Below, in pieces: positions 1 to 52,795 of a stretch of 52,795 nucleotides of DNA (positions are counted from its first letter, which is position 1; every line of letters starts with the position of its first letter). The notes beneath the pieces were generated by a model. That model saw only the letters and a list, made by a program, of their open reading frames with translations, made no database searches and was not told where the DNA came from. The position numbers were made by a program, and so were the translations under genes. Where the stretch lies: positions 1-52,795 of the forward strand of contig JAPPGK010000029.1 in assembly GCA_028821405.1 (NCBI GenBank), given 5' to 3'. The stretch is from Gammaproteobacteria bacterium (GTDB lineage: Bacteria; Pseudomonadota; Gammaproteobacteria; Pseudomonadales; Azotimanducaceae).

Positions 1-188
1 GTCAACCCGTCCCGCTACGTTGTCAAACCCACAATCTCAAATGCGATTGCCCTGGACCATCCCGGACGTAGGCGATTTCCCTTTCTTTCCCTGCCGAAGG
101 GCGGAACAATCCGCGCGCCATCTTGCTCCAAGAATCTGAGTTCACCCTGCGGCCCCCGGGTCGACGTAGTTAAGGAGGTATCGAGCCG

Positions 189-2276
189 ATGACACGACTG
201 CTGGTCTGCCCACCGACTTATTTCGGGGTCGAGTACGTCATCAATCCCTGGATGGCTGGCAACGTGGGCGAGGCGTCGCAATCGAACGCGATGCGGCAAT
301 GGGATGCGCTGGTCGCGATCCTCGAAGACCATGCCGATGTATACGGCACCGAGCCCCGGGCGGGCCTTCCCGACATGTGCTTCGCGGCCAACGGCGGCCT
401 GGTCCTCGACGAGACCTTCGTGCCGGCGACCTTCAGCGTCGCGCAACGCGAACCCGAGTCCGGGCTGTATAGGGCTTGGGCGGAAAGTGCCGGGTTCGAC
501 GTCGCCGAGGCGGACGATGCCTTGGCCTTCGAAGGCGAAGGCGATGCGCTCTGGTGGCCCGCCGGGGGCGGTTCCATGCCGGTGCTGTGGGCTGGCTACG
601 GTGTGCGCACGAGCCTTGAAGCCCATCGGATGCTCGCCGAGCAACTAGACGTCGAGGTGGTGTCGCTGCGCCTCGTCGACCAGCGGTTCTATCACCTCGA
701 CACGTGCTTCGTGCCATTGCCCGGCGGACGCGTGATCTACTACCCGGCGGCGTTCGACGAGCCGTCGAGACAGCGGATCGAATCCCTCGTGCCCCTGGAC
801 CGACGCATCGAGGTCGGCGACGAGGATGCCTACGGATTCGCCTGCAACGCGGTTCGCCTCGCCAACACGTTGATCACCAGCCACGCCACCGGCGGCCTGC
901 GCAAGGCACTGGATGCATGGGGCTATGACGTGATCACCACGCCGCTGACGGAATTCATCAAGGCGGGGGGCGCGGCCAAATGCCTGTCGCTGGTTCTCGA
1001 CCAGGACCTGCCCGACGACTTCACGCAGAGGCCGCCCGTGGCGTCGCCGATCCGGTCGCGATTGGTGGAACTCGAAGGTCATCTCCTCGACGAGGGCGTC
1101 ATGACCCACGCCTTCGATGCGGTGAACCGGGCGGGCAGCAGCTTTCGGCTGGAGCGGTTCCGGGCGGGCGAGCGCAGCGATCAGACGAGCCTTGTGCGGT
1201 TCGTGGTGAGCGCGCCCGATCAGGACCGTCTCGACGACACCGTCGAACGGCTACGTGCGTTCGGGGCGCGATCCGCCGAACCGTTGGTTCCCGCCACGTT
1301 GGTCGCTGCCGAACAGGACGGGGTCGCCCCGGGCGACTTCTGCTGCTCGACGATCTACCCCACCGAGGTGCGTGTGGACGGGCGATGGGTTCCCGTCGAG
1401 CACCAACGCATGGACGCGGCGATCGTGGTGGACGACCGCGCCGAACCGGCCACGGCGCGATGCACGCTCATGCGGGATCTGCTGCAGGGCGACAAGGTCG
1501 TCTGCGGCGAGGCGGGGGTTCGCGTCCGGATTCCGGACCCGCGCCATTCCGAGCGCGAATTCGCCTTCATGTCCTCCGAAGTGACGACCGAACGTCGCGC
1601 CGATGGGCAGATCGAGGAACTGGCATTGGAGATGCGCCGTATTCGCGCGCGCGAGGGGCGCATCGTTGTCGTTGCGGGGCCGGTGGTGATCCATACCGGG
1701 GGCGGCAGGCATCTCGCGGCATTGATCGAAGCCGGCTACGTGCAGGCGCTGCTGGCGGGCAATGCGCTTGCCGTCCACGACATCGAGACAAACCTGTACG
1801 GCACGTCCCTCGGCGTGGATCTCAACCGCGGCGTGGGCGTCCAGGGCGGGCATCGCCATCACCTCACCGCCATCAACCGGATTCGCGCCGCCGGGTCCAT
1901 CGCGGCGGCGGTCGAGGCGGGCATCGTGACCGACGGCGTCATGTACGAATGCGTGAGGGCCGGGGTTCCCTATGCGTTGGCCGGTTCGATCCGCGACGAC
2001 GGGCCGCTTCCCGACACCATGATGGACCTCGTGGAAGCGCAGGCGGCCTATGCGCGGCTGATCGAAGGCGCGGACCTGATACTCATGCTTTCCACCATGC
2101 TGCACGCCATCGGCACGGGGAACATGACCCCGGCCGGCGTCCGCCTGGTGTGCGTGGACATCAACCCGGCGGTAGCGACCAAGCTTGCGGACCGGGGGAG
2201 CGTCGAGTCCACCGGCATCGTCACCGATGTCGGGTTGTTCTTGAACCTCCTCGCACGGGCGGTGATCGACCCGTAG
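189..2276 (+). CDS. argZ: Bifunctional arginine dihydrolase / ornithine cyclodeaminase-type enzyme (ArgZ/AgrE-like)
   Basis: A 695-residue fusion. The first ~280 residues have the amidinotransferase/dimethylargininase fold signature: Asn68 in CFAANGG, His169 in FYHLDTCF and the nucleophile candidate Cys265 in GGAAKCLS. Residues ~490-690 match the LOR/SDH (TIGR00300-type) nucleotide-binding region, with GPVVIHTGGG and VDLNRGVGVQGGH. Cyanobacterial ArgZ/AgrE (about 700 residues) has this order and turns arginine into ornithine, ammonia and CO2, its C-terminal part then giving proline. The fusion, length and Asn68 favour that over plain dimethylargininase. The ATG follows a strong AAGGAGGT ribosome site at 172-179. 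It appears monocistronic and faces the ankyrin gene convergently. Occurrence in a proteobacterial background is unusual. The exact reaction is inferred from family knowledge. Confidence 0.82.
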   Translation: MTRLLVCPPTYFGVEYVINPWMAGNVGEASQSNAMRQWDALVAILEDHADVYGTEPRAGLPDMCFAANGGLVLDETFVPATFSVAQREPESGLYRAWAESAGFDVAEADDALAFEGEGDALWWPAGGGSMPVLWAGYGVRTSLEAHRMLAEQLDVEVVSLRLVDQRFYHLDTCFVPLPGGRVIYYPAAFDEPSRQRIESLVPLDRRIEVGDEDAYGFACNAVRLANTLITSHATGGLRKALDAWGYDVITTPLTEFIKAGGAAKCLSLVLDQDLPDDFTQRPPVASPIRSRLVELEGHLLDEGVMTHAFDAVNRAGSSFRLERFRAGERSDQTSLVRFVVSAPDQDRLDDTVERLRAFGARSAEPLVPATLVAAEQDGVAPGDFCCSTIYPTEVRVDGRWVPVEHQRMDAAIVVDDRAEPATARCTLMRDLLQGDKVVCGEAGVRVRIPDPRHSEREFAFMSSEVTTERRADGQIEELALEMRRIRAREGRIVVVAGPVVIHTGGGRHLAALIEAGYVQALLAGNALAVHDIETNLYGTSLGVDLNRGVGVQGGHRHHLTAINRIRAAGSIAAAVEAGIVTDGVMYECVRAGVPYALAGSIRDDGPLPDTMMDLVEAQAAYARLIEGADLILMLSTMLHAIGTGNMTPAGVRLVCVDINPAVATKLADRGSVESTGIVTDVGLFLNLLARAVIDP

Positions 2277-2370
2277 GGGACGGGCCCAGGGGCGGTGGGG
2301 ACCGGGGCCAGACGGCGACGCAACGAGCAGTCTGGCGCGTAGTACCCGGCGCGGCGCCTGCGGCCGGTGC

Positions 2371-2391
2371 GGGCGACCACGAGGGTCGCCC
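2371..2391. repeat. Palindromic repeat between convergent genes
   Basis: GGGCGACC (2371-2378) pairs perfectly with GGTCGCCC (2384-2391) around a 5-nt loop. It lies between the argZ-like and ankyrin genes. No T-run follows, so a Rho-independent terminator is not supported. It matches the core of the dispersed GGCGACC/GGTCGCC repeats seen at 39871, 49355 and 51011. Confidence 0.6.
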
Positions 2392-2434
2392 CAAAGCAAA
2401 GCCCTCAGCAAGTTAGCGCTTATGAGGGTCGCGT

Positions 2435-4081
2435 TTACAGAGGCGAGGCACGCGTGAGCAGTTCGAGGATCTCCGCCGTTGAGTCGTCGCGGGCGATGTC
2501 CATGAGGCGGCGTCCTTCAACGTCGGCAAGGTCGACGCGGGCACCGCGTGCGAGGAGCAGCCGAACCGCCGACGGACGCTTTCGCAGAACGGCGAATGCC
2601 AGGGGCGTCTGCCAGTCCGCTTCGTGGGTACCGGCGCCGGCTCGCTCGTCGCCGATCGTCTTCTCGAGCAAGGACGGATCGTCATCCAGCAGCGAACCCA
2701 CGCGATCCGGGTTGTCCACCAATATCGCGTCGAAGACGCCGACGTGCAGATTCCCGAGGTGCTCGACGACATCCGAGCTGCCAGCCGTCATCGCCCATTG
2801 CAGGGGCGTCGCCGCGTGGTGGTTATCGCGCACACCCAACGACGCGCCTTTCGCAAGCAGCAGTTCCACCATCGCCAAGTGGCCCTGAAAGGCCGCCTGG
2901 TGCAGCGGCGCGACATCGGCGAGGCGACCGAGATCGAACCCTAAGTCCGCCATCACCTGAACCGCTGCCAAACGATTCGAAGCCGCGGCGTCGACCACGA
3001 GATCGGGCTCCGCCTGCTGGACGCGTTCGACAAGACCGGGTCCGTTCTCAACCATCCGCCGCGCCGTCTCGGCATCGCCGGCCAGGCAAGCCCCGATCAA
3101 ACGCGCCGAGGCGTCGAGATCCGGCGTTTCGGCACCGTGATCCGCCAGGTAGCGGGCGAGGTCGGTATGCCCCGCCCGCACGGCCGCTTCGTACAGCGTT
3201 CTACCGTCCGACGTTCGACCCGTCACGTCGGCACCGTGGTCGATCAAGAGCTTGGCGCGTTCCACATGGTGCTTCGGGACGGCCCAGTTCAACTGGTAGT
3301 CGAGGGTTCGATCCGGATTCTCGGTGTATTCGCCGTCTTCCCGGGCCCAACGCCAGTTGTTCCGATGTTCATGGGTGAGGCCGTGGTCGAGGAGCATGGC
3401 GAGACACTCGTGGCCCGGCGTGAACATGGTGTTGTAGAGCGCTTGGCCGTCGTTGGGGTGGGCACCCGCGTCGAGCAGCAGTCCCGCCAGCGCCAGCCAG
3501 TGTTCGTGGGGAGGCTGGTTGACGGGACCCATCTCGCCCTCGCCGAAAGCGCCGGTCAGCGCGGTAAACCGGTATTGGCCGCCCCACATGTAGTGGCCGT
3601 TGGGATCGGCACCGCGCGCAAGCAGAAGCCCGGCGACACCCAACGTCGAATGACCCGGCACCTCGAGGCGCGAATAGCAGGCGTAGAGCAGCGGTTCCCA
3701 GTCGAAATAGCCGCCGCGTCGGTTGACCAATGTCGGATCCTCGTCGAGGAAGCGCGCCACCGCTCCCACGTCGCCGACGCAGGCGGCGGACCAGACGTCC
3801 CGGGTAGCGAGGGCGGGGTCCTTCGCGAGCATCGCGCGGGCACGATCGCGGTTCTCGGGGCGGTCGGTCTGGAAGTAGACCAAGCAACTGAGCATCAGGA
3901 AGTCGGCGTTGTCTCCCGGGTGCGTCGCGTAGGCTTCGAGTTGACGCCAAGTCCCGAACCCGTATGCCGTCGCGACGGCATGGCGGGCTTCGGCGGTCGT
4001 CGTCTTTTGGTTCGACTCGTAGGACGCCACCCGAGCGTGCACTTCGTCGATTGGCTGGCCCCACGGCATTTGTTTCGGCAT
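2435..4081 (-). CDS. Ankyrin-repeat protein
   Basis: A 548-residue protein with no evident signal peptide or membrane segment. After a ~90-residue N-terminal helical part, it carries many ankyrin-type units marked by LLLxxGAxxN, LLIDHGADVTGR, LARYLADHGAE, PLHQAAFQGHLAMVELLLAKGA and LAFAVLRKRPSAVRLLLARGARVD. Ankyrin stacks bind protein partners, and no enzymatic domain is visible. The start ATG (MPKQMPWGQ) is the first methionine of the frame, and the gene is divergent from the TldD-like gene across a 151-bp gap. Ankyrin proteins are common in animal- and sponge-associated bacteria, but also in free-living ones, so a host role is only a possibility. The partner is unknown. Confidence 0.85.
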   Translation of the reverse strand: MPKQMPWGQPIDEVHARVASYESNQKTTTAEARHAVATAYGFGTWRQLEAYATHPGDNADFLMLSCLVYFQTDRPENRDRARAMLAKDPALATRDVWSAACVGDVGAVARFLDEDPTLVNRRGGYFDWEPLLYACYSRLEVPGHSTLGVAGLLLARGADPNGHYMWGGQYRFTALTGAFGEGEMGPVNQPPHEHWLALAGLLLDAGAHPNDGQALYNTMFTPGHECLAMLLDHGLTHEHRNNWRWAREDGEYTENPDRTLDYQLNWAVPKHHVERAKLLIDHGADVTGRTSDGRTLYEAAVRAGHTDLARYLADHGAETPDLDASARLIGACLAGDAETARRMVENGPGLVERVQQAEPDLVVDAAASNRLAAVQVMADLGFDLGRLADVAPLHQAAFQGHLAMVELLLAKGASLGVRDNHHAATPLQWAMTAGSSDVVEHLGNLHVGVFDAILVDNPDRVGSLLDDDPSLLEKTIGDERAGAGTHEADWQTPLAFAVLRKRPSAVRLLLARGARVDLADVEGRRLMDIARDDSTAEILELLTRASPL

Positions 4082-4232
4082 GGAATCGCCCGTCCGCGAA
4101 AAGCCGTTAATCTACAGCCGTGCGGGGGTCCAATCACGTCGGGCGTGCGACGATTGCCCGCCATGGAGACGCCGCGGGCACATTGTGCTACGTTGCTAGC
4201 AGGTCACAGCACACTTCGTCGGGAGGTTCGCC

Positions 4233-6071
4233 ATGGTTCCAAGCGGCTATCTTGGATTGGCCCACCGGGGCTCCGGCGCCAACGCCGTAGGGGCGGGGCT
4301 TGTCCCGGGCCGAGCCGGCGGCTCCACCGCCGTTCATGTCTCCGGCGACCGCGAAGTTCGCCCCCGTGGGTTCTTCGCTTACCGTGCGGCGTGGGCCTGG
4401 TGTGCGGCAGCGAGTCTTCTCGCGCTCGGCGTCGCCGCCGAGAGCAGTGTGCTCAAGGCCATGAAGTCGGAACTCGACCGGTCCATGGAAGTGCTCGGCG
4501 AGCAACCCGTGCCGCCCTATTTCCTGAGCTACGAGATCACCGAAACGAAGCGCATCTCGGCCGGGGCGCAATACGGCGCATTGACGTACAGCCGGAAAAA
4601 CCACGCCCGGATGCTGGACATCGACCTGCGCGTGGGGGACTACGCCCTCGACAATACGCGACCCTTGCGGGAGCAGAACTCCTTGTCGTTCTTGAACATC
4701 AACCTGGTCGAGGCGCCGGTCGAGGACGACGCGGATGCGATCCGCGCCCTGCTCTGGTCGGAGACCGACAAGCGCTACAAGCGGGCACTTGAGGAACTCA
4801 CCACCGTGAAGACCAATGTGCAGGTGAAGGTGGAGGCGGAGGACAAGGCCGGCGACTTCTCGCCCGAAGAGCCCTCCGAGAGCATCGAGGTCGAGCGGCC
4901 CATCGAAGCCGACATTGCCGCTTGGGAGCACAAGGTCGAGCGCTACACGGAACCCTTCTCGCGATACGGGGAGTTCTACGACGGACGCGCCTCGTTCTCC
5001 GCCACAACCGAGACGCGCTGGTTCGTGAACAGCGACGGCTCGCGAATCCAAACCTCGGAGACGTTGTATCGACTATTCGTCTCGGCCCTGACCAAGGCGG
5101 ACGACGGCATGGAGCTGCCCCTTTATCAGAGCTACATCGCCTTGACCCCTGCGGGGCTGCCGGACGACGAAACCGTGGAACGCGACGTGGCCAAGATGAT
5201 CGACACCTTGCGCGCGCTCCGCGAAGCACCGCTGGTGGAACCCTACACGGGCCCGGCAATCCTCGCCGGCGAGGCGAGCGGGGTCTTTTTCCACGAGATC
5301 CTCGGACACCGCCTGGAAGGGCATCGCCAAAAGCTCGAGGACGAAGGCCAGACGTTCAAGAAACTGCTGAACGAACGCGTGCTGCCGGAGAACTTCTCGG
5401 TGCATTTCGACCCGACGATGACGCGGCACGGCGGGACGGATCTCGTCGGCACCTATCGGTTCGACAATCAGGGCATAAAGGCGCGCCGGGTCACGGTGAT
5501 CGACAAGGGCATCCTCAAGGGCTTCCTCTTGTCCCGAAGGCCAATCGACGGCTTCCCCAATTCCAACGGGCATGGCCGCAAACAGGCCGGCTTCCGTCCT
5601 GTCGCCCGGCAGTCCAACCTGATCGTGGAAGTCACCAACCCGCTGACCAGCGAAGAGCTCAAGGCAAAGTTGCTGGCTGCCATCGAAGCGGAGGGCAAGC
5701 CGTTCGGTCTGCGTTTCGAAGCCATCCAAGGGGGCTTTACGACAACCGGCCGCTTCATGCCGAACTCCTTCAACGTGACGCCGCTGGTCGTCTATCGCGT
5801 CTACCCGGATGGGCGCGAGGAACTGGTCCGGGGAGTCGACCTGATCGGGACGCCGCTTACGACCTTTAGTCGCGTGGCTGCCGGTGACGATCAGATCGCC
5901 GTGTTCAACGGTACCTGCGGTGCCGAATCGGGCGGTGTGCCCGTTTCCGCTTCATCGCCAAGCATCCTGGTGTCCCAGATCGAGGTGCAGAAGAAGGAAA
6001 AGTCGCAGGAGCGGCCACCGTTGCTCCCCGCGCCGCTCGGGGACGACCGTTTGGGTTTCTCGATCTACTAG
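4233..6071 (+). CDS. Secreted TldD-like metalloprotease with intact HExxxH site
   Basis: A 612-residue TldD/PmbA-family protein. TldD with TldE (PmbA) forms a processive zinc protease that acts on unfolded peptides. Here His354-Glu355-His359 in GVFFHEILGHRLEG give the HExxxH motif, and the late NGTCGAESGG supplies the Cys typical of TldD. It differs from cytosolic TldD in having a hydrophobic segment at ~47-69 (AWCAAASLLALGVAA), which reads as a signal peptide or anchor and suggests a periplasmic enzyme. The ATG is preceded by GGGAGG eight bases upstream, yet ~45 residues precede the hydrophobic stretch. Part of that extension is encoded by a dispersed repeat at 4287-4310. The next gene, a paralog lacking the motif, starts 18 bp after the stop, so they probably form one operon and one complex. 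Confidence 0.85.
   Translation: MVPSGYLGLAHRGSGANAVGAGLVPGRAGGSTAVHVSGDREVRPRGFFAYRAAWAWCAAASLLALGVAAESSVLKAMKSELDRSMEVLGEQPVPPYFLSYEITETKRISAGAQYGALTYSRKNHARMLDIDLRVGDYALDNTRPLREQNSLSFLNINLVEAPVEDDADAIRALLWSETDKRYKRALEELTTVKTNVQVKVEAEDKAGDFSPEEPSESIEVERPIEADIAAWEHKVERYTEPFSRYGEFYDGRASFSATTETRWFVNSDGSRIQTSETLYRLFVSALTKADDGMELPLYQSYIALTPAGLPDDETVERDVAKMIDTLRALREAPLVEPYTGPAILAGEASGVFFHEILGHRLEGHRQKLEDEGQTFKKLLNERVLPENFSVHFDPTMTRHGGTDLVGTYRFDNQGIKARRVTVIDKGILKGFLLSRRPIDGFPNSNGHGRKQAGFRPVARQSNLIVEVTNPLTSEELKAKLLAAIEAEGKPFGLRFEAIQGGFTTTGRFMPNSFNVTPLVVYRVYPDGREELVRGVDLIGTPLTTFSRVAAGDDQIAVFNGTCGAESGGVPVSASSPSILVSQIEVQKKEKSQERPPLLPAPLGDDRLGFSIY
4287..4310 (+). repeat. Dispersed GTAGG repeat copy, in frame inside the TldD-like gene
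   Basis: The sequence GTAGGGGCGGGGCTTGTCCC and its following GGGC resemble the complement of the copies at 13081-13107 (GTAGGCGACAGGCTTGTCCC) and 51121-51152 (GTAGGCGACGGGCCTGCCCC). It codes for about residues 19-26 of the TldD-like protein (AVGAGLVPG) without breaking the frame. Confidence 0.55.
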
Positions 6072-6089
6072 CCGAGCGGAGTCGCCGCC

Positions 6090-7859
6090 ATGAAGAGAAT
6101 CGCATTCACTACGCCCGGCATCGTCCTGGTGCTGGCATTGCTCCCGACCATCGCCCATGGGGACGAGGACGCGTTGATGCAGGCGATGCGTGCCGAACTG
6201 GCCCGCAGCGTCGACGACCTCCAGATGGAGGATATGGACAAGCCCTACTTCGTCGCCTACACGATCACCGACACCCAGCGGTTGACCGCCAGCGCGAGTT
6301 TCGGGGCCCTGCTGCCGAGTTATGAGAGCCGAGCCCGGGGATTGAGCGTCGAGGTTCGCGTCGGTGACGCCTCGTTCGACAACACGAACTTCCGCTCCAT
6401 GAGTGCGTTCTCGGGTTTCGGGGGCGGTACGACGCTGCCCTTGGACGACAATGTCGTCGAGATTCGACGCCAGATCTGGCTCGCCACCGACGCGGCCTAC
6501 AAGGACGCGCTGCAACAACTCGCGAACAAGCGTGCCGCGCTGCAGAACGAGACAAGGGTCGAAGACCTCGCCGATCTCGCGGCGCAGGAGCCGTTCACCT
6601 ACGTCGACGAACCGAATCGAAACGTCCCGACCCTTGACGACATGAAGGATCTTGTTCGCCACCTTTCCGGATTGTTCCGGGACATGCCGCAGATTGCGGA
6701 CTCGCGCGTGGTGGCTGGCGTCACCTACCGGCGCACCTACTACGTCAACAGCGAGGGCTCGTCCTTCATCCGTACCGATCCGGCGGCCTCCCTGACGGTA
6801 CGCGCCCAAGCGCAAGCCGAGGATGGAACGATCCTGCACGACTTCGTGACCACCAACGGACTCGTGTGGGACGACGTGAGCGCCAGCGACGCCCTCGAGG
6901 CAGAGGTCAAGGCGATGGGAATGGCGGTCAGCGCGCGCGTGTCAGCTCCGAAGCTGGATGAGAGGTACACGGGGCCGGTGTTGTTCGAAGGACAGGCCGC
7001 CGCGGAGCTCTTTGCCCAGGTCTTCGTACCGAGGCTCCTCGGCACCCGCATGCCGGACACCGAATCCCAGTTTTCAAGCTTCATGAGCCAATCCCGGAAC
7101 CCGTTCCTGGACAAGCTGGGTGCCCGGGTGCTGCCGAGGTTCTTGAACCTCAAGGACGACCCGACACTGGCGGGCGACGGGTTCGTCGGGGGCTATGGCG
7201 TCGACGACGAAGGCGTACCGGCGAGCGCCACTTCCCTGGTGGAAAGAGGCATCCTGAAATCCCTGCTGACCACGCGCAACCCGGTCCAGGGCATCGAGGC
7301 CAGCACGGGGAACCGGCGCGGCGGCGGGCCCGTCCCCAGCAACCTGGTGATGACCACCGACCGCGGAATGGCCCGCGAGGAGTTGCTCCACGAGTTCAAG
7401 TTGCTGATGGCGGAGCGCGAGGCCGAATACGGCATCGTCGTTCGCCGCCTCGGCAACCCCCTGTTCAGGCCGTCGACAGGCAACAACATCTCGATCAACT
7501 TCGGCGGGCCGGCGCAGCAGCAAGCCAGCGTCGAACCCGCGCTCCTAGCCTACCGGGTCTACGCGGACGGGCGCGAGGAACTCCTCCGAACGGTCGAGCT
7601 GGCCGCCGTCACCGATTCGGTGTTCAAGGAAATCATCGCGGTGTCGGACTCGCCGACCACCTACACATTCACTCACTCGCCCGCGTCCTTCGGGGGCCTC
7701 GGCACGATCATCATGATCGGCGCTTCGGGGTTCTCCTCATCTCTACACGCGGTCTCGGTCTCCGTGCCCGACCTTCTGTTCGAGGAGATGAGCGTCCGCA
7801 ATCCAACGGGCAACCTCCCGCACCGACCCGTCGCAGGGCACCCGTTCTTCGAGGAGTGA
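6090..7859 (+). CDS. Secreted TldD/TldE-like paralog without the metal-binding motif
   Basis: A 589-residue protein aligned along its length with the preceding TldD-like protein: PYFVAYTITDTQR, YYVNSEGSSFIRTD, YTGPVLFEGQAAAELF and LLAYRVYADGREELLR have counterparts there. Where the neighbour has HEILGH, this one reads AQVFVP, and the late Cys motif is absent, so it should not bind the catalytic zinc. Residues 1-24 (MKRIAFTTPGIVLVLALLPTIAHG) are a clear signal peptide ending near AHG, placing it in the periplasm. GCGGAG lies just upstream of the ATG. In the known TldD/TldE heterodimer one subunit also lacks the metal site, so this pair may be a periplasmic counterpart. It converges on the membrane operon with only 7 bp between. 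Confidence 0.8.
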   Translation: MKRIAFTTPGIVLVLALLPTIAHGDEDALMQAMRAELARSVDDLQMEDMDKPYFVAYTITDTQRLTASASFGALLPSYESRARGLSVEVRVGDASFDNTNFRSMSAFSGFGGGTTLPLDDNVVEIRRQIWLATDAAYKDALQQLANKRAALQNETRVEDLADLAAQEPFTYVDEPNRNVPTLDDMKDLVRHLSGLFRDMPQIADSRVVAGVTYRRTYYVNSEGSSFIRTDPAASLTVRAQAQAEDGTILHDFVTTNGLVWDDVSASDALEAEVKAMGMAVSARVSAPKLDERYTGPVLFEGQAAAELFAQVFVPRLLGTRMPDTESQFSSFMSQSRNPFLDKLGARVLPRFLNLKDDPTLAGDGFVGGYGVDDEGVPASATSLVERGILKSLLTTRNPVQGIEASTGNRRGGGPVPSNLVMTTDRGMAREELLHEFKLLMAEREAEYGIVVRRLGNPLFRPSTGNNISINFGGPAQQQASVEPALLAYRVYADGREELLRTVELAAVTDSVFKEIIAVSDSPTTYTFTHSPASFGGLGTIIMIGASGFSSSLHAVSVSVPDLLFEEMSVRNPTGNLPHRPVAGHPFFEE

Positions 7860-7866
7860 TCCGACC

Positions 7867-8682
7867 CTATTCGCCTTCGGCGGTGTGGGTCTTCGGCCAC
7901 GGATCGCTGCGAACCGTGTACGCGCCGAACATGCCTTCGATGAGCTTGTCGTGGGCCTGCTGCCACCGCGCCTTGGCGTGCGGTGAGGTCAGGTCCCAAA
8001 CGCGCACCCAGAACACGCAGGAATAGCTTCGTACCCGCTTCGACTTTCCCGCCTCGTGGATTGGATTCAGGTGTCTGACGACCTGCCTATCCGTCAGGCG
8101 TACACCATAGGGGATCGCGCCGAATCCCAGACGCTCGGCCTCATGGGCGAAGCTCCCGCCGTTGTCGTCGTCCGCCCCACCTGGGGGCGTGGCCGGGCGA
8201 CGTATGACGATCGCGTCGTCGAACACGCCGAGATTGAACGAGTAGTACGGCTTCTCGCGCGTGCCGTCGCCGTCCGCTCGCGGTACAACGCGATACCAAC
8301 AGGGAGGGTTGTGGCCCTTGGCGTGGAACACGCGCAGTTCCTGGATCGCCTCCTCGGCTCGGCGTTCGGCCTCTTGTGCCACCCGCACCGCCTCGGCAGC
8401 GGCACCGTCCTCCTTGGCCAGCACGTCGCGGAGTGCTTCGTTCTGCCGCCGGTGTCTTTCGGCTGCCTGCTCGGCACGTTCCTTGTCGCGCTTGAGCGTC
8501 ACCACTTCGTCCGGCGTTTCGAACGCCTCGGTTATCGGACGCCATTGCTCCATGGCAACCAGTTCATCGCGCATCTCTTCGGCAGCCGCCGTTTCCAACT
8601 CGTGCTCGCGGTCCCAGCTCTGAGCCAAGGCAAGGAACGCCAACAGGATCAGAAACAGCAGGAGGATGAAGATCTCGGCCAT
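7867..8682 (-). CDS. MotB/ZorB-position protein: N-terminal membrane anchor, coiled coil and C-terminal globular domain
   Basis: A 271-residue protein, last gene of the four-gene operon. It opens directly with a membrane helix (MAEIFILLLFLILLAFLALA, residues 1-20), then a charged helical stretch to ~125 (RDKERAEQAAERHRRQ, AQEAERRAEEAIQEL). A globular domain at ~130-265 follows, with KGHNPPCWYRV, YYSFNLGVFDDAIVIRR and YSCVFWVRVWDL. An N-terminal helix followed by an extracytoplasmic domain is the layout of MotB/ExbD/ZorB subunits that pair with MotA-type channels, but I see no OmpA-type peptidoglycan motif, so the role is inferred from position and topology. The open frame extends ~330 nt further upstream. 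I chose the ATG at 8682 because the membrane helix begins there and AGGA precedes it. It starts 50 nt after the channel gene. Confidence 0.7.
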   Translation of the reverse strand: MAEIFILLLFLILLAFLALAQSWDREHELETAAAEEMRDELVAMEQWRPITEAFETPDEVVTLKRDKERAEQAAERHRRQNEALRDVLAKEDGAAAEAVRVAQEAERRAEEAIQELRVFHAKGHNPPCWYRVVPRADGDGTREKPYYSFNLGVFDDAIVIRRPATPPGGADDDNGGSFAHEAERLGFGAIPYGVRLTDRQVVRHLNPIHEAGKSKRVRSYSCVFWVRVWDLTSPHAKARWQQAHDKLIEGMFGAYTVRSDPWPKTHTAEGE

Positions 8683-8732
8683 GGTCAGTCCTAAGACCGT
8701 TCCGCGCCGATAGGCAGCGTCGGGCCCGGCGG

Positions 8733-10304
8733 TCAACGGGACGTTCCGGTGCCGCCCGTCGTCGGCGACTTGGATTCCCGGAGGGGAGTGGGGCGACGCA
8801 AGAGCCAGCCCCCGGTTGGTCTGTTGTCGGTCTTCGTTGAAGGCTCGAGTTCCTCGGGAACGCGCGCCGCAGTCTCCTGCACGGCCCCCTCGGGACCACT
8901 CGCGGCTGGACCTCGCACAACGGACTCCTCCGGACCAGTCGCCGCAAGTTCCTTGACGGCTTGGACGGCCTCGCCCAGGGCGTCTCGCAAGGGGGCGGCT
9001 TCGTCGGTCCACGACCGGACCTCGCGCGTGGCCAATTCGGTCAGGGCGTTGGTTGTTTCCGTGTTCCGATCCGCAGCCTCCTGCTGCCGGGCAATCGCGG
9101 CGTTGAGGTGCTCTATTGCCTCCGGTAGTGCGTTGCCGGCGGCTTCCAACTGGCGAGCCATTGCGGCGAAGTCATCGATGCTGCGACGCAGCTCGTCGAT
9201 TCCGTTCTCCTGGTACTTCCTGACGTTTTCGGCCAACGTCCGGTGGCCCTCGACGATGCCAGCGACGCGGCTGTCGAGGTCGCCGCCGATCAATCTCGCC
9301 GTGTCTCCCAGCGCTTGCACGCGACCGTCCGCCTCAACCAGATTGCCGGTGAACGTCAGCAAGCCGTCGTTGATCGCGGCGAGCTGGTGGATGATCGCAT
9401 CCACGGCCGCGCTCGTTCGCCGCACATCCTCCCTCGTCGACTCGGAAGCTGCTTGCGCTTCTTCGGCTAGACTTCGCCAAGACGTTTCGGCTCGGCTCGT
9501 TGCCTCGCTAACGGCGCGGTCGAACCGCTCGACGACCGTGGCGGTCTGTGATCGTACTTTTTCGGCCGTCTCCTGCCAGGCAGCCGCGGTGGCGTCCAGA
9601 CCAGCCTGCGCCTGTTCACCCGCAGTCGCCGCCAGTTCCCGCCAAGCTGCCGCCGTGTCCCGCAGGCCATCCTGGGCTTGTGTTTCGAGGCGTTCGTTGA
9701 ACTCCCGCGACAGCACTTGTGTGTGGGTCTTTGTCTGATCGGCCTGGGTCAGCGTCATCCGGGTGAAGTGGGAGAAGGCATTTCTGGCTTCCCGTAACTC
9801 ATCGCGGAGCGCCCGCATGGATTCCGCGAACTCCGCATGAACCGCTTCATCAACGAGACCAGTGCCGTGCACGGGCTCCTCTTGCCCTTTCGTCCCGTCT
9901 TCGCCGACGATTTCCTCCTTGGGCGGCTCTCTGGACCGGTCTTGCAGAAGGATGCGACCGACGATGCCGGCGACGGTAGAGAACAGCGCGATGCCGAAGT
10001 TGCCGATGAGCCCATGGGTCCGGGCTTCGAGTTCCTCGGCGGGGTTCCAGACGAACAACTGCCATAGCGCAATGCTGAGCGACACCAACGTGAAAAGCAG
10101 GCCGAGGTAGTAGAGGTCGTCCCCGGCCTGGTGCGAATCCACATCGGCTTGTTTCCCGTAGTAGATGCCCAAGACCGTAATTGCCGCGATCGCCGCTACG
10201 ACGGCGACAACTGCGCCCGCCAACCCCGACACAATCCACCGCGACAGCACGATTGCCACCACGCCGGTGACCAACGCGGTCAGGAACGGTCGCTTGCCGC
10301 CCAC
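8733..10304 (-). CDS. MotA/ExbB/ZorA-like membrane channel with long cytoplasmic helical tail
   Basis: A 523-residue protein. The first ~120 residues hold about four hydrophobic segments (~7-22, 23-48, 66-85, 98-120). The last pair, YYLGLLFTLVSLSIAL and LIGNFGIALFSTVAGIVGRI, resembles the core helices of MotA/TolQ/ExbB ion channels. Residues ~165-470 are an Ala/Glu/Arg-rich helical region (AAAWRELAATAGEQAQAG repeated as AAAWQETAEKVRS), then a Pro/Ser-rich tail. A channel core with a long tail is how ZorA of Zorya defence systems is built. The GTG at 10304 is preferred over the ATG at 10388: its first base overlaps the upstream stop (TAGTG), AGGAG lies 8 nt before it, and it removes an 84-nt overlap. 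Function as an ion-driven motor is inference. Confidence 0.75.
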   Translation of the reverse strand: MGGKRPFLTALVTGVVAIVLSRWIVSGLAGAVVAVVAAIAAITVLGIYYGKQADVDSHQAGDDLYYLGLLFTLVSLSIALWQLFVWNPAEELEARTHGLIGNFGIALFSTVAGIVGRILLQDRSREPPKEEIVGEDGTKGQEEPVHGTGLVDEAVHAEFAESMRALRDELREARNAFSHFTRMTLTQADQTKTHTQVLSREFNERLETQAQDGLRDTAAAWRELAATAGEQAQAGLDATAAAWQETAEKVRSQTATVVERFDRAVSEATSRAETSWRSLAEEAQAASESTREDVRRTSAAVDAIIHQLAAINDGLLTFTGNLVEADGRVQALGDTARLIGGDLDSRVAGIVEGHRTLAENVRKYQENGIDELRRSIDDFAAMARQLEAAGNALPEAIEHLNAAIARQQEAADRNTETTNALTELATREVRSWTDEAAPLRDALGEAVQAVKELAATGPEESVVRGPAASGPEGAVQETAARVPEELEPSTKTDNRPTGGWLLRRPTPLRESKSPTTGGTGTSR

Positions 10305-11080
10305 TAGACCGACTCCTGCCAGATGACTTCGCCCCCTAAGGATTGCACGAGCTTGGTCCACCAGTAGTAGTGGTCCTTCGTCTGCCACCGCGCATCGCGG
10401 GCTCGTTCCAGCCGATACAGACTGGCCTCCACGCCTGTGAGGTCGACCTTGAGATGCCGGAGTCCGGCCGATCTGCCAACCGCTTCAGCCGCCGGGTGCT
10501 CTCCGTAGTGGGAAAGGTCGTCGGAGTGCTGCAAGAGGTCCGAGTAGATGATGAGGTGGGTCCGCGACTTCGATTCCATGCGGGAACTCGGCACATGCCG
10601 GGGGACGACTACCCCGAGGAACTCGATGATCGGCGATCGCGCCTGCGCGGACGAGTCCTTCGCGGCGAACAGCGGCTCGACGCTCTCCTGAAATCGCTGC
10701 CAGCGGCGCAACGCGATGGCCTTGCCCTCCGTGAGTTCGCGTTTCCACGTCCAGTCGTCGGGCCGGTCCCCGGGATTGCAGACGCGTATCCGAGGTTCGA
10801 CTTGGGCGAGATCCTGCGTCAGCTCGTAGACGACCAGTGCCTCACCCGGGCGGATGCGGAAGTCCGGCGGACCATCGGGTTCCTGCAACTCCTTTACCAG
10901 CCTCGCGAAGACCTCGCGCTGCTTGGGATTCAACGGATCGGAGGTGTCCAGCAGGAGGATGGTTGTGCGCGTGGGTGCCTGCCCCACCGGACAGAGGTTC
11001 TCGTCGAGCCGGACGCGGTCGCAGGCCGCGAGTGCCAAAACGAGCGGGACGGCCGCGAGGCCGAAGCGCGCGCCCGTCAC
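10304..11080 (-). CDS. Inner-membrane lipoprotein with von Willebrand A-like features
   Basis: A 258-residue protein with a lipoprotein signal (VTGARFGLAAVPLVLALAAC). The lipid-bearing Cys20 is followed by Asp, the classical retention signal that keeps lipoproteins in the inner membrane. The mature part has two strand-plus-acid motifs expected of a vWA-type fold: TTILLLDTSDPL (residues 39-50, with a partial DxSxx metal site) and HLIIYSDLLQHSDDL (175-189). These suggest a periplasmic metal-dependent binding module. The GTG start at 11080 overlaps the upstream stop (GTGA), which argues against the much longer open frame reaching 11416. Its stop overlaps the channel gene start, so the three genes are translationally coupled. 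The vWA assignment is tentative. Confidence 0.68.
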   Translation of the reverse strand: MTGARFGLAAVPLVLALAACDRVRLDENLCPVGQAPTRTTILLLDTSDPLNPKQREVFARLVKELQEPDGPPDFRIRPGEALVVYELTQDLAQVEPRIRVCNPGDRPDDWTWKRELTEGKAIALRRWQRFQESVEPLFAAKDSSAQARSPIIEFLGVVVPRHVPSSRMESKSRTHLIIYSDLLQHSDDLSHYGEHPAAEAVGRSAGLRHLKVDLTGVEASLYRLERARDARWQTKDHYYWWTKLVQSLGGEVIWQESV

Positions 11081-12492
11081 GCGTCGCGCCCGTCGCCGTC
11101 GAGCTCTTCGAGCGTCGGGTACTTGCGAGCGGCCTTGCCGTATTCGTCCCGGAGTACCTCGACGGCGCCGTGAACGTGTTCCATCATGTCGTTGAGTTTG
11201 GTTGGCGGCGGCGGACTGAACGCGGGTGGCGTGTCGACCACCCCCGCGTCGAGGGACACCGGCGTTCCGAAATGTCGCGGCACCGGTTCCATTCTCGCCG
11301 CTCGATTGGCCGCTCGGTACTCCGCGACAAGGTGGTTCAGATCGTGCGGATACTGGCCCAAGTTGACCTCGTATTCGTCGACCAAGTGCTGTCCGCGGAC
11401 GCAGATGTCCTTCCACGCGCTTTGCTTGATCTTGAGGCCCTCGCGGCGGTCCTCCAGCTGCGACGCGAATTGGTCGTGTACGTTCTTCAGATCCCGTTGG
11501 GCGGTGTCGTACCGCTCGATGTAGTTGTCCCGCAGGGTTTGGAATTGGCGGTGCCGGCGACCGTAGTCGGGATACGGGTCATCGCGCTGCAGCCATTTCC
11601 ACGATGCGATGCAGAAGAACAGGAACCCGAGCAGCGCGAGGAGGTACGACTGGAACGAATCCAGGGCCGCCGCGTTCGCCAGGAACCTGTCCACCACGTC
11701 GGTTCCCAAGGCGAGTATGTCGGCGCCGGGATCATTGATGATCGCCTGCATGCTGTCCCTGAAGTGCCCGATCGCCAAGTTGAACGCGACGGTCGTCCCA
11801 AGCAGAACGACGATGCCAATCCACGCCAGGGACCTGCGCGTGACGCCAACGTGGTTGCGTTGGCGCAGCAGGAAGCCCATCGCCAAACCCGCGGCAAATA
11901 TGTTCACGAAGCTGATGAGCGCCATCTGGATGCTCGAACCCACTAGGCCGAATGCATTGACCTCCATCAACAACGTCGCGTTCAGGACGATCTCGACGAC
12001 GAAGCACGTGAGAATCACAGGCAGCGACCATCGGCGGTGGGAGTAGTCGGCCTGGCGTGTCAGTCGTGCACGGCGTCGAAACGCCCGGAAATCCGCGGTG
12101 TCTTCCCGGACCGCTTCCTTGGCGCCCAACAGCAAATGGCCCCCCCTTTCGACCTGTCCGCCCAACGCCAATTCGCCGTCCCTGCCAATCTCACTCACCT
12201 CCAACTTCAAGTCCGCGAGATCTTGGTCACTCTCGATGTCGGTGAGTTCGCGTTCAAGATCGGCCAGGTGGTCACTCACATTGCGGCGGCACACCCGAGC
12301 GCGGAGGTTCACCCACGCGAGAATCTTCTCCTCCGTGGCATCCAGCCCGTCGACGTCGGGTGCGGGCAGGTTCGCGGCGCCTTGGCGACGACCCTCTTCG
12401 CGTATGGCATGCTTGGCGAGCCACGCTTCGAGGTCGAGCTGGACGTACCGTTCCTTGACCTCGTCGAAGCCGGGTTCGTTGTCCCAATCCAC
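11077..12492 (-). CDS. Unrecognised four-helix membrane protein with coiled-coil flanks
   Basis: About 471 residues, first gene of the four-gene operon. The N-terminal ~150 residues are charged and helical (HLADLERELTDIESDQDLADL). Four hydrophobic segments follow at roughly 155-177, 185-210, 222-242 and 278-298 (ILTCFVVEIVLNATLL, ALISFVNIFAAGLAMGFLL, WIGIVVLLGTTVAFNLAIG, SYLLALLGFLFFCIASW). A DDPYPDYGRRHRQ motif comes next, then another helical stretch and a Pro-rich tail. I do not recognise the family. The GTG at 12492 has AAAGGA seven bases upstream. An in-frame ATG at 12528 is the alternative and has a weaker site. The stop overlaps the lipoprotein start. Large soluble helical flanks suggest an assembly or sensor role beside the channel, which is inference. 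Confidence 0.65.
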   Translation of the reverse strand: MDWDNEPGFDEVKERYVQLDLEAWLAKHAIREEGRRQGAANLPAPDVDGLDATEEKILAWVNLRARVCRRNVSDHLADLERELTDIESDQDLADLKLEVSEIGRDGELALGGQVERGGHLLLGAKEAVREDTADFRAFRRRARLTRQADYSHRRWSLPVILTCFVVEIVLNATLLMEVNAFGLVGSSIQMALISFVNIFAAGLAMGFLLRQRNHVGVTRRSLAWIGIVVLLGTTVAFNLAIGHFRDSMQAIINDPGADILALGTDVVDRFLANAAALDSFQSYLLALLGFLFFCIASWKWLQRDDPYPDYGRRHRQFQTLRDNYIERYDTAQRDLKNVHDQFASQLEDRREGLKIKQSAWKDICVRGQHLVDEYEVNLGQYPHDLNHLVAEYRAANRAARMEPVPRHFGTPVSLDAGVVDTPPAFSPPPPTKLNDMMEHVHGAVEVLRDEYGKAARKYPTLEELDGDGRDA

Positions 12493-12705
12493 TCGCCGTC
12501 CTTTTGCCGTAATCCGTTGCCGAAGCATAGCAGCACCCTCGCCCTCGGACTTGTGGGGAGCGTCGACGGCTTCGCGGATCCGATGGCCGATTCTCGGTTA
12601 GCCGGGTCCAACCGGAACCTGCCGACGCGGGTGTCAGCGCATTCGTTCTTCCCGGTTAGGCGTCCGGCAGGGGTCCCATATCCCAACGGCGGTCGCGTGA
12701 CTCGA

Positions 12706-12734
12706 GACCTGGCAACAAGTGCTATTGTCAGGTC
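12706..12734. promoter_or_regulatory. Probable autoregulatory operator of the Phd-type antitoxin gene
   Basis: GACCTGGCAACA (12706-12717) and TATTGTCAGGTC (12723-12734) are inverted repeats matching at 10 of 12 positions around 5 nt. The site ends 23 nt before the antitoxin ATG. Phd/YefM antitoxins usually repress their own promoter through such palindromes. Confidence 0.5.
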
Positions 12735-12757
12735 CGTAGCGGGTTCGGTAGAGGCAG

Positions 12758-13027
12758 ATGGAAACGCGGTTCTCCGAGGAAGTCGTACCGTTGACCGATC
12801 TAGGGACCAATCCAGGATGGATCGTCAGGCATACGGCAGAAACCGGCCGGCCGGTATTGCTGACCCGACGCGGGCGCGGTGTTGCCGTCGTGCAGTCAGT
12901 GGCGGAATACGAGTCCGCTGCCGAGGAGAGCGCTTTCATGCGCGCCGTGATCTCAGGGCTCGCGGACATCGTGGCGGGTCGCGAGGTGTCTTTGCGCGAG
13001 GCGAAGACACACCTAGGGCTCGAATGA
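12758..13027 (+). CDS. Phd/YefM-family antitoxin (orphaned)
   Basis: An 89-residue protein with the Phd/YefM pattern: VVPLTDLGTNPGWIVRHTAETGRPVLLTRRGRGVAVVQSVAEYE, a DNA-binding N-terminal half that also forms the dimer, followed by a C-terminal helix that would wrap the toxin. Such antitoxins block a RelE/ParE- or Doc-type partner and repress their own operon. An inverted repeat fits this just upstream. The toxin gene should follow 4 nt after the stop, but only its first ~16 codons remain. The antitoxin is therefore likely an orphan that still controls itself or protects against related toxins elsewhere. Both claims are inference. Confidence 0.8.
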   Translation: METRFSEEVVPLTDLGTNPGWIVRHTAETGRPVLLTRRGRGVAVVQSVAEYESAAEESAFMRAVISGLADIVAGREVSLREAKTHLGLE

Positions 13028-13031
13028 CGTC

Positions 13032-13080
13032 ATGTCGGATGTCGCAGTCCGCTTCGCGGAGTCTGCCGTCGCGGATCTTT
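13032..13080 (+). pseudogene. Remnant of a RelE/ParE-type toxin gene, cut by a dispersed repeat
   Basis: Directly after the antitoxin stop an ATG opens MSDVAVRFAESAVADL, which looks like the first strand and helix of a RelE/ParE toxin (typically xVxFTESAxxDLxxI). Homology then ends exactly where the repeat GGGACGGGACAAGCCTGTCG begins. The frame continues only into the antisense of the S46 peptidase gene. About 75-80 residues with all catalytic positions are missing. Confidence 0.6.
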
Positions 13081-13107
13081 CCGGGACGGGACAAGCCTGT
13101 CGCCTAC
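13081..13107 (-). repeat. Dispersed GTAGG repeat copy at the broken toxin
   Basis: On the minus strand this reads GTAGGCGACAGGCTTGTCCC followed by GTCCCGG, closely related to the copies at 51121-51152 and 4287-4310. It joins the toxin remnant to the 3' end of the S46 peptidase gene, whose TAG stop (13104-13106) lies within the repeat. Confidence 0.6.
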
Positions 13108-15296
13108 TGAACCACCGTCATCTCGTCGATCAGCCAGTCGGCGTTGTCGATCTTCTCCATCACCCACAGCATGTAGCGGGTATCGACGTGGATCGTTCGT
13201 GTGTTGCGGGGGTTGAAGTCCCAGTCCGAGACGACGCTCTCTAGGGTGCCGTCGAACAATAGGCCCACGAGTTCGCCGTTGGCGTTGAGCGTCGGGGAGC
13301 CCGAGTTGCCGCCGGTGGAGTCGAGATCGGTGAGGAAGTTCACCGGGACGGAGCCGATGGATTCGAGCCGGTAGGCACCGTGGTCCTTGGCGCGGGCGCG
13401 TTCGAGGAGCCCGACTGGCGCATTGAACGGCGCGATGCCCGAGTCCTTTTCGAGGATGCCTTCGAGGCGGGTGAACGGTTCGTAGATGAGGCCGTCCATC
13501 GGCGATCCGCCGAGAACGGTGCCGTAGGTGATGCGCAGCGTGCCGTTGGCGTCGGGGTACGTGGTCTGGCCCTGCGATCGCTGCCAGTCGATGATGGCCT
13601 GCATGTATTGCGGGCGCAGGAGGTGGCCACGCCCGCTGCGGGTCTTGCCGGCCTCTTCGCGTGCCATGTCCGAGTCGTAGACGGCGGTGGCCAGACGCAG
13701 GAACGGATCGTCGTGTTCCTCGAGCGCCGTGGCGGTCGCGTCCATCAAGGAAAGACGCGTCTCGGCATCCTCCAGCACGGTGTTGGCGTAGTAGGCGTCG
13801 AGTATCGACGACAAGGTGGCCTCGTCGGTGTCGTCGGCAAGCCCGAGCGCTTCGTCAAAGGCCCCGACGCGGTTTTCGTCGGGCTCTGCGAGATAGCCGC
13901 GCAGGGCGTACATCCACAACGCCTTGTCCACAGTGGCGTGGTAGCGGCGATCCAGGCGACTCAGTCCCTGGCGGAAGAATCGCAGGTCCCGCTCCTGGTA
14001 GCCCGGTTCCCGCTCGGCGTCCGGTTTCTCCTGCTCGCGAGCCAGCCGGTAGAGCCGGCGGGCGATACCGAACAGTTGCGAACCACGGGCCGCGTTGTAG
14101 TGGTAGTAGCGCCTGCTCGCCGCCGCGTTCTCCCGGGCCAGCGCGTCGTAGCCCCGGATCGCGTCCGCAAGTTGACCCTTGCCGGCGTTGTCGCCAATCC
14201 ACGCGTCGAGCGCGGCATCGCGTTGGGCACGGCGCTCGACGAGTCGCTGCCGGCGCGCGCCTTCAAGCTGACCTTCGCGGTTCTTCATGCCATTGTTGAT
14301 GCCCGCCAACTGGCCCGTATAGCGGATGCGCAAGTCGCTTCCCTCCGGGGCGGCGGCTTCGATCACGGCAATCCGTTCACGGCTTCTCGCCACAGACCGG
14401 GGGTACTCCCGCTCGAAAAGGTTCTCCACGGTCACATGGCGGGCATAGCGCGACGTGCCGCCGGGATAGCCGAGCGCCATCACGAAGTCGCCGTCGTCGA
14501 GCCCGGCGGCCGATACGGCGAGGTGGTGCTCGGGCTCATAGGGCACGTTGTCCGGCGAGTGGTCCGCGGGTTCGCCCGCCGGCGACACGTAGGCCCGGTA
14601 GAAGGCGAAGTCGCCCGTGTGGCGCGGCCAGCGCCAATTGTCGACGTCGCCGCCGTAACGGCCGACGGCGTCCGCCGGCGCGTAGACGAGACGCACATCG
14701 CGGATTTCGAGGTACTTGATCCGCTTGTATTGCAGACCGCCGAAGAAACTGCTTACCCGGCACCGATGACCCGGGTCGGACTCGCATTCCTTCATGACGG
14801 CCTTGCGTCGGTCTTCCATCGCCTGGTAGCGGTCGCGAGGCGCAAGTGCGGGATCGAGATCCCCGGCGATGCGCGCCGTCACGTCCTCGGCGTCGAGGGC
14901 CACGTAGACCCGGGCACCCGGCGGCGCGGGGAGTTCGTCCGCCATGGACGCGGCCAGGAATCCCTCTTCGAGGTAGTTGCGCTCGGGTTTCGAATGGAAC
15001 TGCACCGAACCGCGGGCGCAGTGATGGTTGGTGACCACCAGCCCTTGGGGCGACACGAACGACGCGGTGCAACCGCCGAGCGAGACCACCGCGGCCATGG
15101 GGAACGCCGTTAGGTCGTTGAGCTTGTCGGGGTGGAGCTTCAATCCGGCTTCGCGCAGATCGGCGGCGATGGCCGGCAGTTGATCCGGCGTGAACATCCC
15201 CTCGCGGGCATGCGCAACAACAGACCAAGACGCGATGGCAGCCACGAGGGCCCAACCGGAAACGCTACGTAGGAAATCCGCCATTTGTCTGTTCAT
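13104..15296 (-). CDS. S46-family dipeptidyl-peptidase (DPP7/DPP11-type), secreted
   Basis: A 730-residue protein, the usual size for S46 peptidases, which release dipeptides from peptide N-termini in the periplasm. A signal peptide spans ~1-30 (VAAIASWSVVAHA). The trypsin-like triad is visible: His92 in VTNHHC, Asp217 or Asp219 in YGGDVDNWRWPRHTGDF and Ser665 in GGNSGSP. Between the halves lies the helical insertion expected of the family. Whether it prefers hydrophobic (DPP7) or acidic (DPP11) residues cannot be read safely here. The ATG overlaps the stop of the preceding helical protein gene (ATGA), so the two are coupled. It extends the leuS-lptE-holA block, and may feed peptide use. Confidence 0.92.
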   Translation of the reverse strand: MNRQMADFLRSVSGWALVAAIASWSVVAHAREGMFTPDQLPAIAADLREAGLKLHPDKLNDLTAFPMAAVVSLGGCTASFVSPQGLVVTNHHCARGSVQFHSKPERNYLEEGFLAASMADELPAPPGARVYVALDAEDVTARIAGDLDPALAPRDRYQAMEDRRKAVMKECESDPGHRCRVSSFFGGLQYKRIKYLEIRDVRLVYAPADAVGRYGGDVDNWRWPRHTGDFAFYRAYVSPAGEPADHSPDNVPYEPEHHLAVSAAGLDDGDFVMALGYPGGTSRYARHVTVENLFEREYPRSVARSRERIAVIEAAAPEGSDLRIRYTGQLAGINNGMKNREGQLEGARRQRLVERRAQRDAALDAWIGDNAGKGQLADAIRGYDALARENAAASRRYYHYNAARGSQLFGIARRLYRLAREQEKPDAEREPGYQERDLRFFRQGLSRLDRRYHATVDKALWMYALRGYLAEPDENRVGAFDEALGLADDTDEATLSSILDAYYANTVLEDAETRLSLMDATATALEEHDDPFLRLATAVYDSDMAREEAGKTRSGRGHLLRPQYMQAIIDWQRSQGQTTYPDANGTLRITYGTVLGGSPMDGLIYEPFTRLEGILEKDSGIAPFNAPVGLLERARAKDHGAYRLESIGSVPVNFLTDLDSTGGNSGSPTLNANGELVGLLFDGTLESVVSDWDFNPRNTRTIHVDTRYMLWVMEKIDNADWLIDEMTVVQ

Positions 15297-16198
15297 GGGG
15301 GGTCGCCCAACGCGGCGTCCACTTTCCGCCGTTCACCCTGGTACCAGGTCGTCAGCGACGCTTCGGACCATGCCTCGGCGAGTTCGTCGGCCGTGGCGAG
15401 CTCTTCCTCTGCGGATGCCGTCTCGGCCAGTCCGATGTAGGACCTGGCGGCAGCCAGTCGGATGAAGGCCTCGTCCACGGGCTCTTCGCCGTTCGCCGCG
15501 ATCACATCGAGTGCCGCGCGGGCATTTTCCAGCCCGGAGCGGTACGCCTCGACGCGGTTGTTCACCAGCGCCAGCAGGTACAGGGCGCGTTCCTCGTTGA
15601 CCCAGGTTCCGCAACGCTTCCAGAACGTGTGCGCGGCGTCCGCGCAGTCCATCATGAGCCGAGTCTGGTCCGCGTGCAGTTCATCGGATTCGAGCAAGTC
15701 GCTCGCCAGGTTGTTGTTGGCGATGGCCATGCCGCGGTTCGAGGTGGCAGCGTCGCCGAGACCTGCCGCCAGCCGATTGGCCGCGGCGATGACCATGCCG
15801 GCATCGGCGAACCGCCCCGTGCCGGCAAGCGCGCCGGCCAGAGACGACTTGACGGTGAGATAGGCGTCGAGGTGGTGTTCCGCGGCGCCGAGGCATTCGA
15901 TCTCGGCCTGTTGGGCGGCCACCGTGTCGCCGTCCATGTAGCGAGCGACCGCCAGATGCGCGCCGAACCCGGCCTCGGCCGGGCAAGCCGCCGTCGCTTC
16001 GCGAACCGCCTCCGCAAACCGCCGGGCTCGCGGCCAGTCGCGCAAGTGCTCGCCGATCGTGTGGTTAGAGAGGCGCAGGCAGTGCGCCAGCACCTCGCCT
16101 TTCAACCCGTCGAGGTTCGCGGCCTCCAACTCGCCGGCGAGCCGCTCGCTCTGGGTGTCGTGATAGCCCCAGCCATCGCGTATCAGGTCGCTGATCAA
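15293..16198 (-). CDS. Unrecognised helical (possibly TPR-like) protein
   Basis: A 301-residue soluble protein rich in Ala and paired helices (GLKGEVLAHCLRLSNHT, ARRFAEAVREATAACP, AGLGDAATSNRGMAIANNNLA, EEELATADELAEAWSEA), which suggests a TPR-type solenoid. I found no catalytic motif and do not recognise the family. The open frame extends into holA in another frame. I place the start at the TTG at 16198 because GGAGGG lies 3 nt upstream and the helical protein begins there, 22 nt after the holA stop. The spacing is short, so this start is uncertain. Its stop overlaps the S46 peptidase start. Confidence 0.6.
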   Translation of the reverse strand: MISDLIRDGWGYHDTQSERLAGELEAANLDGLKGEVLAHCLRLSNHTIGEHLRDWPRARRFAEAVREATAACPAEAGFGAHLAVARYMDGDTVAAQQAEIECLGAAEHHLDAYLTVKSSLAGALAGTGRFADAGMVIAAANRLAAGLGDAATSNRGMAIANNNLASDLLESDELHADQTRLMMDCADAAHTFWKRCGTWVNEERALYLLALVNNRVEAYRSGLENARAALDVIAANGEEPVDEAFIRLAAARSYIGLAETASAEEELATADELAEAWSEASLTTWYQGERRKVDAALGDPP

Positions 16199-16220
16199 GT
16201 TCCCTCCGGTATCCCGTGGT

Positions 16221-17237
16221 TCATATCCGTAGCAGGTCCGCCTCCGCCGATAGTCGCTGCGAGGCGGCGCCGGCCACCGCGAGCAGCACGCGTTCCAACG
16301 ACACCCAGGCATCGCCGCGCAACATGCCCTTCGACTGGAGATCGAGCAAGGCGCATTCCTTCTGCAGTTCGTCGACACCATCGGGACCCAGGCGTTTGAC
16401 GGCGGCGTTGAGCACCGGCAGGCGACGGCGCGGGATCCGTGGGTTGGCCCCGGCGGCAAGCTCCCGCGCGCGCTGCAATTGGCCGACGAGCGCCGCGATT
16501 ATCAGGAAGACGGCCACGCCCTCCTGGCGAAGCGTGTTGAGCATCCGGTGCACGCGCACCGGGCGGCCCGCGAAGGCCGCGTCGATCAACTCGAACGTGT
16601 CGAAATGGGCGGCATCGCCGACGCCGGCCTCGATGCCATCGACGCCGACGCGTCCCTGTCCGTGCACGAGCTTCAGCTTCTCGATCTCCTGCACAGCCGC
16701 GAGCAGGTTGCCCTCCACGCGGTCGGCCAGGGCATCGAGGGCATCACCGTCGAGCTCGAGCCCTTCGCGGCGGCAACGCCGTTCCAGCCATCGCGGCAGG
16801 TCGCGAGGGCTGATCGGCCACACCGGAATCACCACCCCTGCCTTGTCGATCGCCTTGTACCAGGCGTTGCTGCGCTGCCGCCAGTCGAGCCCCGCGGCGC
16901 GGCAAAGAACCAACGTGTCGGCAAGTGGCGCCGCGAGGTAGCCGCGGATCGCATCCGAACCCGCGCGGTCGAGGCCCCGCGGGGGAATACGCACGTCGAG
17001 CAGTCGCTTGGCGGCGAACAGCGACAGGTTCCCGGCCTCGGCGAAGAGCTCCGCCCAAGGTGCCCGGGCCACCGCCTCGAAGATCGTGCGCTCGTCGTAA
17101 CCGAGGGCCTTGGCGGCAGCGACGATGTCGTCGCTGGCTTCGTCGACCAGGAGCTGTTCGTCGCCGCTGACGAGATAGATGCCCTTGAGGTCGCCGGCTT
17201 CGAGGTGCCGTTGAAGTTGATCAGCGCGAATCTGCAT
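16221..17237 (-). CDS. holA: DNA polymerase III subunit delta
   Basis: A 338-residue protein, close to the 343 of E. coli HolA. It belongs to the clamp-loader complex that opens the beta sliding clamp at replication forks. The start MQIRADQLQRHLE and following LKGIYLVSGDEQLLVDEA are typical of delta subunits, as are GNLSLFAAKRLLDVRIP (the beta-binding wrench region) and DRVEGNLLAAVQEIEKLKL. The frame is open for 52 codons upstream, but the ATG at 17237 gives the family N-terminus and overlaps the lptE stop by 17 nt. The leuS-lptE-holA order is standard for Gammaproteobacteria. Confidence 0.93.
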   Translation of the reverse strand: MQIRADQLQRHLEAGDLKGIYLVSGDEQLLVDEASDDIVAAAKALGYDERTIFEAVARAPWAELFAEAGNLSLFAAKRLLDVRIPPRGLDRAGSDAIRGYLAAPLADTLVLCRAAGLDWRQRSNAWYKAIDKAGVVIPVWPISPRDLPRWLERRCRREGLELDGDALDALADRVEGNLLAAVQEIEKLKLVHGQGRVGVDGIEAGVGDAAHFDTFELIDAAFAGRPVRVHRMLNTLRQEGVAVFLIIAALVGQLQRARELAAGANPRIPRRRLPVLNAAVKRLGPDGVDELQKECALLDLQSKGMLRGDAWVSLERVLLAVAGAASQRLSAEADLLRI

Positions 17238-17721
17238 CGTGTCTCGACAAGGCGTCCAATACCCGCACCATGCGGCCCACGAGGTCGTCCCGGGCCTCGG
17301 CGGCGAGCAGCCTTTGCTCTTCACTGCTGCCGATGAGATTGTCGCGGTCCAACCGGGCCACGCGTTCGGCGCGTAGTACTTGGGCAGGGGCAAGCTCGCC
17401 GCCCTCGCCGTCCGATACCGCGAAACTCACCTGCAAAGCCAGTTCGTACTCAGCGGTCCGGGCACCCCGGGTGACGGAAACGCTGCGCCAGTCCTCGTTC
17501 TGATCGGTCAAGCGAACCACGACATCGGCATCGGCATCCACCAGGCGCACGCCGGCCGACTCGAGCGCTCGGGCGAGGTCGGCATCCAAGTCGACCCCGC
17601 GCTCGGCATCGATGCGAACCGTCTCGAAGGCTGCCGCGAGTTCCCAGGTGCGCAACTGGAACCCGCAGCCCGCGATGGCCAGGAAGGTAATCCATGCCCC
17701 GACACGCGCCCTGCGGGTCAT
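17221..17721 (-). CDS. lptE: LPS-assembly lipoprotein LptE
   Basis: A 166-residue lipoprotein. LptE plugs the LptD barrel that inserts lipopolysaccharide into the outer leaflet of the outer membrane. The signal MTRRARVGAWITFLAIAGCGFQLR has a lipobox LAIAGC (Cys19), and GCGFQLR is the usual LptE start after cleavage. EYELALQVSFAV, RAERVARLDRDNLIGSSEEQ and LVGRMVRVL are family features of the C-terminal half. The ATG at 17721 overlaps the leuS stop (ATGA) and the end overlaps holA. This gene implies an LPS-bearing outer membrane. Confidence 0.92.
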   Translation of the reverse strand: MTRRARVGAWITFLAIAGCGFQLRTWELAAAFETVRIDAERGVDLDADLARALESAGVRLVDADADVVVRLTDQNEDWRSVSVTRGARTAEYELALQVSFAVSDGEGGELAPAQVLRAERVARLDRDNLIGSSEEQRLLAAEARDDLVGRMVRVLDALSRHDADSR

Positions 17722-20147
17722 CCCACCACCAGGTTCACCAGCTTGCCCGGCACCACGATGGTCTTCCTGAGCGCGCCGCCGTCCAAGTATCTCGCCACGT
17801 TGTCGTTGGCCTTGGCGGCCGCCACCACCGATGCCTCGTCGGCGTCGGCCGCGACGGCCACCCGGCCCCGCACCTTGCCGTTGACCTGCACAGCGAGTTC
17901 CAGCGTCGACTCGACGGTCTTCGCCTCGTCGTACGTTGGCCAACGGGCGGAGTCGAACAGGCCGTCGTTGTGGCCAAGCCGGGAATAGAGCTCCTCGGCG
18001 ATGTGCGGCGCGAACGGCGCCAACATCACGACCAACGGCACCAGTTCGTCCCGCTTCGCCGTACGCCCGTCGGCGCGCACCCGGTTCAAGTATTCCATCA
18101 TCGCCGCGATGGCGGTATTGAACTGAAGTGCGGGCACCTGGTCGCTGACCTGCTTGATGGTGCGGTGCAGCGCCCGTTCCACATCCGGGTCGGGCTTGCC
18201 GTTCTCCGCGCCGACCACGCTTTGCCACAAGCGGTTCAGGAACCCTCGTGGCCCCTGGATACCCAGGCTCTGGTAGTCGGCGACCTGGTCGTAGGGGCCG
18301 AGGAAGAGCAGGTAGAGGCGCAGCGTGTCCGCCCCGAACTCGTCGACGATCTTGTCCGGCGAGATGACGTTGCCGCGGCTCTTCGACATCTTGCGACCGT
18401 CGCGGATCAGCAGTCCATGAGCGCGGAACTTGGCGAACGGCTCGTCGAACTCCAACTCGCCGAGGTCGGCCAGCGCCATCGTGAGGAACCGGGCGTACAT
18501 CAGGTGCAGCACCGCGTGCTCGTTGCCGCCGATGTAGGAGTCCACCGGCAACCATCGCCGGGTCATCTCCGCATCGAAGGGCACGTCGTTGCGATCCGCG
18601 CTGGGGTAGCGGAGGAAGTACCAGCCGCTGCACAGGAAGTTGTCGGTGACGTCGGTGTCCCGGTGCGCCGGCGCCGCGCAGTTCGGGCACGGCGTTTCGT
18701 ACCACTGTGTCGCCCGGGTCAACGGGCTCACGCCCGTGTCGTCCGGTTGAAAGTCGACCAGGTGCGGCAGTTCCACGGGAAGCTCCGCTTCGGGTACCGG
18801 CACCGGACCACAGGCGTCGCAGTGGATGATCGGGATGGGAGGTCCCCAGTAGCGTTGGCGCGAGACGCACCAGTCCCGCAAGTGGTAGTTGACCCGCGGC
18901 TCGGCCACGCCACGACCGGCGAGCCAGTCGACGACGGCCCGCTTGCCGTCGGCCACCGAAAGGTCGTCGAAGCGGCCGGAGTTGACCATGGTGCCGTCGC
19001 CGACGTATGCCGCCTCCAAGGGCGTTTGGGCATCCTCGCCGGACGCGGCGATGACCCGCACGATGGGCAACTCGAAGGTCTTGGCGAATTCGAAATCCCG
19101 GGTGTCGTGGCCCGGCACCGCCATGATCGCGCCGGTGCCGTAGCCCATCAGCACGTAGTCCGCGATCCACACGGGAATCTCGGCGCCGTTCACCGGGTTG
19201 ACGCAGTAGGCGCCGGTGGCGACGCCGGTCTTTTCCTTGTCGATCTTCTGCCGCTCCACCAGGTCCTGCTTGGCAACCTGGTCCCGGTACGTATCCACGG
19301 CTTCCCTTTGCCCGGCCGTCGTCACCACCGAGACCAGCGGGTGTTCCGGGGCGAGCACCATGTACGTGGCGCCGAACAGGGTATCCGGGCGTGTGGTGAA
19401 GATGCGGATGGTCTCGTCGTGTCCCGCCACGGCGAAGTCGACCTCGGCCCCCTCGCTGCGGCCGATCCAGTTGGCCTGTGCCTTCTTGGTCTTCTCCGAC
19501 CAGTCGATCACGCCCAGGTTGTCGAGCAGGCGCTCGGCGTAGTCGGTGATCCTGAAGAACCACTGCGGCAGTTGGCGCTGCTCCACCGTTGCTTCGCAAC
19601 GCTCGCAAAGGCCGTCCAGGACCTGCTCGTTGGCGAGCACGGTCTTGCAGGACGGGCACCAGTTGACCGGCGCCTCCCGGCGCTCCGCCAAGCCGGCGGA
19701 GAGGAGCTTGAGGAACACCCACTGGGTCCACTTGTAGTAGCCCGGGTCCGTGGAGTTGACGGTGTGGGTCCAATCGAACATGCCGCCGAAACGCTTCAGC
19801 GTCCGGGTGAAGTTCGCGACGTTCTCCGGGATGAGATCGTTGGGGTTCTTGCCCACCTTGAGGGCGTAGTTCTCCGAGTGGATGCCGAACGCGTCGAAGC
19901 CGATGGGCTCGAACACGTCCTTGCCCATGAGTCGCCAATAGCGCCCGTTCACGTCGGCACCGGTGTAGGCGTAGAGGTTGCCGATATGCAGACCCTCCGC
20001 GGAGGGATACGGGAACATCATCAGGTTGTAGTACGGATCCCGGGCCGCGCGCAGATCCTCGTCGCTCCACGCATTGGTGCCGCGGCGTTCCCATTGGGCC
20101 TGCCACTTGGCCTCCACGGCCTGCGGGTCGTAGCGTTCGCTGCTCAT
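17718..20147 (-). CDS. leuS: Leucyl-tRNA synthetase, atypical for Gammaproteobacteria
   Basis: An 809-residue class I synthetase that charges tRNA-Leu. The first signature reads LHIGNLYAYTGADVNGRY (His54-Ile-Gly-Asn57) in place of the usual HMGH, followed by VFEPIGFDAFGIHSENYALK. The second is GRKMSKSRGNV in the C-terminal half. An editing domain is present between them (TRPDTLFGATYMVLAPEHPL), as is a zinc-binding CPSCKTVL...CERC pair. The PYPSAEGLHIGN form and shorter length resemble the LeuRS lineage I associate with Chloroflexi and some Gram-positive phyla, rather than the ~860-residue E. coli type. Yet it sits in the usual position before lptE, which suggests replacement in place. The lineage is from memory. 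Confidence 0.95.
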   Translation of the reverse strand: MSSERYDPQAVEAKWQAQWERRGTNAWSDEDLRAARDPYYNLMMFPYPSAEGLHIGNLYAYTGADVNGRYWRLMGKDVFEPIGFDAFGIHSENYALKVGKNPNDLIPENVANFTRTLKRFGGMFDWTHTVNSTDPGYYKWTQWVFLKLLSAGLAERREAPVNWCPSCKTVLANEQVLDGLCERCEATVEQRQLPQWFFRITDYAERLLDNLGVIDWSEKTKKAQANWIGRSEGAEVDFAVAGHDETIRIFTTRPDTLFGATYMVLAPEHPLVSVVTTAGQREAVDTYRDQVAKQDLVERQKIDKEKTGVATGAYCVNPVNGAEIPVWIADYVLMGYGTGAIMAVPGHDTRDFEFAKTFELPIVRVIAASGEDAQTPLEAAYVGDGTMVNSGRFDDLSVADGKRAVVDWLAGRGVAEPRVNYHLRDWCVSRQRYWGPPIPIIHCDACGPVPVPEAELPVELPHLVDFQPDDTGVSPLTRATQWYETPCPNCAAPAHRDTDVTDNFLCSGWYFLRYPSADRNDVPFDAEMTRRWLPVDSYIGGNEHAVLHLMYARFLTMALADLGELEFDEPFAKFRAHGLLIRDGRKMSKSRGNVISPDKIVDEFGADTLRLYLLFLGPYDQVADYQSLGIQGPRGFLNRLWQSVVGAENGKPDPDVERALHRTIKQVSDQVPALQFNTAIAAMMEYLNRVRADGRTAKRDELVPLVVMLAPFAPHIAEELYSRLGHNDGLFDSARWPTYDEAKTVESTLELAVQVNGKVRGRVAVAADADEASVVAAAKANDNVARYLDGGALRKTIVVPGKLVNLVVG

Positions 20148-20268
20148 GGTTGACGGGTCGCCATGGGAGGGTGCGCCACCTTAATCGAAACGGGGGCGGA
20201 AATGAACGTCAATGGCCAAGATGTCGATGTCGCCGAGACACGCCGTTCGGCCTGAGGCGACGCCGCGT

Positions 20269-23200
20269 TTACGGGTCGGGCGTTGGGTCGATGTCGGGGT
20301 CGTCGGATAGGATGACGCGGCCTGCGGTGTCGTCGACGAGCAAGTCGTGGAATGCCGCCACCGCAGCCGCGTTCGACGGCGTGAACCCGACGTCGACGAT
20401 ATCCCCCGTATGGACGACGTTCAGTACGTCGTCGCCCCACTCGAAGGTGAATACGTAGCGGATGCTGGAATCGACGACGACGCCGGCCGGGTCGATGTCC
20501 GCCCGAACCGAACCGTCTGCGGAAATCCGGATGCCGTCGAACCGGGGGCCGTTTCCCGACACCACCCACGGGATCGGCAAGGCGGGTTCGGTGACGCCTC
20601 TGAAGACGGCGAAGTCGTCGTCCTTGTAGATGTCCTCGTCGTAGATCACGATGGCGTGGACTCCCGAAGCACGACCCGTCGTCGGCCCGGCCGAGAGATT
20701 CGACAGCTGGCCGGCGGAATTCTCCATCAGGTTCATGACCGTGATGGGTTGGTCGGACCCGACGATCAGACGCCACTTCCCCTCGCCGGTGCCGAGCGAC
20801 CCATCCAGGCCGGCGACCCCGGCCTCGAGTTCCGCCGCCGTGAAGGATTCGGCGGCACCTGCGGCGAGGGACGTCCCCGCGAGCGAACTGGATTGGCCCG
20901 CATCGTCCACGCCCCTGATCGTCACGTTCGCGGTCTCATCCCCCGCGTTGACGAGCCGCAACCGGCTCACCGCGTCGGTGTCTGCGCCGGGATTGAACAT
21001 CGGCACGTGGTAGCCGTCCTCGGCAGGGGGCACCATGTCCTGCATCGGGACCAGGAATCCATCCGAACTGCGAACGTAGGACAGTACCTCGATGTAGTCT
21101 TCGCTGGTCAGTTCCAAACGCCAGTCGCCCTCGCCCGCGCCGATGCCTCCGGACAGCCCCCTCTCCTCGTTTCCCTGCTCCAGGTCGTCGGAATCAATGT
21201 ACGTCGCCCCGTTCGCAGCGACTGTCAACGTGGGCGAATCGTAGGCACGGTCGGTCTCGTCGAAGGCCGCGATGGTCGCCACCGCCTCGGTGTCGCCCCG
21301 GTTGATCACCCGCACGAGGCCCTCGCGCCCCAGCGCATCCGCTGCCGACGGGAACAGCGGGACGAAATGCGCGTTGCCGGTCCGGTTCGACGGCCCGCCC
21401 GACAGATTCGCCAGACGGCCCGTGGAATGCGAAAGGAGACTCATCACCTGGATGTCACCAGGGGCCTCGATGTCGAGACGCCACCTGCCCGTCCCGTCGC
21501 CGAGAGATCCCGAAAGCGCCGGCGCGGTGCCGGTCTCCAGTTCGTCGGCGCTGACTGTCAGGACGCCCAGCGCCGGGATGTCGGCGTTCACGGCGCCACC
21601 CTCCGCGCCGTCGTCGTCGGTCCCCCGTATGGTCGCGGCGGCGGCGTGCGGAGTGGGGTTCGCGAGCTTGAGGAGACTCTCCACCGAGGTGTCGCTGCCG
21701 GGATTGAACAGCCCCACGCGGTAGATTTCGCCCCCACGCGCCACCAGGTCGTGCACCGAGGCGAGCAACCCGTCCGGCATGCGAACGTAGGTCAGGACCT
21801 CGACGTCGGGAAGGTGCGCGACATCCAGACGCCAGGGCCCTTCGCCGGACCCCGTGCCGCCGACAAGCCCCTTGGCGCTTTCGCCGGCGTCCATGTCCCG
21901 GGAGTCGAGCTGTACGACGGCATCCTCCCCGACCGACAGCACAAGCGAGCCAACCGACGCGCCTTCGCCGTTGAAGACGATGATGGTCAGGACACTTGCG
22001 CGTTCACTGCGGTTCACGACGCGCATGACGCCGATCCGCCCGGAGGCGTCAGACGCCGACGGGAAATAGGGAATCGACGCCACGGTCGGCTCGGCGACCG
22101 TCACCGACAGGTCCAGGATCGTCGACACGCCCGGTTCCGCGAGGGTCACGGTCACAACCACCGTCCCGGGCGCCGCCCTCGCAAACAGCACCAGCAGGTC
22201 GCCTTCGATCCGCACTTCGAGGATCGACGGGTCGCTGGAGGTCGCCGTGTAACTCAGCGCGTTGGCCGCGATATCCGGGAAGAGGTCGGCGAGTGCAATC
22301 CGCGACTCCACGGCGGCGGGGAGCGCGTAGGACGTCGGGACGCGGGCGAAGCCGACGGCATCGCCCACGATGACCAGGTCACCGCCAGCGGCGGCTTCGA
22401 GGCCGTGGAAGCAAGGCACACCACCGTAGCACTCGTCGTCCGGCAGCTCGGGTGCCGAAGCAAAGGACACGCGGACGGGGCCGCTGCCGTCGGGCGTGAT
22501 CGTAAGGGGGTCGCTCGTGGTAGCGCCGGCGGGCACCGTCACGGCGTCCGCCGATAGCGTGCCGCCCACCACGGACACGTCGGCCTGCATATCGAAAGGC
22601 GCCCCCTCGCGCACCGTGGCCGCGACCGTGAACGCCTGCAGTCGGGACCACTCGAGCGTCAGCGGAAACGGCACGCCGGGGTTGTCATGCAGGTCGACCT
22701 CGATCAATTCGCCGTGGCCCGCAAAGACCCCGGCAGGCAGTTCGGACAGGTTGTTGTCAGAGAGATACAGCCATTTGAAGTCCGCCGGGCCCTCGAACGG
22801 GCGCTCCGGCAGTTCCTCGATCTCGTTGCCGTTCGCGAACAGGCCCCATAGTTCATTCATGTCCGCGAATGCGCCCGACGGGAGCGTCGTCAGGCCATTG
22901 TCGGAGAGCTTCAACTCGGTCACCCTGATCAGGCCCTGGAGGTCGCCGGTTCGCAATTCCCCGGGCAGAGCCCCCGAGAGATTCAGGACGGTCCGCACGG
23001 CGAGATCCTCAGCGGTCACTGCTTCGCAGGGCCCGTCGCGCCGCAGAGCGTCCCGCACGCCGGGCGTGCGGTCGCAGACGCCTTCCTCGATGACCACCGC
23101 CGCGCGGATGCTGCCCTGCGCGAAGTTCAAGATCGTGGACGGGTCGAGCGAGACGGCGAGGGTCTCCCTAGGGGGCTCGATCTCCTCGTCGTCGACGATG

Positions 23201-25857
23201 GGGATTTCGATCCGCGTCTCGGTCTCGCCCGCCGGGATCGTGGCCTCGCCGTCGCCGCCGCCGTGATCGTCGGCATCGGCGTCGAACGTTTCGGGGTCGT
23301 CGTCCCGCCCCAGCCGATAGCCGAACGTCGTCGACGACTCGAGCGGCCGGTCGATCGCGACCCGGAGCACGGCGGTGCCGCCCTCGGCGGCGGCGGCGCT
23401 GGCGTCGACGAAGGAGATCTCCAGCGCGCTGTCGCGGACGGAAACCGCAAGGGATGCCCGCGCGCCGTCGTAGCCTCCGCCGCTCGCCGTGTGGACCAGC
23501 ACCGGCGTTTCGTGGACGCCGTTGTCGTCCTCGTACGCCTCCACCTGCACGGTCTTCCCGCTGTTCCAGTCCTGCGGCGAGAACGCAACCCGGGTGGGCG
23601 ACACCCCGATGTTCGCATCCTCCGCCGCGATGGCGACCTCGACCTCGGCCGAAGGCTCCCACGCCAGGGCGACCTCGTAGGTCGACGACGAACCCTCGTC
23701 GACGGAAAGCCGATCCGGCAGTTCGATCAGCTCCAGGCCGTCCCCGGTCGACGGCACGTCGAGCAGCCACGCCGCCCACTCCGCGTCGTAGGCGGTCCCG
23801 ATCCCGTCGTCCAGATGGCCCAGGTAGCCCTCGTAGTCGCCCTCCCGGAAATAGGCCAGCATGGCGTCCACGTCGTCGTGGTGGCGCTCGAACATGAAGC
23901 GCACCGCGAGATAGCCCCAACGGTAGACCCGGGTCACGCCGTCGCTGTAGATCACGGGGAAGACCTCGCTCAGCTTGAGGTCGCCGTCGCGGCCGACGTC
24001 CACCGCCCTCGGATTGTGGTTGCCCAGCGAGAAGTACTCGGCGAAGCCTTCGAGCCACCAGACGGTGTGGTGCGTGTCGATGCCGTAGTCCCAGAAAGAA
24101 CCGCGAAAGTTGTAGCGACCGTCGAGGTAGTGGACCTGTTCGTGCGCCAGGTTCCACACGGGCCGGTCCTCGAGCCACGTCGCCACGAACGCGATGAACC
24201 GGGCCGTGTTGTCGGGGTCCGACGGGTCGCCCTCGAGGTAGATTCCGCCGTTGTTGGTGTCGTTGCCGAAGAAGAGTCCCGAGTAGGTCTGGTATTCGGT
24301 GGAGTCCGCGAACACCACGACCTCCAGCGACGTGTTGTGGTCGTCGGCGACCGGGGTTCTTCCCGTTCCCAGGCGAACGTGGAAGTACCGCTCGCCGTCG
24401 GCCATCACGGCACACGATTCGTCGAGCTGTGCCGCGTCGAGATCCTGTGCTCGGATCGTCACGCTGTCGCTGCACTCGTGCCGAATGCTAAGCACCAACG
24501 CTTCGAGCTCCGCTTCAAACCCGCAGATGCCGTAGACTTCGCAGTCGTCGTGGTACACCGCAACCGACGCGGTAGCGATCCAGATCGTGCGGCCTTCGCC
24601 GACCATGTCGTACCGCTCGAGGATGCTCTTGATGCCGTCCCGCACGTCGGCATGGATCGGCGCGTCGTCGTACTGGCTGAAGCGCGCCAGTTCCCGACCG
24701 GCGTTTGCCGCCAGGATTTCCAGGTCCGTATCGAGCATCCAGTCGTCCAACGCGCGGTCGCGCAGGATCCGCACCAGTTCGTGGTCCTCAGCGGTCGCAT
24801 CTACGAACGCCTGGTTCCAGTGTCCCCCAAACAGCAGGACGTAGAAACTCTGGATAACGTTGGCCCCGCCTCGCGTGTCGGCGAGGGCCGCGTCCCAGCG
24901 CTCCAGCCACGACTTCGTCTCCGGGAGATAGCGCGCCATTTGCCAGGAACTGTCCATGAGTGTTGCCGCCTCTTCCATCGCATGGGCCAGATGCGCCTCC
25001 GTCTCGTCGTAGAAGTGGGCGTTGTCCGTGAAGGCGTCGAGGGCGCCAACGACCGCGTCGGCGATGTCCTCGTCGGGCTCGGTCCAGTCGAGCTCGTCTC
25101 CCTCGTAGAACTCGACGTAGAACCCCCCCCGAAGGAACAGGAAAAGCTCCTGTATGTTGCTCGAGTTGGTGCCGTCGTAGGCCACCGCGAGCGGCGTCGC
25201 CGCCTCGGCGACATCGATCATGTTCTGCTTGCCGAAGGCGGCGAAGCGCGAGGCCGCCGTCGAGAAGAGGCGGTTGATGCAGCGGGACGACGTCGTCCGG
25301 ATGTGCTCGACCAGGTCGTCGCCGGTCTTGGTCGCGAACGCGTCGTCGTCGCATTCCTCCTCTTCGGCCAGGACGGGCGCACCGTGGCCATGGCTGAACG
25401 CGATATCGAACACGCGCCGCTCCTTCGGATCGAGCAGGCGCGGCGGCGGCGCCTGCCGGGTGCGCCGACTCCGGGAGACGCCCTTGTCTCGGGGGACCGC
25501 TATGATGCGCAGCTTGTCCTCGACGGCCATCACCTGTTCGGGCGTGATGTCCGCGGGCCATGCGTGGTCCTCCCCGGCCCACGCCGGGTTGCCCGCCAGC
25601 GCGAGGCAGCCTGACGCCAGAACGGCGCTAGCCGTTGCCCTCGAGCGGGCGATCGAACGACCGGGTGCAGGGAACCGTAGAGATCGAGACCGGGCAGGAC
25701 GGTTTGAGGGGCTTGGTCCGGGTTTCCCCAGAGGACACGGCCAACCGTCGACACTGTGACCCTGCCGACGATGGCAATGCGGACGTGTTGGCGCGTGGCG
25801 TCCGGGCACCGGACGTGACTCGGCGCTTCGGGCTTTCCGGCTTCCGGTTCTCGTCAT
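20269..25857 (-). CDS. Giant secreted M9 collagenase-like metalloprotease with LRR and C-terminal repeat modules (copy 1)
   Basis: About 1,862 residues. A signal peptide (SIARSRATASAVLASGCLALAGNPAWA) precedes a ~650-residue peptidase region. NLAHEQVHYLDGRYN gives the HExxH zinc site (~572-576), and WWLEGFAEYFS gives the third ligand Glu, as in Vibrio and clostridial M9 collagenases. Then come a beta domain (VSPTRVAFSPQDWNSGKTVQV), a Calx-beta-like segment, about four leucine-rich units (LTTLPSGAFADMNEL), an Ig-like segment, and repeated ~110-residue modules marked by FPSA.DA.GR, EGxWRLEL and VLSYVRSSDGFL. A final ~140-residue domain is unique to this copy. The start is uncertain: the ATG at 25857 has no good ribosome site, and the frame opens at 25983. 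Probably degrades extracellular matrix. The next gene upstream is its paralog. Confidence 0.82.
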   Translation of the reverse strand: MTRTGSRKARSAESRPVPGRHAPTRPHCHRRQGHSVDGWPCPLGKPGPSPSNRPARSRSLRFPAPGRSIARSRATASAVLASGCLALAGNPAWAGEDHAWPADITPEQVMAVEDKLRIIAVPRDKGVSRSRRTRQAPPPRLLDPKERRVFDIAFSHGHGAPVLAEEEECDDDAFATKTGDDLVEHIRTTSSRCINRLFSTAASRFAAFGKQNMIDVAEAATPLAVAYDGTNSSNIQELFLFLRGGFYVEFYEGDELDWTEPDEDIADAVVGALDAFTDNAHFYDETEAHLAHAMEEAATLMDSSWQMARYLPETKSWLERWDAALADTRGGANVIQSFYVLLFGGHWNQAFVDATAEDHELVRILRDRALDDWMLDTDLEILAANAGRELARFSQYDDAPIHADVRDGIKSILERYDMVGEGRTIWIATASVAVYHDDCEVYGICGFEAELEALVLSIRHECSDSVTIRAQDLDAAQLDESCAVMADGERYFHVRLGTGRTPVADDHNTSLEVVVFADSTEYQTYSGLFFGNDTNNGGIYLEGDPSDPDNTARFIAFVATWLEDRPVWNLAHEQVHYLDGRYNFRGSFWDYGIDTHHTVWWLEGFAEYFSLGNHNPRAVDVGRDGDLKLSEVFPVIYSDGVTRVYRWGYLAVRFMFERHHDDVDAMLAYFREGDYEGYLGHLDDGIGTAYDAEWAAWLLDVPSTGDGLELIELPDRLSVDEGSSSTYEVALAWEPSAEVEVAIAAEDANIGVSPTRVAFSPQDWNSGKTVQVEAYEDDNGVHETPVLVHTASGGGYDGARASLAVSVRDSALEISFVDASAAAAEGGTAVLRVAIDRPLESSTTFGYRLGRDDDPETFDADADDHGGGDGEATIPAGETETRIEIPIVDDEEIEPPRETLAVSLDPSTILNFAQGSIRAAVVIEEGVCDRTPGVRDALRRDGPCEAVTAEDLAVRTVLNLSGALPGELRTGDLQGLIRVTELKLSDNGLTTLPSGAFADMNELWGLFANGNEIEELPERPFEGPADFKWLYLSDNNLSELPAGVFAGHGELIEVDLHDNPGVPFPLTLEWSRLQAFTVAATVREGAPFDMQADVSVVGGTLSADAVTVPAGATTSDPLTITPDGSGPVRVSFASAPELPDDECYGGVPCFHGLEAAAGGDLVIVGDAVGFARVPTSYALPAAVESRIALADLFPDIAANALSYTATSSDPSILEVRIEGDLLVLFARAAPGTVVVTVTLAEPGVSTILDLSVTVAEPTVASIPYFPSASDASGRIGVMRVVNRSERASVLTIIVFNGEGASVGSLVLSVGEDAVVQLDSRDMDAGESAKGLVGGTGSGEGPWRLDVAHLPDVEVLTYVRMPDGLLASVHDLVARGGEIYRVGLFNPGSDTSVESLLKLANPTPHAAAATIRGTDDDGAEGGAVNADIPALGVLTVSADELETGTAPALSGSLGDGTGRWRLDIEAPGDIQVMSLLSHSTGRLANLSGGPSNRTGNAHFVPLFPSAADALGREGLVRVINRGDTEAVATIAAFDETDRAYDSPTLTVAANGATYIDSDDLEQGNEERGLSGGIGAGEGDWRLELTSEDYIEVLSYVRSSDGFLVPMQDMVPPAEDGYHVPMFNPGADTDAVSRLRLVNAGDETANVTIRGVDDAGQSSSLAGTSLAAGAAESFTAAELEAGVAGLDGSLGTGEGKWRLIVGSDQPITVMNLMENSAGQLSNLSAGPTTGRASGVHAIVIYDEDIYKDDDFAVFRGVTEPALPIPWVVSGNGPRFDGIRISADGSVRADIDPAGVVVDSSIRYVFTFEWGDDVLNVVHTGDIVDVGFTPSNAAAVAAFHDLLVDDTAGRVILSDDPDIDPTPDP
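23291..23929. repeat. 639-bp tract identical to 28940-29578
   Basis: By direct reading, this stretch of collagenase copy 1 is base-for-base identical to copy 2 at an offset of 5,649. The flanks diverge (first mismatches at 23290 and 23930). Synonymous sites are identical too, so recent duplication or gene conversion is more likely than selection. Confidence 0.8.
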
Positions 25858-26373
25858 ACCGTCGGCCCCGTCTTCTTCGAAACCCCGCTCTACGAAGAAT
25901 CGAAGCCAAGGGATCCGCTCCCCACTCACCGTGCAATGGGGCCGGGCAGGGGTACCCGACCCCAACCGGGTATTGTCAGGCAACGACGCGCAATTTTCAG
26001 TTCCTATAAGATGTTTTTAGCTCGATTTTTTATACTCTTTTGGTTGTTTTCAGGCGCTTTGGGCTGCAATCAAGCCCACACCCCCGGCACACGGCCTCTT
26101 CGCGAGCCGCGTCACGCCCGACTCCGAACGGACTTCGGAAGCATGTCGATGGACGAGAGGAACCCGGCCGACGGGGATGTCCGGGGACACCCGGTGGCGC
26201 GCCTCACATGGGCAGGTTGACGAACCCGCGGCGTACCGCCTCCAGATGTCTCGGTGGCCGACTCCGCGCCATCAACGGCGCCTATCGCGCGGGCGGCCTG
26301 GCGGCGTGTCCCGTCCCGTGATTGGTGTCGCCGGACCGCGGGGCGCACGCGCCGCTGTTCCGTGCTTGCAGAC
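25858..26373. other. Spacer between the two collagenase genes, with an A+T-rich islet
   Basis: A ~516-bp gap. Bases ~25985-26065 are strikingly A+T-rich with T-runs (GATGTTTTTAGC, GATTTTTTATAC) against a G+C-rich surround. This could hold the promoter of copy 1 or be a foreign remnant. The rest is ordinary G+C-rich sequence in which I see no gene on the minus strand. Confidence 0.45.
26011..26220 (+). CDS. Possible small lipoprotein-like ORF in the A+T-rich islet
   Basis: An ATG opens 69 codons. The first 18 read MFLARFFILFWLFSGALGC, a convincing short lipoprotein signal with Cys at the end of a lipobox-like SGALGC. The remainder (NQAHTPGTRPLREPRH...) is low-complexity and resembles random G+C-rich translation. 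Only AAG-type weak ribosome pairing precedes the ATG. It may be a real small lipoprotein, a fusion of a genuine signal to a broken gene, or chance. Confidence 0.25.
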   Translation: MFLARFFILFWLFSGALGCNQAHTPGTRPLREPRHARLRTDFGSMSMDERNPADGDVRGHPVARLTWAG

Positions 26374-29300
26374 TCACCCGTCGTCGACCGCGGAAGGGCC
26401 GGTCGCTGTCGGTACCGTCGACAAATTCGTCAGATACCCCCCTGGCGCGTCCAGCAGGCTCATCACCGTGATCGGCTGGTCGGATTCGACGATAAGCTGC
26501 CATTTGCCGACGCCCGTGCCGAGCGCCCCTTCCAAATCCGCGTTGCCCGCCTCGAGCTGCGCCGACGTGAAGGACTTGGCCGCGCCGGCGTCTACCGACG
26601 TCTGCACGGCGACGCTCGACGCGCCCGAATCGTCGATCCCCGTGATCGTCACTTGCGCAGCTTCCTCGCCGGCGTTGATGAGCCGCAGCCGGCTCACCTG
26701 GTCGACGTTGCGGCCGGGATTGAAGACCGGCACGCGGTATCGGTTCTCCACGCCCGCCACGACATCGTGCATCGCGGTCAGGAATCCATCCGCGGTGCGG
26801 ATATAGGACAGGACCTCGATGTCCGCCTCGCTCGTCAGTTCAAGCCGCCAGTTGCCTTCGCCCGCGCCCGTGCTACCCGTCAGCCCCTTCCCTTCGTTGC
26901 CCTGCTCGAGATCGTCCGAGTTGAAGTGCACCGCCCGGTCCGCGCCGACCGTCAGCGTCAGCGACTCGTAGTCGTGCGCCGTCCCGTCGAAGGCGGCGAT
27001 GGCCACCTCGGCCTGCGTGCCGCCGCGGTTGACCACCCGCACGAAGCCCTGGCGGCCCAGCGCATCCGACGCCGACGGGAACAGCGGCACGGTATGCGCG
27101 GCCCCCGGCTCGACCGGCGGCACGGTCGACAGGTTCGTCAGGTGGCCCGTGGAACTCGAAAGCAGGCTCATCACCTCGATGGCCTCGGCGGACTCGACGT
27201 CGAGCCGCCACTTGCCCGCGCCGTCGCCGAGCGCGCCCGCAAGCGCCGGCGCGGCACCGGATTCCAGGTCCGCGGCGCCGACCGTCAGCGAGCCGCGCGC
27301 CGGAACGCTGGCGGAAACCTCGCCGCTCGGCGCCCCGCCGTCGTCGACCCCGCGAATGGTCGCCGCGGCGGCGTGGTCCGTGGGATTCGACAAGCGGAGC
27401 CGGCTCTCGGTCGCCGTGTTGCTGCCGGGGTTGAAGATCGGCACCCGGTGGACGTTGCCCGTCTTCGGCGCCACGTCGTGCATCGACGCGAGCAGGCCGT
27501 CCGACGTGCGAACGTAGGCCAGCACCTGGACGTCGGGCACCGTCGCCAGGTCGAGACGCCATGCCCCCTCGCCGGACTCCGCACGCCCGAAGAGCCCCTT
27601 GGCGTCATTGCCGCCGGCCACGTCGCGGGAATTGATGTGGACGGCGCCCTTCCCGCCGACCGACAGCGTGAGCGAGCCCGCCGCCGTGCCGTCGTCGGCG
27701 AGCACGTCGATCCCCAAGGTCGTCGCGTGTCCGCTACGGTTGACGATGCGCATGAAGCCCTGGCGGCCGGCCGAATCGGACGCCGTCGGAAAGTACGGAA
27801 TCGACATCCGGACCGGTTCGACGATCGTCACGGACAGGTCCAGGATCGTCGACACGTCCGGTTCATTCGCCGTCACCGACACCACCGCCGACCCGACCCC
27901 GGTCGACGACAGAACCAACATGCCGTCTTCGATGTACGCCTCGATGACCGACGGATCGCCGGAGGCCGCCGAGTAGCTCGGCGCGTTGGCGGCGATGTCC
28001 GGGAAGAGGTCGGCGAGGGCGATCCGCCTCTCCACGGCGGCGGGGAGCGTGTAGGACGTCGGGACGCGGGCGAAGCCGCACTCGTCCTCGGGAACGGCGG
28101 GCACCGAAGCGAAGGAGACGCGGACCGGGCCGCCGCCGTCGGGCGTGATCGTGACGGGATCGCCCGTGGTGGCGCCCGCCGGTACCGTCACCGAGTCCGA
28201 AGACGGCGTGCCACCGGCCACGGACAACCCGGCCTGCATGTCGAAGGGCGCCCCCTCTCGCACCGTGGCCGCGACCGAATAGTCCCGCAGCCGGGACCAC
28301 TCGAGGGTCAGCGGGAAGGGCGAGCCCGGGTTGCCCTGTAGTTCCAACCGGGTCAAGTCGCCGTGGCCCGCAAAGAGACCGTCGGGCAGGTCGGACAGGC
28401 TGTTGTCGTCGAGATACAGCCATGTCAGGTCTCTCGGCCCTTCGAACGGGTGGATCGGCAGTTCCTCGATCACGTTGCGGTTCACAAACAGGTACCTCAG
28501 TCGGCCCATATCCGCGAAAGCCCCCGACGGGAGTGTCTTGAGGCTATTGCCGAAAAGCCGGATATCGCCCATGCCGGTCAACCCCTGCAGATCGCCGGAC
28601 CGCAATTCGCCGTCCAGCGCCCCCGAGAGATTCACGTGCTGCCGCTCTGCGAGGTCCGCGACGGTCACCGCTTCGCAGGGCCGGTCGTCCCGCAGGGCGT
28701 CCCGCACGCCCGGCGTGCGGTCGCAGACGCCCTCCTCGATGACCACCGCCGCGCGGATGCTGCCGTGCGCGAAGTTCGAGATCGTGGACGGGTCGAGCGA
28801 GACGGCAAGTAACTCCTGGGCGGGCTCGATCACGTCGTCGTCGTGGATAGAAATCTCGATCCGCGCCTCGGTCTCGCCCGCCTGAATCGTGGCCTCGCCG
28901 TCGCCGCCGCCGTGATCGTCGGCATCGGCGTCGAACGTGTCGGGGTCGTCGTCCCGCCCCAGCCGATAGCCGAACGTCGTCGACGACTCGAGCGGCCGGT
29001 CGATCGCGACCCGGAGCACGGCGGTGCCGCCCTCGGCGGCGGCGGCGCTGGCGTCGACGAAGGAGATCTCCAGCGCGCTGTCGCGGACGGAAACCGCAAG
29101 GGATGCCCGCGCGCCGTCGTAGCCTCCGCCGCTCGCCGTGTGGACCAGCACCGGCGTTTCGTGGACGCCGTTGTCGTCCTCGTACGCCTCCACCTGCACG
29201 GTCTTCCCGCTGTTCCAGTCCTGCGGCGAGAACGCAACCCGGGTGGGCGACACCCCGATGTTCGCATCCTCCGCCGCGATGGCGACCTCGACCTCGGCCG

Positions 29301-31407
29301 AAGGCTCCCACGCCAGGGCGACCTCGTAGGTCGACGACGAACCCTCGTCGACGGAAAGCCGATCCGGCAGTTCGATCAGCTCCAGGCCGTCCCCGGTCGA
29401 CGGCACGTCGAGCAGCCACGCCGCCCACTCCGCGTCGTAGGCGGTCCCGATCCCGTCGTCCAGATGGCCCAGGTAGCCCTCGTAGTCGCCCTCCCGGAAA
29501 TAGGCCAGCATGGCGTCCACGTCGTCGTGGTGGCGCTCGAACATGAAGCGCACCGCGAGATAGCCCCAACGGTAGACCAGGGTCGTGCCGTCGCTGTAGC
29601 GCACGGGGAAGATCTCGCTCAGCTTGAGGTCGCCGTCGCGGCCGACGTCCATCGCCCTCGGGTTGTGGTTGCCCAGCGAGAAGTACTCGGCGAAGCCTTC
29701 GAGCCACCAGACCGTGTGGTGCGTGCTGATGCCGTAGTCCCGGAACCCGCCGCGCATGTTGAAACGGCCGTCGAGGTAGTGGAGCTGTTCGTGCGCCAGG
29801 TTCCACACGGGCCGGTCCTGGAGCCAGGTCGCCACGTACGCGATGAACCGGGCCGTGTTGTCGGGGTCCGACGGGTCGCCCTCGAGGTAGATTCCGCCGT
29901 TGTTGGTGTCGTTGCCGAAGAAGAGTCCCGAGTAGGTCTGGTATTCGGTGGAGTCCGCGAACACCACGACCTCCAGCGACGTGTTGTGGTCGTCGGCGAC
30001 CGGGGTTCTTCCCGTTCCCAGGCGAACGTGGAAGTACCGCTCTCCGTCGGCCATCACGGCGCACGCTTCGTCGAGCGCCGCCGCGTCGAGATCCTGTGCG
30101 CGGATCGTCACGCTGCCGCTGCACTCGTGCCGGATGGCGAGGATGAGCGCCTCGAGCTCCTCCCCGAACCCGCAGATGCCGTAGTATTGGCAGTCGTCGT
30201 GGTGCGCCGCAACCGACGCGGTAGCGATCCAGATGGTCCTGCCTTCGCCGAGCATTTCGTACCGGTCGAGGATGCTCGTGATGCCGTCCCTGACATCGGC
30301 ATGGATCGGCGCGTCGTGGTACTGGCTGAAACGGGCCAGTTCCCGACCCGAGTCCGCCGCCACCTGCTCGACGCCCGCGTCCAGCATCCAGTCGTCCAAC
30401 GCGAGGTCGCGCAGGATGCGCACGAGTTCGTGGTCCTCGGCCGTCGCGTCCACGAACGCCTCGTTCTGGTGACCGCGGAACAGCAGGAAGTGGAAGCGGA
30501 AGACTACCCGGGAGGCGCCCTTCGTGTCGGCGAGGGCGGCGTCCCAACGCTCCAGCCACGCCTTCGCCTCAGGCAGATAGCGCGCGTTCTGCACGGAACT
30601 GTCCATGAGAATTGCCGCTTCGTCAAGCGCATGGCCGCAATGCGCCTCAGTCTCGTCGTAGAAGTGGGCGTTGTCCGTGAAGGCGTCGAGGGCGCCGGTC
30701 ACGGCGGCGGCGATGTCCTCGTCGGGCTCGGTCCAGTCGAGTTCGTCTCCCTCGTAGAACTCGACGAAGAACCCGACGCGCAGGAACCGGAAAAGCTCCC
30801 GTATGTTGCTCGAGTTGGTGCCGTCGTAGGCCACCGCGAGCGGCGTCGTCGCTTCGGCGACATCGATCATGTTCTGCTTGCGGAAAGCGGCGAAGCGCGA
30901 GTCCGCTGTCGAGAACAGGCGGTCGGTGCAGCGGAACGGCGTCGTCCGGATGTGCTCGACCAGGTCGTCGCCGGTCTTGGTCGCGAACGCCTCGTCGTCG
31001 CATTCCTCCTCTTCGGCCAGGACGGGCGCACCGTGGCCGTGGCTGAACGCGATGTCGAACACGCGCCGCTCCTCCGGATCGAGCAGGCGCGGCGGCGGCG
31101 CCTGCCGGGTGCGCCGACTCCGGGAGACGCCCTTGTCTTGGGAGACCCCTATGATGCGCAGCTTGTCCTCGACAGCCATCACCTGTTCGGGCGTGATGTC
31201 CGCCGGCCATGCGTGGTCCTCCCCGGCCCACGCCGGGTTGCCCGCCAGGGCGAGGCAGCCTGACGCCAGAACGACGCCAGCCGTTGCCCTCGAGCGGGCG
31301 ATTGAACGACGCCTTACAACGGATCGAACAGACGCGAGACTGTGCGAGAGGTACAGGGTTGGTCCTTGGAAGCGCCTGCCCCGCGGATCGTCGACACGCA
31401 CCGGCAT
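26374..31407 (-). CDS. Giant secreted M9 collagenase-like metalloprotease with LRR and repeat modules (copy 2)
   Basis: A 1,677-residue paralog of the next gene with the same order: signal peptide to ~61 (cleavage near NPAWA/GED, although LASGC could be read as a lipobox), and peptidase region with His539-Glu540-His543 in NLAHEQLHYLDG and Glu570 in WWLEGFAEYF. The beta and Calx-beta-like domains (~650-860) and LRR units (SLKTLPSGAFADM, LPDGLFAGHGDL) follow, then an Ig-like segment and four repeat modules (GEGNWRLEL, VLSYIRTADGFLTAMHD). It lacks the terminal ~140 residues of copy 1 and ends TGPSAVDDG. The ATG at 31407 is the first start in frame, with only AAGG upstream. Part of its coding DNA is identical to copy 1. 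Expected substrate is collagen-like protein, by family. Confidence 0.84.
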   Translation of the reverse strand: MPVRVDDPRGRRFQGPTLYLSHSLASVRSVVRRRSIARSRATAGVVLASGCLALAGNPAWAGEDHAWPADITPEQVMAVEDKLRIIGVSQDKGVSRSRRTRQAPPPRLLDPEERRVFDIAFSHGHGAPVLAEEEECDDEAFATKTGDDLVEHIRTTPFRCTDRLFSTADSRFAAFRKQNMIDVAEATTPLAVAYDGTNSSNIRELFRFLRVGFFVEFYEGDELDWTEPDEDIAAAVTGALDAFTDNAHFYDETEAHCGHALDEAAILMDSSVQNARYLPEAKAWLERWDAALADTKGASRVVFRFHFLLFRGHQNEAFVDATAEDHELVRILRDLALDDWMLDAGVEQVAADSGRELARFSQYHDAPIHADVRDGITSILDRYEMLGEGRTIWIATASVAAHHDDCQYYGICGFGEELEALILAIRHECSGSVTIRAQDLDAAALDEACAVMADGERYFHVRLGTGRTPVADDHNTSLEVVVFADSTEYQTYSGLFFGNDTNNGGIYLEGDPSDPDNTARFIAYVATWLQDRPVWNLAHEQLHYLDGRFNMRGGFRDYGISTHHTVWWLEGFAEYFSLGNHNPRAMDVGRDGDLKLSEIFPVRYSDGTTLVYRWGYLAVRFMFERHHDDVDAMLAYFREGDYEGYLGHLDDGIGTAYDAEWAAWLLDVPSTGDGLELIELPDRLSVDEGSSSTYEVALAWEPSAEVEVAIAAEDANIGVSPTRVAFSPQDWNSGKTVQVEAYEDDNGVHETPVLVHTASGGGYDGARASLAVSVRDSALEISFVDASAAAAEGGTAVLRVAIDRPLESSTTFGYRLGRDDDPDTFDADADDHGGGDGEATIQAGETEARIEISIHDDDVIEPAQELLAVSLDPSTISNFAHGSIRAAVVIEEGVCDRTPGVRDALRDDRPCEAVTVADLAERQHVNLSGALDGELRSGDLQGLTGMGDIRLFGNSLKTLPSGAFADMGRLRYLFVNRNVIEELPIHPFEGPRDLTWLYLDDNSLSDLPDGLFAGHGDLTRLELQGNPGSPFPLTLEWSRLRDYSVAATVREGAPFDMQAGLSVAGGTPSSDSVTVPAGATTGDPVTITPDGGGPVRVSFASVPAVPEDECGFARVPTSYTLPAAVERRIALADLFPDIAANAPSYSAASGDPSVIEAYIEDGMLVLSSTGVGSAVVSVTANEPDVSTILDLSVTIVEPVRMSIPYFPTASDSAGRQGFMRIVNRSGHATTLGIDVLADDGTAAGSLTLSVGGKGAVHINSRDVAGGNDAKGLFGRAESGEGAWRLDLATVPDVQVLAYVRTSDGLLASMHDVAPKTGNVHRVPIFNPGSNTATESRLRLSNPTDHAAAATIRGVDDGGAPSGEVSASVPARGSLTVGAADLESGAAPALAGALGDGAGKWRLDVESAEAIEVMSLLSSSTGHLTNLSTVPPVEPGAAHTVPLFPSASDALGRQGFVRVVNRGGTQAEVAIAAFDGTAHDYESLTLTVGADRAVHFNSDDLEQGNEGKGLTGSTGAGEGNWRLELTSEADIEVLSYIRTADGFLTAMHDVVAGVENRYRVPVFNPGRNVDQVSRLRLINAGEEAAQVTITGIDDSGASSVAVQTSVDAGAAKSFTSAQLEAGNADLEGALGTGVGKWQLIVESDQPITVMSLLDAPGGYLTNLSTVPTATGPSAVDDG
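28940..29578. repeat. 639-bp tract identical to 23291-23929
   Basis: Partner of the identical tract in copy 1. It covers the end of the peptidase region and the following beta and Calx-beta-like domains, while flanking coding sequence differs between copies. Confidence 0.8.
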
Positions 31408-31610
31408 TGCCTTGACTCTGCTGCCTTCCTACCATTCGCCACACTCACAAGGCTTGTCAAGAGTTCTCTCCGGTAGTGCCGGTAGTGGTCGTCATCTCGG
31501 CGGTCAGGTCAGCGCGTGGTCAGAGCGAGAGGGTTGCGCTCTTCCAAGAGCCGCAAAGCCTTGCGCTGTCGAATCACTGGTCGCTCGTCAATGACCGACC
31601 TCCCGGCACA

Positions 31611-33266
31611 TCAACAACACGACGCCGTTGGAGAACGGCAGCCTCTCCGGTACGGATCAGATCCAACCCGGGCTAGTAAGACGCCACAGCCAAAGCCACC
31701 TAAGACCACGAAGAGGGGCCCGTGTAACCACCGCCCGAACGGCGTTGCTCCCGACACGGCGTGGATCGTCCCCGTAAGTACACCTTCCTGGAACCGGGGT
31801 AGCCGACCGACGACCTCGCCCTGATCGTCAACGATTCCCGTGATGCCGTCGTTAGTCGAGCGGAGCAGGTACTTGCCGTTCTCCAAGGCCCGCATCCGGG
31901 CGATCTGGAAGTGCTGGCTCGGGCCGATGGACGCGCCGAACCACGTGTCGTTGCTGATCGTGACCAACGCGTGCGCCCGGCGGGCGTCGGCCGCGACGGT
32001 CTTCGGGTAGGCGATCTCCCAGCAGATGGCCATGGCGAGGTCGATGCCGGCCGCGCGCAGGAGGGGCTGCTCGGGGTCGCCGGGGGTGGTGCCGGACATG
32101 GGGAGATCGAAGAAGGCGATCAGGCCGCGCAGCAGGGCCTCGAAAGGTACGAAATCGCCGAAGGGCACCAGGTGTCGCTTGCGGTAGACGGCATCGCCGC
32201 CGGTCGCGACCGCGGCGTTGAAATAGGCCATCGTCCCGGTGCCCTCCCTGGCTTCGGCCACCAGGATGCCGGTCACGACGTCGCCGGATTCGCCGCGCTG
32301 GGCCTCGATGTAGGTCTTGGTATGGCGCAGGTAGGCGGGGATCGCGGCTTCCGGCCACACGACGATATCCGCATCGGCCACCCGGGCCGTGAGTTCGCGG
32401 TAGCGTTGGCGGGACAGCGCCGCCCCCTCCGGTGTCCACTTGGTGCTCTGGGGGATGTTGCCCTGGGCGAGGGCAACGGTCCGCGTCTCGCCCCGTTCCG
32501 TCCAGGTCACCGCGCCCAGCGCCCACGCCGCGATCCAGACCAATGCCGGCACGGCGAGAATCGACCACCGTACCCGTGGCACAAACCCGATCGGGCCCGC
32601 GAGCCAGCGGAGAGACCTCCCTTGGACCTCGTGGGGGCGACCCTCTCGCCGGGGCGCGCCCTCGCCCGCATCGCGACGTTCGGATTCGCCGATCCGGGAC
32701 GGCGCAATGCCGTTCCCCACGCTCGCTACCGCGAGAGATGCCGTCAATACCGCCGCGAAGGACACCAGCAATACGCCCCCCACGGGTGCCAGACCCGCCA
32801 GCGGCGTGTCGATGAACGCGTAGCCCGCGAACAGCCAGGGAAAGCCGGTGAGGAACCACGTCAACAGCCATTCCAACGCGGTCCATAGGACCGTGAACAT
32901 GAGCGCCGCCCGGACCTCGTTGTCTTGCGCACGAACAAGGCGGTGGAATGCCCAACCGAGTACGCCGTTGAAGACCGCCATGCCGGCAACGAACAGCACC
33001 ACCAGCAGCACGGCAAGCCAGGGCGCGGTCGGGCCGTAGACATGGATGCTGACGTAGACCCAGGACGCCCCGACGCCGTACTTGCCCACGCCGTATAGCC
33101 AACCACGCCAGAACGCGCCCTTGCCCGGCTCCGTACGGCGAAGCAGCCAGAACAGGACTCCGGTCGAGATCAACAGAAGCGGCCAGATGCCGAACGGCGC
33201 AAGTGCCAGGGGCAGCAACGCGCCCGCGACAAGTGCCGCCAGCGACAGCGTGTATCGCCTAGGCAT
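31611..33266 (-). CDS. lnt: Apolipoprotein N-acyltransferase
   Basis: A 551-residue inner-membrane enzyme that adds the third acyl chain to lipoproteins. The N-terminal half has about six hydrophobic helices (GALLPLALAPFGIWPLLLIS, FTVLWTALEWLLTWFLTGFPWLFAGY). The C-terminal half is a nitrilase-type domain with the Glu-Lys-Cys triad in WPEAAIPAY, YRKRHLVPFGDFVPFE and AICWEIAYP, then a last membrane helix. Between helix and nitrilase parts, residues ~196-235 form an unusual Arg/Glu/Gly-rich insertion (RRDAGEGAPRREGRP) encoded by a palindromic repeat-like sequence. It is the last gene of the miaB-phoH-ybeY-corC-lnt operon, starting 16 nt after corC. Confidence 0.93.
   Translation of the reverse strand: MPRRYTLSLAALVAGALLPLALAPFGIWPLLLISTGVLFWLLRRTEPGKGAFWRGWLYGVGKYGVGASWVYVSIHVYGPTAPWLAVLLVVLFVAGMAVFNGVLGWAFHRLVRAQDNEVRAALMFTVLWTALEWLLTWFLTGFPWLFAGYAFIDTPLAGLAPVGGVLLVSFAAVLTASLAVASVGNGIAPSRIGESERRDAGEGAPRREGRPHEVQGRSLRWLAGPIGFVPRVRWSILAVPALVWIAAWALGAVTWTERGETRTVALAQGNIPQSTKWTPEGAALSRQRYRELTARVADADIVVWPEAAIPAYLRHTKTYIEAQRGESGDVVTGILVAEAREGTGTMAYFNAAVATGGDAVYRKRHLVPFGDFVPFEALLRGLIAFFDLPMSGTTPGDPEQPLLRAAGIDLAMAICWEIAYPKTVAADARRAHALVTISNDTWFGASIGPSQHFQIARMRALENGKYLLRSTNDGITGIVDDQGEVVGRLPRFQEGVLTGTIHAVSGATPFGRWLHGPLFVVLGGFGCGVLLARVGSDPYRRGCRSPTASCC
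32631..32660. repeat. Repeat-like insertion inside lnt
   Basis: GTGGGGGCGACCCTCTCGCC (32631-32650), followed by GGGGCGCGCC, resembles the GTAGGGGCGACC-type repeats at 51011 and 49355. It encodes part of the extra charged loop of Lnt in frame. Confidence 0.4.
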
Positions 33267-33282
33267 CTCGATCGCCCGGGGC

Positions 33283-34233
33283 TTAAGCGCGGGTCAGGTG
33301 CAGCAGTCGGACGCGGCGGCTATCGGCGTTGATGACGCGGATGTCGAAGGGCGCGATGTGGATGGTCTCCTCGCGCTGGGGCAGGTAGCCGAACTCCTTG
33401 ACCACGATGCCGCCGATGGTGTCGAGGTCCCCGGCCACGAACTTGGTATCGAAGTACTCGTTGAATTCCTCGATGGGCGTGGTGGCCTTGACGGTATAGC
33501 TGTCATGATCCAACTGCTTTATGGAGCTTAGGTCCTCGATGTCGTGCTCGTCCTCGATGTCGCCGACAATCTGCTCGAGCACGTCCTCGATCGTGACCAC
33601 GCCTGCGACGCTGCCGTATTCGTCGATCACCAGGGCCATGTGGTTGCGGGTCTCCCGGAACTCCTGGAGGAGATCGTTCAGGCGTTTGCTTTCCGGCACT
33701 ACGATGGTGGGGCGGATATAGTCCTTGATGTCGAAGGCGTCCCAGTCGTCCAAGAGCAAGAGCTTCAGCATGTCCTTGGCATGCAGGATGCCCTTCAGGT
33801 CGTCCATGTCGTCGCCGATCACCGGGAAACGGGAGTGTGTCGACTCGATCACCGTCGGCAGGACCTCCTCGACCCGACTGTCGAGTTCCACCGTGACCAC
33901 CTGCGAGCGCGGAATCATGATGTCCCGGGCGCGCATGTCGGAGACCGCCAGCGCACCGTGGATGATGTTCAACGCTTCCTTGTCGAACAACCGGCGGTCG
34001 CTCGCGTCCTTGAGCATCTCGAGAAGCTCCGGCCGATCCGTCGGCTCGAACGGCAGGAAATCGGCAAGCCAGTCCCGCCAGGTCTTGCGGAAGTCCTTCC
34101 TGGCGTCGCCGCCGTTGTCGATCTGACGGTCGCGCGCCGCTTCGCCGCGATCCGCGCCGGGTTCACCTCGGCGGGTTCGGTGTGGACCCGCCGAAGGCGA
34201 GCGCTTGATGCTTCGCGACTCTCCTTCGCTCAT
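33283..34233 (-). CDS. corC: CorC/YbeX-type CBS-domain protein (HlyC/CorC family)
   Basis: A 316-residue cytosolic protein. After an N-terminal linker, two CBS domains are recognisable at ~100-220 (MRARDIMIPRSQVVTVE, SRFPVIGDDMDDLKGILHAKD, ALVIDEYGSVAGVVTIEDVLEQIVGDIEDEHD). A C-terminal CorC_HlyC domain follows (DTIGGIVVKEFGYLPQREE). The family is linked to Mg/Co efflux and, as YbeX, to ribosome and RNA metabolism with YbeY and YbeZ. The ATG at 34233 overlaps the ybeY stop (ATGA), which fixes the start despite a longer open frame. Residues ~10-35 (SPSAGPHRTRRGEPG) are encoded by an 8-bp-stem hairpin (34169-34193), possibly another inserted repeat. Confidence 0.92.
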   Translation of the reverse strand: MSEGESRSIKRSPSAGPHRTRRGEPGADRGEAARDRQIDNGGDARKDFRKTWRDWLADFLPFEPTDRPELLEMLKDASDRRLFDKEALNIIHGALAVSDMRARDIMIPRSQVVTVELDSRVEEVLPTVIESTHSRFPVIGDDMDDLKGILHAKDMLKLLLLDDWDAFDIKDYIRPTIVVPESKRLNDLLQEFRETRNHMALVIDEYGSVAGVVTIEDVLEQIVGDIEDEHDIEDLSSIKQLDHDSYTVKATTPIEEFNEYFDTKFVAGDLDTIGGIVVKEFGYLPQREETIHIAPFDIRVINADSRRVRLLHLTRA

Positions 34234-34664
34234 GTTTGATCTCCGTAGGGATCGACAATCCCAAAACGTCCGAGCAGGCGTATTTCTCTGGCTTCCATGG
34301 CCGCCGCTTTGCGCGGCGTATCGTGATCGAGGCCCAGCAGATGGAGGACACCGTGAACCACGAGATGCGCGTAGTGATCCGCAAGAACCTTGTCCTGCTG
34401 CCGGGCTTCCAGGGCCGCCACCGGCGCACAGATGGCGATGTCGCCCAGGACGCCCGGTTGTTCGGCCGGGAAAGCCAATACGTTCGTCGCCCGGGTGCGG
34501 TCCCGGAAACGCGTGTTCAGCGCCGCCCCCTCGGCCTCGCCCACCACCCGCAGGCAGAGGGAACGGGTATCGTCTCCCCGGGCCGCTTCGGCCCAGCGTG
34601 CGATCTCGCTGGCGGCGGGAGCGGGTGCGCCGTCGAGTTCGGCAATCTGCACGTCCACAGTCAT
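34230..34664 (-). CDS. ybeY: Endoribonuclease YbeY
   Basis: A 144-residue zinc ribonuclease needed for 16S rRNA 3'-end maturation and ribosome quality control. The three zinc ligands His104, His108 and His114 lie in VVHGVLHLLGLDHD, and NVLAFPAEQPGVLGDIAI is the conserved preceding region. Length matches the family (~150). It overlaps phoH upstream and corC downstream by ATGA junctions, so the three are translationally coupled, as in other Gammaproteobacteria. Confidence 0.95.
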   Translation of the reverse strand: MTVDVQIAELDGAPAPAASEIARWAEAARGDDTRSLCLRVVGEAEGAALNTRFRDRTRATNVLAFPAEQPGVLGDIAICAPVAALEARQQDKVLADHYAHLVVHGVLHLLGLDHDTPRKAAAMEAREIRLLGRFGIVDPYGDQT

Positions 34665-35713
34665 CCCGCGCGTCCTTTTTCGACGACCTCCTCCACGACC
34701 TCGGGTCCGGACGGCATGGTCGGGGCACCGTCCCGCGAAGCCCGCGCATAGGCGTCGACGATGCGCTTGACGAGGGGATGGCGCACCACATCCTTCGACG
34801 CGAAATGGGTGAAACTCAACCCTTCGATGTCCTTCAGCACGTCGAGCACATGCACGAGCCCCGACGGCCTGCCCTGCAGGTCGATCTGGGTGATGTCGCC
34901 GGTCACGACCGCGGTGGAGCCGAATCCGATGCGAGTCAGGAACATCTTCATCTGCTCGATGGTGGTGTTCTGGCTCTCGTCCAGGATGATGAACGAGCCG
35001 TTCAGCGTTCGACCGCGCATGAACGCCAACGGCGCGACCTCGATGATGTTCCGCTCGATGTACTTGTTGACCCGCTCCACGCCCAGCATCTCGTAGAGCG
35101 CGTCGTAGAGGGGGCGCAGGTACGGATCGATCTTCTGGGCCAGATCACCGGGCAGGAAACCCAGTTTCTCGCCCGCTTCGACCGCCGGCCGCACCAGCAG
35201 GATGCGATTCACGGCGTGGTTCTCCAGCGCCTCCACCGCGCAGGCAACCGCGAGGTAGGTCTTGCCCGTGCCCGCGGGACCGACGCCGAAGTTCAGGTCG
35301 TTGGTCCGGATCACCTCGACGTAGCGGCGCTGGTTCGCACCCCGGGGTTTGACGGTCTTCTTGCGGGTCGTGACGATCACGTCCTGCGCGGAAACCGGCT
35401 CGGCGGCCGCCATCATCTCCTCGACCCCCGACTCCTGGAGGAACAGGTGCACCGTATCCGCGTCCAGCGTCTCGCGCTCGCGGGTCTCGACATAAAGGCG
35501 GGACAAAAGGGCACCCCCCGCCTGCACGCGTCGTTCCGGCCCGGAGAGCCAGAAGGCGTTGCCGCGGTTCTTGATCCGGATGCCGAGCCGGTGTTCGAGG
35601 TGTTTGAGGTTCTGGTCGAACGGGCCGCACAAAGCGGCCAAACGGCGGGAATCGTCGGGTTCCAGGGTGACGGTCGTGGTGAGGGCCACGACGCGCGACG
35701 AGTCGTCTGTCAA
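34661..35713 (-). CDS. ybeZ: PhoH-family ATPase YbeZ
   Basis: A 350-residue PhoH-type ATPase/RNA helicase-like protein, partner of YbeY. It has an N-terminal KH-like region, then the nucleotide-binding core with Walker A GPAGTGKT (145-152), [18 protein letters not shown] and a Walker B region [11 protein letters not shown]. The end, [22 protein letters not shown], is characteristic. The start is uncertain: the first codon at 35713 is a TTG without a clear ribosome site, and a GTG eight codons later is possible. The stop overlaps ybeY. Confidence 0.93.
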
Positions 35714-35802
35714 ATGGTTATGTGGAGGTGTGTCCCTATGGCGCCAAGCATAGCCCGCTTTGTAGCGCTGTCAATCGCCGTCAAACCGCCGTCAATGGCG
35801 TG

Positions 35803-36009
35803 TCAGATTGAATCGTCGCTCGGCGGCGGCTTGATGACGGCCCAGACGAGCGCGGCCACCCAGCCGAGCAAACTCCATCCCAGAAACAGGTTGAGTAGGA
35901 AGATGGCCATCGTGTTGTGGTGGTTCCTGACCTTCGCGACGATGGTCGGGATGAAGTACACCGACACGGCGACGATGAAGAACACGATCAAGATGCTCGC
36001 TTCCGACAT
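35803..36009 (-). CDS. Small superinfection-immunity-type membrane protein
   Basis: A 68-residue protein made of two membrane helices (ILIVFFIVAVSVYFI, then AIFLLNLFLGWSLLGWVAALVWAV) and a short polar tail. The LLNLFLGWSLLGWVAALVWA signature fits the family named after phage T4 Imm (superinfection immunity). Most chromosomal members have no demonstrated function. It lies between miaB and ybeZ on the same strand, 51 nt after miaB and 89 nt before ybeZ, where these genes are usually adjacent. A role in phage exclusion cannot be concluded from the name. Confidence 0.75.
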   Translation of the reverse strand: MSEASILIVFFIVAVSVYFIPTIVAKVRNHHNTMAIFLLNLFLGWSLLGWVAALVWAVIKPPPSDDSI

Positions 36010-36060
36010 TGCCTGTTCCCTCCTGCTGCTGTGTTTCGACCGTTTCCGCTTCGGCGGAAC

Positions 36061-37398
36061 CTAAGACGACCCAATGCCGAGGCGCCCACGCAGCGAGTTC
36101 GGCAGTGCCTCGGTGACCTCGACCACCGCGAAGTCGCCGATGTACGCGGTGGCCGCGGGTTCCGGCGCGGGAAAGTTCACCACCCGGTTGTTCTCGGTTC
36201 GTCCGGCCAACTGACCGGGATCCCGTTTCGACCGCCCGGTGACCAGCACCCGTTGTCGGGTTCCCACCATCGCCTGGGCGTGGGCGGCTGCCTGACGCCG
36301 TAGCTGCGCCTGCAGTGCCGCGAGCCGCCGCTGCTTCACTTCCGCTGGGGTGTCGTCCGGCAACGACGCAGCCGGGGTCCCCGGTCTGGGGCTGTAGATG
36401 AAGCTGAAGCAAATGTCGTAGTCGAGTTCCTCGACGAGCTCGAGAGTCGCCTCGAAGTCGCGCTCCGTCTCGCCGGGGAAGCCTACGATGAAGTCCGAGG
36501 ACAGGCTGATGCCCGGCCTCGCCCGGCGCAGCGCGCGGATCTTCGACCGATATTCGAGGATCGTGTGACCGCGCTTCATCATGGCCAGTATGCGATCCGA
36601 ACCCGATTGCACGGGCAGGTGCAGGTGGCTCACGAGTTCGGGGATGTCCCGGTAGGCATCGATCAGCGTGGGCCGAAACTCCACCGGGTGCGAGGTCGTG
36701 AAGCGGATGCGGTCGATGCCATCGACCCTCGCCGCGTAGTGGATCAACTCGGCGAGGTCGGCTTGCCCACCGTCGATCTCGCCCCGGTAGGCGTTGACGT
36801 TCTGGCCGAGGAAGTTGATCTCCCGCACGCCTCGTCCGGCAAGCCCGACGACCTCCCGCATCACGCTGGACACCGCTCGCGAGACCTCTTCGCCCCGGGT
36901 GTAGGGCACCACGCAGAAGGTGCAGTACTTGCTGCAGCCCTCCATCACCGAGACGAAAGCCGAGGGACCGTCCACCCGGGGTTCGGGCAACCGGTCGAAT
37001 TTCTCGATCTCCGGGAAACTGATGTCCACCACCGGTGCCCGCTTGCGACGGCTCTCGTCGAACATCTCCGGTAGGCGGTGCAGCGTCTGCGGTCCGAACA
37101 CCAGGTCCACGTAGGGTGCCCGGACGGTGATCGCCTCGCCCTCCTGGCTCGCCACGCAACCGCCGACGCCGATGACGAGATCCGGCTTGTTGCGCTTCAA
37201 GGGCTTCCAGCGGCCAAGCTGGCTGAACACCTTCTCGGCCGCCTTCTCGCGCACCGAGCAGGTGTTGAGCAGCAGCATGTCCGCGTCCACGGGGTCATCC
37301 ACGAGGGTCGCGCCGTGACTCTCGCGCAGCACGTCCACCATGCGCGACGAGTCGTACTCGTTCATCTGGCAACCGTGTGTCTTGACGTAGAGTTTCAC
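36061..37398 (-). CDS. miaB: tRNA-2-methylthio-N6-dimethylallyladenosine synthase
   Basis: A 445-residue radical-SAM methylthiotransferase that modifies A37 of tRNAs reading UNN codons. The N-terminal cluster Cys occur in [18 protein letters not shown] and GVGGCVAS. The radical-SAM CxxxCxxC is [24 protein letters not shown]-type tail ([27 protein letters not shown]) binds tRNA. Length matches E. coli MiaB (474) closely. The start is a GTG at 37398. It heads the operon running to lnt and is divergent from the DUF1820 gene, so its promoter should lie in the 132-bp gap. Confidence 0.95.
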
Positions 37399-37530
37399 GG
37401 AATCGGCAGGTGTGTTCGGGAGGCGGGATTATAGCCGCGACAGGAAGTTGCGCCCGCCGAAGGCACCTTGCGCTTGAAATTGCCCAACCGATACCTATTA
37501 ATCGCAACACCGGTCTCATCGAGGGTGGAC

Positions 37531-37857
37531 ATGCCCCAGGATTCGCACATCTACCGGATCTACTTCCACAGTCATGGCCAGATCTACGAGGTCTACGCCC
37601 GGTCCTTCTACCAGAGCGACGTCTATGGCTTCGTCGTCATCGAGGACTACATCTTCGGCGAGCGCTCGCAGATGGTGATCGACCCCGCCGAGGACAAGCT
37701 GCGCTCCGAGTTCGAGACCGTTCAGCGCAGCTTCATCCCCATGCACGCGGTGATCCGGATCGACGAGGTGGAAAAGGAAGGCGTCGCCAAGATCACCGAC
37801 AGTTCCGGCAGCAACGTCACACCGTTCCCGATGCCCATCCCCGACAAGAAGATGTAG
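37531..37857 (+). CDS. DUF1820-family protein
   Basis: A 108-residue soluble protein (YRIYFHSHGQIYEVYARSFYQSDVYGFVVIEDYIFGE...IHRIDEVEKEG-type end) of the DUF1820 family, conserved across Gammaproteobacteria without a known function. The open frame begins earlier at 37468, but the ATG at 37531 is preceded by GAGGGTGG and gives the family N-terminus. It is divergent from miaB. A GTAGGGG-headed palindromic segment (37854-37890, with GGGCGCTACGGGCGCCC) begins at its stop codon. Confidence 0.85.
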   Translation: MPQDSHIYRIYFHSHGQIYEVYARSFYQSDVYGFVVIEDYIFGERSQMVIDPAEDKLRSEFETVQRSFIPMHAVIRIDEVEKEGVAKITDSSGSNVTPFPMPIPDKKM

Positions 37858-38052
37858 GGGACTCTATGGGGCGCTACGGGCGCCCATTGGGGACGGCATC
37901 TAGGTGGAGGCCCCCGGCACGGAACTCGCCCACGGGGGTTGCCTGTCAACCGACAGATAGCCCGAGCAGCACTGCTATGAGCGAGTCCCTACGGCCACAC
38001 CACCCGCGGTTACAATGACCCGCCGAACACACCCGGAGCGGCCTGACTCTCC

Positions 38053-39267
38053 ATGACCATCGTCATCGTCGGCGGCGGCCACGCCGCCGGGCAAGCCGCC
38101 GCCAGCCTGCGCCAGGAGAACTACGACGGCGCAATTCTGGTCATCGGCGAAGAGCCGCATATCCCCTATCAGCGACCGCCGTTGTCGAAGCAGTACCTGG
38201 CCGGGGAGTACGGGCTTGAGCGCGTTCATCTGAGGCCCGCCAAGTTCTACGACAGCAAGGACATCGCAGTACGGCGCGGTGTTCGCGTGGAGGCCATCGA
38301 TCGCGACGCGCAAGCCGTTTCGTGCAGCGACGGCGCCGATGTCGGCTACGACAAGCTGTTGCTCGCCACCGGGGCCCGGCCACGCAAACTCGACACGCCG
38401 GGGAATGACCTCCCGGGCATCCACTACCTGCGCACGATCGCCGACGCGGACGCCATCAAGGCGGATTTCCGGTCGGGCCGGCGGATCGCCATCGTGGGCG
38501 GCGGCTACATCGGCCTCGAGGTGGCCGCCGTGGCCACCGAGGCGGGGCTGAACGTCACGGTGCTGGAAATGGAGGACCGCATCCTGCAGCGGGTGACGAC
38601 GCCGACGATGTCGGCCTTCTACCAGGAAATCCACAGCGAGAAGGGCGTGGCGGTAAGGACCGGGATGCGGGCCGAGTCCTTTGCCGGTACGGATCGCCTG
38701 ACCGGCGTTGTCTGCGCGGGCGGCGAAGTCGTGCCGGCGGACCTCGCCGTGGTTGGCATCGGAATCCAGCCGAACGTCGAGCTCGCGGCCGCCGCCGGCC
38801 TCGACTGCGATGACGGCATTGTCGTCGACGAGCACACGCGGACAAGTGATCCGAACATTTTCGCGGCCGGTGACTGCACCAACCACCCGAATCCGGTTCT
38901 GGGTCGGCGGCTGCGCCTCGAGTCCGTACCCAACGCCATGGAGCAGTCCCGTGTCGCCGCCTCGAACCTGGCGGGCAAGGCGAAAGCGTATGCGAACGTG
39001 CCCTGGTTCTGGTCGGATCAGTACGAATTGAAGCTACAGATGGTCGGATTCGCCACCGAGGCCGAACGGCAGGTGGTGCGCGGCGACCCCGGGACAAGGC
39101 GTTTCGCGGTCTTCTACTTCGACGGCGACACCTTGGTTGCGGCGGATGCGGTGAACAGCCCCCGCGAGTTCATGGCTGCACGGCAACTCGTGGGCAAGGC
39201 CGTGGATCCCGGCCAACTGGCAGACCCCGGTGTGGATTTGAGAACCGTGCTGCAAGCAACCCAATAG
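38053..39267 (+). CDS. FAD-dependent pyridine nucleotide-disulphide oxidoreductase (ferredoxin/rubredoxin reductase type)
   Basis: A 404-residue flavoprotein that would pass electrons from NAD(P)H to a small iron-sulphur partner. The FAD-binding start is IVIVGGGHAAGQAAASLR. The NAD(P)-binding fold is IAIVGGGYIGLEVAAVA (~145), with the second FAD motif TSDPNIFAAGDCTNH. PYQRPPLSKQYLAG and WFWSDQYELKLQMVG are signatures of putidaredoxin/rhodocoxin reductase relatives. No redox-active CxxxxC pair is present, in line with that subgroup. No ferredoxin or monooxygenase gene lies nearby, so the partner is unknown. A small membrane protein follows after 49 nt. Confidence 0.88.
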   Translation: MTIVIVGGGHAAGQAAASLRQENYDGAILVIGEEPHIPYQRPPLSKQYLAGEYGLERVHLRPAKFYDSKDIAVRRGVRVEAIDRDAQAVSCSDGADVGYDKLLLATGARPRKLDTPGNDLPGIHYLRTIADADAIKADFRSGRRIAIVGGGYIGLEVAAVATEAGLNVTVLEMEDRILQRVTTPTMSAFYQEIHSEKGVAVRTGMRAESFAGTDRLTGVVCAGGEVVPADLAVVGIGIQPNVELAAAAGLDCDDGIVVDEHTRTSDPNIFAAGDCTNHPNPVLGRRLRLESVPNAMEQSRVAASNLAGKAKAYANVPWFWSDQYELKLQMVGFATEAERQVVRGDPGTRRFAVFYFDGDTLVAADAVNSPREFMAARQLVGKAVDPGQLADPGVDLRTVLQATQ

Positions 39268-39316
39268 TGCGGGATCCCGAGGGATTCCCAGGCGTGAGAA
39301 ATCAAGGAGTACACCC

Positions 39317-39826
39317 ATGAAGCTAGCTTTCGGCATCCTGTTGACGGCGGTCGTACTGTTCGTCTTCGGCTACATCTACTGGATGGTGAATCCGCTCCCG
39401 AACCAGGCGATGAACAGCGCCCCCGATCCCAATGCCGCCGCGACCGCGGTAACGCAACAGTTCCCGGAATCCGGGGTGTACAACGTCATGCAGTCGGGAA
39501 CGAGCGCGATGGTCATCGTCAACCACGGCGTGGCCACCGAGGGCGCCGACCCGATGGCCATGGCCCGCGGCTTCATCCACTACCTGGTGGTCGCGGTCAT
39601 CCTCGCGATCATGCTGCCGAATGGCGCACGGGTGTCGGCGCACGTTCGGCGCGGGTTCATCGTGGGGCTGGCCGCCGTGGTCCTCATCGAGGGATCCGAC
39701 GTGATCTGGTGGGGATACGCCTGGGGGTGGAAGCTATGGGGTGCGGGCTACCACCTGCTCGTCTTCGTGATCGGCGCCTTGGTGCTGTCGAAGTTCCTGC
39801 CGCAGGACCCCGACCTCGTCGTGTGA
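39317..39826 (+). CDS. Unrecognised small integral membrane protein
   Basis: A 169-residue protein with about four hydrophobic helices: residues 4-24 (FGILLTAVVLFVFGYIYWMV), ~87-102 (YLVVAVILAIMLP), ~113-128 (FIVGLAAVVLIEGSDVIWW) and ~143-160 (HLLVFVIGALVLSKFL). A ~60-residue polar loop lies between helices 1 and 2. AAGGAG stands just upstream of the ATG. I do not recognise the family. It may share a transcript with the flavoprotein, but no functional link is visible. Confidence 0.7.
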   Translation: MKLAFGILLTAVVLFVFGYIYWMVNPLPNQAMNSAPDPNAAATAVTQQFPESGVYNVMQSGTSAMVIVNHGVATEGADPMAMARGFIHYLVVAVILAIMLPNGARVSAHVRRGFIVGLAAVVLIEGSDVIWWGYAWGWKLWGAGYHLLVFVIGALVLSKFLPQDPDLVV

Positions 39827-39870
39827 CGACGCCGGAGCGTACGGGCGGAACTCAAGCGCCGGTGACCGGG

Positions 39871-39896
39871 GGCGGGCGACCGCACGGGTCGCCGCC
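39871..39896. repeat. Intergenic palindromic repeat
   Basis: GGCGGGCGACC (39871-39881) and GGGTCGCCGCC (39886-39896) form a near-perfect inverted repeat with a short loop, related to the copy at 2371-2391. It sits in the 237-bp gap before the CULT gene. Confidence 0.55.
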
Positions 39897-40063
39897 ACGG
39901 GGGTCGGTGCGTTTGGTGCCGCGTAAAACGCGCCGTCGCAGGACCTCGACCTCGTGGTGGCCCATGGGAACGCTGGCGTTCGTTGGAAGTTATTGGATTT
40001 TTTGGCAATATCCAACCTTGGGTAGTCGGCATTCTTGCCCCAGGGACCGCTCAGGGAGGCAGC

Positions 40064-40453
40064 ATGAGCGACCAACGTGACGACCTGACCGGCCGGGACA
40101 CCGAGCTAGGTGTTGCCGAGGTCGTCGAGGAAGACACCAGGCCGAAAGAGGGCTTTCTCTTCTGTACGGCCTGTTCGCACCTGGTCGGCCACATCCAAGA
40201 CCGGATCGAGGTCAACGGTTCGTTTCTCCACACCTGCACCAACCCCTACGGCTACGTCCATCACTTCGGCTGCCACAGCGATGCCCACGGCTGTGCGATC
40301 AGCGGTCGTCACCATTCCGCCGATAGCTGGTTCAAGGGGTTCAGTTGGCGTTTGGCCAACTGCGGGAATTGCGACACCCACTTGGGGTGGCTGTTCGAAA
40401 GACCGGGCGAGCACTTCTACGGCCTCATTCTCGATCGCGTTCAAGCCGGCTGA
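40064..40453 (+). CDS. Stand-alone CULT-domain (cereblon-type ligand-binding) protein
   Basis: A 129-residue protein matching the CULT domain, the thalidomide-binding fold of eukaryotic cereblon that also occurs as single-domain bacterial proteins (for example Magnetospirillum MsCI4, ~124 residues). Zinc ligands are Cys34/Cys37 (FCTACSHL) and Cys100/Cys103 (NCGNCDTHLGW). The three tryptophans of the aromatic cage are present as Trp89 (DSWF), Trp95 (FSWR) and Trp109 (LGW). FLHTCTNPYGYVHHFGC is typical of the central part. The ATG at 40064 follows GGGAGG, while the frame opens earlier at 39983. The HAD gene starts 3 nt after the stop. The natural ligand in bacteria is not established. Confidence 0.88.
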   Translation: MSDQRDDLTGRDTELGVAEVVEEDTRPKEGFLFCTACSHLVGHIQDRIEVNGSFLHTCTNPYGYVHHFGCHSDAHGCAISGRHHSADSWFKGFSWRLANCGNCDTHLGWLFERPGEHFYGLILDRVQAG

Positions 40454-40456
40454 GCA

Positions 40457-41155
40457 ATGGCCGATCCAGCGGCGGCCGACTACGACGCCCTAACCTTCGA
40501 CTGCTACGGTACGCTGATCGACTGGGGCGCCGGTCTGGTCGGACACCTGCAGCCCCTGCTCCTCGAACGCGATGCGCACGTGATCGACGATTTCCTGCTC
40601 GAGTTCTTCGCCGAAACCGAGCCGGCGGTGCAACAGGACGGCGTGGCCTACGCCGACGTGCTCCGCGAAGTCCTGCGTCGCCTCGGCGAACGTCTCGCCT
40701 TCTCGCCCACCGAAGCGATGCTCGACGCCTTCGCCGATAGCGCCGGCGACTGGGCGCCGTTCCCGGATACCGTCGACGCCCTCGCGCGCCTCGGCAAGGC
40801 CGCGGACCTGGCGATCGTCTCGAACGTCGACAACGCCATCTTCCAACGGACCGCCGAAAAGCTCGGCACCGTGTTCAGGCATGTCATCACCGCGGAAGAC
40901 GTGGGCGCGTACAAACCGGATCGGCGAATGTTCGACGCTGCGCAGGAAGCCCTCGTCGGCGCCCGCATCCTGCACGTGGCGCAGAGCCTCTACCACGACA
41001 TCGCTCCAGCGAGCGAGCTCGGGTTCGACACGGTATGGATCCGGCGCGGCAACAACGCCGCCCGGCAGGCCAACGCAAGCCCTACCTGGACCTTCGATTC
41101 TCTCGCGGAGTTCACCGACGCCTTTATAGGAACCCCAGACGCCGGAGAGGGCTAA
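40457..41155 (+). CDS. HAD-superfamily hydrolase (haloacid dehalogenase type II-like)
   Basis: A 232-residue HAD phosphatase/dehalogenase. Motif I is FDCYGTLID (nucleophile Asp15), motif II AIVSNVDN, motif III AYKPDRRMFD. Motif IV reads HVAQSLYHDI, with a single Asp as in dehalogenase-like members. The helical cap lies between residues ~25 and 95. Substrate is not predictable from sequence: phosphate esters and haloacids are both possible. It starts 3 nt after the CULT gene, and its TAA is directly followed by the ATG of the pterin-synthase-like gene (TAAATG), so it may act in the same pathway. Confidence 0.85.
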   Translation: MADPAAADYDALTFDCYGTLIDWGAGLVGHLQPLLLERDAHVIDDFLLEFFAETEPAVQQDGVAYADVLREVLRRLGERLAFSPTEAMLDAFADSAGDWAPFPDTVDALARLGKAADLAIVSNVDNAIFQRTAEKLGTVFRHVITAEDVGAYKPDRRMFDAAQEALVGARILHVAQSLYHDIAPASELGFDTVWIRRGNNAARQANASPTWTFDSLAEFTDAFIGTPDAGEG

Positions 41156-41683
41156 ATGGCCGCAGGCTTGGAAGCACGCCGCGCCTCCATCGAACTCGCG
41201 AAGGAGGACATGCACTTTTCGGCCGCGCACTTCACGATCTTCTCGGCAGCCGAACGGGAAAACCTCCACGGCCACAACTTCTTCGTCGAGGCGCGCGCCA
41301 CCGGGCCCGTCGACGGCAACGGTTTGTGCTTCGACTATTCCGTGCTGAAGAGCCGACTGCGGGCACTGTGCGCCTCCCTGGACGAGACCCTGCTGCTCCC
41401 GGCGCAATCTCCACACCTCGAGATCGAGGAGGACGCCGATGGGCTGGTCGTCGCGTTCGCCGACGAGACGCTCCGGTTCCAACTCCGCGACGTGAAGCTC
41501 CTCCCGATCCGCAACGTTACCGTGGAGGAACTGGCGCACTGGTTTGCCCACGCGCTCGCCGACGACGAGGGTTTCGCTTCGCTGCCGATCGATGCGCTGA
41601 CGCTGCGGGTCTCGTCCGGCCCGGGGCAATGGGCCGAGGCCACCTGGTCGCCTCCTTCAGCCATCGGGGGCGAGTCGTCGTGA
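41156..41683 (+). CDS. 6-pyruvoyl-tetrahydropterin synthase/QueD-family protein lacking the usual Cys
   Basis: A 175-residue member of the PTPS/QueD fold, which acts on dihydroneopterin triphosphate or related pterins. Zinc ligands are His25 (FSAAHF), His38 and His40 (ENLHGHNFFVEA). LCFDYSVLKSRL, LDETLLLP and RNVTVEELAHWF follow the family pattern. In QueD a catalytic Cys precedes the HGH motif by four residues. Here that position is Arg34, with Glu35 next. PTPS-III enzymes that replace folate enzyme FolB use Glu near this position. The change may therefore mark another activity. It is coupled to the HAD gene upstream and the SDR gene downstream (GTGA overlap). Confidence 0.82.
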   Translation: MAAGLEARRASIELAKEDMHFSAAHFTIFSAAERENLHGHNFFVEARATGPVDGNGLCFDYSVLKSRLRALCASLDETLLLPAQSPHLEIEEDADGLVVAFADETLRFQLRDVKLLPIRNVTVEELAHWFAHALADDEGFASLPIDALTLRVSSGPGQWAEATWSPPSAIGGESS

Positions 41684-42375
41684 ACCTCGCCATCATCACC
41701 GGTGCGAGCGCGGGAATCGGCCTGGCAACCGCGGAGCGTTTTCTCGAGGGCGGCTACCGCGTGGTGAACCTGTCCCGGCGTCCGTGTCCGCTGCGCGACG
41801 TCGTGCACATGCGGTGCGACCTCGCGGACCCCGACTTGGTGGACTCGCTCAACCCCCAACTCACCCCACACCTCGAAGCGGCCAGCGAGGTCGCGCTGAT
41901 CCACAATGCCTCCCGCCTCGCCAACGACACCGCCGAGGGGACCCCGAGCGCCGACTTGCGCAGCGTCCTCGAAGTCAACGTGGTGGCCATCAACTCCCTC
42001 AACCGGGTGGCGGTTCCCCACATGGGTACCGGCTCGTGCATCCTCTTCGTGGCTTCGACCCTGGCCGAGAAGGCCGTCCCGGGAAGCTATTCCTACGTGA
42101 TCACGAAGCACGCCCAAGTGGGCATGATGCGCGCGCTGTGCCAGGACCTGGCGGGCACCGGCATTCACACGGCGTGCATCTGCCCCGGCTTCACCGACAC
42201 CGAGATGCTGCGCGACCACGTCCCGCCCGAGGCGATGGACGCGGTACGCGGCATGTCGGCCTTCAACCGATTGATCGATCCCGGCGAAATCGCGGGGACG
42301 CTTTTTTGGGCAACGAGGACGCCCGTCATCAACGGCAGCGTCATTCACGCAAACCTGGGCCAGATAGAGAGGTAG
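41680..42375 (+). CDS. Short-chain dehydrogenase/reductase
   Basis: A 231-residue SDR enzyme. The NAD(P)-binding TGASAGIGLA is at the N-terminus, the NNAG-type strand reads LIHNASR, and the catalytic Tyr-Lys pair is YVITK with Ser in FVASTLAEKA. CPGFTDTEML is the usual post-catalytic loop. The GTG at 41680 overlaps the stop of the pterin-synthase-like gene, fixing the start. Adjacent to a PTPS-like gene, a sepiapterin-reductase-like role in making a reduced pterin is plausible but not shown by any specific residue. The transporter gene starts 5 nt downstream. Confidence 0.88.
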   Translation: MNLAIITGASAGIGLATAERFLEGGYRVVNLSRRPCPLRDVVHMRCDLADPDLVDSLNPQLTPHLEAASEVALIHNASRLANDTAEGTPSADLRSVLEVNVVAINSLNRVAVPHMGTGSCILFVASTLAEKAVPGSYSYVITKHAQVGMMRALCQDLAGTGIHTACICPGFTDTEMLRDHVPPEAMDAVRGMSAFNRLIDPGEIAGTLFWATRTPVINGSVIHANLGQIER

Positions 42376-42380
42376 TCATC

Positions 42381-43172
42381 GTGGCCGATTTCAGAAAGCG
42401 GCGGCAGCGGGTGTTCCTGGTGTTGGCCGGCATATTCCTCGGCACGCTCGCGATGTTGAACATCCTGGGCATCAGTCGATTCATCGACTTTTCGTTCACG
42501 ATCTTCGGCTTGGAGATACCCATGGTGGTCGCGGTGGGCGTGCTGCCCTACCCGATCACGTTCATCTGCACCGATCTCATCAGCGAACTCTACGGCCGCA
42601 AACGCGCCACCGACGTCGTCTGGATGGGCCTGCTGCTCAACGTCTGGGTGATGTTCATCCTGTGGCTCGGGGGCGTCCTGCCCGGTACCGAACCGCTGGA
42701 TCCCGCGACCGGTGAGCTTATCCCCGACGACGCGGGGCGCCTGCCGGTGTACTTCGAGGTCCGCACCCTCGCCTTCGGCGCCGTCACGGCCTCGATGATC
42801 GCCTACCTGTTCGCGCAATGGTGCGACGTGCAGCTGTTCCACTTCTGGAAGTGGCTCACCGGGGGCCGTCATCTGTGGCTGCGCAACAACGGATCGACGC
42901 TGGTCAGCCAACTCGTCGACACGACCGCCGTTATCCTGATCACGCACTTCTACGCGCAGGCGCTGCCGATCGTCGACGGCGAGGCGCTGTGGCCCCAGCT
43001 GCTGACGTTCATCGCCTCCGGCTACGTCTTCAAGGTCGTCGTCGCCGTGGTCGATACGGGCCCCATCTACATCCTCGTGGGCTGGCTGCGGCCGTTTCTC
43101 GGCATCGCCCGGAACGAGGAGATCGGCCCCGGTGAAGATCCGGTCGTCGCCGCCAGCGACGCGCGCTATTGA
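42381..43172 (+). CDS. yhhQ: VUT-family queuosine-precursor transporter
   Basis: A 263-residue inner-membrane protein of the YhhQ/VUT family, which imports 7-deazaguanine precursors of queuosine. About six helices are visible (VFLVLAGIFLGTLAMLNILG, MVVAVGVLPYPITFICTDLISELYGRK, VVWMGLLLNVWVMFILWL, AFGAVTASMIAYLFAQWCDV, LVDTTAVILITHFYAQ, FIASGYVFKVVVAVVDTGPIYI). PITFICTDLISELYGRKRA and the QWCDVQLFHFWK segment are the family signatures. The GTG at 42381 has GAGAGG ~9 nt upstream. Its end overlaps the convergent luciferase-like gene by 7 nt. Placement after a PTPS/QueD-like gene fits pterin or deazaguanine metabolism. Confidence 0.88.
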   Translation: MADFRKRRQRVFLVLAGIFLGTLAMLNILGISRFIDFSFTIFGLEIPMVVAVGVLPYPITFICTDLISELYGRKRATDVVWMGLLLNVWVMFILWLGGVLPGTEPLDPATGELIPDDAGRLPVYFEVRTLAFGAVTASMIAYLFAQWCDVQLFHFWKWLTGGRHLWLRNNGSTLVSQLVDTTAVILITHFYAQALPIVDGEALWPQLLTFIASGYVFKVVVAVVDTGPIYILVGWLRPFLGIARNEEIGPGEDPVVAASDARY

Positions 43173-44098
43173 TGCAATAGCTCGGCGGCGGTGCGGACGG
43201 ACTCTTCCAGCACCGCCGTCTCGACGCCGCCGATGCGCAGCCGGGTGACGATCAGGTGCGTTAACCCCAAGGTCTCCTCGTAGGCGGCAACCTTGTCGGC
43301 AACCGCTGACGGTTCGCCGACGATCGCCCAGTCGTCCGCCTCGAGAGACAGGCCCGGACGCCCGCCGCTGGCCATTTGACGTGCGGCGATGCCCAACTGA
43401 TCCCGTACCCGGTCGAGTAGTCGCCGATCCTTGGACACCAAGAGCGTACGCATGATCGGAACTTCCGGCGGACGGTCCACCCCCGCCGCATCGCAGGCTT
43501 CCCCGTGACGTCGGTAGTTGTCGCGCAATCGCCCCAAGGGCTCCATGGGGGAGGCAAGGTACGGCAAACCCAATCTTCCGGCCTGGGCGAGCGCCTTCGG
43601 CCCGAAAGCCGCCACCCACACGGGCGGATGGGGTTTCTGCACGGGTAGCGGCGAAAGCCGGACTGCCGCCGAGTCACCCCCGACGGACTCTCCCTGCCAC
43701 GCTCGCTGCATCACCCCCAGGCACCATTCGAATAGTCGCCGTTTGTCTTTGCGCGACACCTCGAAGGCGTCGAACATGGCCGGCTGATAGCCGCGCCCCA
43801 CGCCGAGGATCACCCGTCCACCGGAAAGCCGGTCGAGCACCGCGACCTGTTCGGCGGCCTGCAGCGGGTGGCGGAGCGGCAGCAAGTACGAGGTCGTGGC
43901 GAGCCGAATGGTCTCGGTGCTCGCCGAAACCGCCGCCAGCAGCATGAGCGGGTCGGGAATGGCAGCCTCGCCTGCGAAGTGACTCTCGGGCAGCCAGAAC
44001 GACTCGTAGCCCCACTTCTGGGCCAACGCCGCTTGTCGGGCCAGGGCATGCGCATCGACCTGGCCCGATATCCGCCAAGGCGTCAAGCCGAGATGCAT
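43166..44098 (-). CDS. LLM-class (luciferase-like) flavin-dependent oxidoreductase
   Basis: A 310-residue TIM-barrel protein of the bacterial luciferase family, which uses reduced FMN or F420. Typical features are MHLGLTPWRISG at the start, WGYESFWLPESHFAGE, LATTSYLLPLRHPLQAAEQVAVLDRLSGGRVILGVGRGYQP, and WVAAFGPKALAQAGRLGLPYLASPMEPL. The ending LTHLIVTRLRIGGV is also usual. The exact substrate and flavin cannot be read. It converges with yhhQ (7-nt overlap) and starts 3 nt downstream of the phospholipase-like stop, so those two minus-strand genes may be cotranscribed. Confidence 0.9.
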   Translation of the reverse strand: MHLGLTPWRISGQVDAHALARQAALAQKWGYESFWLPESHFAGEAAIPDPLMLLAAVSASTETIRLATTSYLLPLRHPLQAAEQVAVLDRLSGGRVILGVGRGYQPAMFDAFEVSRKDKRRLFEWCLGVMQRAWQGESVGGDSAAVRLSPLPVQKPHPPVWVAAFGPKALAQAGRLGLPYLASPMEPLGRLRDNYRRHGEACDAAGVDRPPEVPIMRTLLVSKDRRLLDRVRDQLGIAARQMASGGRPGLSLEADDWAIVGEPSAVADKVAAYEETLGLTHLIVTRLRIGGVETAVLEESVRTAAELLHQ

Positions 44099-44100
44099 CG

Positions 44101-45066
44101 CTACCGAAGAGCGATGGACCGCGGCGAGCCGGTCGCCTCCGAGGACATCGCCGTACCGTGAACGCGCTCCTGCATGATGGCCATCGCGGTGATCGTCGCC
44201 TGAACCGCGTCGAGATGGCGAGCGTGGGCGTATTCGCGGTACAGCGGGTCGTTGTGCACCAATACGCAGTTCTTGCGCCTACCGTCTTCCGGCCGGTCGC
44301 ACCGAAACCGCACTTCGCGCCCGAAATTGTTGCCGGCGTTGCCATAGCGGCCGAAGTCCCTGGCTTCCTCGGCGAGTTCCCAGAACGCCTCCCAACTGAC
44401 CGGCAAGCCGGGGATCGAGTCGGTCACCGACTCTATCGTGCGTTCGGCGGTGGTGACGAGGAGGTTCTCGAATCCCACATCGGACCTGCGCACGCTGGAG
44501 CAATCCTCGCCCAGCGCGGCGACCACGCCGTCGGTATCCACCGGAAAGGCGTTGAACCGATCCGATACGCTGAACCGCCACCACCGGGCGGTGTAGACAG
44601 GCACCACGTGCACCGGCGTGGTCGCATCCTGCAGGTAGTTGATGACACGTCCAAGGTTCGTGAACCGGCGGCTCAAGTCACGGGCTTCGTCCAAGCGTCG
44701 TATCGTGTCCCTGAAGTGGTTGTGCATCCGCGTATCGAAGATCCACATGAACTTCGCCGAGGACTGGTCGTCACGGTTGTAGTAGTTCCACCGGAACATG
44801 CGCCGCCACCACGCCGCGTCGGCCTGGTTGGCGTTGGCGATGGCGATATAGCGCACCTCGAGCGGCGTCAGGGTGGCGAGGTGCGTGTCTTCCGCACACT
44901 GGTTGTATTGCCGCGCGGCAATGAACGTCAGCTGTTGGTGGATATCGCCTTCGTAGGCGACGGAGGAAACCGTCACCAGCAACGCTGCGACGAAGACACC
45001 GCTCAACGTCCGTCGGGTTCGCAAGGTAGGCAACCAACCGATGAAATCGGAGCGCAACCATGTCAC
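44101..45066 (-). CDS. Secreted zinc-dependent phospholipase C/S1-P1 nuclease-like protein
   Basis: About 321 residues. A hydrophobic N-terminal segment (TLSGVFVAALLVTVSSVA) acts as signal or anchor. The mature part begins with YEGDIHQQLTFIAARQYN. It contains NHFRDTIRRLDEARDL and the helical NYLQDATTPVHVVPVY, which resembles the HxxGDxxQPLH-type zinc helix of the phospholipase C/P1 nuclease fold. These enzymes use His and Asp residues to bind three zinc ions. The N-terminus is uncertain: a GTG at 45066 is chosen, but an in-frame ATG at 45126 would add a basic leader. Activity (lipid, nucleic acid or none) is open. Confidence 0.6.
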   Translation of the reverse strand: MTWLRSDFIGWLPTLRTRRTLSGVFVAALLVTVSSVAYEGDIHQQLTFIAARQYNQCAEDTHLATLTPLEVRYIAIANANQADAAWWRRMFRWNYYNRDDQSSAKFMWIFDTRMHNHFRDTIRRLDEARDLSRRFTNLGRVINYLQDATTPVHVVPVYTARWWRFSVSDRFNAFPVDTDGVVAALGEDCSSVRRSDVGFENLLVTTAERTIESVTDSIPGLPVSWEAFWELAEEARDFGRYGNAGNNFGREVRFRCDRPEDGRRKNCVLVHNDPLYREYAHARHLDAVQATITAMAIMQERVHGTAMSSEATGSPRSIALR

Positions 45067-45289
45067 TCCACGGTTGCGAACGCAAGGAAAACGGGACCGT
45101 CGGCGAGGGTGGAGGCGCCCATCCAACGACGACCACGGTGTCGTGCAAATCCTTTGGTGGCGACGACGCCGCGGCGGTGGCGAAGGGCGCCATCACGCGG
45201 CCGCCAAAGCCACGACCAACGGCGATAGTCGATGTCCCCATCGGGCTGTACACTCACCCGTCTGTGGCACCGCAACGAAAGGGGTTTCC

Positions 45290-46372
45290 ATGAAGGCCGC
45301 AGTCCTGCGCGAAGTGAACCAGCCGCTGGTGATCGAAGACTTGAGCACGGGTGACCCGGGACCTAGGGAAGTACTCGTGCGTACCGCCGCCGCGGGCGTG
45401 TGCCACTCCGATCTGCACTTTCAGAACGGCGCCTATCCTTATCCGCTGCCGGTGGTTCTCGGACACGAGTCCGCGGGTGTGGTCGAGGCGGTTGGATCCG
45501 ACGTGCACTACGTGAAGCCGGGCGACCACGTCATCACGTGCCTGTCGGCTTTCTGCGGCCACTGCGAATACTGCCTGACGGGGCGGATGGTGCTGTGCAG
45601 CGAACCGGAACTCTCGCGGGAGGTGAACGAACCGCCGCGCCTCACCGCCGGCGGCGAGCCGATCAATCAGTTCCTCAACCTGTCGTCATTCGCCCAGGAG
45701 ATGCTCATCCACGAACACGCCCTCGCCAAGATCCGCGACGACATGCCGCTCGACCGGGCCGCGCTGATCGGCTGCGGGGTCACGACGGGAGTCGGCGCGG
45801 TCATCCATACCGCGGACATCGAGCCGGGATCGACGGTCGCCGTTATCGGTTGCGGCGGGGTCGGCCTGTCGTGCATCAACGGCGCCGATATCGCCGGGGC
45901 CGGGCGGATCATCGCCATCGACACCCGCGCCTCCAAGCTCGAACTCGCTCGCACCTTCGGCGCCACCGACGTGGTCAACGCAGCCGAGGAGGATCCCATC
46001 GGCATGGTCCGCGAAATGACCGGCGGCGGCGTGCACTACTCCTTCGAGGCGATCGGCCTCAAGGCGACCACCGAGCAGGCGTTCAAGATGATCCGGAACG
46101 GCGGCACCGCCACGGTCATCGGCATGATTCCCGTCGGTACCATGGTCGAAATCCACGGTCCCGAGTTCCTGCGCGAGAAGACGCTGCAGGGATCCAGCAT
46201 GGGCTCCAACCGGTTCCGGGTCGACATGCCCCGGTTCGTGGACTTCTACCTGTCGGGCAAACTGCACCTCGACGAGATGATCTCGGGTCGGATCCGGCTC
46301 GAAGATGTCAACGACGCCCTGACGGCGCTGGAGACCGGCGAGGTAGCGCGCAACGTCATCGTCTTCGACTGA
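45290..46372 (+). CDS. Zinc-dependent alcohol dehydrogenase (MDR family)
   Basis: A 360-residue medium-chain dehydrogenase. Catalytic zinc ligands are Cys38 (GVCHSD) and His59-Glu60 (LGHESAG). The structural zinc set is Cys89, Cys92, Cys95 and Cys103 (FCGHCEYCLTGRMVLC). The nucleotide fold is VAVIGCGGVGLSCINGA, followed by IIAIDTRASKLELA, where the Asp favours NAD. The length and CGVTTGVGAV segment fit the class III/NDMA-type group. The ATG at 45290 follows AAAGGGG, which settles the start within a longer open frame. It is divergent from the phospholipase-like gene. Substrate unknown. Confidence 0.92.
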   Translation: MKAAVLREVNQPLVIEDLSTGDPGPREVLVRTAAAGVCHSDLHFQNGAYPYPLPVVLGHESAGVVEAVGSDVHYVKPGDHVITCLSAFCGHCEYCLTGRMVLCSEPELSREVNEPPRLTAGGEPINQFLNLSSFAQEMLIHEHALAKIRDDMPLDRAALIGCGVTTGVGAVIHTADIEPGSTVAVIGCGGVGLSCINGADIAGAGRIIAIDTRASKLELARTFGATDVVNAAEEDPIGMVREMTGGGVHYSFEAIGLKATTEQAFKMIRNGGTATVIGMIPVGTMVEIHGPEFLREKTLQGSSMGSNRFRVDMPRFVDFYLSGKLHLDEMISGRIRLEDVNDALTALETGEVARNVIVFD

Positions 46373-46468
46373 CCACGGGGCGCGGACCGGCGGGCAACTC
46401 GGGCGAACGGTGGGCAGGCCGGTGGGGCCGGATGTCGCCGCCCGAGTCGGTCGGACCCCTGCGTGCGT

Positions 46469-47788
46469 TTAGAGTCTGAGCCCCCAGATCCGGCCGTCCC
46501 TCGCAACGCGTAGAACCACGCGGTTTGCATTGATGAGTTGGCGGGCGAGTTCGCCGATGTGCCTGGTCGTCTGGTTGTTGGCGGCAAGCAGGATATCCCC
46601 GGGTCGCAATCCAGTCGCCCAGGCGGGGGATGTTCGCTCGATGCTGCTCACCGCGATGCCGTTGGGCTCGTCTTCGTAACGCACGTCGATCAGCACCGCA
46701 CCTTCCAGGCGAGGATGGAGGCGGGCACCGGCGACCGACCAGTTGAGATCGATCGACACCGCCAGGTGCATTCGTCGACCGTTGCGAATGATCTCCACAT
46801 CCAGCTCGTCGCCGACCATCGTGACCGCTTCCTGGTGGCCATAGTCACCCGGCCGCAGCATGGGTCGGCCGTCGATGCTCGCGACGATGTCGCCGCGCCT
46901 GATCCCCGCCGTGTCGGCCGCGCTGCCCGGTACGATCTCCGTGACCACGATTCCCTCCGTTTCGGCCACGCCGTGTACCTTGGCGAGTTGCGCGTTCAGC
47001 GCCGCCACCGTGACACCGATACGGCCGCGCCTTACCGTTCCGTGTTCGATGATCTCGCCCATGATGGAACCCACGAGATCGCTTGGTATCGCGAAGCCGA
47101 TGCCGATGTTGCCGCCGGTCGTCGCCACGATGGCGGTATTGATGCCGACCAGTCGCCCATTCAGGTCGACCAGCGCACCGCCCGAGTTTCCGGGGTTGAT
47201 CGAGGCATCGGTCTGGATGAAGTTCTGGTAGCCCTCGATGCGGAGGCCGCTTCGCCCCAGCGCGCTGACGATGCCCGACGTCACCGTCTGCTCCAAGCCG
47301 AACGGGTTGCCGATGGCGATGACGAAGTCGCCGACCCGCAAACCCTGGGACTTGCCGAACGGCAGTTGCGTCAGGTCGTGGGCCGCGATTCGCAATACCG
47401 CCAAGTCCACCTGCGGATCGACGCCGACCAGGTCGGCCGGGAATTCCCGACCGTCCGAGAGCCGGACGTGAATCTCGTGCGCATCGGCGACGAGGTGGTG
47501 GTTGGTGACGATATGGCCCGTCCGTGCATCGACGATCACCCCCGAACCGGCGCTTTGTGCGCGGCGCTGTTCGGGAAGCTGGAAGAACCGTCGGAAGAAG
47601 GGGTCGCGCATCAGCGGGCTCGGATAGGACTGCACCCGGGCGAAGGTCGCGACGTTGACGACGCCCGCGGTCGTTCGCTCCAGCATGGGCGCGAGACTCG
47701 GCAAGGGCTGCCCGTCCACGGCGTCCGGCAGGGCCGCATGGGCAGCACCCGTCAACAGAATTGGCGCAATGCGGGCGAGTGATCTCAT
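46469..47788 (-). CDS. HtrA/Do-type periplasmic serine protease with two PDZ domains
   Basis: A 439-residue DegP/DegQ-family protease for protein quality control in the periplasm. A short signal (MRSLARIAPILLTGAAHA) leads to the protease domain with His98 (VTNHHLV), Asp128 (VDLAVLRI) and Ser202 (NPGNSGGALVD). The first PDZ (~250-345: RRGRIGVTVAAL, GIVVTEIVPGSAADTAGIRRGDIVASIDG) and the second (~350-439: GIAVSSIERTSPAWATGLRPGDILLAANN) follow. It converges with the alcohol dehydrogenase gene. A tRNA gene lies ~115 bp upstream of its start. Confidence 0.94.
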   Translation of the reverse strand: MRSLARIAPILLTGAAHAALPDAVDGQPLPSLAPMLERTTAGVVNVATFARVQSYPSPLMRDPFFRRFFQLPEQRRAQSAGSGVIVDARTGHIVTNHHLVADAHEIHVRLSDGREFPADLVGVDPQVDLAVLRIAAHDLTQLPFGKSQGLRVGDFVIAIGNPFGLEQTVTSGIVSALGRSGLRIEGYQNFIQTDASINPGNSGGALVDLNGRLVGINTAIVATTGGNIGIGFAIPSDLVGSIMGEIIEHGTVRRGRIGVTVAALNAQLAKVHGVAETEGIVVTEIVPGSAADTAGIRRGDIVASIDGRPMLRPGDYGHQEAVTMVGDELDVEIIRNGRRMHLAVSIDLNWSVAGARLHPRLEGAVLIDVRYEDEPNGIAVSSIERTSPAWATGLRPGDILLAANNQTTRHIGELARQLINANRVVLRVARDGRIWGLRL

Positions 47789-47903
47789 CGTGGCGCGATC
47801 CGTCCTTTCCCACGGGAGCGCACCCTTCGCGCCCCCAGCTGCCTATCCCATGCGAGACGCGACCGCTTCGCCCTCGCCCCGCCGCCGCATCGGCAAGGGT
47901 CAC

Positions 47904-47978
47904 TGGAGCGGGCGATGGGAGTCGAACCCACGTCACCAGCTTGGGAAGCTGGGGTAATAACCGTTATACGACGCCCGC
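47904..47978 (-). tRNA. tRNA-Gly (anticodon CCC)
   Basis: On the minus strand the 75-nt gene has acceptor arms GCGGGCG/CGCCCGC, discriminator T and an encoded CCA (47904-47906). The anticodon arm CCAGC-TTCCCAA-GCTGG puts CCC at positions 34-36, and the T arm contains GGTTCGACTCC. It reads glycine codon GGG. Confidence 0.95.
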
Positions 47979-48055
47979 GCGCGGCGAATTATGGCACAGT
48001 GTTCCAGGATGAACGGGTGCCAAGCGGGGCACCCTGGAAGCACGAGAGGGGAACA

Positions 48056-49357
48056 ATGACTCGGCACATGCTGATCAACACATTCGTCCGCCAAGCCGCA
48101 TTCCTGGCCGTTGGCCTGGCGCTTTCCATCGGATCCCATGCAGGGGAACGCGACCTCGCCATCGTCGACCCCGCCGAGGTCGGGATGAGTGCCGACGGTT
48201 TGGCCGAACTGAGCGCCGCCATGCAGGGATTCGTCGACCGGGACGAACTGGCCGGCGTGGTCACGCTCGTCGCCCGGCACGGCAAGATCGCGCACTTCGA
48301 GACTTTCGGCAAACAAGACCTCGAAAGTGGCGTGCCCATGGCCAAGGACACGATCTTCCGCATCTACTCGATGACCAAGCCCGTGGCCGGCGTGGCGTTG
48401 ATGACGTTCTACGAGGAGGGTCGATTCAAGCTCGACGACCCCGTTGCCAAGTACATTCCCGAGTTCGCCGATCTGAAGGTGGCCAAGGCACCGGGCCCGG
48501 AGGGCCAACCCATCGTCGAGGACGCGAACCACGCGATGACGATCCGCGAGCTCGTGAGCCATACCGCAGGCCTGACCTACGGTTTCTTCTCGCGCTCCCA
48601 GGTCGACACCCTGTACCTGCAAGCCAATGTCCTCGACCGCAACTCGACGCTAAAGGACATGATCATGAAGCTCGCGGACATCCCGCTGCGGCAGCAGCCC
48701 GGCGCCGCCTGGCACTACAGCGTCGCCGTCGATGTCCAGGGCTACCTCGTGGAAGTCCTGGCCGGAAAACCCTTCGACGAGGTCTTGAAGGAACGCATCT
48801 TCGACCCGCTGGGCATGAAGGACACCGGGTTCTGGATCGCTCCCGAGGACGAACCGCGAACCGCCACGATGTATCAGCAACGCGGTGGTGGCACCCTGGC
48901 ACCCAATCCCTCCCGGGAGTACTTCACGAAACCGGCGTTCTTCTCCGGCGGCGGGGGGCTGGTGTCCACGGCCATGGACTACACGCGCTTCGCGGAGATG
49001 ATGCTGAACGGCGGCGAACTCGAAGGCGTACGGATCCTGAAGCCCGAGACCGTCAAGCTCATGCACACCAACCAGCTACCGGAAGGCATCGACTTCATCA
49101 ACCCCATGATCGGCAATCCCGGCAATACCTTCGGGATCGACGTCGCCATCGTCGCGGCGCCCGACGGCGAGTCGGACCACCCGCTGGCCAAGGGCGAGTA
49201 CTGGTGGTACGGCGCCGGCGGCACCTGGTTCGGCGTCAATCCGGTGCAGGATCTCATCGTCGTCGGAATGATCCAGAAGTTCGGCGTACCGGGCCCGAAA
49301 GAGGTTCGCACCACCAGCAAGCGGTTGGCCTACGAAGCGATTACCGACCCCTCGTAG
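48056..49357 (+). CDS. Serine hydrolase of the beta-lactamase (class C) fold, secreted
   Basis: A 433-residue protein with a signal peptide (FVRQAAFLAVGLALSIGSHA, ~10-29). The SxxK nucleophile motif is Ser105-Met-Thr-Lys108 in RIYSMTKPV and the second-motif Tyr is Tyr221 in WHYSVAVD. The family-typical ELVSHTAGLTYG, FDPLGMKDTGFWI and GGGGLVSTAMDYTRFAEMMLNGG are present. Such proteins include esterases, D-aminopeptidases and carboxypeptidases. True beta-lactamase activity is not implied. The ATG at 48056 is preceded by GAGAGGGG. The open frame reaches back into the tRNA gene but that part is not coding. It precedes the carboxylesterase by ~115 bp. Confidence 0.9.
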   Translation: MTRHMLINTFVRQAAFLAVGLALSIGSHAGERDLAIVDPAEVGMSADGLAELSAAMQGFVDRDELAGVVTLVARHGKIAHFETFGKQDLESGVPMAKDTIFRIYSMTKPVAGVALMTFYEEGRFKLDDPVAKYIPEFADLKVAKAPGPEGQPIVEDANHAMTIRELVSHTAGLTYGFFSRSQVDTLYLQANVLDRNSTLKDMIMKLADIPLRQQPGAAWHYSVAVDVQGYLVEVLAGKPFDEVLKERIFDPLGMKDTGFWIAPEDEPRTATMYQQRGGGTLAPNPSREYFTKPAFFSGGGGLVSTAMDYTRFAEMMLNGGELEGVRILKPETVKLMHTNQLPEGIDFINPMIGNPGNTFGIDVAIVAAPDGESDHPLAKGEYWWYGAGGTWFGVNPVQDLIVVGMIQKFGVPGPKEVRTTSKRLAYEAITDPS

Positions 49358-49394
49358 GGCGACCCAACGCGCCCGTTTGGGCGCGCGGTCGCCC
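49355..49394. repeat. Intergenic palindromic repeat, possible hairpin
   Basis: GGGCGACC (49357-49364) pairs with GGTCGCCC (49387-49394), and inside it GCGCCC (49369-49374) pairs with GGGCGC (49379-49384). It begins GTAGG at the stop codon of the serine hydrolase. No T-run follows, so it is listed as a repeat-family member rather than a terminator. Confidence 0.6.
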
Positions 49395-49472
49395 GTCGGA
49401 GCACCACCACGCCGGTTCCCTCACCTCGGACCGCCGCCGCCCGGTCATACACCGCTTAAGTCGTAGCCCGCC

Positions 49473-50990
49473 GTGAACCGCCGCCTCGCCTTGCTCGCCA
49501 TTGCGGCAGCCGCAAGCAGTGCCATCGCCCATGACGACGAATCCCTGAACTACGCCGGCTCGTCCGTACTCGCCAAGAGCGGCGCCGAGGTGATGCGTTT
49601 CAGCGGAATCCGTTTCGCACAAGCACCCGTCGGCGACTGGCGTTGGCGTGCACCCCGGCCTGCGGCACAACCCTCTGCCGACCTCCCTGTCGATGCCACA
49701 CAATGGCCGCCCGCATGCGTGCAGGGCCACGACAACACCGAGTGGTACGAAGGTGTGGCCGCAGCCTTCGGCCAACCACCGGAGGTCGCGCCATCGAGGC
49801 CCGAAATCGCCGAGGATTGCCTGTTCCTGAACATCTGGACGCCGGACGTGGCGTCCCGGCTTCCGGTGATGGTGTGGATTCACGGCGGGGCCAACGTGAA
49901 CGGCTGGTCGTTCGAGCCGAACTATCGGGGTCGAGAACTGGCGGCCATGGGCGCGGTGGTCGTCTCGATCCAATACCGGCTGGGGGTGTTCGGTTTTCTC
50001 GCCCACCCCGCGCTCACCGCCGAGTCGCCCCACGCCTCGTCCGGCAACTACGGGATACTCGACCAGATCGAGGCGCTGCGCTGGATCCAGGCCAACATCG
50101 CCCGTTTCGGCGGCGACCCGGCGAACGTCACGCTGTTCGGCGAATCCGCCGGTGCCGGCGACATCGCGTACCTGTTGCTGAGTCCGCTGGCCGACGGGCT
50201 CTTCGAGCGCGCGATCTCCCAAAGCGGCGGCTGGCCCGCCGACCAGCGCCGGACCCTCGCGGAAAACGAAGCCGAAGGCGTCGCCTTCCTACGGCGCGCC
50301 CAAGCGGCGGGAATCGACGAACTACGTCGCCTGCCGGCGGCGTCGCTGCTCGCCGTCGCCAAGGAACACTTCGAGCGCGACTACGACGATCCGCCGGTGG
50401 ACGGCTGGTTGCTTCCTGCGCCGCCTGCCGATCTCCTCGCCCGCAAGGCGTTCGAACCACGCTCCGTGATCGTCGGCTTCAACGCCGACGAATCATTGAT
50501 GTACGTCGGCAAGGCAACACCCGAACACTGGCAGAAAGCACTCGAGGGACTGCCCAACCCACCTCCGGTCGCGAACCTCTTGGGCGACGTACCGATTCCG
50601 CAACGACTCGACGAGCTTGCGTCCGCTACGCAATATACCTGCCCGAGCATTGCCCTCGCCGACGGCTTCCGGGCGGGCGGTGCTCCCACCTATGTGTACC
50701 GCTTCGACCGGATACGCCCTGGCAGTCACGGAATTGGTGCCTACCACGGGGCCGAGATCCCCTACGTCTTCAACACCCACGACGCCTGGCTGCCGACGGA
50801 CGCCACCGACCATGACCTTACGCGACGCATGATGGGCTATTGGTTCAACTTCGCCGCCACGGGCGATCCCAACCATGACGAAGCGCCAGTCTGGCCGCGC
50901 TGGGGCGACGCCGCCCTCGTCCTGTCGTTGGCCGAGGAAACCCAGGCCGATGCGTGGGACGCGCGGTTGTGTTCACTGCTGCACCGGTAG
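49473..50990 (+). CDS. Type-B carboxylesterase, secreted
   Basis: A 505-residue alpha/beta-hydrolase of the carboxylesterase/para-nitrobenzyl esterase family. A signal peptide covers ~1-19 (LALLAIAAAASSAIA). EDCLFLNIWTP (~114-124) and the oxyanion-hole PVMVWIHGGAN lead to the nucleophile Ser225 in LFGESAGAGD. The acid is expected in GFNADES (~337-343) and the His in GAYHGAEIPYVF. The start is a GTG at 49473. Substrate (plant, animal or microbial esters) cannot be deduced. It probably acts in the periplasm or outside the cell. Confidence 0.92.
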   Translation: MNRRLALLAIAAAASSAIAHDDESLNYAGSSVLAKSGAEVMRFSGIRFAQAPVGDWRWRAPRPAAQPSADLPVDATQWPPACVQGHDNTEWYEGVAAAFGQPPEVAPSRPEIAEDCLFLNIWTPDVASRLPVMVWIHGGANVNGWSFEPNYRGRELAAMGAVVVSIQYRLGVFGFLAHPALTAESPHASSGNYGILDQIEALRWIQANIARFGGDPANVTLFGESAGAGDIAYLLLSPLADGLFERAISQSGGWPADQRRTLAENEAEGVAFLRRAQAAGIDELRRLPAASLLAVAKEHFERDYDDPPVDGWLLPAPPADLLARKAFEPRSVIVGFNADESLMYVGKATPEHWQKALEGLPNPPPVANLLGDVPIPQRLDELASATQYTCPSIALADGFRAGGAPTYVYRFDRIRPGSHGIGAYHGAEIPYVFNTHDAWLPTDATDHDLTRRMMGYWFNFAATGDPNHDEAPVWPRWGDAALVLSLAEETQADAWDARLCSLLHR

Positions 50991-51010
50991 CCTGCGTTCC
51001 TGACGGTGCG

Positions 51011-51152
51011 GTAGGGGCGACCCTTCGCGCTCAGAAGGCGCGAGGTCGCCTGTGGGGACTCCGCATGGCCTTGCTCCGGTCGTGCGCGAATCCGGCCGCA
51101 TTCGCGATCGCGCCCGCAGGGCGCGGCGGGACGGGGCAGGCCCGTCGCCTAC
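51011..51152. repeat. Composite of two dispersed repeats in inverted orientation
   Basis: At the left, GTAGGGGCGACC (51011-51022) starts a stem-loop: GGCGACC pairs with GGTCGCC (51044-51050) and TCGCGC with GCGCGA inside. At the right, the minus strand reads GTAGGCGACGGGCCTGCCCC (51151 downward). The ~140-bp unit is bounded by GTAGG and CCTAC, like a small inverted-repeat element. It lies between the carboxylesterase and the truncated nuclease gene. Confidence 0.55.
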
Positions 51153-51174
51153 GGTTCTTCGCCAAGCGGTCCTG

Positions 51175-51594
51175 CTAAACGGGTATCCCGCCCGGCGCAT
51201 CCCAAGGGGGCGCGCCGTCGTAGACCACGATCGGCGCGATGACCGGTGGCTTCACCGGCGCCCCGAACACCCTTCGCCGGTTGATCTCCCGATGCAGCGA
51301 TGCCGCGTGTCGGCCAAGGCGTTCGCCGACGTCCTGGATAACCTCCGAGGCGAACTTGATGATGAGGATGATATGCGTCGGTTCGTTGGACCCCTCATCC
51401 GTCTCGTCGAGGAAGGGAATGCTCCACACCATGTCGGCATAGCGCGGACCGTCGGGAACCCAATCGTCGGGGATGCGCGTCATGTGGTCGTAGTCCAGAT
51501 TGTCGACTTCCGGACTGTCGCGCATGATGAAGCCACGCACCAGGTCCTTGACCATCGGCGGAAACGCGAACAGCGGCAGGTAGGGATGTGCCAT
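51175..51594 (-). pseudogene. Decayed Rpn/YhgA-type PD-(D/E)XK nuclease
   Basis: 139 codons resembling the start of Rpn-family recombination-promoting nucleases: HPYLPLFAFPPMVKDLVRGFI, RYADMVWSIPFLDE (equivalent of the HSDLVWRV catalytic Asp strand) and PPVIAPIVVYDGAPPW (the LPVVLYNGxxPW motif). Full members run to ~250-300 residues. This one stops just after DGAPPWDAPGGIPV, next to the dispersed repeats. Where relatives have LLLEFQS, it reads LIIKFAS, so the catalytic Glu is replaced by Lys. Truncation plus the lost residue suggest a dead gene. The ATG at 51594 has GTGGAG upstream, so a stable fragment might still be made. Confidence 0.62.
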
Positions 51595-51874
51595 CGGTAA
51601 CTCCACGGATTTGCTTACCCCCGAACTTATCGGTCCGCCCAACGCACGGGTATCGGCGTTTTGCCCGCCTTCGCGTAGGAAAGTCCCTCCCACGGTTGTG
51701 CGACATTTGCCCGTCCGGGATTCACGACGCTGGGCACCCGATCCAGGCGTGATATCACCGTGATGTCGTGTGTGCGCCTGCGCCGACTCTTCACGCACGA
51801 AATCCGCCCTTCGGTCTACTTCCGGGACCCGTCTGACCCACAATCCGTTCGAGCACGAGTCGCTCGCCAGAGAT
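51595..51874. other. Noncoding stretch before the FitAB-like operon
   Basis: No convincing gene, RNA or terminator is visible in these ~280 bases. The divergent promoters of the decayed nuclease and the toxin-antitoxin operon should lie here. Confidence 0.4.
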
Positions 51875-51902
51875 TGCTAGCAATCCACTTGGATTGCTAG
51901 CA
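51875..51902. promoter_or_regulatory. Perfect 28-bp palindromic operator upstream of fitA
   Basis: TGCTAGCAATCCA (51875-51887) and TGGATTGCTAGCA (51890-51902) are perfect 13-bp inverted arms around CT, with TGCTAGCA half-sites 12 bp apart. It ends 31 nt before the antitoxin ATG. Neisserial FitAB binds a similar pair of TGCTATCA/TGATAGCA half-sites upstream of its own genes. Confidence 0.75.
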
Positions 51903-51933
51903 TTGGCCGGGGTTGTTTCCGTTGTACTGGACC

Positions 51934-52182
51934 ATGCCAAACCTGAGCATTCGTCGACTGGACGAGGAGACCGCTCGGCGGCTGAAGGTGCGCGCCGCGC
52001 GCGAGGGAACATCGTTGGAGGAAACCGTGCGATGCATCCTGCGTGCCGCCGTGGTCGACGAGGAACCCCTCGGGACGTTGATCCGCGGGATCGTTGGGCG
52101 CGGTTTCAGCTTGGACCCGACCGCGCGTGAGTTCGACACGCCGATCGACTTCGCGTCCGACGACTACGGCCCCGATCGATGA
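51934..52182 (+). CDS. FitA/VapB-type ribbon-helix-helix antitoxin
   Basis: An 82-residue protein. MPNLSIRRLDEETARRLKVRAAREGTSLEETVRCIL is a ribbon-helix-helix DNA-binding domain of the FitA type, and the C-terminal part (GRGFSLDPTAREFDTPIDFASD) would wrap around the PIN toxin and block its active site. The frame opens at 51913, but the ATG at 51934 gives the family start. A perfect palindrome lies upstream. It overlaps the toxin gene by ATGA, so the pair is translationally coupled and probably autorepressed. Confidence 0.88.
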   Translation: MPNLSIRRLDEETARRLKVRAAREGTSLEETVRCILRAAVVDEEPLGTLIRGIVGRGFSLDPTAREFDTPIDFASDDYGPDR

Positions 52183-52589
52183 TCCTGCTGGACACGAACA
52201 TCATCTCGGAATCGATGCGCGTCGAACCCGACCTGCGGGTGATCGACTGGATGGATCGGCAACGCGCTTCCCATCTGTTCCTATCCGCAATCAGCGTGGA
52301 CGAGATCTTCTTCGGCATCGAGACCCTGCCCGATGGCCGGCGAAAGACCCATCTGGCGCGCACGTTCTCCGGTATCGCCGATGCCTTCGATGGTCGGATC
52401 GCGGATTTCGATGCCAATGCCGCGCGGGAGAGCGCCCGGTTCCGCGCGCACCGGCGGTTCATCGGACGACCCATGAGCTTGGCGGACTCGCAAATTGCGG
52501 GGATCGCGAAGTCGAAGGGTCTGTCCCTCGCCACCCTCAACGCTCGGGATTTCGAAGGCATTGACCTTCCCGTGGTCGAGCCGTTTTGA
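52179..52589 (+). CDS. FitB/VapC-type PIN-domain toxin
   Basis: A 136-residue PIN ribonuclease. The acidic metal-binding residues are Asp5 (LLDTNIISE), Glu42 (SVDEIFFGIE) and Asp103 (SLADSQIAGIA), and the end LATLNARDFEGIDLPVVEPF matches FitB. FitB/VapC toxins cut RNA, often tRNA. The FitA partner neutralises them and targets the complex to DNA. All key acids are present, so the toxin looks intact. The exact RNA target is unknown. Confidence 0.9.
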   Translation: MILLDTNIISESMRVEPDLRVIDWMDRQRASHLFLSAISVDEIFFGIETLPDGRRKTHLARTFSGIADAFDGRIADFDANAARESARFRAHRRFIGRPMSLADSQIAGIAKSKGLSLATLNARDFEGIDLPVVEPF

Positions 52590-52633
52590 GAACGAGCTAG
52601 TGTCCCGTCAACCCTCAAACGTCGCGTCAGCGT

Positions 52634-52723
52634 GGCCGCAAGCGTCGCCCCGCGAGGCGGCGCATCGAAGGCATAGCGGGGCTACGTCGAGATGCGCCAA
52701 CGATGCGGGAGGCGCTTGCGGCC
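52634..52723. repeat. Long interrupted inverted repeat at the right edge
   Basis: GGCCGCAAGCG (52634-52644) pairs with CGCTTGCGGCC (52713-52723), and inside it GGCGCATC (52659-52666) pairs with GATGCGCC (52691-52698). Such a ~90-nt cruciform could be the end of an insertion sequence or a regulatory hairpin. No transposase is in view, as the window ends 72 bases later. Confidence 0.45.
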
Positions 52724-52795
52724 GCGCCCTTCGGGTGGTCGCCGGAGCGCCCCTCGCGGCGTTGCGGCCGGCTCGCCCTACCCCCGGTACGACTT

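Follow-up and report, generated by a model that had tools for sequence, protein, structure and literature searches.

The window, i.e. the whole stretch of 52,795 nucleotides that was analysed, contains four open reading frames on the minus strand inside positions 7867–12492, here termed P1, P2, P3 and P4 in order of reading. The features of the locus are as follows.

12758–13027, plus strand: intact Phd-type antitoxin gene, a neighbour outside the proposed machine; the adjacent relE is mostly deleted
11077–12492, minus strand: P1, 471 aa, GTG start; the leading gene in all 39 loci
10304–11080, minus strand: P2, 258 aa, N-terminal signal with a lipobox-like LALAAC
8733–10304, minus strand: P3, 523 aa, GTG start at 10304; four predicted transmembrane segments and a tail; candidate MotA/ExbB/ZorA-type channel
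7867–8736, minus strand: P4, 289 aa from a TTG at 8736; candidate partner in the MotB/ZorB position
7858–12706, no strand assigned: segment present here and absent from the corresponding site in the congener G011, which has 57 bp between two matching blocks

All four genes overlap: the P1/P2 junction is GTGA (11077–11080), P2/P3 is TAGTG and P3/P4 is TTGA. A preliminary description, made from the nucleotide sequence alone, recognized the first two overlaps correctly but placed a 50-nt gap before P4. This gap was a start-codon error. A stretch of the form YR(R/Q)G..xGLTxAE, common to all ten aligned P4 proteins, lies upstream of the ATG chosen in that description, and the start was therefore moved to the TTG at 8736, which overlaps the P3 stop codon; the nearest relative has an ATG at the equivalent place. 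The proposal of a four-gene operon is upheld, as P1-P2-P3-P4 occur in this order and on one strand in 39/39 complete loci, which is more than chance. These 39 come from genomes and plasmids of Pseudomonadota and comprise the loci that are complete and not duplicates (left out were L104 and L116, with partial P3 matches, L067, a duplicate of L066, and L003 and L020, truncated at contig ends). They are not all independent, since three pairs of P1 sequences are at least 80% identical (window and L016, L017 and L018, L159 and L161). The GC content of the operon (0.642) is not unusual relative to the rest of the window (0.661), and its proteins have 77%–94% identity to those of the nearest copy.

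P1 has a soluble N-terminal region, four transmembrane segments predicted by a simple hydropathy scan (aa positions 157–297) and a helical C-terminal region, in agreement with the four-helix protein originally described. Polar residues within the membrane segments (E167, N213, N238, H243 and R245) are invariant in eight aligned near relatives.

P2 has one N-terminal hydrophobic segment in the hydropathy scan, with the lipobox-like LALAAC read by eye; P2 proteins of distant relatives appear by eye to have a transmembrane-like anchor in its place. In the predicted extracytoplasmic domain, two cysteines (C30, C101), Asp45 and Asp181 are invariant in 19 homologues. The MIDAS motif of vWA domains is D-x-S-x-S plus a later T and D, set in a Rossmann-like fold. 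The two aspartates of P2 fit this motif, and Asp45 is usually followed two residues later by an S or T; at the fifth MIDAS position, however, the 19 homologues do not have Ser. An hhalign comparison with vWA proteins of the same genome (8 of 11 vWA places; the other three had no motif by the pattern used) gave a probability of 0.9% vs. 0.6% for the control, and 0.2% with near relatives only. The window P2 was matched by no Pfam model, and a search of PDB sequences likewise gave no vWA match. In the earlier "vWA-like lipoprotein", the lipobox is read by eye, and the vWA likeness, also seen by eye, is not confirmed. Pairs of P1 and P2 also exist in other settings. Those in L059 and L061 are without P3-P4, and their neighbours were taken by eye for NfeD and SPFH genes; in L064, L065 and L073 the genes next to the pair were taken, likewise by eye, for a VirD4/TraG-like coupling ATPase and a serine recombinase.

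P3 displays four predicted transmembrane segments followed by a tail of about 400 residues (hydropathy scan). Residues D62, T72, S75, S109 and T110 are invariant in 23/23 aligned cores, and statements on P3 residues rest on these cores, as a stricter pattern scan missed the P3 motifs in most loci. TM3 and TM4 align in register with seven MotA_ExbB proteins of the same genome (hhalign E-value = 0.0035, probability 9%; control P1, 0.2%); the seven are part of 10 places matched by PF01618, with ZorA (L089) used apart and two below cut-off omitted. P3 is not among the 10 places listed by the whole-genome PF01618 search at E-value ≤ 1, and its alignment with the ZorA of its own genome is not significant (0.4%). 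ZorA models match the window P3 in the tail only (best E-value 6.5e-6; NCBIfam ZorA 0.11), vs. 1.3e-260 for the own-genome ZorA. Searches of PDB sequences with P3 (phmmer), and with the P3 core and P2 (profiles), gave nothing meaningful. Register and residues agree with a TM3/TM4 helix pair whose polar Thr/Ser ring would face an acidic residue of the partner. For the channel proposed at the outset there is a modest case from these sequence features and from the ZorB-type domain on the P4 of one distant relative (L068, below), and P3 may be a MotA/ExbB-like channel.

P4 is a single-pass protein, as first described: the hydropathy scan gives one transmembrane segment, which has a Glu (E21) at its start. 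It is preceded by a short cytoplasmic YRRG motif and followed by a coiled linker and a C-terminal domain with the signature PPCW...YxCxF. A Glu stands at the place of the MotB/ZorB Asp in 39/39 P4 proteins (31 of 34 by pattern; L066, L105 and L110 by eye; five more separately), and in L103 it is two residues earlier. The outer domain is of two types, "PPCW" in 12 loci (one split; the window is included) and OmpA/ZorB-like in 27. The latter assignment comes from models built here; the Pfam OmpA cut-off is passed by the two P4 proteins L068 and L072 among those tested. L068 P4 matches PADLOC ZorB2 with E-value = 1.4e-27 and the NCBIfam ZorB model with 81.9 bits, which is under its cut-off of 400. 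Two sets of OmpA-type P4 sequences (11 and 4) align to the own-genome ZorB with probabilities of 44% and 87%; the pattern used to form them caught 15/20 P4 proteins (11/12 and 4/8), L068 being among those missed. The best ZorB signal for the window P4 is PADLOC ZorB1 at 0.008. The possibility that PPCW is a degenerate OmpA domain found no support, as no relation was seen to OmpA-type P4 proteins or to the own-genome ZorB (0.05%–0.15%). The L057 copy has a split P4, and the P3 frame of L108 extends beyond that of P4.

In the Pfam, PADLOC and NCBIfam libraries, all matches of the window P1–P4 either fall short of the curated cut-offs or are confined to the helical tail. No model of these libraries identified the four proteins, and the operon matches no family described there.

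Relatives of the operon are found in several orders of Pseudomonadota, including on rhizobial plasmids; copies that are tractable for experiments therefore exist. The spread is patchy, i.e. 8 of 398 genomes of the phylum, the window's own included (tallies of genomes count the window's own where it was searched, and weak matches such as G012 and G1342). Among plasmids, the window P1 matched 24 records, the window P2 19 and L069 P1 22; searches with the window P4 and with L073 P1 yielded no match. Viral contigs and phage records had no relative, the 44 and 76 pattern matches there not being relatives. Two genera share DNA homology that is confined to the operon. Within the window's own genus, one fixed site may hold the operon, a decayed form of it or none, e.g. 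G011 lacks the segment and L024 has only the C-terminal part of P4 left. The operon moves horizontally as an isolated unit.

Around the window operon lie genes of the TldD-like, Phd and S46 peptidase types. The decayed toxin-antitoxin locus noted next door is real: Phd is intact, most of relE is missing, and RelE is intact at the corresponding site in two congeners. Some relatives lie beside or near defence genes: a type IIG restriction gene (L018), SNIPE/PD-Lambda-1 (L112, L160), Hhe/PDC-S37 (L066), STK_OB (L069) and WYL (L022). The neighbours scanned were hand-picked, and 10 of 18 (the control ZorA excluded) were without a PADLOC match. Several neighbourhoods look ordinary, e.g. L080, L107, L108 and L115, and some loci lie among metabolic genes. 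In L077 a gene annotated as ComEC lies some 6 kb away from P4, and in L162 one annotated as VgrG lies some 1 kb away from P1.

Nucleases are found fused to P4 or within 2 kb in 18/39 loci, and in none of the eight complete loci from the family to which the window belongs. Three OmpA/ZorB-like P4 proteins carry a fused nuclease: HNH in L068 (Pfam) and L112 (by likeness to L068; the HNH model was built from these two and matches both by construction), and SNase in L072. SNase is the commonest Pfam family among flanking proteins, with 10 of 126 vs. 3 for the next family (up to two genes per side in 33 loci, with genes called here and lengths from 110 aa to below 1000 aa). Of the separate SNase genes in 26 loci, 12 are within 2 kb and one is farther (p = 8e-7 for position); of ten entries intended for the SNase model, L072 was out of frame and was dropped before building. 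All 15 separate SNases examined have, by eye, a signal- or anchor-like N-terminus and are apparently secreted. No SNase-family match was found in the whole genome of the window. Outside the window's family, 13 of 31 loci have no nuclease within 2 kb, and thus a nuclease is not obligatory.

On balance, the product of the operon is probably an ion-driven machine in the inner membrane, similar in kind to ZorAB/MotAB, and its most likely role is defence against phage or plasmid DNA that comes in through the envelope. The preliminary description had left envelope sensing, defence and transport open; defence is favoured here because nucleases and some defence genes adjoin the relatives. P3 would form an oligomeric channel ring with its coiled tail in the cytoplasm, and P4 an axle that reaches into the periplasm, a Glu replacing the usual Asp. 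P1 and P2 may be a membrane/periplasmic sensor or gate, such that a breach of the envelope would switch the motor on. The motor might then position or activate a periplasmic effector, which in many relatives would be the nuclease fused to P4 or encoded beside the operon. In the window's lineage, where no nuclease is attached, the PPCW domain of P4 would replace a peptidoglycan-binding-type domain. By analogy with its relatives, the window copy may do the same job.

An alternative that is unlikely but deserves consideration is a machine akin to Tol-Pal/ExbBD that serves envelope maintenance or the response to envelope stress, in which ion flow through P3-P4 would power a force acting on the wall or the outer membrane, P1-P2 would be accessories and the nucleases passengers in some lineages. 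The OmpA-type domain on 27/39 P4 proteins is consistent with this, as are the P1-P2 pairs beside NfeD- and SPFH-like genes and the loci among metabolic genes. A housekeeping function does not fit well, however, with the patchy distribution or with a unit that passes on its own from one genus to another and is missing or decayed at a fixed site, and direct fusion of nucleases to P4 is difficult to account for if they are passengers.

The same mobility, which resembles that of defence modules, argues against a machine for DNA transport or uptake, where P1–P4 would carry DNA or protein through the envelope, the DNA being trimmed by SNase. No pilus, secretin or translocase ATPase was recognized in the four-gene loci read, and a nuclease on the periplasmic arm fits destruction more than uptake. 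This reading is improbable, even with the VirD4/TraG-like ATPase and serine recombinase genes beside some P1-P2 pairs and the ComEC annotation in L077 in its favour.

It is quite improbable that, in the lineage of the window, the operon is a remnant that is decaying or no longer functions. The TTG and GTG starts and the P4 fragment in L024 could point that way, but the four window frames are open and overlapping, they retain the high identity to the nearest copy given above, and the family-invariant residues are kept. Antagonism or toxin delivery, with other cells as the target of a nuclease that the motor exports or activates, is the least probable, for although C-terminal nuclease domains on P4 are swappable and VgrG is annotated near P1 in L162, no immunity-like partner was recognized by eye in the loci read, and a membrane-anchored P4, often with an OmpA-type domain, fits anchoring in its own cell.

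The machine proposed here, for defence at the envelope, can be compared with several known systems. MotAB, ExbBD and TolQR are 5:2 ion-driven motors (Pfam MotA_ExbB). The operon resembles them in pairing a multi-TM with a single-TM gene, and in the TM3/TM4 register and an invariant Thr/Ser. It differs in that P3 is missed by PF01618 and has a short TM2–TM3 loop and a long tail, and in the additional P1-P2.

The GmrSD C-terminal domain and SNase thermonucleases correspond to the nuclease domains that relatives carry on P4 or next to it. Here these modules are on or near a motor partner, and are absent from the window copy. SNIPE is described (PMC13190303) as a nuclease at the membrane that cuts the DNA of phages as it enters. 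The theme of a membrane-associated nuclease is similar, and a SNIPE gene adjoins the operon in L112 and L160. However, SNIPE (PD-Lambda-1, DUF4041 + GIY-YIG) is described there as a single protein with a cytoplasmic nuclease; it has no motor, and no family was seen in common with P1–P4.

The system most similar in layout is Zorya, in which a channel protein with a long tail is likewise followed by a partner in the MotB position. As the preliminary description had perceived, the window operon has a ZorAB-like layout without ZorC/D/E and with two extra membrane components; neither ZorC, ZorD, ZorE, ZorF nor ZorG is beside it, and a separate Zorya I is present in the same genome. Relatives add further similarities, i.e. 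the OmpA-type P4 domain, a fused HNH in two loci and some defence-gene neighbours. Membership in Zorya was rejected for the window operon: the ZorA core is unmatched, P4 has no OmpA-type domain, there is no ZorC–G effector, and P4 has Glu in place of Asp (D24 in the ZorB transmembrane helix, PMC11890865). P1 and P2 have no Zorya counterpart, and the nucleases of relatives would be on the periplasmic side, in contrast to the cytoplasmic effectors of Zorya. It is thus conceivable, as a tentative proposal, that these loci constitute a distinct class apart from Zorya, with a P1–P4 motor-sensor core and interchangeable periplasmic effectors (SNase, HNH, PPCW) that attack foreign DNA at the periplasmic side of the inner membrane. 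The question of whether a proton-driven, stator-like complex aims a nuclease at DNA crossing the envelope would then become testable. If so, motor-powered immunity would extend from the cytoplasm, as in Zorya, to the periplasm.

The region 7867–12492 of the window is filled by four minus-strand genes. Predicted transmembrane segments are from a hydropathy scan.

12492–11077, minus strand: P1, four predicted transmembrane segments
11080–10304, minus strand: P2, one predicted N-terminal transmembrane segment
10304–8733, minus strand: P3, candidate MotA/ExbB/ZorA-type channel, four predicted transmembrane segments
8736–7867, minus strand (corrected start): P4, candidate MotB/ZorB-position partner, one predicted transmembrane segment

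Neighboring genes overlap at GTGA (P1/P2), TAGTG (P2/P3) and TTGA (P3/P4). The first two overlaps were reported in the preliminary description and are confirmed in the window. That description placed the P4 start at an ATG 50 nt downstream; this is refuted by the peptide upstream of that ATG, which is common to all ten aligned P4 proteins (10/10), and by the closest relative, which has an ATG at the position of the corrected start.

Complete P1-P2-P3-P4 sets are present in 39 loci (35 fetched loci and five further plasmid loci, minus one duplicate). All 39 display the same order with the four genes on a single strand, so the co-occurrence that the preliminary description proposed to look for across genomes is found. 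P4 matches were detected in 10 of 97 near genomes, one of which (the congener G002) has a remnant only. P2 profile matches, weak ones counted, are in 15/390 genomes of the order and 11/398 of the phylum; the P3-core profile matched 3/369 genomes of the class, 8/398 of the phylum, and 7/170 and 8/158 in two other orders. These tallies count the window's own genome wherever it was searched. Plasmid searches with operon genes matched 22, 19 and 24 records; in nine annotated records, of eleven, the products are termed hypothetical, DMT transporter, methyl-accepting chemotaxis or OmpA family proteins. In a P1 tree of 42 rows the window's family forms one group (support 96/93) and the OmpA-type loci fall into two clades (89/77 and 98/98), with the deep order and rooting uncertain.

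The P1-P2 pair is found without P3-P4 in ten additional loci (L059–L065, L073–L075), six of which were read by eye. In L059 and L061 the pair adjoins genes for NfeD and SPFH; at L064, L065 and L073 its neighbors are a serine recombinase and a VirD4/TraG-like ATPase; L074 has neither type of neighbor. P1-P2 thus looks like a reusable membrane module. In L022 a second P2 copy, a paralogue, follows P4 (8625–9452).

P3 residues D62, T72, S75, S109 and T110 are invariant in 23/23 cores. With hhalign, the P3 segment YLGLLFTL...ALxSTvaGI falls on the corresponding helices of seven MotA_ExbB proteins of its own genome (E-value = 0.0035, probability 9%), compared with 0.2% for P1 as a control. The genome's own ZorA gives 14% against these MotA_ExbB proteins and 0.4% against P3, and PF01618 does not detect P3. 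The helix alignment is modest evidence for a possible channel relationship. A Glu is present at the start of the P4 transmembrane segment in 39/39 proteins, two residues earlier in L103 (31/34 by pattern, with L066, L105 and L110 read individually, plus five more loci). In ZorA, conserved Ser/Thr surround a key Asp of ZorB, according to PMC11890865.

Models built here show the P4 C-terminus to be of OmpA type in 27/39 and of PPCW type, the outer domain seen in the window, in 11/39. Within the window's family, all eight complete loci have PPCW-type P4s; the others are L057, L058, L069 and L103. The L057 P4 is split into two frames (2221–3216), the second ending PPCW-type by eye. Pfam OmpA matches P4 above cut-off in L068 and L072 and below it in L070, with no match in L066. 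The L068 P4 also matches ZorB2 models (1.4e-27, PADLOC; 7e-23, NCBIfam, under cut-off). Against the genome's own ZorB, OmpA-type P4 sets give 87% (4 sequences) and 44% (11 sequences), and the PPCW domain gives no alignment.

Nucleases are linked to the operon in relatives. P4 carries a fused GmrSD_C HNH domain in L068 and a fused SNase domain in L072, and the L112 P4 has a segment resembling that of L068. A separate SNase gene lies within 2 kb in L057, L066, L069, L070, L071, L076, L077, L079, L081, L109, L110 and L114, and in the additional plasmid loci L159, L160 and L161; the N-terminus is signal- or anchor-like by eye in 15/15. A nuclease is fused or within 2 kb in 18/39 loci, i.e. 18/31 outside the window's family and 0/8 within it, and a search of the window's genome gave no SNase-family match. 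Across 26 loci, 12 separate SNase genes are within 2 kb and one is farther away (L113) (p = 8e-7, position alone). Because the SNase model was trained on neighbors of these same loci, the Pfam tally of 126 flanking proteins from 33 loci is the less biased test: SNase is the top family with 10 members, and the next has 3. The SNase motifs DGDT, RLxGIDAPE and a later Arg are retained with variations in nine aligned sequences.

Several loci have defense-related neighbors. The operon adjoins a type IIG restriction gene in L018 and, in L113, a helicase of the widespread UvrD type; Hhe/PDC-S37 is ~3 kb away in L066, STK_OB ~4 kb in L069, a WYL regulator <1 kb in L022, and a PDC-S57 match is near in L114. 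PADLOC matched 8/18 neighbors and not the other 10/18, all hand-picked, with the control ZorA excluded and without a matched control set. Other loci have ordinary gene neighborhoods. SNIPE (DUF4041) is beside two separate operon copies: as a SNIPE/PD-Lambda-1 gene in L112 (12780–14207), and in L160 (13971–15446; PADLOC, 5.8e-170), where it lies next to the SNase gene.

The operon is mobile. A pair of loci from different genera, L017 and L018, aligns at ~89% DNA identity over two blocks that begin two bases ahead of the P1 start and end at the P4 stop; blastn of the 20-kb stretches shows no homology beyond these. Within the window's genus, the operon occupies the site flanked by tldD-like and S46 peptidase genes in G000 (the window's genome) and G004. 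The same site carries nothing but Phd or Phd-RelE in G003 and G011, and G002 has Phd-RelE there together with a P4 remnant; G006 and G009 were left out because the S46 gene was not found beside the tldD-like gene. Positions 12758–13110 of the window hold an intact Phd antitoxin and a mostly deleted RelE toxin gene, RelE being intact at this site in two congeners (L153, L024). Next to the operon, at 4233–7859, is a tandem pair of TldD/PmbA-like genes; similar pairs recur in the genus.

The most economical reading, by analogy with Zorya and SNIPE, is that the operon may encode an ion-driven envelope machine, which would sense a breach of the envelope and act on DNA within the periplasm. Gene order, conservation, mobility and the nuclease linkage of relatives are observed, and we infer the channel, its stoichiometry, the trigger and the defense role. 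The reading is sequence-based, and a main gap in it is that no nuclease is linked to the operon in the window's lineage. SNIPE cuts phage DNA at injection, as stated in PMC13190303.

No paper recognizable as describing the operon was found in the open-access literature, and a term search of the DefensePredictor main text (PMC13092281) gave no mention. The window's genome also carries a Zorya I locus (contig C80, L157 223–7476), used as a control, with ZorA (PADLOC, 1.3e-260) followed, by eye, by ZorB-, ZorC- and Snf2 ZorD-like genes. This recognized Zorya I in the same genome shows that the operon of the window is not a Zorya that was mis-scored. Its membership of Zorya was rejected: a ZorA core match is absent, Glu replaces Asp, and ZorC–G are absent. 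Unlike ZorB, the window P4 has no OmpA-type domain, and the operon has two new components; as far as can be judged from sequence, it would nevertheless work like a Zorya-type motor.
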